Assembly (NCBI GenBank): GCA_025965915.1
Contig: JAOPWA010000021.1
Coordinates: 1-34,522, forward strand
Length of the DNA stretch: 34,522 bases
From: Dactylosporangium sp.
Lineage (GTDB): Bacteria > Actinomycetota > Actinomycetes > Mycobacteriales > Micromonosporaceae
Direction of reading: 5' to 3'
Below, in pieces: positions 1-34,522 of the stretch. Under the pieces are notes generated by a model, which was not told where the DNA came from, ran no database searches, and saw nothing but the letters and a program-made list of their open reading frames with translations. Position 1 is the first letter of the stretch, and each line of letters starts with the position of its first letter. A program made the translations under genes and the position numbers.

Positions 1-375
1 CCAACCCGTAGGAGATCCCGAACATGTTCGGGGTGATCCAAACCTGTGGCCGGGCCGTCTGCGTGTTCATCCGAGTCCTCCACCGGGAAGGCTGGCGGTC
101 ACGTGCCCTCTTGCGAATTCGCCGAACGGTAGTAGGCCAGGCGACGTCGTGCGGCCTACCCGCCAGGCAACGGACAAACTACCCCGCAATCGGGTACCCA
201 TGCCGCACGCGTGATTCGTGCCCGATCCCTGCCCGAAACGGCGGTGAACAGAGGTAACCGAGGGCAGCTCAGGCCGTCGCCAGGCCGTCAGAGGTTGACC
301 GACACCAACCAATGACGCTCCCGATGACGGCCTTCGACCAGGCCAGCAGCGGTTGCCACCAAGGCAACGAGCGGC
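1..375. other. Left-edge region without a recognisable gene
   Basis: The short ORFs here (77 and 81 codons, opposite strands) give low-complexity Arg-rich translations with no family resemblance and no convincing ribosome binding site. I see no gene. The only structure is a small hairpin just after the gsmA-like stop codon, listed separately, and a short direct repeat of caggccgtc near 270-290. Confidence 0.5.
352..368 (-). terminator. Small hairpin after the gsmA-like gene
   Basis: GTTGCC and GGCAAC form a 6-bp stem with a 5-nt loop, 7 nt beyond the stop codon of the wall hydrolase on the minus strand. There is no T-run, and the stem is short, so a terminator role is only suggested by position. 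Confidence 0.25.
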
Positions 376-1803
376 TCAGATGTTGTCGTACTGGTACAGG
401 TTGTACTGGTGCATCAGGTTCTGGACGTTGGCGACGTAGGTCGCGCTCGTCGCGTACCCGGCCTTCCAGATCTGGTACAGGAACTGGTCGGCGTCGTTGC
501 TGTAGTTGAACGCCGGCCGGTAGCGGCTGTTGGTCGTCAGGAAGGAGCCGTGGTCGCGGAACGAGTCCGTGATCGACGCGTACGTGCGGAACGACGCGGA
601 CGTGGAGTAGCAGTTCGGCGTGCACTCGTACGTCGCCCAGCTGTGGCAACCGCTGGCGATCGGGCCGGGGCTGCCCCCGAAGCACTTGATGCCGAAGTAG
701 TTGCGGTCGCTGGCGGTCAGACCGCTGCGGCCCCAACCGGACTCCAGGATCGACTGCGCGATTGTCACCGAGGCCGGTACCCGGAACTCACGGTAGCCTT
801 GCTGGGCGGGTGCGACCGCCGCCGCGATGAACTGGGCGTTGGTCATGCTGCCCACCGGGCCGGCGCCGCCGGTGACCGGCGCGCCACCGTCACAGGTCGG
901 CAGGGTCGCCGAGGTCTCCACGTAGGCGTGCGACACGTAGTTGCCGCTGGTCAGCCGGTCCCACTGGCTGGTGGAACGGACGGTGCCGTTCACGTAGCTA
1001 CCGGAGACCGCGCAGGTGAGAGTGAGCTGGCCGCCGTTGGCGACCTGCCCCATGGGAGCGGCGCCGGCGGACGGGCCGCTGCGGATGTTGAGCGGGCCGC
1101 CGTCAGTCTGCGCGCTGCCGCCGTAGGTGGCCGGCGGGGCAAGCGTCGGAGCCGGGCCCGGGGCGGGGTTCGATACCGGGACCGAGGTAGGGGTCGGCTC
1201 GCATGGCGGAAGCGACGCGTCGGTCTGTACGTACGCGTGGGAGATGTAGCCGCCGCCCGCGAGCTTGTCCCACTGGGCGGTGGAGCGGACCGTGCCGCGT
1301 ACCGTTTCGCCGTCGACCTGGCAGCTCAGGGTCACCGAAGAGCCGTTGACAAGGGTCGCCGTCAGGCCGGACTGCGAGTTGGGCGCGTTGCGGACGTTGA
1401 GCCGGCCGCCGTCGGTGCGCACGCTGGTGCCCGACGGGGGTGCCGGCGGGGCGTCGAGTGACGCGCACGACGGGAGGTATGCATTGGTCTGCATGTAGGC
1501 GTGTGCCACCCAGAGGCCGTTGGTCAGCCGGTCCCACTGCGCGCTGCCGCGGACCGCTCCGCTGACGTACGACCCGGATGCCTGGCAGGCGAGGGTGAGT
1601 ACCGTGCCGTTGCGGACCTGGCTCGAGGTCGCGGCCTGGGTCGAGGGAGCTGAACGTACGTTGAGTGGGTCGCCATTGGTTCGCACCGTCGCGTACGCGG
1701 CGGACGCGGCGGAGGCGGATTCCATGCCGATGACGAGCGTGGTGCCCGTTGCCGAGGTCGCGAGGAGCGCACCTACCAGCAGCCGTCGGATGTTCGGGTT
1801 CAT
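376..1803 (-). CDS. gsmA: Secreted SH3-repeat glucosaminidase, sporangiospore maturation wall hydrolase type
   Basis: A 475-residue exported peptidoglycan hydrolase. The N-terminus has an Arg-Arg pair, a hydrophobic stretch and an ASA-type signal peptidase site near residue 33. Three bacterial SH3-like repeats follow (about 35-110, 125-200 and 228-305), each with the pattern LNVR/LNIR-S/N-x-P and ending in a HAYVxT segment with a nearby Cys pair. The C-terminal 150 residues are a glucosaminidase (GH73-like) domain with the catalytic Glu in SILESGWG. The order three SH3 plus glucosaminidase matches GsmA of Actinoplanes, which frees spores from each other inside sporangia; that role is family knowledge, not shown here. 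The ORF track begins at a TTG at 1806, but ATG 1803 is preferred, with AGAAGG about 10 nt upstream. It stands alone, downstream of the kynurenine operon. Confidence 0.85.
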   Translation of the reverse strand: MNPNIRRLLVGALLATSATGTTLVIGMESASAASAAYATVRTNGDPLNVRSAPSTQAATSSQVRNGTVLTLACQASGSYVSGAVRGSAQWDRLTNGLWVAHAYMQTNAYLPSCASLDAPPAPPSGTSVRTDGGRLNVRNAPNSQSGLTATLVNGSSVTLSCQVDGETVRGTVRSTAQWDKLAGGGYISHAYVQTDASLPPCEPTPTSVPVSNPAPGPAPTLAPPATYGGSAQTDGGPLNIRSGPSAGAAPMGQVANGGQLTLTCAVSGSYVNGTVRSTSQWDRLTSGNYVSHAYVETSATLPTCDGGAPVTGGAGPVGSMTNAQFIAAAVAPAQQGYREFRVPASVTIAQSILESGWGRSGLTASDRNYFGIKCFGGSPGPIASGCHSWATYECTPNCYSTSASFRTYASITDSFRDHGSFLTTNSRYRPAFNYSNDADQFLYQIWKAGYATSATYVANVQNLMHQYNLYQYDNI

Positions 1804-1940
1804 CAAAAGTAGACCTTCTGTGGCGGGTTCGACCTCGCTCGACGGTCCAGCGCGTGGGTTGCTGACCCGGTTCCAGAAGGGGTGCTGATGGGTTATATGT
1901 TGAAATGTCAGGATTGACCGTTATTGGATGTTGCCGGCGC

Positions 1941-1980
1941 GGCTCGACGGCTGGCGTTATGGCTGGCTCGATGGCTGGCG
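1941..1980. repeat. 16-bp direct repeat with 24-nt period
   Basis: GGCTCGACGGCTGGCG (1941-1956) and GGCTCGATGGCTGGCG (1965-1980) differ at one base. The intervening and following DNA repeats GGCTGGC further. The repeat lies about 140 nt upstream of the gsmA-like start. It could be a regulator site or simple slippage. Confidence 0.6.
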
Positions 1981-2012
1981 GGCTGGCGGCGCCCGCGAGT
2001 GTGCTACCAACA

Positions 2013-2034
2013 GTCCTTATAGGACGGACGTCCT
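2013..2034 (-). terminator. Hairpin cluster after the kynurenine operon
   Basis: GTCCT-TAT-AGGAC (2013-2025) is a perfect 5-bp stem, and the same AGGAC can instead pair with a second GTCCT at 2030-2034. The cluster starts 13 nt beyond the TAG of the last operon gene. The position fits a terminator, but the stems are short and mutually exclusive and there is no T-tract. Confidence 0.35.
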
Positions 2035-2047
2035 GCGGCGCGCTTGA

Positions 2048-3052
2048 CTAGTCGGCCGTAAGGAAGCGTAGTCCGTTGCCGGACAACAGTTTGCCGCGCT
2101 GCTCGCTGGTCAGGAAGTCCGCCTTGCGGACCACCTGCCCGACCGGTCGCTCGCCGAGCGGATAGGGATAGTCGCTACCGAGGACCACCTGGTCCTCGCC
2201 CATCGTGTCCACCAGTAGCCGCAGCGCAGCGGGGTCGAACACCACGCTGTCGACGAAGAAGCGGTCGACGTAGTGGCTCGGAGGGAAGGCCGACCGGCCA
2301 CGGACCAGGTCGCCGCGGCGGTGCCAGGCGTTGTCCGCGCGGCCGAGCCAGAACGGGAAGCTGCCCCCGCCGTGGGCGAAGCACAGCCGCAGCGAACGCG
2401 GCACCCGGTCCAGCACGCCGCCGAGGATGAGCGCCAGGGCGGAGAGGTGGGTCTCGGCGGGCATGCCGGTCAGCCAGCGCGCCATCCAGCGATCCAGCCG
2501 TGGCCCGCCGGGCATGTCCCATGGATGCACGAAGACGGGCGCGCCCACCTCCGCGCAGTGCTGCAGGAACGTCACGATGCCGGCGTCATCGAGGTCGCGG
2601 TCGCCGACATGGTTGCCGATCTCCACGCCCGCGTGGCCGGCGGCGAGGCACCGGTCCAGTTCGGCGCAGGCCGCGTCGGGGTCTTGTAGCGGAACCTGGC
2701 AGAACGGCACCAGCCGATCCCCACCGCCCGCGGTCACCTCCAGCGTCAGGTCGTTGAAGATCCGCGCCACCTTGACCGCCTGATCGGCCGGGCGATCGTA
2801 CGAGAAGAACACCGGAGTGGGGGACACCACCTGCACGTCCACCCCATCGGAGTCCATATCGGATAGACGCGTACCGGCGTCCCAGCACGCGGCGCCGATC
2901 GGCCGGAACTCGTCATCGCCCACCATGATCATGGCGGCCCGCTCCGAGTCGACACGCAGCCAGGGCCAGCCGGAGCCCCCGCACCGCGCGGACAACTCCG
3001 GCCACCCCTTGGGTACGACGTGGGTGTGCACGTCGACGACGAGATCGGACAT
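2048..3052 (-). CDS. nbaD: 2-amino-3-carboxymuconate-6-semialdehyde decarboxylase (ACMSD)
   Basis: An amidohydrolase-superfamily decarboxylase that converts ACMS, the ring-cleavage product of 3-hydroxyanthranilate, to 2-aminomuconic semialdehyde and so diverts it from quinolinate. The 334-residue length equals that of the Pseudomonas enzyme. Visible metal ligands are His9 and His11 (VDVHTH), His176 (FVHPWD) and Asp294 (GSDYPYP). Catalytic His227 (FAHGGG) and Arg50 are also present. The ORF track joins this frame to an upstream out-of-family stretch; the true start is ATG 3052, which overlaps the dioxygenase stop by one base (TGATG). It is the last gene of the kyn operon. Confidence 0.93.
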   Translation of the reverse strand: MSDLVVDVHTHVVPKGWPELSARCGGSGWPWLRVDSERAAMIMVGDDEFRPIGAACWDAGTRLSDMDSDGVDVQVVSPTPVFFSYDRPADQAVKVARIFNDLTLEVTAGGGDRLVPFCQVPLQDPDAACAELDRCLAAGHAGVEIGNHVGDRDLDDAGIVTFLQHCAEVGAPVFVHPWDMPGGPRLDRWMARWLTGMPAETHLSALALILGGVLDRVPRSLRLCFAHGGGSFPFWLGRADNAWHRRGDLVRGRSAFPPSHYVDRFFVDSVVFDPAALRLLVDTMGEDQVVLGSDYPYPLGERPVGQVVRKADFLTSEQRGKLLSGNGLRFLTAD

Positions 3053-3576
3053 CAGCCCTTGCCCGGGTGGAGCGCGCCGCACCTGGCACATTTGCGGGCC
3101 TTCTCGTCGGCGTAGAACGCCTGGAAGACCGGCGGCAGGTCGGTCACGATGTCGCGCACCTGCAGTTCGACCTCGTGCAGCAGGTTGCCGCAGTCGAGGC
3201 AGTACCACTGGAACTTCTCCAGCGTGCCCTCCTCGCGGATCCGCTCGACCACCATGCCGATCGAGCCGGCCTCGGGGCGCTGCGGCGAGTGCGGCGTGTT
3301 CCCGGGCAGCATCCACATCTGACCCTCGCGGATGTGCACGGTCCGCGGCCCGTCGGGCGTCATCAGGTTGACGTGCATGTTGCCCTTGACCTGGTAGAAG
3401 AACTCCTCGTACGGGTCGACGTGAAAGTCGGTGCGCTGGTTGGGGCCGCCCACCACCTGCACGATGAAATCCGCGCCGCCGGGGAACATCTCCTTGTTGT
3501 TGACCGGGGGCTTGAGCAGGTGCTGGTTCTCCTCGATCCAGCCCGGAAAGCTCACCGGCTCGGTCACATCGGTCAT
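3052..3576 (-). CDS. nbaC: 3-hydroxyanthranilate 3,4-dioxygenase
   Basis: A non-haem iron cupin dioxygenase that opens the ring of 3-hydroxyanthranilate to ACMS. It has 174 residues, the usual bacterial length. The iron triad His52, Glu58 and His96 and the substrate-binding Arg48 and Arg100 are all present, each one position away from the Cupriavidus enzyme numbering. The C-terminal rubredoxin-like second iron site, typical of bacterial members, is intact: CLDC (126-129) and CARC (163-166). ATG 3576 overlaps the upstream deaminase stop by 4 nt. The product passes to ACMSD, encoded directly downstream. Confidence 0.96.
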
Positions 3577-3998
3577 GACTTGCCTCCTTCGGGGAGCGCG
3601 GCAACCGCCTGCATCTCGATCAGTAGATGTGGATGGGGTAGCTGGTGCACGGCGACCGTGGTGCGGGTGGGGCCGGTCTCGTCGAAGTACTCGGCGTAGA
3701 CCTCGTTGTAGCCGCCGAAGTCGTTCATGTTGACCAGGTAGGTGGTGACCTGCACGAGGTCGGACAGGTCGGCCCCGGCGGCGCGCAGGATGTCGCGGAT
3801 GTTCTCGATCACCGCACGGGTCTGCGCCCGGATCTCCAGCGAGGTGGTGCCCATGGCGTCGACCTGTGCGCCGGCGATCGTGTTGTCCGGCCGGCGGCTC
3901 GACGTACCGGACACGAAGACGAAGCCGCCGGCGACCTTGACGTGCGGGAAGCGGCCGCGCGGAGCGGCCTTCCCGGCCACGACCCTCGCCTCGCTCAT
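3573..3998 (-). CDS. nbaF: 2-aminomuconate deaminase, RidA family
   Basis: A 141-residue RidA/YjgF-family protein placed between a ring-cleavage dioxygenase gene and an oxalocrotonate decarboxylase gene, which is the position of 2-aminomuconate deaminase in nitrobenzoate and aminophenol pathways. It would release ammonia from 2-aminomuconate to give 4-oxalocrotonate. The RidA core is clear: FVFVSGTSS near residue 30, a [12 protein letters not shown] segment, and Arg112 in PTRTTV, the position of the substrate-binding Arg of active RidA enzymes. ATG 3998 gives an ATGA overlap with the upstream decarboxylase. The larger 441-residue ORF in the track is read-through into shadow sequence. Confidence 0.9.
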
Positions 3999-4780
3999 GA
4001 CGCGGCCGAAAGCGACGCGGTGCCGAGCTTTTCGACCACGGCCCGCACGTGGACGCCGGGTGCCAGCGGTACCGCCGCGGTGGCCGCCCCGGCGAGGAAG
4101 ACCCATCCCTCGTGCAGCCGTACGCCGTGCTGGCCGGCGAGGCGTACCCCGGAGTCGAGGGCCCGGCGCGGGTCGCCGAGGATCGCCGCCGTCGAACCGG
4201 TCTGCACCACCCGGCCGTTGACCTCCAGCAGCACGCCGAGGTTGGAGAGCCCTGCCGGCACAGGCTGCCAGGGGCCGATGACGAAGCCGGCCGCCGAGGT
4301 GTTGTCGGCGATCACGTCGGGCAGCGAGAACGTGAAGTTGGCGTAGCGCGAGTCGATGAGCTCCAGCGCCGGTGCGACCGCCCGCACTGCCGAGAGGAAG
4401 TCCCCGACCGGCTCGCCCGGCTCCGGGCTGCGGGCCATCAGGAAGGCGACCTCGGGCTCGACCCGCGGATGAATGTAGCCGCCCAGGTCCACCGCGCCGC
4501 CGTCGTCGATGCGCATCCCGTCGGTGAGCCGGCCCCAGATCACCTCGTCGACGCCGACCTGCGCCATCTTGGCCCGGCTGGTCAGGCCCATCTTCAGCCC
4601 GACCAGTCGCTCCCCGCGTGCCAGCCGCCGCGCCACCAGTGCGTCCTGCACCGCGTACGCGGTGACGGCGTCGACGCCGGCCGCCGCGACGATCTGCGGG
4701 ATTGCCGTCGCCGTCACGGCCGCCTCGTCGAGTTGCGCGGCGAGGGCCGCGAGGTCGGGTTGCTGCGCCACTGCCGTCAT
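3995..4780 (-). CDS. nbaG: 4-oxalocrotonate (2-oxo-3-hexenedioate) decarboxylase
   Basis: A 261-residue member of the 2-keto-4-pentenoate hydratase / oxalocrotonate decarboxylase family. It would decarboxylate 4-oxalocrotonate to 2-oxopent-4-enoate, normally as a complex with the hydratase encoded just upstream. Family signatures are [12 protein letters not shown] (about 61-72), the metal-binding [10 protein letters not shown] (about 104-113) and ELIDSRY followed by the [10 protein letters not shown] segment. The WGRLTD segment in place of the hydratase FGVLF fits the decarboxylase branch. ATGA overlaps link it on both sides. The assignment of decarboxylase versus hydratase between this gene and its neighbour rests on these similarities and pathway need. 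Confidence 0.85.
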
Positions 4781-5571
4781 GCCGCACCTCCGGAGAAACA
4801 GGTCCGGACCGATCCCAGGCCGGAGATCCGCGCCTCGTACGCTGCGCCGGGGGCCACCGGCACCATCGGGCCGAGCGCCCCGGAGAGCACCACGTCACCG
4901 GCGCGCAGCGGACGTCCCGAGCGGGCGAGGGTCTCGGCCAGCCAGGCCACGGCGTGTGCCGGGTTGCCCAGGCAGGCCGCGCCGGCGCCGACCGAGACCG
5001 GCTCGCCGGCGTGTTCGAGCACCATTCCGCACAGCCGCAGGTCGACCTCGGCGATCCGCCTGGGTGCCGTGCCGAGCACGAAAAGCCCGCTGGAGGCGTT
5101 GTCGGCCACCGTGTCCACGATGGAGATGTCCCAGCCCGCCACCCGCGAGTCGACGATCTCGATCGCCGGCAGCAGGTGGTCGGTCGCGTGGATCACGTCC
5201 GCGACCGTCACCTGTTCGTAGGGCAGGTCGGCGCCGAGCACGAATGCGACCTCCGCTTCCACGCGCGGTTGCAGCAGCCGGCCGAGGTCGACCTCGGTGC
5301 CGTCGGGCACCGCCATGTCGGCGAAGAGCACACCGAAGTCCGGCTGGTAGACGCCGAGGTTCTCCTGCACGACGCGGGAGGTCAGGCCGATCTTCGCGCC
5401 GACGGGCCGGCGACCCTCCGCCGTCCAGCGCCGCACCTGTGCCTGCTGCACGTCGTACGCCGTCTCGACATCGCCTTCGGGCAGCAGTTCGCCGCGCAGC
5501 GGCGGGCAGGGCTTGCCTTCGTCGTACGCGTCGCGCAGCACCTGCGCCGCCCGCTCGATATCCACGGTCAC
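4777..5571 (-). CDS. nbaH: 2-oxopent-4-enoate hydratase
   Basis: A 264-residue protein homologous to its downstream neighbour, assigned as the hydratase that adds water to 2-oxopent-4-enoate to give 4-hydroxy-2-oxovalerate. Signatures are [23 protein letters not shown], the metal ligands in [10 protein letters not shown], and [12 protein letters not shown] followed by [12 protein letters not shown]. The track's 356-residue ORF adds unrelated upstream codons; the start chosen is GTG 5571, which makes a GTGA overlap with the dehydrogenase stop and gives the normal family length. The next enzymes of the route, aldolase and acylating aldehyde dehydrogenase, are not in the window. Confidence 0.87.
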
Positions 5572-7079
5572 GATAGATCCACACAGACGTTGGTGAGTTC
5601 GGAGTAGAAGTCCAGTGAATGTACGCCGCCTTCGCGGCCGACGCCCGAGGCCTTGACCCCGCCGAAGGGGGTACGCAGGTCGCGCAGGAACCACGTGTTG
5701 ACCCAGACGATGCCGGCGTCCAGCCGGGCGCCGGCCCGATGCGCCCGGCCGACGTCGCGGGTCCACACCGTCGCGGCGAGCCCGTACTCGCTGTCGTTGG
5801 CGAGCGCGTACGCCTCGTCCTCGTCGTCGAACGGCGCGAGGTGGCACACCGGGCCGAAGATCTCCTCCCGGTTGGTGCGCGCGTCCTGGCCCAGACCGGT
5901 CAGTACGGTCGGCTGCACGTACGCGCCGCCGTCGCGGGCGTCGCCGAAGGCCGGGACGCCCCCGCCGGCGAGCACCGTGGCGCCTTCGGCACGGGCCAGG
6001 TCGTAGTAGCCGAGCACCTTGTCGCGGTGCTCTCTGGAGATCAGCGGCATGTTCGCGGTCGCCTCGTCGGACGGCCAGCCGAAGGCCAGCTCACCGGCGC
6101 GCTTCGCCAGCCGTGCGGCGAACTCGTCGAAGATCGGCCGCTGCACGTAGAGCCGTTCGGTGCACAGGCACACCTGGCCGCCGTTGGTGAAGCTGGACCG
6201 GACCGAGCCCGCCACCGCCGCGTCCAGGTCGGCGTCGGCGAAGACCAGACCCGCGTTCTTGCCACCCAGTTCGAACGACACGGCCTTGACCCCACCTGCC
6301 GCGGCCCGCATGATCGTGGCGCCGGTGGCGGACTCCCCGGTGAAGGTGATCGCGTCGACGCCGGGGTGGCGGGTGAGGAACTCTCCCGCCGAGGCCGGGC
6401 CGAAGCCGTGTACCAGGTTGAACACCCCATCCGGCACGCCCACCGCCGCCATTATCTCGGCGAGCAGCGTCGCCGACGACGGGGTCTCCTCGGACGGCTT
6501 GACGATGACCGCGTTGCCGCAGGCCAGTGCCGGGGCGACCTTCCAGGTCAGCAGCAGCAGCGGCAGGTTCCAGGGCACGATGATCGCGACGACGCCGACC
6601 GGCTTGCGGACGGCGTAGTTGAGCGCCCGCCCGCCACCAGCGGTGGCGGTGGTGAACGACTCGGTCGGCGCGGTCGCGGCGATCTCGGCGAAGGCCCGGA
6701 AATTGGCGGCTCCACGCGGGATGTCCAGCGTCCGGGCCTGCGAGATGGACTTGCCGGTGTCGGCGACCTCGGCGGCCACCAGATCGTCGAAGCGCCGCTC
6801 CAACTCGTCGGCGATCCGGCGCAGCACGCCGGCGCGCTCCTGCTCGCCCATCCGGCCCCACGGCCCGCCCAGCGCCCGGCGTGCGGCATCCACGGCCGCG
6901 TCCACGGTGCCGGCACCCGCCTCGGCCACCTCGAAGATGGTCTCGCCCGTAACCGGGCTGACCTTGGCGAACGTCTTGTCCCCGGCGACGAACTCGCCGC
7001 CGACGAAGTTGCGCAGCAGTCCCGGCGCGCCGGCCGGTCGCCCGGTCATCAGCTCCGGGCTCCACAGTGTCCGGGTCAC
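5568..7079 (-). CDS. nbaE: 2-aminomuconic 6-semialdehyde dehydrogenase
   Basis: A 503-residue NAD-dependent aldehyde dehydrogenase. It would oxidise 2-aminomuconic semialdehyde to 2-aminomuconate between the ACMSD and deaminase steps. The fold landmarks are complete: Asn171 in VPWNLP, the nucleotide-site KPSEETP (about 194-200), FTGESATG (246-253), general base Glu270 in FELGGKN and catalytic Cys304 in GGQVC. Start GTG 7079 gives a GTGA overlap with the monooxygenase stop; a second possible start is an ATG 30 nt downstream. Family members also oxidise 2-hydroxymuconic semialdehyde, so specificity is set here by context. Confidence 0.92.
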   Translation of the reverse strand: MTRTLWSPELMTGRPAGAPGLLRNFVGGEFVAGDKTFAKVSPVTGETIFEVAEAGAGTVDAAVDAARRALGGPWGRMGEQERAGVLRRIADELERRFDDLVAAEVADTGKSISQARTLDIPRGAANFRAFAEIAATAPTESFTTATAGGGRALNYAVRKPVGVVAIIVPWNLPLLLLTWKVAPALACGNAVIVKPSEETPSSATLLAEIMAAVGVPDGVFNLVHGFGPASAGEFLTRHPGVDAITFTGESATGATIMRAAAGGVKAVSFELGGKNAGLVFADADLDAAVAGSVRSSFTNGGQVCLCTERLYVQRPIFDEFAARLAKRAGELAFGWPSDEATANMPLISREHRDKVLGYYDLARAEGATVLAGGGVPAFGDARDGGAYVQPTVLTGLGQDARTNREEIFGPVCHLAPFDDEDEAYALANDSEYGLAATVWTRDVGRAHRAGARLDAGIVWVNTWFLRDLRTPFGGVKASGVGREGGVHSLDFYSELTNVCVDLS

Positions 7080-8413
7080 GGGTTCCTCCTACCGCGGGTG
7101 GCAAGGGTGCCCAGCGTGCCGAGCAGCAGCGCCCCCGCCCCGGCGAGCGCCGCACCGAGCACCTGGTGCTGGCGCCGCACCCGCCGCTGCACCTCGGCGT
7201 ACGGGGTGGTCGAGAACGACACCAGTTCGTACCGGGAGACGTACCGGCCGGGAAGGGCCCGCTCCAGGGCGTGCTCCACCTTCCTGCTGAGCTGGAACAC
7301 CGGCGAGGCGACCTTGTCGCGCATCTCCACGAAGTTGGCCAGCGCCATCCGCGCGATTGCCTCGGTGTTGTCCCTGCGTCGCGCTTCGAACAGTGGCAGC
7401 GCCGTCTTCCAGGTGTCGCCGGTGTCGTCCAGGCAGCGGTCCAGTTCCACCACGTCTTCGAAGGCGCAGTTGGCGCCCTGCCCGTAGAACGGCACGATCG
7501 CGTGCGCCGCGTCGCCGAGCAGCCCCACCGTGCCGCCCGACTGCCAGGGTGCGCAGCGCACGGTGCCGAGCATCCCGACCGGGTTGTGCAGGTAGTCGTC
7601 GACCAGGTTGGGGGCGAGCGACATCAGGTCCGGGTACTGGGTGCGGAAGTGCCGCTCGATCGCGGCCGGGCTGCCCAGCGACGCGAAGCTGGTGGTGCCG
7701 CCGGTGGGCCAGAACAGCGTGCAGGTGAACGACCGGTCCGGGTTGGGTAGCGCGATCATCATCGAGGTGCCACGTGGCCAGATGTGCAGCGCGTCCGGGT
7801 CGAGAGCGAACTCTCCGGCCAGCGGTGGGATCGTCAGCTCCTTGTACCCGTAGTCGAGGAAGTCGAGGCTCTCGGTCAGCCCGCCGTGCGCCAGCAACTG
7901 GCCGCGTACCGCCGAGCCGGCGCCGTCCGTGCCGAGGACGACCGCGGCGCTCGTCCGGGTCTTGCCCTGCGGGGTTTCGTAGGTCATCTCGCCGGTCGCC
8001 GGGTCGAGGCCGACGAGGCGGTGGTCGAAGGCGATCCGTACGCCGGGCAGCGCCGCAGCGGCGTTCAGCAGGGCGTTGTTGAGGGCGCCGCGGCTGATGG
8101 AGTTGATCGCGCGGTCGCCGTCGAGGCTGTACGGCTGGAAGTTCAGCTCGCCTTGCATCGGGTGGATCATGCGCCCGCGCATCGGCAGCGCATCGGCCAT
8201 CACCTGCTTGTCCAGGTCGATGCGGCGCAGCGCGTCGAGCCCCCGCTCGGACAGGGCCAGGTTGATGGAGCGGCCCCGCTCGACCGTCCCGGTGCGCGGG
8301 TCTGGGCGGCGCTCGTAGAGGGCGACCGGGTATCCGCGACGGGCCAGGAAACAGGCGAGCAGGCATCCGGCGAGGCCGGCGCCGACGACGGCTACCTCGT
8401 CCTTCTCGTTCAT
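7076..8413 (-). CDS. kmo: Kynurenine 3-monooxygenase
   Basis: A 445-residue class A FAD monooxygenase that hydroxylates L-kynurenine to 3-hydroxykynurenine with NADPH and oxygen. The FAD motif VVGAGLAG is at residues 9-16, followed by YERRPDPR and RGRSINLALSERG, a segment typical of KMO. The second FAD motif LLGDAAHAIVPFYGQGAN also matches. After the catalytic region come basic residues and a hydrophobic stretch of about 20 residues (VLGAALAGAGALLLGTLG), then RGRR. This looks like a C-terminal membrane anchor, as in the mitochondrial enzymes. ATG 8413 has an ATGA overlap with kynureninase; the longer track ORF is read-through. Confidence 0.94.
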   Translation of the reverse strand: MNEKDEVAVVGAGLAGCLLACFLARRGYPVALYERRPDPRTGTVERGRSINLALSERGLDALRRIDLDKQVMADALPMRGRMIHPMQGELNFQPYSLDGDRAINSISRGALNNALLNAAAALPGVRIAFDHRLVGLDPATGEMTYETPQGKTRTSAAVVLGTDGAGSAVRGQLLAHGGLTESLDFLDYGYKELTIPPLAGEFALDPDALHIWPRGTSMMIALPNPDRSFTCTLFWPTGGTTSFASLGSPAAIERHFRTQYPDLMSLAPNLVDDYLHNPVGMLGTVRCAPWQSGGTVGLLGDAAHAIVPFYGQGANCAFEDVVELDRCLDDTGDTWKTALPLFEARRRDNTEAIARMALANFVEMRDKVASPVFQLSRKVEHALERALPGRYVSRYELVSFSTTPYAEVQRRVRRQHQVLGAALAGAGALLLGTLGTLATRGRRNP

Positions 8414-9687
8414 CTGACCTCCTCGATGGTGTGCGCGAGCGCTTCGGCGACCCGCCAGCAGTCGTGGTAGGTCGAGTAGAGCGGCGCCGGCGCCACCCGG
8501 ACGATGTCCGGCTCCCGGGCGTCGGTGATCACTCCGTGTTCGTGGCGCAGCCGCTTGGCCAGCTCGCTGGCGCTGCCGCTGCCGATCCGTAGCGACAGTT
8601 GGCAGCCGCGCCGGCCCGGGTCGCGCGGGGTGACCAGGGTGACCGTCCGGGCGGCGGTGACCTCGTCGATGAGTTGCTCCAGGTACCCGGTGAGGCGCTC
8701 GCTGCGCGCGCGCAGCGCGGGCATGCCGACCTGGGCGAAGATCTCCAGTGAGGTACGGACCGGACCCATGGCGTAGATCGGCGGGTTGGAGACCTGCCAC
8801 GCGTCGGCCCGGGCGAGCGGGCGGGAGACCGGGGTCATCTCGAAGCGGGTGGCCGGGTCGGTGCTCCACCAGCCCTCGAACCGCTGGATGGTGGGATCGT
8901 CGAGGTGTCGGGAGTGCACGAACGCGCCGGCGAGTGCGCCGGGGCCGGAATTCAGGTACTTGTACGAGCACCAGGCCGCGAAGTCGACGCCCCACTCGTG
9001 CAGTTGGAGCGGGACGTTGCCGGCGGCGTGGGCGAGGTCCCAGCCGACGATCGCGCCGGCGGCCCGGCCGGCCTCGGTGATCGCCGGGATGTCCATCAGC
9101 TCGCCGGTCAGGTAGTTGACCCCGCCGAGCAGGACGAGGGCGACCCGGTCGCCGTCGGCGCCGAGGTAGTCGACGATGTCCTCGGTGCGCAGCGTGTCCT
9201 CGCCCGGGCGTGGCCGTAGCCGTACCACCGTCTCGTCAGGGTCGAAACCGTGGAAGCGGGCCTGGCTGCGCACCGCGTAGCTGTCCGACGGAAAGGCGGA
9301 GTCCTCGATGACGATCCGGTTCCGCTCGCCCCGCGGTCGGTAGAACGACACCATCAGCAGGTGCAGGTTGACCGTCAGCGAGTTCATCACGACGGCTTCG
9401 CATGCCAGGGCGCCGACCAGTCGCGCCGCGTACTCGGTGAGGAACTCGTGGTACGGCAGCCACGGGCGGCCCGCCTCCAGGTGCCCCTCGACACCGAGCC
9501 GCGCCCATTCGTCCAGGTCGTCGAGCAGGTCGGCCCGGGTGGCCTTCGGCTGCAGCCCCAGGGAGTTGCCCGCCAGGTAGGCGACTTCGGCGTACCGGCC
9601 GCCGTCCGCGGGTGGGATGTGGAAGAGATCCCGGTGGCCGGGGTCGGCCGCGTCGCGTCGCCGGGCGTCGTCCTCGGTCAACGTCAT
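8410..9687 (-). CDS. kynU: Kynureninase
   Basis: A 425-residue PLP enzyme of fold type I that cleaves 3-hydroxykynurenine to 3-hydroxyanthranilate and alanine. Landmarks are YLAGNSLGLQP (37-47), MNSLTVNLHLLM (101-112), the PLP-ring Asp217 in GWDLAHAAGN, and the Schiff-base Lys243 in CSYKYLNSGPG. GWWSTDP and FEMTP further on are also kynureninase-like. The start chosen is ATG 9687, with GGAG about 10 nt upstream; the track ORF extends through an unrelated N-terminal stretch. It lies 14 nt after the dioxygenase stop, the only gap in the operon, and overlaps kmo by 4 nt. Confidence 0.95.
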   Translation of the reverse strand: MTLTEDDARRRDAADPGHRDLFHIPPADGGRYAEVAYLAGNSLGLQPKATRADLLDDLDEWARLGVEGHLEAGRPWLPYHEFLTEYAARLVGALACEAVVMNSLTVNLHLLMVSFYRPRGERNRIVIEDSAFPSDSYAVRSQARFHGFDPDETVVRLRPRPGEDTLRTEDIVDYLGADGDRVALVLLGGVNYLTGELMDIPAITEAGRAAGAIVGWDLAHAAGNVPLQLHEWGVDFAAWCSYKYLNSGPGALAGAFVHSRHLDDPTIQRFEGWWSTDPATRFEMTPVSRPLARADAWQVSNPPIYAMGPVRTSLEIFAQVGMPALRARSERLTGYLEQLIDEVTAARTVTLVTPRDPGRRGCQLSLRIGSGSASELAKRLRHEHGVITDAREPDIVRVAPAPLYSTYHDCWRVAEALAHTIEEVR

Positions 9688-9701
9688 GGAATGTGCTCCG
9701 C

Positions 9702-10607
9702 TCACATGAAGGTCCGGGCGGACCAGAGTTCGGGGAAGACCACACGAGCCATGCTGCGCTGCAGCCAGGCGACGCCGGCCGAGCCGCCGCTGCCCGCCTT
9801 GCCGCCCATGGCCCGTTGCACCGCCTTGAGGTGCTGGTAGCGCCAGTCGCCGAACTGCTCGGCGATCTCGGTCAACGCCTGTCCGAGCATCCGCAGGTGG
9901 TTGTCTGAGGTGTCGGCCCGGTAGATCTCGACCCAGGCCGCCTCCACCGCCGGGTGCGGCTCGTGCTCCGTGGCGACGTCGCGCTCGAGCAGGGCCGGCG
10001 GGATGTCGAAGCCGCGCCGGGCCAGTAGCGCGGCCACGTCGTCCCACAGGCTCGGCGCGTGCAGGGTGTCGACCAGTTCCGCGTAGACCTCGGTCTGCCG
10101 GCGGAACGGGCGGACCAGCGACGCGGTCCTGATGCCGAGCAGGAACTCGAGTTGCCGGTACATCGCGGACTGGAAGCCCGACCCCTCACCGAGCAGGTCC
10201 CGGAACCGGTTGAAGTCTGCCGGCGTCATCCAGCGCAGGCCGCGCCAGGCGGCGTTGAGTCCTTCGAGGTGCAGGGCGGCGCGTCGAAGCGGGCTGAGCG
10301 TCGACCACACGTCGTCGGCGCGCAACAGCTTCTGCGCCTCGCGCAGCTCGAAGCAGGTCAGCCCGAAGTAGAGCTCCATGATCTGGCTCACCATGAGGAA
10401 GGACATCTCCCCGGCGTCCTTACTCAGCGTCTGCTGCAGTGAGTGCAGCGTGCTGGCGTGCACGTACGCGTCGTAGGGCAGGATGTCGGCGAACTCCAGG
10501 GTGGGCTCGCCGGCGTTGGCGGCTGCCTTGGTCGCGCGCTCCTCAGGCGTCGACGGGCGCACCACTGCCGTGGTCTTCGTCGGCCCGCGCGGATCGGTGC
10601 TCTCCAC
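9702..10607 (-). CDS. kynA: Tryptophan 2,3-dioxygenase
   Basis: A haem dioxygenase that oxidises L-tryptophan to N-formylkynurenine, the first step of the operon's pathway. Family features include the FxxILPYDxYVHASTLHSLQ region near residue 40, the MELYFGLTCFELREAQ helix, and the C-terminal GDWRYQHLKAVQR segment whose His is the proximal haem ligand, followed by GSGGSAG. The track ORF of 495 codons is too long. GTG 10607, preceded by a GGGGGAAGG ribosome site about 7 nt upstream, gives 301 residues, close to the bacterial norm. First gene of the operon and the likely point of control by the divergent Lrp-type gene. Confidence 0.94.
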   Translation of the reverse strand: MESTDPRGPTKTTAVVRPSTPEERATKAAANAGEPTLEFADILPYDAYVHASTLHSLQQTLSKDAGEMSFLMVSQIMELYFGLTCFELREAQKLLRADDVWSTLSPLRRAALHLEGLNAAWRGLRWMTPADFNRFRDLLGEGSGFQSAMYRQLEFLLGIRTASLVRPFRRQTEVYAELVDTLHAPSLWDDVAALLARRGFDIPPALLERDVATEHEPHPAVEAAWVEIYRADTSDNHLRMLGQALTEIAEQFGDWRYQHLKAVQRAMGGKAGSGGSAGVAWLQRSMARVVFPELWSARTFM

Positions 10608-10709
10608 GTGTCGCCTTCCCCCCTCGACCAGGCACGACGTACGTGCCCTCAGTGGCGTTATGGTCTCTCGACCGGGGTGAGTCGTGGAATGTGGAACCAA
10701 CGGTGCTCT

Positions 10710-10738
10710 ACGGTAATGACCTGCAGCTCCGCGGTCAG
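10710..10738 (-). promoter_or_regulatory. Candidate promoter of the kynurenine operon
   Basis: On the minus strand CTGACC (10733-10738) and TACCGT (10710-10715) are spaced by 17 nt, which would place the start near 10703 and leave a leader of about 95 nt. The hexamers are moderate matches to the actinobacterial housekeeping consensus. The leader can also form a GGCACG/CGTGCC hairpin (10631-10647). Confidence 0.4.
10717..10737. promoter_or_regulatory. Inverted repeat, candidate Lrp/AsnC-type operator
   Basis: TGACC (10717-10721) and GGTCA (10733-10737) form a 5-bp inverted repeat with 11-nt spacing. It covers the -35 box and spacer of the candidate kyn promoter and lies upstream of the divergent Lrp-type gene, the usual place for its operator. 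Short arms make this tentative. Confidence 0.35.
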
Positions 10739-10772
10739 AACGGGTTGATCGCTTAACGAACTGAAGGTGTCT

Positions 10773-11252
10773 GTGGACGATATGGATTGGGTGCTCCTGC
10801 GCGAGTTGCAAGCCGACGCGCGACTCTCCTTCAGCGAGCTGTCCCGCCGGGTGCATCTGTCGCCGCCCGCCGTGGCGGAGCGGGTGCGGCGGCTGGAAGA
10901 AGCCGGCATCATCGCCGGGTACCACGCTCACGTCGATCTGGCGAAGACCGGCTGGACCGTCCTCGCGATCATCCGGATGTCCTGCTACGGCCCGCGTTGC
11001 CTGCTGCGTGACCCGGCGGTGGGGGAGTGGCCGGAGATCCTGGAGATACACCGGATCACCGGCGACGCCTGTTGCATCCTGAAGGTCACCGCCGGCACGA
11101 TGGACGCCTTCGAACAGGTCATCGACCGGCTCGCCCCGTATGGCCAACCCTCGAGCACGATGGTGCTCTCCACCCCGCTCGATTGGCATCCCGTCACCCC
11201 GCCGCCAGCGTCGACGGTCGACGACGCACTACGCGCGCCCGGGCGTCGTTGA
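10773..11252 (+). CDS. Lrp/AsnC family regulator, probable kyn regulator
   Basis: A 159-residue protein with an N-terminal winged HTH (LLRELQADARLSFSELSRRVHLSPPAVAERVRRLEEAGII, about residues 6-45) and a C-terminal RAM ligand-binding domain (about 60-140, with EILEIHRITGDACCILKV). It is divergent from the tryptophan dioxygenase operon, as the Lrp-type KynR gene is in Pseudomonas, so a kynurenine-responsive regulator is the best inference. Start choice: GAAGG at 10763-10767 favours GTG 10773 (5-nt spacing); GTG 10767 overlaps that site and ATG 10782 is rather far. Its 3' end overlaps the convergent LLM oxidoreductase gene by 24 nt. Confidence 0.88.
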   Translation: MDDMDWVLLRELQADARLSFSELSRRVHLSPPAVAERVRRLEEAGIIAGYHAHVDLAKTGWTVLAIIRMSCYGPRCLLRDPAVGEWPEILEIHRITGDACCILKVTAGTMDAFEQVIDRLAPYGQPSSTMVLSTPLDWHPVTPPPASTVDDALRAPGRR

Positions 11253-12260
11253 CACCGGCTCCCGGCGCAGCAGCGGCAGCACCGCGGATCCCAGCAGCTC
11301 CACCCCGCGCTCGTCGGTGAGCCCGTGCGGGGTGCCGAACTCCACCCGGCGTACCCCGGCGTCGATGAGCGCCTGCGCCTGCGCGGCGACCTGCTCCGGA
11401 GTGCCGGAGAACGCGAACAGGTCGAGCAGGTCGTCGGGGATGAGCCGGCCGGCCGCCTCGTGCCGGCCCGCGTCGACCAGCTCCTTCACCCTGGCGAGCA
11501 GGTCGGCGGGCAGCTCGACGGTCGGGTCCAATTCGGCCACCACCGCGAGGTACATGGCGACCTCGGTCCGGGCCCGGGCGCGCGCCGCCGGGCCGTCGGT
11601 ATCCACGACGGTGACCGCGCCGAGGACGATGCCGACATCGCCGACCGCTCGTCCGATGCGCTCCGCGCCGGCCCTGACCCGGTCCCGGATCACCGCCACC
11701 ATCGCGGGATTGGCGCTACCGCCGACCTTGATCTCGTCGGCGATCCGGCCGGCGAGGGCGGCGCCCTTCGGGCCCCAGGCGCCGAGTAGCAGCGGCGGGT
11801 CGGGTCGGTGCACGGGGTACCGCAAGGCGGTGCCGGGTGCCAACCGGAACAACTTTCCCTCGTAGCCCGCGGCGTCGCCGCGCAGCAGCCGGTAGACGAC
11901 CTCCGCCGCCTCCTCCAGGGCGGTCAGCGGTCGGGGCTGGTCGATGCCGACGACGCCCAGCCAGGTCCCTCGGGCCAGCCCCAGGTAGGCCCGGCCGCGC
12001 GAGGCGAGATCGAGCGCGGCGACCTGCCCGGCGATCTCGTACGGGGCCATCGAGTACGGGTTGAGGCAGGCCGTCCCGAGACGGACGCGTTCGGTGGCGG
12101 CGGCCATCTCCAGCAGCGGGAAGATCGGCGGCTGGTACATCAGGTCACTGAATACGGTCAGCACGTCGAAGCCGCGCTCCTCGGCGCTGCGGGCCAACCG
12201 CGCGTAGTCGCCGGCCCGCTTGTCGCTCTGCAGCCCGAGCCCGATCTCCACGGCGGTCAT
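11229..12260 (-). CDS. Mer-like LLM class flavin/F420-dependent oxidoreductase
   Basis: A 343-residue luciferase-like TIM-barrel protein. It resembles the branch that contains methylenetetrahydromethanopterin reductase and related F420 or FMN enzymes: EERGFDVLTVFSDL near residue 30, a CLNPYSMAPYEIA strand, the RAYLGLARGTWLG segment, PLLLGAWGPKGAALAGRIADEI, and a C-terminal FGTPHGLTDERGVELLG. The substrate is unknown. ATG 12260 has GAGGAG 8 nt upstream, so it is preferred over the 6-codon longer track start. It is the last gene of a minus-strand set with an XRE-cupin regulator and a TIGR04076-type protein. A paralogue lies at 25928-26926. Confidence 0.85.
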   Translation of the reverse strand: MTAVEIGLGLQSDKRAGDYARLARSAEERGFDVLTVFSDLMYQPPIFPLLEMAAATERVRLGTACLNPYSMAPYEIAGQVAALDLASRGRAYLGLARGTWLGVVGIDQPRPLTALEEAAEVVYRLLRGDAAGYEGKLFRLAPGTALRYPVHRPDPPLLLGAWGPKGAALAGRIADEIKVGGSANPAMVAVIRDRVRAGAERIGRAVGDVGIVLGAVTVVDTDGPAARARARTEVAMYLAVVAELDPTVELPADLLARVKELVDAGRHEAAGRLIPDDLLDLFAFSGTPEQVAAQAQALIDAGVRRVEFGTPHGLTDERGVELLGSAVLPLLRREPVSTTPGRA

Positions 12261-12296
12261 GGCGGGTTCTCCTCGCATCTTTCCTCGGATCGGAGA

Positions 12297-12680
12297 TCAG
12301 GTCAGGTCGGCGGAGTTCAGCCGGCGCCGGCAGGTGCGCTCGACCCGCATGACCAGCCGTTCTTCGGGGTCGGGGCAGGCGAAGAGTGAATCCTGGGCCA
12401 GCCAGTCGCCGGCGGCCAGGTCGCGCTGCTTGGCGGCGAGAAACGGCAGGACCGAGGCCAGCGCGTACACGCAGAAGTGCCGGCCTTCCGGGAGCCGCAG
12501 ATGAGCGCTGTTGGTCAGTTCGAAGTAGTCACCGACCGTCATGCCGCAGACCGATCGACCCTCGATGCGGTCCACGCTGACCCGCAGGTCGTAGAGCTCC
12601 ATGTCGCCGCCGGCGGTGTCGTCGACAGCCTCGGTCGTGCCCGCCCGGTCGGCGTCGATGTCCGGCTGGTTGTCCGCCAT
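12297..12680 (-). CDS. TIGR04076-type small protein of unknown function
   Basis: A 127-residue protein. After an acidic, probably disordered N-terminal 26 residues, it carries a compact domain with YDLRVSVDRIEGRSVCGM, VGDYFEL, GRHFCVYALASVLPFLAAKQR and FACPDPEERLVMRVERT. From memory this matches the TIGR04076 family, whose function is not known; three Cys in the domain (VCGM, HFCVY, FACPD) are notable. ATG 12680 has GGGAAGGG about 7 nt upstream; an internal ATG at 12602 would give the domain alone. It sits 29 nt after the XRE-cupin gene and 36 nt before the LLM oxidoreductase, so all three are likely co-transcribed. Confidence 0.75.
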   Translation of the reverse strand: MADNQPDIDADRAGTTEAVDDTAGGDMELYDLRVSVDRIEGRSVCGMTVGDYFELTNSAHLRLPEGRHFCVYALASVLPFLAAKQRDLAAGDWLAQDSLFACPDPEERLVMRVERTCRRRLNSADLT

Positions 12681-12709
12681 GTCGATTCCCTTCCCTTGAC
12701 AACCGGCAC

Positions 12710-13246
12710 TCAGGGCGTCGGCGGATTGATGGCGAGGACGATCTCCGTGGGCGCGTCGGAGGTGTTGCGGTAGCGGTGCGGCTGGCTGGAGTCGAAGGTG
12801 ATGCTCTCGCCCGGGACGACGGTGTAGGTCGCGCGGTCGAACTCGACGGTCAGCATGCCGGCGACGACGTACGCGCACTCCAGCGACGGGTGGCTCCACA
12901 GTTCCTCGCTGGACACCTCACCGGGGGCGAGGACAGAGTGCAGCACCTCGAGCTGACCGTTGCCCGGGGTGAGCCGTTCGTACCGGATCTGCCCGTTGGG
13001 TGCGCCCAGGGTGGTCCGTTCGCCGGGTCGGCTGACCCAGACCGACGGGGCGGTCGGATCCGCGAACAGCGAGGCGACCGACTCACCGAAGACCCCGGCG
13101 AGCCGGCGCAGGGTTGCCAGGCTGGGCTCGGTGATCCCGCGCTCTACCTGGCTGAGCAGCGTCGGAGACACATTCGCCTGCTCGGCCAGGACGCGCAGGC
13201 TCATGCCCCGCGCCGTGCGCAGCTCGCGCAAGCGCTCTCCGATCAC
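12710..13246 (-). CDS. XRE-family HTH plus cupin transcriptional regulator
   Basis: A 178-residue regulator with an N-terminal lambda-repressor-type HTH (GERLRELRTARGMSLRVLAEQ..., about residues 3-57, with SPTLLSQVERG as recognition region) and a C-terminal cupin domain (about 105-172) that should bind a small ligand. Such proteins often control amino acid, amine or carboxylate uptake genes nearby. The track start (GTG 13306) lies within what looks like promoter and operator DNA; GTG 13246, following GGAGGAAGGG, is more likely. It is divergent from the DUF3311-SSS symporter genes, and both promoters carry the same inverted repeat, so I infer autoregulation and symporter control. Confidence 0.85.
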   Translation of the reverse strand: MIGERLRELRTARGMSLRVLAEQANVSPTLLSQVERGITEPSLATLRRLAGVFGESVASLFADPTAPSVWVSRPGERTTLGAPNGQIRYERLTPGNGQLEVLHSVLAPGEVSSEELWSHPSLECAYVVAGMLTVEFDRATYTVVPGESITFDSSQPHRYRNTSDAPTEIVLAINPPTP

Positions 13247-13280
13247 CCCGGGCCGCCCTTCCTCCGGATCGCCCTTTTGT

Positions 13281-13297
13281 ATGCAGGTCAACTGCAC
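13281..13297. promoter_or_regulatory. Operator-like inverted repeat A at the XRE-cupin promoter
   Basis: ATGCAGGTCAACTGCAC, with TGCAG/CTGCA arms. It begins 11 nt downstream of the -10 box of the minus-strand promoter. It matches repeat B (13428-13444) at TGCAG and ACTGCAC and at the same distance from its promoter, so it is a probable binding site of the XRE-cupin protein. Confidence 0.65.
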
Positions 13298-13308
13298 GCG
13301 TGTCACGC

Positions 13309-13337
13309 ACCGTAGGGACGCACCGGCCTGGCGTCAA
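13309..13337 (-). promoter_or_regulatory. Promoter of the XRE-cupin operon
   Basis: On the minus strand TTGACG (13332-13337), a 17-nt spacer and TACGGT (13309-13314) form a near-ideal actinobacterial housekeeping promoter. The start would be near 13302, just before inverted repeat A, leaving a leader of about 55 nt to GTG 13246. This argues against the longer track start at 13306. Confidence 0.7.
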
Positions 13338-13386
13338 GTGAGCGAACTACCAGCCTGTGGAGGGCTTCCGTCCTTCTTTAAGGGTC

Positions 13387-13416
13387 TTGACTGAGTCCGG
13401 TCGTACGCCCTAGCGT
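13387..13416 (+). promoter_or_regulatory. Promoter of the DUF3311-symporter operon
   Basis: TTGACT (13387-13392), an 18-nt spacer and TAGCGT (13411-13416) fit the consensus, with a start near 13423 and a leader of about 70 nt to ATG 13491. Inverted repeat B begins 11 nt after the -10 box, mirroring the divergent promoter. Confidence 0.65.
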
Positions 13417-13427
13417 CCCCGCTCAAC

Positions 13428-13444
13428 GTGCAGTAGCACTGCAC
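13428..13444. promoter_or_regulatory. Operator-like inverted repeat B at the symporter promoter
   Basis: GTGCAGTAGCACTGCAC is a 17-bp palindrome with perfect 7-bp arms (GTGCAGT/ACTGCAC). It lies just downstream of the predicted start site, so binding there would block transcription. It shares the TGCAG and ACTGCAC ends with repeat A. Confidence 0.7.
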
Positions 13445-13490
13445 ACGCGGGTCACGGCGGCCGTGCCGCCGCTCGGACTACAGGAGAGCC

Positions 13491-13778
13491 ATGACGTCGC
13501 TCGGTCATTCCGAGCAGGCCCCGGCACGCCGATCCACGGCCCACCGGTGGCTGCTCGTGATCCCATTCATCTGGCAGGTCGCCCTGATACCCGTCGTCAA
13601 CGACGTGCGGGCGGCGCCGCTGCACATCCCGTTCCCCATGCTCTGGCAGATGCTCGGCATCGTCGCCACCACTGTCGTCATCGCGGTGGTGTTCCGGCTC
13701 GACCGGGCCGCCGGGGTGGACGACGAAGAGCGCCGGTTCGCGGCGGCGACCGAGAGCACGGGGGGTGAGCAGGCATGA
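13491..13778 (+). CDS. DUF3311 small membrane protein, symporter partner
   Basis: A 95-residue protein with two membrane segments (WLLVIPFIWQVALIPVV near 20-37 and FPMLWQMLGIVATTVVIAVVF near 48-69) and a charged C-terminal tail. It fits DUF3311, a family regularly encoded just before sodium:solute symporters and thought to be an accessory subunit or stabiliser. ATG 13491 follows AGGAG at good spacing. Its stop overlaps the symporter start (ATGA). Confidence 0.85.
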   Translation: MTSLGHSEQAPARRSTAHRWLLVIPFIWQVALIPVVNDVRAAPLHIPFPMLWQMLGIVATTVVIAVVFRLDRAAGVDDEERRFAAATESTGGEQA

Positions 13779-15292
13779 AGCTCGCGATCGTGCTGGTGAT
13801 CGTGCTGGGCACCGTGGCCGGAGCCATCGGGTACGGGCGGCGCACCGCGCGTACGACCAGCGTCAGCGAGTGGGCCGTCGGTGGCCGGCGCCTCGGTACC
13901 CTGATCTTCTGGTTCATGAACGCCGGCGAGGTCTACACGACCTTCGCCGTGCTCGGCATCTCCGGCTACGCCTGGGCGCTCGGCGCACCGGCATACCTGG
14001 CGTTCTGCTCGGTCTCGCTGAGCTACGCGCTCGGCTACTGGCTGATGCCCAAGATCTGGCGGGCCGGACGCAAGAAGGGTCTGATCACCCAGGCCGATTT
14101 CTTCGCCGCCCGGTTCGACGCCCCGTGGCTCGGTGTGGTCGCCGGTCTGGTCGGAATCGCCGCGCTGGTCGTGTACGTGCAGATCCAGCTGGTGAGCCTG
14201 AGCCTGATCGTGCAGCTCGCGCTCGGCGGCGTCCTGTCGACGACCGCGGCGGTCATCGTCGCCGCGATCGTGATGCTCGCCTTCGTCTACCTGGCCGGTC
14301 TGCGCTCCGCCGCGTTCGCCGCCGCGGTCAAGGATGTCCTCATGGTCCTCGTGGTCATCCTGCTGTCCGCGACGGTGGCCGCGAAGGTCGGCGCGGCATC
14401 GATGTTCGATGTGTTCCGCCTCGCCGAGCAGGCCCACCCCGGCATCGGCCGCCTGCCCGGCGTCGACCCCGCGTCGCCGACCGGACCGGTGTGGCTGATG
14501 ACCTCCGCGCTGAACGTGGCCCTGGGCAACTGGGTGTTCCCGCACCTGTTCCAGGTGTCCTACGCCGCCAAGAGTGGCCAGGCGATCCGGCGTAACGCCG
14601 TCTGGCAGCCGCTGTACTCGCTGGCCTACTTCTTCATCATCCTGCTCGGCTTCGCCGCCCTGCTGGCGGGCACCAAGCCGGCCGGCGGCAACCTGAACGG
14701 GGCCCTGCTGCAGTTCGTCACCGACAAGTACCCGGCGTGGATCGTCGGCCTGGTCGCCGGGACCGGCTTCCTGCTCGCCCTGGCCCCCGGCTCCGTCCTG
14801 CTGCTGACCTCCGGCTCACTGTTCGCCCGCAACGTCGTCACGCCGTTCAAGAAGAACCTCGACGATCGTTCGGCACTGCTGCTGTCCAAAGTGTCCATGG
14901 TCGGCTTCGCCGCGATCGCGGTGTGGCTGACCCTCGGTCAGAGCAAGTCGCTGGTCGATATCCTGCTCTACGCGTACTCGGCGATCGGGATGCTCGCGCC
15001 CGCGGTCTTCCTCGCGTTCCTGTGGCGGCGTACGACCGCCGTCGGCGTACTTGCCGGCATCGTCGTCGGGTTCGTCGCGCTGCTCGCTCCCTTCGCGAAG
15101 AACGTCTGGGCCGCCCACCTGCCCGACTGGGAGCCCGGCCTGATCGCCATGGCGATCAACTTCGCGGTCACCGTGCTGGTCAGCCTGGTCACGCCGGGCC
15201 CGAGCGAGCACGCCATCGCCGTCGGGCTCGCACTCCGCGCCGAGGACGTCACCAGCCCCGGGCCGGCGGAGCCGGTTACCGTGCGCCCGTAG
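13775..15292 (+). CDS. Sodium:solute symporter (SSS family)
   Basis: A 505-residue integral membrane protein with about 13 hydrophobic segments. It begins with a membrane helix and then the TTSVSEWAVGGRRLG loop typical of SSS transporters, followed by MNAGEVYTTFAVLG. The second half includes LLLTSGSLFARNVVTPFKKN, which corresponds to the conserved cytoplasmic loop after helix 8. The substrate cannot be read from sequence; related DUF3311-linked members are usually placed with organic acid or cofactor-precursor transporters. It overlaps the DUF3311 gene by 4 nt and ends in a strong bidirectional terminator shared with the convergent amidohydrolase. Confidence 0.9.
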   Translation: MKLAIVLVIVLGTVAGAIGYGRRTARTTSVSEWAVGGRRLGTLIFWFMNAGEVYTTFAVLGISGYAWALGAPAYLAFCSVSLSYALGYWLMPKIWRAGRKKGLITQADFFAARFDAPWLGVVAGLVGIAALVVYVQIQLVSLSLIVQLALGGVLSTTAAVIVAAIVMLAFVYLAGLRSAAFAAAVKDVLMVLVVILLSATVAAKVGAASMFDVFRLAEQAHPGIGRLPGVDPASPTGPVWLMTSALNVALGNWVFPHLFQVSYAAKSGQAIRRNAVWQPLYSLAYFFIILLGFAALLAGTKPAGGNLNGALLQFVTDKYPAWIVGLVAGTGFLLALAPGSVLLLTSGSLFARNVVTPFKKNLDDRSALLLSKVSMVGFAAIAVWLTLGQSKSLVDILLYAYSAIGMLAPAVFLAFLWRRTTAVGVLAGIVVGFVALLAPFAKNVWAAHLPDWEPGLIAMAINFAVTVLVSLVTPGPSEHAIAVGLALRAEDVTSPGPAEPVTVRP

Positions 15293-15294
15293 CG

Positions 15295-15341
15295 CCGCGA
15301 CGGTACGCGCCGCGCTTCGCGGCTGGCGCGTACCGTCGCGG
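15295..15341. terminator. Bidirectional terminator, 17-bp perfect stem
   Basis: CCGCGACGGTACGCGCC (15295-15311) pairs perfectly with GGCGCGTACCGTCGCGG (15325-15341) across a 13-nt loop that can itself fold further. It starts 2 nt after the symporter stop and ends 20 nt before the amidohydrolase stop on the other strand. There is no T-tract, as is common in actinobacteria. Confidence 0.85.
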
Positions 15342-15361
15342 TGACCCGTCCGCTCGCGCGG

Positions 15362-16621
15362 TCACCATGCGCTCCAACCCGCCCGGTCGTCGCGCACCAC
15401 CCGGCCACCCTTCATGATCCAGCGGACTTCGCGGAACGCCGAGGTCGCTAGCGTCGGGTCGGCATCCATCGCGATCAGGTCGGCGTACCGGCCGGGCTCG
15501 ACGGTGCCCAGATCAGCCTCGGCGCGCAGCCACCGGGCCGGGCCGAGGGTGCCGGCGTAGAGCGCCTGGGCCGGCCCGATCCCGCCCTCGGACATGTACT
15601 CCAGCTCGCGGACCGACGCACTGGTGCCCTCGAAGGTCCAGAACGGCGGCATGTCACTGCCCAGCAGCACCTCCACCCCGGCCGCCACGGCCATCGCGTA
15701 GCTCTCCAGGTGGCGCGGCCCGGCGCCGAGCGAACGGCACTGCATCCACTCCGGTACGCCCAGCTCGTCGAAGAACTCCTTGCACCGGGTGACCAGCAGG
15801 GTGGGTACGAGCGCGGTGCCGCGCGCGGCCATCTCGGCGGCCACCTCCGCGGTCAGCTGGTAGCCGTGCTCCACGCAGTCCAGTCCGAGCCGGACCGCCT
15901 CGGCGATCACCGGTGCCGGTCCGGCGTGCGCGGTGACCCGCCGCCCCCAGGCGTGTGCCGTCTCGATCACCGCGGCCATCTCGTCGGCGAACAGTTGCGG
16001 GGTGTGGATGGCCTCGTGTTCGCCGGCGATGCCGCCGGAGATCATCACCTTGATCAGGTCGGCACCGGCCTTGATCTGGCTGCGTACGCCACGGCGGAAT
16101 CCGTCCGCGCCGTCGCATTCCAGGGTGTCGCCGCTGTCGTGGCCATGCCCGCCGGTGCAGACGAGGGCCCGGCCGGCGGTGAAGATGCGTGGCCCGGGCA
16201 CCCGGCCGGCCTGGATCGCCCGGCGCAACGCGAAGTCCGCGTGGTCCTTCTCGGCGACGCAACGGACCGTCGTCACACCACTGAGCAGGGTCCGCCGGGC
16301 CCCGTCGGCCATGTAGAGGGCCAGCTCGTGCGGGCTCATCCCCTTCACCTCGGCACCGCCCTGCCCGGGTAGGGACAGGGACAGGTGGGTGTGCATGTTC
16401 ACCAGACCGGGCGTGAGGTACGCGCCGCCCAGGTCGATCTGCTCGGCATCGCCGTCCGCCTGGGCGGCGGTGATCACATCCGCTGCCGGGCCGACCGCGA
16501 CGATCCGTTCGCCGCGCACCCAGACCGCGGCGTCTCCGAGGGGGGCCACCCCGTCGACCACCCGCCCGTCGACCACCGTGCAGTTCACCAGTACTGCTGA
16601 GCGTGTCGATCCCTCGTTCAT
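15362..16621 (-). CDS. Metal-dependent amidohydrolase, prolidase/imidazolonepropionase-like
   Basis: A 419-residue cytoplasmic hydrolase of the amidohydrolase superfamily. The binuclear metal site is complete: His77 and His79 (MHTH), probable carbamylated Lys191 (DLIKVM), His232 (TAHAG), His252 (VEHGY) and Asp323 (GSDMPP). The overall pattern, with GVTTVRCVAEKDHADFALR and KGGRVVRD at the end, resembles the branch of Xaa-Pro dipeptidases and imidazolonepropionase-like enzymes, which cut amide bonds in small peptides or rings. ATG 16621 follows GGGAGG at 7-8 nt; the longer track ORF runs into the LacI operator region. It is divergent from lacI, whose operator lies between them, so it is probably part of the same regulon. 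Confidence 0.85.
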   Translation of the reverse strand: MNEGSTRSAVLVNCTVVDGRVVDGVAPLGDAAVWVRGERIVAVGPAADVITAAQADGDAEQIDLGGAYLTPGLVNMHTHLSLSLPGQGGAEVKGMSPHELALYMADGARRTLLSGVTTVRCVAEKDHADFALRRAIQAGRVPGPRIFTAGRALVCTGGHGHDSGDTLECDGADGFRRGVRSQIKAGADLIKVMISGGIAGEHEAIHTPQLFADEMAAVIETAHAWGRRVTAHAGPAPVIAEAVRLGLDCVEHGYQLTAEVAAEMAARGTALVPTLLVTRCKEFFDELGVPEWMQCRSLGAGPRHLESYAMAVAAGVEVLLGSDMPPFWTFEGTSASVRELEYMSEGGIGPAQALYAGTLGPARWLRAEADLGTVEPGRYADLIAMDADPTLATSAFREVRWIMKGGRVVRDDRAGWSAW

Positions 16622-16685
16622 ACCCACACCTCCCCGCGTTCCTGCGCCGGATGCCCCCTGCGTTAACTCGCGTTGCGGCGCAACT

Positions 16686-16703
16686 TGTGGCAACGTTTGC
16701 GCA
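16686..16703. promoter_or_regulatory. LacI-type operator 1, between amidohydrolase and lacI
   Basis: TGTGGCAACGTTTGCGCA, centred on CG with the AACGTTT core common to LacI/GalR operators. It matches operator 2 at 16 of 18 positions. It overlaps a possible -35 (TTGCGC, 16697-16702) for lacI. A second, looser inverted repeat GTTGC-GGC-GCAAC lies immediately to the left (16672-16684). Confidence 0.75.
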
Positions 16704-16767
16704 ATCCAGTGGTAAAACAGCATATCCTCAACGCCACGGAGTGGCTCTGGAGCGAGGAAGGGACAGC

Positions 16768-17790
16768 GTGGTGGTCGTGGACCTTCGCCAGGTCGCGGCG
16801 GCGAGCGGGGTCTCCCTCAGCACCGCCTCCCGCGCGCTGTCCGGGTCGGGGCGGGTCAGTGAGGCCACCCGCGAACGGGTCCGCCGGGTCGCCGAGGACC
16901 TGGGCTACCGGCCCAACGCGCTCGCCCGAGGCCTGCGCACGAACCACTCCCGACTGGTCGGGCTCGTGGTCACGAACCTCGTCAACGCGTCGTTCCACGT
17001 CATCGCCGAGATCGTGCACAACCGGCTGAAGGCGTCCGGGTACCACCTGGTCCTGTGCATCACCGGAGGCGACGTCGACGAGGAGCGCGCGTACGTGGAG
17101 TCGCTCCGTGTCCACATCGTCGACGGCGTCATAGTCGTCGGCTCCGACGCGAAAGCGGTCGAGCAGTTGCGGCACACCGGCATTCCCACGGTCCACCTCG
17201 CCCGGCAGCCCCGGCGTCCCGCGGGCGACTGCGTACTGGGGGCCGACCTCGAAGGTGCGCGGGAGGCGACGCGGTACCTGCTGGGCCTGTCCCACCGGCG
17301 GATCGCCGTGGTTACGGGGCCAGCGACTGTGACCTCCGGCTATGAACGACTCGCCGGCTACCGGCTAGCGCTGGACGAGGCCGGCGTCGGATACCGCGAG
17401 GACCTGGTCTTCGCGGGACCGTTGGAGCCCGACTCGGGCGTGGTGGCGGTCGACCGGCTGCTCGCCCTCCCGGCGCGCCGACGACCGACCGCGGTGCTTG
17501 TCACCAACCACGAGGCGGTCTTCGGGCTGTTGCCGGCGCTGCGCGAGCGCAAGGTGCGGATTCCCGACGAGTTGAGCGTGCTCTGTTACGAAGACGCCGA
17601 CCTTCTCAAGTGGTGGGATCCGGCGGTCACTGTGATGGACAACAATGCCGCCCGGATGGGCGATCTGGCGGTGAACATTCTGCTCGATCGCATCGCCGGA
17701 AAAGCCGACACGGAGCCGGCCAGGTGGACCGAATACCGGGTCGGCGCCCAGCTGGTCGTACGTGAGTCCTGCGTCGAAGCCCAATCGTGA
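16768..17790 (+). CDS. LacI family transcriptional repressor
   Basis: A 340-residue regulator with an N-terminal HTH and hinge (DLRQVAAASGVSLSTASRALSGSGRVSEATRERVRRVAEDLGYRPNALARGL, about residues 5-55) and a periplasmic-binding-protein-like sensor domain. The DNA-contact motif SLSTASRAL and hinge PNALARGLR are standard. GTG 16768, after GAGGAAGGG, gives a normal LacI length; the track ORF begins in the promoter. Two matching operators, one upstream of this gene and one upstream of the ABC operon, support autoregulation and control of uptake genes. The ligand is unknown, and a peptide or heterocycle would fit the neighbours better than a sugar. Confidence 0.9.
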   Translation: MVVVDLRQVAAASGVSLSTASRALSGSGRVSEATRERVRRVAEDLGYRPNALARGLRTNHSRLVGLVVTNLVNASFHVIAEIVHNRLKASGYHLVLCITGGDVDEERAYVESLRVHIVDGVIVVGSDAKAVEQLRHTGIPTVHLARQPRRPAGDCVLGADLEGAREATRYLLGLSHRRIAVVTGPATVTSGYERLAGYRLALDEAGVGYREDLVFAGPLEPDSGVVAVDRLLALPARRRPTAVLVTNHEAVFGLLPALRERKVRIPDELSVLCYEDADLLKWWDPAVTVMDNNAARMGDLAVNILLDRIAGKADTEPARWTEYRVGAQLVVRESCVEAQS

Positions 17791-17813
17791 CCTGCCCGCC
17801 GGCGGTGGCGCCC

Positions 17814-17843
17814 TTGACATCGCCTCTCCCGGTAGAGCAGTTT
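17814..17843 (+). promoter_or_regulatory. Promoter of the ABC-transporter operon
   Basis: A perfect -35 TTGACA (17814-17819) is followed after 18 nt by a weak -10 CAGTTT (17838-17843). The LacI-type operator begins at the last base of this -10, so bound repressor would cover the start site. The -10 call is uncertain; the -35 and operator are clear. Confidence 0.55.
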
Positions 17844-17860
17844 GTGGAAACGTTTGCTCA
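17843..17860. promoter_or_regulatory. LacI-type operator 2, before the ABC operon
   Basis: TGTGGAAACGTTTGCTCA: 14 of 18 positions obey two-fold symmetry around the central CG, with the full AAACGTTT core. It lies 58 nt upstream of the substrate-binding protein start and overlaps the promoter. Confidence 0.8.
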
Positions 17861-17918
17861 CGGCGGGCCTATGACGTCCGCCCCGGCATCCCTTCTGTAG
17901 TCCGGCCTGGAGGCCCGC

Positions 17919-19499
17919 ATGAAGATCCGGTCTGCCGGGGTGCTCGTAACCGCCCTGGCGCTGTCGGGCTCGCTCGCCGCGTGCGGCAGCGGTTCGACCT
18001 CCTCTTCCAACAGCGCGCAGGGTGGCGGCACGGTCGTTGTCGATACCGCGTTCCAACTAAAGACCGCCGACCCTGGCCGCATGTTCGAGCCGACCGGGTT
18101 GCTGATCGCCGAATCGATGTACGACACGCTGCTGACCTTCAAGGGCAGCGACGTGACCAAGCCGGTTCCGGCGCTCGCCGAGTCCTACACCGCGTCCCCG
18201 GACGGCAAGACCTTCACGTTCAAGCTCCGTACCGACGCGAAGTTCTCCGACGGCTCGCCCGTCACCTCGGCTGACGTCGTCTTCTCGCTCAACCGCGTGA
18301 AGAACGTGAAGGGCAACCCGTCGTTCCTCATGGACGGCCTCACGGTCACCGCCCCGGACGCGAACTCCGTGGTCATCACCAGCGACAAGCCCAACGCGGC
18401 GGTGCCGTTCATCCTGCCGAACCCGGCGCTGGGGATCCTGAACTCCACCGTGGTCAAGCAGAACGGCGGCACCGACGCCGTCGGCGCCGACAAGACCGAC
18501 ACCGCGGAGAGCTTCCTCAACTCGAAGTCCCAGGGCAGCGGGCCTTACATCCTCAACAGCTACAGCACCACCACGCAGGTCGTGCTGACCCCGAACGACA
18601 AGTACTGGGGAACGAAGCCGAAGTACTCCAAGGTCGTCGTTCGCAACGTGCAGGCCAACGTGCAGCGGCTCAACGTGGTCAAGGGCGAGTCGCAGGTCGC
18701 GGTCGACCTCTCGCCCGAGCAGGCGAAGGGCCTCAACCAACTGCAGGTGGTCAACGGCGCCTCGCCGAACGTGTTCTTCCTGTTCTCGAACAACAACGCG
18801 GCGATCTCCAAGACCGCTTCGAACCCGAAGTTCCAGGAGGCCGTCCGGTACGGCGTCGACTACAAGGGCCTGGTCGACCTCGCGGGCCAGGGCGCGGTCC
18901 AGACGCCGGGCATCGTCCCGTCGATGTTCCTCGGCGCGCTGTCGAGCGGCGACGCGGTGACCCGTGACGTCGCCAAGGCCAAGGCGGCGCTGGCCGCGTC
19001 GGGCCTTTCCAACCCGACCGTGGCGCTGAGCTACCCGAGCGACGTCCAGGTCAACGGTCTCAACTTCGGCGACCTCGCGGCGCGGGTGCAGGCCAACCTC
19101 AAGGAGGTCGGCATCACCGTGAACCTGGCACCCGCGTCGGTGCAGACCGCGCTGGAGACCTACCGCGGCGGCAAGGAGGAGATGGGTCTGTGGCAGTGGG
19201 GTCCGGACTACCCCGACCCCAGCGACTACCTCAACTTCCTGCCGGGTCAGCTCGTGGGCCTGCGCGCCGGCTGGGCGAAGGGCGCCGACAGCGCGCTGGA
19301 GACGCTCGGCACCCAGGCCGCGTCGACCATCGACGACAGTCAGCGGGCCGGTCTGTACAAGCAGATCCAGCAGTCGATGAACAAGTCGGGGCCGATCATG
19401 CCGCTGATCCAGCCGGCACAGATCCTCGTCGGCGCGAAATCGGTGAAGAACCTGCAGTCCAACGCTCTCTGGCTGGTCAACGTCCGTGAGCTTGGCTAG
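17919..19499 (+). CDS. ABC transporter substrate-binding lipoprotein, family 5 (peptide type)
   Basis: A 526-residue extracytoplasmic solute receptor. A lipoprotein signal with lipobox LAAC places the acylated Cys at residue 22. The body fits the SBP_bac_5 family: LKTADPGRMFEP and AESMYDTLLTF near the start, PALAESYTASPDGKTFTFKLR (about 87-107), KFSDGSPVTSADVVFSLNR and the QWGPDYPDPSDYLNFLPGQL segment near residue 425-445. The family binds di- and oligopeptides, nickel, opines and other small molecules, so the ligand is open. ATG 17919 follows GGAGG. It heads a seven-gene operon under operator 2. Confidence 0.93.
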   Translation: MKIRSAGVLVTALALSGSLAACGSGSTSSSNSAQGGGTVVVDTAFQLKTADPGRMFEPTGLLIAESMYDTLLTFKGSDVTKPVPALAESYTASPDGKTFTFKLRTDAKFSDGSPVTSADVVFSLNRVKNVKGNPSFLMDGLTVTAPDANSVVITSDKPNAAVPFILPNPALGILNSTVVKQNGGTDAVGADKTDTAESFLNSKSQGSGPYILNSYSTTTQVVLTPNDKYWGTKPKYSKVVVRNVQANVQRLNVVKGESQVAVDLSPEQAKGLNQLQVVNGASPNVFFLFSNNNAAISKTASNPKFQEAVRYGVDYKGLVDLAGQGAVQTPGIVPSMFLGALSSGDAVTRDVAKAKAALAASGLSNPTVALSYPSDVQVNGLNFGDLAARVQANLKEVGITVNLAPASVQTALETYRGGKEEMGLWQWGPDYPDPSDYLNFLPGQLVGLRAGWAKGADSALETLGTQAASTIDDSQRAGLYKQIQQSMNKSGPIMPLIQPAQILVGAKSVKNLQSNALWLVNVRELG

Positions 19500-20571
19500 T
19501 CCCACCGTCGCTTCCGCTGGAGCGGGCCGGCTACGTCCGGCCCGCTCCGGCAAGGGCGTGCTGCGGTTCCTCGCCCGGCGCATCGCGGCCGCCGCGCTGC
19601 TGTGCGTCGGGATCACGCTGGTCGCGTTCACCCTGACCCAGTTGGTCCCGGGCGACCCGGCCACCGCGAACCTCGGCCAGCGGGCCATCGGCGACCCCGC
19701 CGCGGTCGCCGCCTTCCGGGCCAAGTACGGCCTGGACAAGCCACTGCCGGTGCAATACCTGACCTATCTCGGCAACGTGGTGCGGGGCAACCTTGGCCTG
19801 TCCCAGCAGAGCCACCGGCCGGTGGCGCAGGACCTCGGCGAGTACGTGCCGGCAACGATAGAGCTCGCGCTCTTCGCGATCGTGCTCTCGCTGCTCATCG
19901 GCGTCGCCTTCGGCGTCCTCGCAGCCATCAACCGGGATCGCTGGCCCGACCAGGTGCTCCGGGTGGTGAGCCTCGGCGGCGTCTCGATGCCGACGTTCTG
20001 GGTCGCGCTCGTCGCGTTCTACCTGTTCTTCTTCAAGTTCGGCCTGCTGCCCGGCGGCGGCCGGATCGACCCCGGCATGAACGCCCCACCCCAGGCCACC
20101 GGCTTTTACACGATTGACGCGGCGCTCGCCGGCCAGTGGGACGTCTGGGGGTCGGCAGTACGCCACCTCGTGCTTCCCTCGCTCGTGCTCGCCGTCTACA
20201 CCGTCGGCATGCTGATGCGCTTCACCCGCGCGTCCGTGCTGGAGATCCTCGGCAACGACTACGTGCGGGCGGCGCGGGCCAAGGGCCTGCCGGAGCGCGT
20301 CGTCATCCTGCGCCACGTGCTGCGTCCCGCACTGGTCGCGATCATCACCGTGGCCGGCGTCGCCTTCGGCAGCCTGCTGTCCGGTGCCGTCCTCGTCGAG
20401 AGCATCTTCTCCTGGCCGGGCCTGGGACAGTACGCGTACCGCAGCGCGGTCAACCTTGATCTGCCCGCCATCATGGGTGTCAGCATCGTCGTCGCGGCCG
20501 TCTACATCGTCATCAACCTGCTCGTCGACCTTCTCTACGGGGTCATCGACCCGAGGATCCGGCTGACGTGA
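19486..20571 (+). CDS. ABC transporter permease, DppB type
   Basis: A 361-residue inner-membrane permease with an unusually long, basic N-terminal extension before the first membrane helix (FLARRIAAAALLCVGITLVAFTLTQLVPGDPA, the usual DppB start). About six membrane segments follow, and the EAA-type coupling loop is seen in ARAKGLPERVVILRHVLRPAL. The start at GTG 19486 overlaps the previous gene by 14 nt. A GTG at about 19558 would remove the extension, and neither has a strong ribosome site. It would pair with the next gene's product to form the channel. Confidence 0.9.
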   Translation: MSLASPTVASAGAGRLRPARSGKGVLRFLARRIAAAALLCVGITLVAFTLTQLVPGDPATANLGQRAIGDPAAVAAFRAKYGLDKPLPVQYLTYLGNVVRGNLGLSQQSHRPVAQDLGEYVPATIELALFAIVLSLLIGVAFGVLAAINRDRWPDQVLRVVSLGGVSMPTFWVALVAFYLFFFKFGLLPGGGRIDPGMNAPPQATGFYTIDAALAGQWDVWGSAVRHLVLPSLVLAVYTVGMLMRFTRASVLEILGNDYVRAARAKGLPERVVILRHVLRPALVAIITVAGVAFGSLLSGAVLVESIFSWPGLGQYAYRSAVNLDLPAIMGVSIVVAAVYIVINLLVDLLYGVIDPRIRLT

Positions 20572-21485
20572 CCGCAACCGACCCGACACCGGCGGACCCG
20601 ACACCGGCCGATCCGACACCGCGGGAGCCTGCCGTAAGCGCGCGCCGCGACCGGGCCGCCGCCCGGTCGCCGTGGCGGCAGCCGCTCGCGCTCGTGGGCG
20701 CCGCGCTCGTCGTCGCGTGGGTCCTCATCGCCGTCCTGGCGCCGCTGCTCGCGCCCCAGGGGCCGCTCGACCAGCTCGCGCCAAAGCTTTCGGCCCCGTC
20801 CGCGAGCCACCTCTTCGGCACCGACGAGCTGGGTCGCGACGTGCTGAGTCGGGTCATCTACGGCTCCCGGATCTCGCTACCGCTGGCGATCCTGCTCGTC
20901 GTGCTCGCCACGGTGCTCGGGGCAAGCGTCGGCGCTATCGCCGGCTTCTTCGGCGGCTGGATCGACGGCACGCTGATGCGACTGGCCGACCTGGTGTTCG
21001 CCTTCCCCGGCATCATCCTGGCCATGGCGGTGGCCGCGGCTCTCGGGCCACAGCTGCGCAACGCCGTGCTCGCCGTCGTCATAGTGTCCTGGCCCTCGTA
21101 CGCGCGGCTGGTACGCGGCCTCGTGCTGTCCGCCCGGAACTCGGAGTACGTGGCGGCCAGCCGGCTGCTCGGATCGTCGGCGTTGCGGACGATGCTCGTC
21201 GACCTGCGGCCCAACATCGCCGGCCCGGTGCTCGTGATGGCCGCGCTCGACGTCGGCAACGCCGTTCTGCTGCTGTCAGGTCTGTCCTTCCTGGGGCTCG
21301 GCGCGCAGCCACCCACCGCTGAATGGGGCGCCATGGTCGCTGCCGGCGCGGCGAACTTCGACCGCTGGTGGGTGGGCGTCTTTCCGGGCCTGGCCATCCT
21401 CACCGTCGTGCTCGCGTTCAATTTCGTCGGCGACACCCTGCGCGACGCACTCGACCCGCGCACCGCGCGCGCTATCAGGGACTGA
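20568..21485 (+). CDS. ABC transporter permease, DppC type
   Basis: A 305-residue permease. Its cytoplasmic N-terminus has three copies of DPTPA/R encoded by a 15-nt tandem repeat, followed by a first membrane helix (LALVGAALVVAWVLIAVLAPLLAP), then FGTDELGRDVLSRVIYGSRISL, a hallmark of DppC-type subunits. The EAA loop is EYVAASRLLGSSALRTMLVDLRPN. GTG 20568 overlaps the upstream stop (GTGA). Confidence 0.92.
   Translation: MTATDPTPADPTPADPTPREPAVSARRDRAAARSPWRQPLALVGAALVVAWVLIAVLAPLLAPQGPLDQLAPKLSAPSASHLFGTDELGRDVLSRVIYGSRISLPLAILLVVLATVLGASVGAIAGFFGGWIDGTLMRLADLVFAFPGIILAMAVAAALGPQLRNAVLAVVIVSWPSYARLVRGLVLSARNSEYVAASRLLGSSALRTMLVDLRPNIAGPVLVMAALDVGNAVLLLSGLSFLGLGAQPPTAEWGAMVAAGAANFDRWWVGVFPGLAILTVVLAFNFVGDTLRDALDPRTARAIRD
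20580..20624 (+). repeat. 15-nt tandem repeat, three units, coding DPTPA
   Basis: GACCCGACACCGGCG, GACCCGACACCGGCC and GATCCGACACCGCGG follow one another in frame near the start of the DppC-type gene. The copies are nearly identical at the DNA level, so expansion looks recent. Confidence 0.85.
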
Positions 21486-21487
21486 CC

Positions 21488-22498
21488 ATGGGCGCACTTC
21501 TGGAGGTCGAGAACCTCACCGTCTGGCTCGCCACCCGGCGCGGGCCGCAGAAGGCCGTCGACGGCGTCTCGTTCCACGTCGACGCCGGCGAGATCTTCGG
21601 CATCGCGGGCGAGAGCGGCAGCGGCAAGACGATGACCGCGATGGCGCTGCTCGGCCTGCTCCCGCACGCCGCCCGGACCAGCGGTCGGGCCGTGTTCGAG
21701 GGCCGCGACCTACTGTCGATGTCGCCAAAGGAGCTGCGCTCGGTGCGCGGCCGCCGCATCGCGATGGTGTCGCAGGACCCGTCGACCAGCCTGCACCCGA
21801 TGCTCAACGTCGAAACCCAGCTGACCGAACACATGCGTCATCACCTCGGGCTGCGCAAGTCCGAAGCGCGCAGCCGCGCCATCGACCTGCTGGCCACGGT
21901 GCGCATCCCCGACCCGGAGCGGGCGCTGGCCGCGCACCCCGCGCAGTTCTCCGGCGGCATGCGCCAGCGCATCGCCATCGCGGTGGCGCTAGCCTGCGAG
22001 CCGCGCCTGCTGCTGGCCGACGAGCCCACGACCGCGCTCGACGTCACCGTGCAGGCGGGCATCCTGCGGCTGCTCGACCGGCTGCGCCGCGAGCAGGACC
22101 TCGCCGTCGTGGTCATCACCCACGATCTCGGCGTGATGTCCGCGGTGACCGACCGGATCTGTGTGATGTACGGCGGTCGGGTCGCCGAGGTCGGCCCGAG
22201 GCAGGGCGTTCTGAAAGAGCCCCGCCATCCGTACACCCGGGGCCTGCTCGACGCGCTGCCGCACCCGGAGGGCGGGGCGGCGACGCTCCGGCCGATTCCG
22301 GGCAGCCCGCCGCCACTGGGGGAGGTACCCGAGGGGTGCGCGTTCCACCCCCGCTGCGGGTTCGCCCTCCCGAGTTGCCGCATCGAACGCCCGGCGCCGG
22401 CCCTCGTCGGCGACGCGCACGAGTCGGCCTGCCCGCCGGACCCGCTGAAAGACCCCGACCCGCTGAAAGACCCGGACCCGCTGAAAGGCACCGCGTGA
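21488..22498 (+). CDS. ABC transporter ATP-binding protein, DppD type
   Basis: A 336-residue ATPase. Walker A is GESGSGKT (about 37-44), the signature is FSGGMRQR, Walker B is [12 protein letters not shown] and the switch His follows in VVITHDLG. The C-terminal oligopeptide-transporter extension is present, with [14 protein letters not shown] and the Cys-bearing [14 protein letters not shown] motif, which in relatives binds an iron-sulfur cluster. The protein ends in a PLKDPD tandem repeat. ATG 21488 is 2 nt after the upstream stop with CAGGGA before it; the track ORF is longer by shadow codons. Confidence 0.93.
22439..22492 (+). repeat. 18-nt tandem repeat, three units, at the 3' end of the DppD-type gene
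   Basis: GACCCGCTGAAAGACCCC, its near-copy ending CCG, and a third unit ending GGCACC encode (DPLKDP)x2-DPLKGT. Lys is AAA in each copy, unusual in this GC-rich DNA. Confidence 0.85.
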
Positions 22499-23496
22499 GC
22501 GCCCTACTGGAAGCGACCGGGCTCGCCGTCGAGTACCACCGGCGTGGCGCCCCGACGCTGCGGGCCGTCGATCGCGTCGACCTGCGTCTGGACCGTGGCG
22601 AGGTCCTCGGTCTGGTCGGCGAGTCCGGTTGCGGCAAGTCGACGCTGGGCCGCGCGGTGGTGGGGCTGCTGCCCGCCGCCGCGGGCGAGATCCGCTTCGA
22701 CGGCCGTGCCGTAACCCCGCTGGGGCGGCGGAGGCGCCCGCGCGAGCTGCGCGGATTGCAGATGGTCTTCCAGGACCCGTACGCGTCGCTCAACCCGCGC
22801 CGACGGATCGGCGAGCAGATCGGCGACGGGTACGTCCTCGACGGGGTCGCCCGGTCCGAGGCCGCGCGCCGGGCCGGCGACCTGCTCGAGCGCGTCGGGT
22901 TGTCGGCGAACACGGCCAGCCGCTACCCGCACGAGTTCAGCGGTGGCCAGCGCCAGCGGATCGCTATCGCGAGGGCCCTCGCCACCGACCCGAGCTGCAT
23001 CATCGCCGACGAGCCGATCAGCGCGCTGGACGCGTCGGCGCAGGCGTCCGTGGCCAACCTGCTCGTCGCGCTGGTGCGTGAACTCGACATGGGCATGGTG
23101 TTCATCTCGCATGACCTGTCGGTGGTACGGCAGATCGCCGATCGCACCGCCGTCATGTACCTCGGCCGCGTCGTCGAGGTGGGACCCACCCAGCAGATCT
23201 GGTCGGCGCCCGCCCACCCGTACACCCGGGCGCTGATCTCAGCGGTGCCGCGCGCCGACGGGGCCGGCGTGCTGCCGGTCGAGCTGCCCGGTGATGTGCC
23301 CGACCCGGCGCGGCCGCCGGCCGGTTGCCGGTTCCACCCGCGCTGCCCGCTCGTGCGACCGGAATGCGCTCGGCACGACCCGCCGCTCACCGTCCTGCGG
23401 GACGGCCGGTCGGCCGCGTGCGTGCTGCAGAGCCCCGGTGAGCCGGCGCGCCCGCTCGCGGAGCCGCACCCGGTATCGCCGTCGATGAAGGAGTGA
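22495..23496 (+). CDS. ABC transporter ATP-binding protein, DppF type
   Basis: A 333-residue ATPase, second of the pair. Walker A is GESGCGKST, the signature FSGGQRQR, Walker [13 protein letters not shown] and the switch His is in VFISHDLS. The Q-loop [14 protein letters not shown] and the C-terminal [14 protein letters not shown] motif are typical of DppF/OppF. GTG 22495 overlaps the DppD-type stop (GTGA); the upstream part of the track ORF, which overlaps the DppD-type gene in another frame, is rejected. Confidence 0.92.
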
Positions 23497-23501
23497 CCGT
23501 C

Positions 23502-25931
23502 ATGTGGCTCGATGTCGCATCAGCTCTGACCGATCTGACGGAGCGGTTCTGGGCCTGGCGGCTCGCACGTGCCCCGCGCTCGCGCGATGACATCCCACGG
23601 GTGCTCCGGCCGGCCGGCTGGCGCCCGGTGTGGGACGCCGCTACCGTCGCCGACGACCTGCGCTTCGTGACTGATATCGAGCGCCAGTTGGGCACCATCG
23701 CACCCTCGGACGATCCCTCCGTGGAGGTGCCGCGGCGGCTGCTCGGCTCGGCGACCGCGCGGGTGCGCTGGGAACTCGAGGTCGTGCGGAGTTGGCAGCG
23801 CGATCCCTGGTTCTACCTGGACCAGACGGTCGGTCACGTCTTCGACGCACTGCTGTCACCGGATCCGTTCGACGCCGCTCGCAGTGCGGACATCGTCGAG
23901 CGGCTGCGGTGGATCCCCGCCACCCTTGACGTCGCGCGGGAAAACCTTGCGGACACCGCGACCCGCGAGTTCGCCGAGCTCGCGTTGCGCGACAGTGCCG
24001 ACTCGCCCGAGCAGGTGCGGACCTCGATCAACCTACTCGCGCCGCTGCTCGATGGCGTTTGGCGGGACGCCGCCGTGTCAGCCGCTGCCGACGCCGCGCA
24101 GGCGCTCGCGGCGTGGCGCTCCTGGCTGACCGACCGGCTGCCGACATTTTCCCCGCATCGGCCGGTCGGCCGGGAGGCCTTCGGCTTCTTCCTCCATCGA
24201 GTCGCCCTGCTCCCGTACTCCACAGCGGAGATCCTCGCCCTCGGCGCGCAGGAACGGGACCGGGCCGAGGCGTCCGAACTGTTCGAGCGGGCCCGGTCCG
24301 GACCTCCGGCATGGCCGGCGCCGCCCGCGAATGCGCAGGAACAGTCCGATGTGGAGCGGGCGGCCGAGCTCGAGGTGCGCGCGTTCTACACCGACCGCAA
24401 CCTGCTCTCGCAGCCGGCGACGCTCCGGCACTACCGCAACCTGCCGCTGCCGGCCTACCTTGCGCCGCTGCGCTGGCTCGGCGTCACCGACGACCTCACC
24501 GACGCCGACCGGCTCGACCGCGACAGCGTCAGCTACGTGCCGCCGCCGGGCCCGGACCTGCCGTACTTCTACCGGGCCAACGCGGCCGACCCCAGGGCCG
24601 GGATCATCCACGAGGGCGCGCACTACCAGCAGCTCGCGCGGACCTGGCGGCACCCCGATCCGGCGCACCGGCAGTTCTACGACTCGGTACCCAACGAGGG
24701 GATCGCGTTCTACAACGAGGAAATGGTGCTGCAGGCCGGCCTGTTCGACGATGCGCCGCTGACCCGCGCCATCGTCTACAACTTCATGCGGCTGCGGGCG
24801 ATCCGGGTGGAGGTCGACGTCAAGCTCGCGCTCGGCGAGATCGACATCGACGGCGCCGCGCGGATGCTCCACGAACTCGTGCCCCTCGACCTCAAGACCG
24901 CCCGCGAGGAGGCCGCCTTCTTCGCGGCCACGCCCGGACAGGGCCTGTCGTACCAGGTCGGCAAGGTGCAGGTACTGCGCCTGCTGGCGGATGCGGCGCG
25001 GCGTGCTCGTGACGGCTTCGACCTGCGCGCCTTCCATGACGCGCTGTGGTCGGACGGCAACGTGCCGCTGGCCGTGCAGCGGCTGCAACTGCTGGGCGAC
25101 GCCGGCGACCTCCTGCGGGCCGACTCGCTCGCTGCCGCCAGCGTCGACATGCGGGGCCTCGCCGATGATCTCCTCGTCGCCATCACGTGCGGCGACGTGG
25201 ACCGCGTCGACCAACTCTACGCCGAAGACGTGCGGGTGTGGCACAACCACGACGGCATCGGACGGGACAAGGCGGAGAGCGTCGATGCCGTGCGCCGCAT
25301 CGCCGAGCACTACGAGAATTTTCACGCCACCGACGTCCGCATCGATGTCCTACCGGACGGGTACGCGCAGCGCTGCGTGTTCCGTGGCCGAGAGCGGAGT
25401 ACGGGCGCGGAGTTGGCGGTCGACGCGATGATGCGCGTCCAGGTGAGGAACGGGCGGGTCGTGAGGATCGAGGAGTACACGGATCCATCCCAGGGCACCA
25501 ACCCGGAACCCGACACCGAACCCGTTGTTGACGGACCCCGGTCGGGCTATCGGTTCCGGGACGGTACCGGCTGGGAGGAGCGGGCCGGGTATTCGCGCGC
25601 AGCTCGGCAGGGCGACACCATCGCGGTGAGCGGCACCACTGCCCACGGCCCGGACGGCTCGACGCTGCATCCCGGAGACACCTACGCACAGACCGTCGAA
25701 TGCCTGCGCCGGGCCGTGGCGGCGGTGGAGAAGCTGGGCGGCGCGCGGACGTCGGTGCTGCGCACCCGCCTGCTGCTCGCGCCGGCGGCGGACTGGCAGG
25801 AGGCGGCTCGCGCCCACGCGGAGGTGCTCGGCGACGTGGCGCCGGCGAACAGCACGTACGTCGTCGGCTCGTTGATCGGGCCGGATTTCCTGGTCGAGGT
25901 CGAGGTCGACGCGGAGGCGGTCAACCGATGA
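23502..25931 (+). CDS. Tri-domain protein: DUF885 peptidase-like, SnoaL-like and RidA-like
   Basis: An 809-residue cytoplasmic protein with no signal peptide. Residues 1 to about 545 resemble the DUF885 family of putative metallopeptidases, with helical N-terminal half, HEGAHYQQ (His370, Glu371, His374, a plain HEXXH) and NEGIAFYNEEM (Glu399) as likely zinc ligands. About 550-662 is a SnoaL/NTF2-like domain (ITCGDVDRVDQLYAEDVRVWHNHDG ... GRVVRIEEYTDP). About 680-805 is a RidA-like domain (RQGDTIAVSGTT ... VEVEVDAEAV), in which the usual substrate-binding Arg is replaced by Asn783 in PANST. ATG 23502 has GGAG 8 nt upstream; the track GTG at 23493 overlaps that site. It follows the ABC genes and overlaps the LLM gene by 4 nt. 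Domain calls are from motif recognition; the activity is unknown. Confidence 0.75.
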   Translation: MWLDVASALTDLTERFWAWRLARAPRSRDDIPRVLRPAGWRPVWDAATVADDLRFVTDIERQLGTIAPSDDPSVEVPRRLLGSATARVRWELEVVRSWQRDPWFYLDQTVGHVFDALLSPDPFDAARSADIVERLRWIPATLDVARENLADTATREFAELALRDSADSPEQVRTSINLLAPLLDGVWRDAAVSAAADAAQALAAWRSWLTDRLPTFSPHRPVGREAFGFFLHRVALLPYSTAEILALGAQERDRAEASELFERARSGPPAWPAPPANAQEQSDVERAAELEVRAFYTDRNLLSQPATLRHYRNLPLPAYLAPLRWLGVTDDLTDADRLDRDSVSYVPPPGPDLPYFYRANAADPRAGIIHEGAHYQQLARTWRHPDPAHRQFYDSVPNEGIAFYNEEMVLQAGLFDDAPLTRAIVYNFMRLRAIRVEVDVKLALGEIDIDGAARMLHELVPLDLKTAREEAAFFAATPGQGLSYQVGKVQVLRLLADAARRARDGFDLRAFHDALWSDGNVPLAVQRLQLLGDAGDLLRADSLAAASVDMRGLADDLLVAITCGDVDRVDQLYAEDVRVWHNHDGIGRDKAESVDAVRRIAEHYENFHATDVRIDVLPDGYAQRCVFRGRERSTGAELAVDAMMRVQVRNGRVVRIEEYTDPSQGTNPEPDTEPVVDGPRSGYRFRDGTGWEERAGYSRAARQGDTIAVSGTTAHGPDGSTLHPGDTYAQTVECLRRAVAAVEKLGGARTSVLRTRLLLAPAADWQEAARAHAEVLGDVAPANSTYVVGSLIGPDFLVEVEVDAEAVNR

Positions 25932-26926
25932 CGTACTCGTTGCGGGTCAACAACGACCTTGACGTCGCCACCCTGGTCGATCTCGCGCAGCGCGCGGAGC
26001 GGCACGGCTTCGACCAGCTGTGGGTGTCCAACGACCTGTTCCTGCGCTCGGCGCCGGTGCTGCTCGGGGTGCTCGCGGCGAAGACGGAACGGATCAAGCT
26101 CGGCGTAGGGATCATGAACCCGTACTCCGTCCACGTCTCCGAGATCGTCATGATGGCGGCGACCATGCAGGAGGCGACCGGCGGCCGGTTCCTGCTCGGC
26201 CTGGCGGCCGGGTCCGCCGAGTTCCTCGCCTGGGCAGGGCTCGAGCGGCCGCGGCCGCTGGCGAAGACGGCGGAGACCATCAGGGTCGCGCGGACCATGC
26301 TGGGCGCGGGCGACGTCGACGGCAAGCTGCCGGAGTGGTGCGGGCCGCTGTCAGAGCTGCGGTTTCCGCTGGCGGAACGGGTGCCGGTCTACGTCGGCGG
26401 CATGAGCCCCAAGATGTTGGAGATGGCGGGCCGCCTGGCCGACGGCGTGCTGCCGCTGCTGTACCCGCCGGAGCATTTCGCGGAGGCGCGGGCGCAGGTG
26501 CTGCGCGGCGTTTCCGAAGCCGGACGTTCATCGTCCGATGTAGACATCCCGGCCTGCTTCTGGGTTTCGGTCGCCGACGACGCCAGTGCCGCCTGCCACG
26601 CACTGGCCACCAAGATCGCCTACTACGGGCCGTCCTTCGCGCCGTACCTGCTGGCCCGGGCCGGTCTCGGGGTCGAGGAGTTCGGCCCGGTAACGGCCGT
26701 CCTGGAGAGCGAGGGACTCGACGCCGCCGCGAGGCTGATCGACGAGAGGATGCTGGCGCTGGGGATCGCGGGCAGCGTGGCGCAGGTGGTCGAGCGGTGC
26801 CAGTCACTGCGGGCGATGGGGGCGACGCATCTTTCGTTCGGCCCACCGTTGGGCCCGGATGTGCGGGAGGCTGTCGACGTGCTCGGGACCCAGGTATTGC
26901 CGGCTCTCGCCACAGCGGAGGAGTGA
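25928..26926 (+). CDS. Mer-like LLM class flavin/F420-dependent oxidoreductase
   Basis: A 332-residue luciferase-like oxidoreductase and last gene of the LacI-controlled operon. It aligns along its length with the 11229-12260 protein: RHGFDQLWVSNDLF, KLGVGIMNPYSVHVSEIV, GRFLLGLAAGS, VPVYVGGMSPKMLEMAGRLADGV and a C-terminal SFGPPLGPDVREAVDVLG. FMN or F420 use is likely by family, and the substrate is unknown. ATG 25928 overlaps the upstream stop (ATGA); the upstream part of the track ORF is shadow. A stem-loop at 26986-27013 follows. Confidence 0.87.
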   Translation: MTYSLRVNNDLDVATLVDLAQRAERHGFDQLWVSNDLFLRSAPVLLGVLAAKTERIKLGVGIMNPYSVHVSEIVMMAATMQEATGGRFLLGLAAGSAEFLAWAGLERPRPLAKTAETIRVARTMLGAGDVDGKLPEWCGPLSELRFPLAERVPVYVGGMSPKMLEMAGRLADGVLPLLYPPEHFAEARAQVLRGVSEAGRSSSDVDIPACFWVSVADDASAACHALATKIAYYGPSFAPYLLARAGLGVEEFGPVTAVLESEGLDAAARLIDERMLALGIAGSVAQVVERCQSLRAMGATHLSFGPPLGPDVREAVDVLGTQVLPALATAEE

Positions 26927-26985
26927 CGTCCCGCACGCCCGGACTGCTGTCCTTGCCCGAACGCGCCGGCGTGAGGCTGTGAGCC

Positions 26986-27013
26986 CGCGGCAGCGCCACG
27001 TCCCCCTGCCGCG
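26986..27013. terminator. Terminator hairpin after the LacI-controlled operon
   Basis: CGCGGCAG (26986-26993) and CTGCCGCG (27006-27013) form a perfect 8-bp stem with a 12-nt loop, 59 nt after the LLM stop. The symmetric position, 3 nt beyond the VOC remnant's stop on the other strand, suggests it serves or served both directions. Confidence 0.65.
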
Positions 27014-27016
27014 ACC

Positions 27017-27118
27017 CTACTGTTGCTGGAGTACAGACAGCACGTTTCGGGCGGGGTCGGTGAACCACGCGATCAGGGGGCCGCCGCGACGGAAGATGCC
27101 CTTCTCGTCCGTCCCCAT
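27017..27118 (-). pseudogene. 3' fragment of a VOC-family (glyoxalase-like) gene
   Basis: The minus-strand frame ending in TAG at 27017-27019 reads [20 protein letters not shown] followed by [11 protein letters not shown]. This is the ending typical of VOC/glyoxalase-fold proteins (WFxDPxGNxLxLxQ). Only the last ~33 residues remain; upstream codons in this frame become Arg-rich nonsense and reach a stop. It is too short for the ORF track. The fragment begins where the PEBP-like remnant ends. Confidence 0.65.
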
Positions 27119-27120
27119 GT

Positions 27121-27249
27121 CAGCTCGGCTGTGTTTTCCGGGATTCCGGCGAACCCGAGGGGTGGCGAGACGTCGGCGCCGTCGCAGGTGAATGGTTGAG
27201 GAATTTCATCGCCGTCGCTGAATGCGGGACTCGACACGACGATCGTCAA
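27121..27249 (-). pseudogene. 5' fragment of a YbhB/YbcL-like PEBP gene
   Basis: From TTG 27249, with GGGAGG 5 nt upstream, the minus strand encodes 43 residues that include [19 protein letters not shown] and then [19 protein letters not shown]. This is the characteristic start of bacterial Raf-kinase-inhibitor-like (phosphatidylethanolamine-binding) proteins, whose next conserved block (LALVVDDPDAP) is missing. The similarity stops abruptly at about 27121, where the VOC-like tail begins in a different frame. It starts 38 nt downstream of the E1 beta stop on the same strand. Confidence 0.7.
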
Positions 27250-27287
27250 CGGTGCCTCCCGACTCCGTCAAGGCGCTAGCGAGGTTC

Positions 27288-28307
27288 TCAATCAGCTTTG
27301 GCCACCACGCCTGTCAGCTCTCGGGCCTCATCGATGATCTGCGTGACGTTCGGGATCACCGCCTGTTCCAATGGCTCGGAGAAGGGGATCGGCACGTCGG
27401 GTACGGCCAGACGCCGGATCGGGGCCGTGAGCCTGTCGAAGGTACCGGCTTGGATACGGAAGGCGAGTTCGCCGGTCGTGCCGAAGCTCCGGTAGTCCTC
27501 GTCGACCAGCAGCACGCGGCCGGTCTTGCGGGCCGAGGCGACAAGCGTGTCGGCGTCGAGCGGTACCAGGGTGCGGACGTCGATGACTTCGGCCGAGATC
27601 CCGTCATCGGCCAGGCGTGCGGCCGCCTCGAGGCTACGTCGAACCATCAACGCCGTGGCGATGATGGTCAGGTCGGTTCCTTCGCGGCGGACCACGGCTA
27701 GACCAAACGGGATGGAATAGGGGTCTGTCGGTACGTCCTCCTCTTCGCCCTCGAACGGGACGCCGGGCTGACCGGTCAACAGCTTGTGACCGAAGATGAC
27801 GACCGGGTTGGGGTCGGCCAGAGCCGTCGTGGTGAGTCCTTTGGCGTCGTATGCGGTGGAGGGCACGACCACCTTGATGCCGGGGACGTGGGCGAAGATC
27901 CCGTAAAGCAGCTCCGAGTGTTGGCCGGCGTCGCCGTAGCCACCGCCGACGGCGGTCACCACGGTCACCGGCATCCGGAACTGACCGCCTGACATGTAGT
28001 GGTTCTTGGCCATGTGGTTGTAGATCTGGTCGAAGCAGGTGCCGAGGAAGTCGACGAACATCAGCGATACCACCGGGCGCATGCCGGTCGCGGCGGCACC
28101 GACCGCCATGCCCATGAAGGTCTGCTCGGCGATCGGGGTGTCGATCACCCGTCTCCGGCCGTACTTTTCCTGCAGCCCGGCGGTGAAGCCGAAGACGGCG
28201 CCCCAGTAGGTCACATCCTCGCCCAGCACCACCACGTTCGCGTTGTTGGCCATCTCCTGGTCGATGGCTTCCGAGATCGCGGGCGCGATCCCTCTGATCA
28301 TCCTCAT
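27288..28307 (-). CDS. 2-oxoacid dehydrogenase E1 component, beta subunit
   Basis: A 339-residue transketolase-like subunit of the pyruvate/branched-chain oxoacid/acetoin dehydrogenase E1 family. Features are ISEAIDQEMANNANVVVLGEDV at the start, RRVIDTPIAEQTFMGMAVGAAATGMRP, the QSELL-equivalent GQHSELLYGIFAHVPGIKVVVPSTAYDAKGL, and the C-terminal DVRTLVPLDADTLVASARKTGRVLLVDED. ATG 28307 overlaps the alpha-subunit stop by 4 nt. No E2 or E3 gene follows; the next DNA is a gene remnant. Confidence 0.92.
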   Translation of the reverse strand: MRMIRGIAPAISEAIDQEMANNANVVVLGEDVTYWGAVFGFTAGLQEKYGRRRVIDTPIAEQTFMGMAVGAAATGMRPVVSLMFVDFLGTCFDQIYNHMAKNHYMSGGQFRMPVTVVTAVGGGYGDAGQHSELLYGIFAHVPGIKVVVPSTAYDAKGLTTTALADPNPVVIFGHKLLTGQPGVPFEGEEEDVPTDPYSIPFGLAVVRREGTDLTIIATALMVRRSLEAAARLADDGISAEVIDVRTLVPLDADTLVASARKTGRVLLVDEDYRSFGTTGELAFRIQAGTFDRLTAPIRRLAVPDVPIPFSEPLEQAVIPNVTQIIDEARELTGVVAKAD

Positions 28308-29341
28308 GCGAACACCCCCGTCAGCGCCTCAACCGGATTAGGTAGGGGGCTCTTCTCGGCGAAGGTGACCGCCTGCACCGCCTCGGCTGCTGCGGCTCGG
28401 CGCAATTCGGTCAGGATCGCGTCGTCGGCCCAGCCGAGCCGCTGCAGCCGTCCTGCCAGGCGGGGAATCGGATCCAGACGCTCCCAGAGTTCCACCTCTT
28501 CGCGGGTCCGGTAGCCCCCGGGATCACCCTCGAAGTGCCCGCGGTAGCGGTAACAGACCGCCTCGATCACGGTAGGCCCGTAACCGTCACGGGCGCGGTT
28601 GATGGCGCTCTCGGCCGCGGCGTGGACATCGATCACATCCATACCGTCGACCAGGTATGCCGGGATGTTGTGAACCTGAGCCCGCGGATAGTGGTGGTTC
28701 ACGGCCTGTGCGGCCCACTTCGGTGTCGAATCCGCGTACAGGTTGTCTTCGATCACGATCACGAGTGGCAGTTGCCAGAGGGAAGCCGTGTTGAGCGTTT
28801 CGGAGAACGTGCCGTGGTTGGCGGCTCCCTCACCGGAGAAGGCGACCGCCACGTTTCGTTCTTCGCGGTACTGGAAGCTGAACGCGGCGCCGGCCGCCTG
28901 AGGGTAGGAAGCGCCGACGATTCCGCTGTTGAGGAAGCGCTTGTTCTGGGCGAACAGGTGCATCTCGCCGCCCTTGCCCCGGCACAGCCCGGTGACCTTG
29001 CCGAACATCTCGGCGGCCAGGCGTCCGGGATCGACGCCTTTGGCGAGCGCGTGGTGGTGCGCGCGATGCGTGCTGACGACGACGTCGGCGTCGGTGAGCA
29101 GCGTGCACACCCCGACGGCGACCGCCTCCTGGCCCACCGCGAGATGCATTTCACCGCGAATCGGCCCGGCCGCCATGTTGAAGTCGGGTGTCTTGCCGGC
29201 CCAGTACCGGTCACGGATCGCTTCTTCGAAGACGCGGATCATGCACATCTGCCGGTAGGCGTCCAGCAGCGCTTCCCGATCGAGCCCGGCCTGCGCGATC
29301 CAGCCTGGCAGGTCGGTATCGCTCGGCTCCGGTCTCCACAT
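28304..29341 (-). CDS. 2-oxoacid dehydrogenase E1 component, alpha subunit
   Basis: A 345-residue thiamine diphosphate subunit that should form an alpha2beta2 E1 with the next gene's product. The ThDP-binding motif runs from GEGAANHG (170-177, Glu replacing the more usual Asp of GDG) to Asn200 in IEDN. RGEMHLAVGQEAVAVGV and STHRAHHHALAKGVD are also conserved. YRYRGHFEGDPGGYRTREEV resembles the regulatory loop of E1 alpha. Acetoin dehydrogenase and pyruvate dehydrogenase alpha subunits look alike at this level. ATG 29341 follows GAGGAG. The upstream gene is a histidine kinase, 161 nt away. Confidence 0.92.
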   Translation of the reverse strand: MWRPEPSDTDLPGWIAQAGLDREALLDAYRQMCMIRVFEEAIRDRYWAGKTPDFNMAAGPIRGEMHLAVGQEAVAVGVCTLLTDADVVVSTHRAHHHALAKGVDPGRLAAEMFGKVTGLCRGKGGEMHLFAQNKRFLNSGIVGASYPQAAGAAFSFQYREERNVAVAFSGEGAANHGTFSETLNTASLWQLPLVIVIEDNLYADSTPKWAAQAVNHHYPRAQVHNIPAYLVDGMDVIDVHAAAESAINRARDGYGPTVIEAVCYRYRGHFEGDPGGYRTREEVELWERLDPIPRLAGRLQRLGWADDAILTELRRAAAAEAVQAVTFAEKSPLPNPVEALTGVFA

Positions 29342-29502
29342 CCGGCATCTCCTCTCCCGCCTGCTGGTGGCCAGAGAGCTTCAGTGATCACACCGACATA
29401 CTCGACACCATTTCCCGCCGCTACCCGGCGCGCCGACCCCGAAACAAGATCCGGCCGTTCGCAGGCGTGGTCCGGGAATCCGACAAATCCTGGCTGCCCC
29501 CA

Positions 29503-30921
29503 TCAGTTGGAGGCCGGCTCGCTCAGCGGAAGCCTGACCTGGAAGCGGGTGTCGCCCGGGTTGGAGACCAGGCCGATGGCACCGCCGTGCCGGTTGACCA
29601 CGATCCGGTACGAGATGTCGAGGCCCAATCCTGTCCCCTCACCCACCGGTTTCGTGGTGAAGAACGGTTCGAAGACCCGTTGGCGCAGCTCCGGCGGGAC
29701 ACCCGGACCCGTGTCGCAGACCTCGACGAGGACCTGGTCACCGTCCCGGCTGGTACGCAGCGTCAGCGTGCCCGACCCGTTCATGGCTCGCACCGCATTG
29801 TCGACGAGGTTGGTCCAGACCTGGTTGAGCTCGCCCGGATGGGCCGGGATCTGGGGCAACGTACGGTCGAAGTCCTTGACCACCCGGATACCGTCACCCA
29901 TCTTGTGAGCGAGCATGGCCAGGGTGCTCTTCAACCCGTCGTGCACGTCGATCCACTGGTGGGAGGCCCGGTCGAGCTGGGAGTACTGCTTAGCCGCGGC
30001 GACCAGCGACGAAATCCGGTTGCCGGCGTCCTCGATGTCGGTCAGCAGTTGCTCGGTCTCCAGGGCGTACCCGATCCAGTGCAGCGCCTGGTCGAGCAGG
30101 TCGGGTGCCACACTGCGGGCGATCTCGCCGAGGCAGTCGACGTCGAGGCCGCCCGAGGCCAACAGGGGCGCCAGGTCCCAGCCGGCAGTGACGCCGTGCT
30201 CGTCCATCCAGTCGCCCAACTCGTCTTCGCGGTCGCTGGCCTGCATGGGGGTCAGCTCGGGCACCTTCGCGGCGTGCTCGATGATCGGCTCCGCCAACTG
30301 GGTTAAGGCGCGCAACTGCTCGGACGGGATGCGGCCGTCGGCGAGCATGCCCAGCTTGTGCCGCATGCCCGCGACCCGCTCGCGCAGGGCCGCGGTTGCG
30401 CGGACCGTGGCGGCCGCCGGGTTGTTGAGTTCGTGCATCAGACCGGAGGTGAGCGAGCCGAGCGCGGCGAGGCGCTGGCGCTCGCCGACCAGGGCCTGAT
30501 TGGTGCGCATGCCGAAGAAGAGTCCTTCGAGCAGGTGCATCGCCATCGGGAACCACTCGCGGATCATCGTCCCGAAGTCCTCGGCCGGCAGGACGAAGAA
30601 CGTGCAGTCGCTGATGGCCCGCATGGAGGCGCTATAGGTGCGGACCGCGGCCGGCTCGTTGCGCAGGTAGGCCTGGGTCGCGCCCATGTAGACACCGCGT
30701 TGATCGGTGCGGACGGTCTCCACGTCGTCCTGTTGCACCCGCCGGGACAGCGCCAGCGTGCCGGACAGGAGCACGACGAAGATCTCGGCCGGGTCGCCCT
30801 CGGTGAACACCGTGGCGCCGGCGGGAAAGGTGCGTTCGCTCCCGTGCGCGGCGAGCCAGTCAAGCTGCTCGTCGGTCAAGGCCTCGAACAGGAACAGCGT
30901 TTTCAGCTCGGCCGGCGTCAC
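29503..30921 (-). CDS. Cyclic-nucleotide-domain sensor histidine kinase
   Basis: A 472-residue soluble sensor kinase. Residues about 8-125 are a cNMP-binding/Crp-like sensor domain (FPAGATVFTEGDPAEIFVVLLSGTLAL). The H-box is SGLMHELNNPAA with His163, followed by a long helical insert before the ATPase domain. The N-box is ELNQVWTNLVDNAVRAM, the G1 box CDTGPGVP and the G2 box GTGLGLDIS. No membrane segment is seen, so it senses a cytoplasmic signal. GTG 30921 follows GGAGG. It lies 52 nt downstream of the fused response regulator, its likely partner. Confidence 0.92.
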   Translation of the reverse strand: MTPAELKTLFLFEALTDEQLDWLAAHGSERTFPAGATVFTEGDPAEIFVVLLSGTLALSRRVQQDDVETVRTDQRGVYMGATQAYLRNEPAAVRTYSASMRAISDCTFFVLPAEDFGTMIREWFPMAMHLLEGLFFGMRTNQALVGERQRLAALGSLTSGLMHELNNPAAATVRATAALRERVAGMRHKLGMLADGRIPSEQLRALTQLAEPIIEHAAKVPELTPMQASDREDELGDWMDEHGVTAGWDLAPLLASGGLDVDCLGEIARSVAPDLLDQALHWIGYALETEQLLTDIEDAGNRISSLVAAAKQYSQLDRASHQWIDVHDGLKSTLAMLAHKMGDGIRVVKDFDRTLPQIPAHPGELNQVWTNLVDNAVRAMNGSGTLTLRTSRDGDQVLVEVCDTGPGVPPELRQRVFEPFFTTKPVGEGTGLGLDISYRIVVNRHGGAIGLVSNPGDTRFQVRLPLSEPASN

Positions 30922-30973
30922 TGAACCTCCAGCTGTTCGCGACTGCGGGGCTCGCTTCGCTCGCTCCTCGCGT

Positions 30974-32632
30974 TCACTGTGCCTCCAGGTACTTGTGTAC
31001 GAGCGTTACCGCCATCGCCCCCTCGCCGACGGCCGACGCCACCCGCTTGACGGAGTTGGCCCGCACGTCGCCGGCGGCGAAGATGCCGGGGACGCTGGAC
31101 TCGAGGTAGAACGGGTCGCGGTCACGATCCCAGCCGGCCGGCCGCTGGCCGCCGACCAGCAGGTCGGGCCCGGTGCAGACGAAGCCCCGGGAGTCGCGGC
31201 GCACGGCGCCGCCGAGCCACTCGGTGCGCGGCTCGGCGCCGATGAACACGAACAGGTGCTCACAGGGCAGGGTGACGGCGGTGCCCTCGTTGCTGTCGCG
31301 GACCGTGACAGCCTCCAGGTGCTCGTCGCCGTGCGCCTCGATCACCTCGCAGCGGGTCCGTACCACGATGTTGTCGATCGCAGCGAGCTGCTGGATCAGG
31401 TAGTAGGACATCGACCGCTCCAGCGAGTCCCCGCGTACCAGAATGGTGACCCTGTGGGCGTACCGGGAGAAGAAGAGCGCCGCCTGGCCGGCGGAGTTGG
31501 CCCCGCCCACGATGTAGACATGGGTGCCCGCGCACAACGGCCCTTCGGTGGCGGCGGAGCCGTAGTAGACGCCTCGCCCGGTCAACTCGGCCGCCCCGGA
31601 GGCGACGAGAGGTCGGTAGGACACCCCGGTCGCGATGATCACTGTGTGCGCGGACAGTTCGTCTCCGTCGCTGAAGCGCACCACCCGGGCCGACCCGCGG
31701 GCCTCCAGACCCACCACATCGCGGGTGGTGAGCACCTCAGCCTCGAACTTGCCGGCCTGCCGGCGCGCCCGCTCGGTGAGCTGCGCGCCGGACACCCCGT
31801 CCGGGAAGCCCAGGTAGTTTTCGATGCGGGAGCTCTGGCCGGCCTGCCCGCCGATGGCCCGGCGCTCGACCAGCACCGTGCGCAAGCCCTCCGAGGCGCC
31901 GTAGACCGCCGCGCCGAGGCCGGCCGGGCCGCCACCGATGATGATCAAGTCATAGAAACCGCGTACCGGCGCGGTGGACAGCCCGACGACGCCGGCGACC
32001 TCGGCGGTGGTTGGTGCGGTGAGCGCCTGCCCGGCAGGGGTCACGACGAGCGGTATCGCCTCCGGGCCCGCCCCCGCTGCCCTCAGCAGCCGGCGCCCCT
32101 CCGGCTCATCGGCGGCGAACCACCGGTAGGGCACCAGGTTGCTGGCCAGAAAATCGCGGATCTTGTACGACGGGGAGCTCCACCGGTGCCCGACGACCTT
32201 GACCTCATCGACCTCCCGGTCACCGGCCGCCTGCCACGCCTCCAACAGGGCATCCACCACCGGGTAGAACTTCTCCTCGGGCGGGTCCCACGGCTTGAGC
32301 AGATAGTGGTCGACGTCCACGACGTTGATGGCCTGGATCGCAGCGTCGGTGTCGGCGTACGCGGTCAGCAGCGCCCGCCGGGCGCGCGGGAACAGGTCCA
32401 TCGCCTGCTCCAGGAAGTCGACGCCGCTCATCTGCGGCATCCGGTAGTCGGCCAGCATGACCGCCACCCGCCCGCCGCGCAGCTTGATCTCGCGGAGCGC
32501 GTCGAGGGCCTCGGCGCCCGAGGACGCGCGGACGACCTGGTAGTCCTGCCCGTACCGACGACGCAGGTCACGCGCGACGGCCCGGGACACCGCCTGATCA
32601 TCATCGACGGTAAGCATCGCAGGGCGGCTCAC
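30974..32632 (-). CDS. Response regulator fused to thioredoxin-reductase-like FAD oxidoreductase
   Basis: A 552-residue fusion. Residues 1-125 are a receiver domain with acidic pocket Asp10-12, phospho-acceptor Asp62 (LADYRMP), Thr90 and Lys113. Residues about 138-218 are a thioredoxin/glutaredoxin-like insert in which the usual CxxC position reads SSPS. From about 226 there is a two-nucleotide-fold flavoprotein of the thioredoxin reductase type: FAD motif IIGGGPAGLGAA, NAD(P) motif VYIVGGANSAGQAA and the final GIFAAGDVR. The catalytic CxxC of true thioredoxin reductase is absent (YYGSAATEGPLC instead), so disulfide reduction is doubtful. Start GTG 32632 follows GAGG. Such fusions are known in databases and are commonly placed by cNMP-domain kinases, as here. 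Confidence 0.9.
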   Translation of the reverse strand: MSRPAMLTVDDDQAVSRAVARDLRRRYGQDYQVVRASSGAEALDALREIKLRGGRVAVMLADYRMPQMSGVDFLEQAMDLFPRARRALLTAYADTDAAIQAINVVDVDHYLLKPWDPPEEKFYPVVDALLEAWQAAGDREVDEVKVVGHRWSSPSYKIRDFLASNLVPYRWFAADEPEGRRLLRAAGAGPEAIPLVVTPAGQALTAPTTAEVAGVVGLSTAPVRGFYDLIIIGGGPAGLGAAVYGASEGLRTVLVERRAIGGQAGQSSRIENYLGFPDGVSGAQLTERARRQAGKFEAEVLTTRDVVGLEARGSARVVRFSDGDELSAHTVIIATGVSYRPLVASGAAELTGRGVYYGSAATEGPLCAGTHVYIVGGANSAGQAALFFSRYAHRVTILVRGDSLERSMSYYLIQQLAAIDNIVVRTRCEVIEAHGDEHLEAVTVRDSNEGTAVTLPCEHLFVFIGAEPRTEWLGGAVRRDSRGFVCTGPDLLVGGQRPAGWDRDRDPFYLESSVPGIFAAGDVRANSVKRVASAVGEGAMAVTLVHKYLEAQ

Positions 32633-32765
32633 GTCATCGCCTCACTTCGGTCGATCATGCGTTCGACCCGCATCACGCCCATTATCCGCCCGCTCACACG
32701 ATCCCTCTCGGGCCGGCGGGGTGCCAGTCATCCCGCTAACGGTCGGACACGTTCAGCGCGCTACC

Positions 32766-32811
32766 GCGGCCCCCACTTGGGCCGCGCTCACAGCGGCCCC
32801 CACTCGGGCCG
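32766..32811. repeat. Imperfect 19-bp direct repeat at the DUF6221 3' end
   Basis: GCGGCCCCCACTTGGGCCG (32766-32784) and GCGGCCCCCACTCGGGCCG (32793-32811) differ at one base and are 27 nt apart, a multiple of three. The second encodes the protein's RPEWGPL end; the first, past the stop, would read RPKWGPR and then a stop. Confidence 0.75.
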
Positions 32812-33246
32812 GTACCCGTCCCTGTCGCGATACCCGGCCGCCAGCGCCGCGACGGCATCGCGGTACGAGACCGCCCGTCCATCCAGCTTGGCCGCGTCGA
32901 TCAGGTCGAGCGGCTTCGGTGTGATGCCCGCATCGGACAGCGACCCGATTCGGGCGTTGGCCTCATCGGCAAGCCGGTTCCACTTCACGCACTCGTCGAG
33001 GATGCGCCGCTTCGCCTCGATGTCGTGGAGTTCGTGCGCCGGGCTGTGGCGGACGATGTGCTCGGCGTCGTGGGCCGAGCCGTCCGGGTCGGTGAACGTG
33101 TCTGCGATGACGATCGCCTGCACGTTGCTGATCCGCTGCGGATAGCCGCGCTGCCAGTACCACGGGCCCTTCGTCGCCGCAACGCCAGCCATCTCGTCGG
33201 CGTCGAGTTGGGCACGTAGCCAGGCCACCATCTCGTCGGTACTCAT
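32788..33246 (-). CDS. DUF6221 family protein
   Basis: A 152-residue cytoplasmic protein of unknown function. MVAWLRAQLDADE at the start, a GPW motif (residue ~28), DAEHIVRHSPAHELHDIEAKRRILDE in the middle and a YRDRDGYRPEWGP ending match the actinobacterial DUF6221 pattern, often found in many copies per genome and in phage-like islands. ATG 33246 has GGAG upstream; the track's 180-codon start adds unrelated residues. It lies between an L,D-transpeptidase and the fused response regulator without an obvious link to either. Confidence 0.75.
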   Translation of the reverse strand: MSTDEMVAWLRAQLDADEMAGVAATKGPWYWQRGYPQRISNVQAIVIADTFTDPDGSAHDAEHIVRHSPAHELHDIEAKRRILDECVKWNRLADEANARIGSLSDAGITPKPLDLIDAAKLDGRAVSYRDAVAALAAGYRDRDGYRPEWGPL

Positions 33247-33360
33247 CGCTGCTCCACTCCCTCGAGCGCCGCCCAGCCCCGCCGCCCAGCCGCGTCGCCT
33301 ACTGGCGCGTGGCGGCCGGAATTCCGGCACCGACGACGCCGCGTGTGATGTCTGCGGGCG

Positions 33361-34287
33361 TCACGTGAAGTGCCGGGTTGCCGAACCCTTCGTGGATGTC
33401 GGCGCGGTGGGGCGGTCGAGGACGACAACCGCGGTTCCCGGCGCGATTTCCTGCAAGAGCAACTGCTGGGCTGTCTTCGTCAGGCGAATGCACCCGTCGC
33501 TGTCGTCTTTGCCGAGAGTCAGGTCGTTGTACCAGGTGTGCAGTCCGATGTGGGCACCACGCAGGCCGGTCGGAATGGAACCCGGGTCGTCGGGCACGGC
33601 GCCCAGGGCGAACACGTCGGTGCCGGCGTACACCGTCCCGGGCAGCGTTGAGCGCCCGAGGACGAACGTGCGGCCGAGTGGCGTCGGTGTCTGCGGGCTG
33701 CCCAGAGTCACAGGCCAGGACCGTACGGGGACGCCGTCGCGGTGCCAGCTGAGCTCATGGGTGCCGCGGTAGACCACGAGTTGGTCCCGCAACGGCACCG
33801 TCGTCCAGCCGTCGCCGGGCGGTATCCAGGCCATCGTCCGGTTAGCTGATGGAAGCAGGACGGCCGTCCAGCCCGAGTTGCGCTCCACGACCGGCATCGT
33901 CACCGGGACGCCGCTGATGGTTGGCGCGAGGAACGCCCGGGGCTGCCCACCTGGCGCGTCGTACGCGGCGATCCTGCGGGTCGGGTGCACGCCTTCGTCC
34001 AGGCGGGCGGTCGAGAGGGAGTCGGGATCCGGCGGAAACCCGGCGGGAGCCGGACCGTAGGTAACGACGGGCAGGTCGGCAGCGGGTGCGGCGGCCGGAG
34101 GGATGGTCTCAGCCGACGGCGACGCGAGCGACGGTTGGAGGGATGGGGGCGGCGGCGGTGCGGAAATTCTCGATGGGCGATGTGAGCATCCGACGCAGCC
34201 GACCAGCGCCGCTAGTCCCAGGCAGGTGGCCTGCTTCAGCGACCAGGCCGAGGTTCGTTGACGACGTCGGTGGAGGAGTAGCACCAT
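33361..34287 (-). CDS. L,D-transpeptidase (YkuD) lipoprotein
   Basis: A 308-residue exported peptidoglycan cross-linking enzyme. A basic N-terminus and hydrophobic stretch lead to lipobox LVGC, with acylation at Cys31. A Pro/Ser/Ala-rich linker (about 42-85) follows, then an intermediate domain and the YkuD catalytic domain (about 168-292). The active-site motif is complete: HIGLH (His246, His250) and SDGCIRL with nucleophile Cys266. It would form or edit 3-3 cross-links or attach proteins to peptidoglycan. The start ATG 34287 has only a weak ribosome site. Confidence 0.9.
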   Translation of the reverse strand: MVLLLHRRRQRTSAWSLKQATCLGLAALVGCVGCSHRPSRISAPPPPPSLQPSLASPSAETIPPAAAPAADLPVVTYGPAPAGFPPDPDSLSTARLDEGVHPTRRIAAYDAPGGQPRAFLAPTISGVPVTMPVVERNSGWTAVLLPSANRTMAWIPPGDGWTTVPLRDQLVVYRGTHELSWHRDGVPVRSWPVTLGSPQTPTPLGRTFVLGRSTLPGTVYAGTDVFALGAVPDDPGSIPTGLRGAHIGLHTWYNDLTLGKDDSDGCIRLTKTAQQLLLQEIAPGTAVVVLDRPTAPTSTKGSATRHFT

Positions 34288-34327
34288 CGCAGATTAGCCG
34301 CCATGACGTAGGTATGCAGGGGCGTGC

Positions 34328-34345
34328 CATCGCCATAGGGCGATG
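34328..34345. promoter_or_regulatory. Inverted repeat upstream of the L,D-transpeptidase gene
   Basis: CATCGCC-ATAG-GGCGATG has perfect 7-bp arms and lies 40 nt upstream of the ATG. It could be an operator or a leader hairpin. No matching promoter is evident. Confidence 0.4.
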
Positions 34346-34459
34346 AATGAGACGGCGGAACTCTCGAACTCTGGATCTGTGCCAAGCCAAGGCGGGATCG
34401 GCAGGGGGAGATGGCGTCGAACCCGCCGGGACCAGCCGGACGCCAGCCGAGCGACACTG

Positions 34460-34487
34460 ATTGATCAGCGCAAATTGATCAGCACAA
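34460..34487. repeat. 14-bp tandem repeat near the right edge
   Basis: ATTGATCAGCGCAA is followed directly by ATTGATCAGCACAA (one mismatch), each with a palindromic TGATCA. AGGAGG follows at 34493-34498, but no ATG, GTG or TTG stands at the proper spacing before the window ends, so whether a plus-strand gene begins here cannot be decided. Confidence 0.6.
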
Positions 34488-34522
34488 ACGCGAGGAGGTG
34501 CAGGTCAGCGGTCCCGGTAGGT

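Follow-up and report, generated by a model that had tools for sequence, protein, structure and literature searches.

Paired TGCAG palindromes at divergent promoters as probable operators of an adjacent XRE-cupin regulator in Dactylosporangium

How are two divergent operons, one headed by an XRE-cupin regulator gene and the other encoding a membrane transporter, controlled from the short region between them? The question arises in a stretch of 34,522 nucleotides from Dactylosporangium sp. (contig JAOPWA010000021.1, positions 1 to 34,522), referred to here as the window. An initial annotation of the window described mirror-image promoters, each followed by a 17-bp palindrome that starts exactly 11 nt after the -10 box; this arrangement is exact in the sequence. 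The features of the locus are as follows.

11229..12278, minus strand: LLM-class oxidoreductase, probably F420-dependent, third gene of the regulator operon (from profile matches and ortholog loci)
12297..12680, minus strand: small protein of the TIGR04076 family, probably co-transcribed with the regulator (29 bp between the genes)
12710..13246, minus strand: XRE-cupin regulator (HTH_3 and Cupin_2 domains), 178 aa, most likely start GTG 13246
13281..13297, minus strand: candidate operator 1, regulator side, GTGCAGTTGACCTGCAT in the direction of transcription, predicted +6 to +22
13309..13337, minus strand: regulator-operon promoter, TTGACG (13337-13332), 17 nt, TACGGT (13314-13309); conserved, start predicted
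13387..13416, plus strand: transporter-operon promoter, TTGACT (13387-13392), 18 nt, TAGCGT (13411-13416); conserved, start predicted
13428..13444, plus strand: candidate operator 2, transporter side, GTGCAGTAGCACTGCAC, predicted +6 to +22
13491..13778, plus strand: DUF3311 small membrane protein, first gene of the transporter operon
13775..15292, plus strand: SSF symporter, MctP-like but below the MctP cut-off

The regulator matches HTH_3 and Cupin_2 above cut-off and has the architecture of an XRE-cupin protein (about 180-200 aa). Its best NCBIfam match is PuuR (NF007408), which has the identical domain order; the score of 64.9 bits is far below the cut-off of 211, and identification as PuuR was rejected. 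Among solved proteins, the HTH_3-family regulator 1y9q is closest to it in sequence. H119, E123 and H157 are invariant across 12 aligned regulator proteins; judging from the cupin fold, they could hold a metal or ligand. The start codon is most likely GTG 13246 and not 13306, since the 198-aa frame that starts at 13306 opens upstream of the operator, and the ortholog proteins line up from the 13246 codon onward. This start places operator 1 in the 5' leader of the regulator gene.

On the transporter side, the DUF3311 gene shares its last 4 bp with the start of the symporter gene. The symporter scores 205.8 bits against the MctP family NF046076, for which the cut-off is 625, and is therefore not assigned to that family. 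In Sinorhizobium a small gene likewise precedes that of an MctP-like SSF in its operon, and DUF3311 is mentioned in the paper describing it (PMC9100948). The two systems differ in that Sinorhizobium MctP is activated by two-component systems (PMC9100948) and the window symporter falls far short of the MctP cut-off. A hairpin, CGGCGG-N5-CCGCCG (13455-13471), separates operator 2 from the ribosome-binding site of DUF3311. Its arms are identical in five loci with an intact DUF3311 while the loop is variable; no compensatory changes are found in these five.

The pattern common to both palindromes is TGCAG-N5-CTGCA; of the two shared ends described initially, TGCAG stands and ACTGCAC is corrected accordingly. 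The genome scan proposed with that description was carried out on the 6.13-Mb assembly, which is 86% complete: TGCAGN5CTGCA has four matches, two of which are operators 1 and 2, and the 17-bp form RTGCAGN5CTGCAY has two, both at this locus. The remaining matches to the shorter pattern lie within protein-coding frames, for a GyrB-type and a PAC2-like protein (named by eye from the sequence, not by family search). With one mismatch allowed, TGCAGN5CTGCA occurs at 66 places in the assembly, against 57 for a reversed control pattern; a dispersed regulon was dropped in view of this small or absent excess. Two 17-bp sites and little or no excess of near matches are what a local regulator would show. 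A direct-repeat reading, based on GCGNGTCACG after both sites on the plus strand, was also dropped, as the repeat is not kept in relatives by eye. Elsewhere, one other exact TGCAG-N5-CTGCA site occurs in the Microbispora genome, close to a TetR-type gene, and one in A. jejuensis, whose genome has no close ortholog of the regulator.

The palindromes are conserved well beyond Dactylosporangium. The comparison covers 21 loci, including the window, in which the regulators of the relatives are 63-88% identical. Both palindromes are present in all 21, exactly or with one mismatch; this applies to operator 2 throughout, while the regulator-side operator departs from the pattern by a single half-site mismatch in thirteen loci. 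An unbiased dyad count ranks TGCAG-N5-CTGCA first, with occurrences in 15/15 ortholog upstream regions; when these 15 regions are shuffled, any dyad occurs in at most 2. The initial view that equal placement at both promoters exceeds chance is upheld: in two groups, one being the window's family and the other containing Microbispora, Acrocarpospora and Herbidospora, the order promoter, 11-12 nt gap, palindrome recurs on both sides of all 16 loci, with TTGAC(G/T)-17/18-TANNGT ahead of each palindrome. The paired layout is thus found in the window and 15 further genomes. The other five loci, of Amycolatopsis type, have the promoter-palindrome layout on the transporter side only, with a gap of 9-11 nt. 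Their regulator-side palindrome lies near the start codon, has no recognisable promoter, and has a different role.

A default sigma-70 scan of the window calls neither promoter; their assignment therefore rests on conservation. The plus-side promoter (TTGA-type -35, 17/18 nt spacer, TANNGT -10) is found in all 21 loci, and the minus-side TTGACG-17/18-TANNGT is found at the equivalent place in all 16 loci of the two groups. The minus promoter appears to feed the TIGR04076 and LLM oxidoreductase genes as well, and hence to serve more than autoregulation.

Gene content around the operator pair varies between relatives. The window arrangement, in which regulator-TIGR04076-LLM diverges from DUF3311-SSF, also occurs in Microbispora and in three of the four relatives from the window's family; the fourth, L057, lacks DUF3311-SSF at the equivalent place. 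In ten loci from Acrocarpospora, Herbidospora and other relatives, the equivalent promoter-operator faces an ABC transporter. Its binding protein is 77-84% identical to that encoded at 17919-19499 in the window, which belongs to an oligopeptide-type ABC operon following a LacI-type regulator gene (17919-23496); this window region contains no TGCAG-N5-CTGCA palindrome at up to one mismatch. Eight of the ten ABC loci and L057 have, after the operator and ahead of the gene that follows, a short frame resembling the start of DUF3311 (L036, L038, L039, L046-L049, L051 and L057); a motif search gave no match in the remaining two. The simplest reading of these sequences is that DUF3311-SSF was lost and a stump kept as leader. 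In the five Amycolatopsis-type loci, the symporter is followed in the same operon by TIGR04076 and LLM (DUF3311-SSF-TIGR04076-LLM). The operator pair thus persists while the transporter-side operon is exchanged among these three forms.

TIGR04076 adjoins the LLM gene in every orthologous locus for which the stretch was read. In the sister-clade locus L075, the regulator faces ABC genes, an amidohydrolase, TIGR04076 and LLM, and the upstream sequence is different. Taken together, the transporter swaps, the Amycolatopsis-type loci and L075 indicate that an uptake system, TIGR04076 and LLM travel together under the regulator. The window also contains a kynurenine-pathway-like cluster (3052-3576, 5568-7079, 7076-8995, 9702-10799 and 10767-11252) encoding 3-hydroxyanthranilate dioxygenase, aldehyde dehydrogenase, FAD monooxygenase, tryptophan 2,3-dioxygenase and a divergent AsnC-type regulator; the AsnC and dioxygenase pair adjoins the XRE-cupin operon in several relatives too.

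The TGCAG palindrome is restricted to one clade of regulators; more distant regulators that fall outside it (40-64% identity) lack the palindrome. In the regulator alignment S27-x-T29...Q33...E35-R36-G37 is invariant. The recognition helix reads S(P/A)T(L/M)LSQ(V/I)ERG in the TGCAG clade and SPALLSQIENG in the largest outside clade (the ENG sister clade), so that T29 and R36 are replaced by A29 and N36. Upstream regions in the ENG sister clade have other, weaker dyads. Among them are TGAACA...TGTTCA-like dyads with a spacer of about 11, upstream of L018-L022 and relatives; these are possibly a different operator belonging to that clade. The helix change at the boundary of palindrome occurrence fits a helix that reads the DNA directly; it falls short of proof because each clade is of one descent.

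Together, these sequence comparisons make it very likely that the adjacent XRE-cupin regulator uses both palindromes as operators and is a local, ligand-released repressor of its own operon and of the uptake operon. The mismatched regulator-side half-sites in thirteen loci, and the regulator-side palindromes of the Amycolatopsis-type loci that lack a recognisable promoter, speak against this reading. A regulator dimer would bind at each of the two 15-17 bp sites, which span +6 to +22 if transcription starts 7 nt downstream of the -10 box. Bound dimers would block formation of the initiating polymerase complex, holding down the regulator-TIGR04076-LLM operon on the minus strand together with the uptake operon on the plus strand. 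A substrate or intermediate in the cupin domain would lower DNA affinity and so turn both operons on. Uptake and breakdown of one nutrient are thus very probably switched off together by one protein. XRE-cupin inhibitors are expected to have few palindromic sites in the genome, beside their own gene, and to have them in the core promoters of their targets; here there are two sites only, located 11-12 nt after predicted -10 boxes.

The initial annotation had the XRE-cupin protein shut both promoters by a roadblock at about +6 to +22. Control of both promoters by this protein is well supported by conservation, restriction to one clade and the precedent of PsdR; the mode of action is better described otherwise. 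Stopping of the polymerase by bound regulator after it has started would suit operators that lie downstream of the predicted starts. However, the stretch from +6 to +22 falls under the initiating RNA polymerase, and polymerase binding and elongation are not separate steps there; the centre of lac O1 lies near +11. Because the sites lie within this stretch and promoter occlusion is the mode proposed for XRE-cupin proteins by the authors of the Pseudomonas study (PMC7901475), the regulator more likely excludes polymerase or prevents open-complex formation, and an elongation roadblock is improbable. Chance palindromes can be set aside almost entirely, being refuted by conservation: only two occur in the assembly and they are kept at 21 orthologous loci. 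Conservation alone cannot name the binding protein, since the regulator and its neighbours are inherited together, and another regulator, such as the LacI- or AsnC-type protein of the window, might bind the palindromes instead. This is very unlikely, as the palindrome follows the XRE-cupin clade and is kept in Amycolatopsis-type loci where LacI- and AsnC-type genes are not found in the stretches read (17 kb or less).

A further possibility is that dimers on both operators meet through looping of the intervening DNA, about 7-14 turns long, giving cooperative repression of both promoters. Operator distances across the loci (74, 75, 114, 121, 124, 125, 134, 135, 143, 145, 146 and 147 bp) lean to one helical phase, although 121 and 143 are off it. 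Ten roughly independent distances, grouped by hand, give R = 0.61 with p about 0.02, and p about 0.04 against whole turns; the p of about 0.0005-0.001 among 10 distinct distances is overstated, as related values are counted apart. This signal is weak and post hoc. In the Pseudomonas study, binding is described as dimeric and the words loop and tetramer are absent (PMC7901475); no description of cooperative looping was found in the XRE-cupin literature searched. The phase leaning is a lead only, a weak hint of looping. Such a loop is doubtful, and it is equally doubtful that the loop keeps to whole helical turns as the inter-promoter spacer grows and shrinks in steps of ~10 bp.

The preferred reading, paired operators of a local repressor, has parallels in Pseudomonas aeruginosa, where XRE-cupin proteins are local repressors acting on palindromes, with promoter occlusion proposed (PMC7901475). 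Among them, the promoters of two adjacent PsdR targets each contain a TTAAG-N5-CTTAA site to which the protein binds (PMC10965056). PsdR resembles the window system in its XRE-cupin architecture and in a palindrome of 5-N5-5 form at two adjacent targets, one for transport and one for an enzyme (PMC10965056, PMC7901475). The half-site is TGCAG in the window system and TTAAG for PsdR; the predicted targets here are an SSF or ABC transporter and an LLM oxidoreductase, as opposed to dipeptide transport and a dipeptidase. Unlike PsdR, the window system has both sites in one divergent intergenic region, one of them covering the regulator's own promoter. PauR, ErfA, PA0535 and others are likewise local, with few palindromic sites beside their own gene (PMC7901475), but differ from the window regulator in half-sites and regulons; PauR has many targets. 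This is a known kind of control, then, and what is new is the TGCAG half-site and a well-conserved example. No actinobacterial XRE-cupin operator of this kind was found in the literature searched, which lay mostly outside subscription journals.

The exchange of SSF and ABC transporters behind one promoter-operator points to a common substrate. The differences at positions 29 and 36 across the clade boundary are a natural experiment on DNA choice by XRE-cupin proteins. The locus would provide an operator and a regulon for a widespread, little-studied regulator family in actinomycetes.
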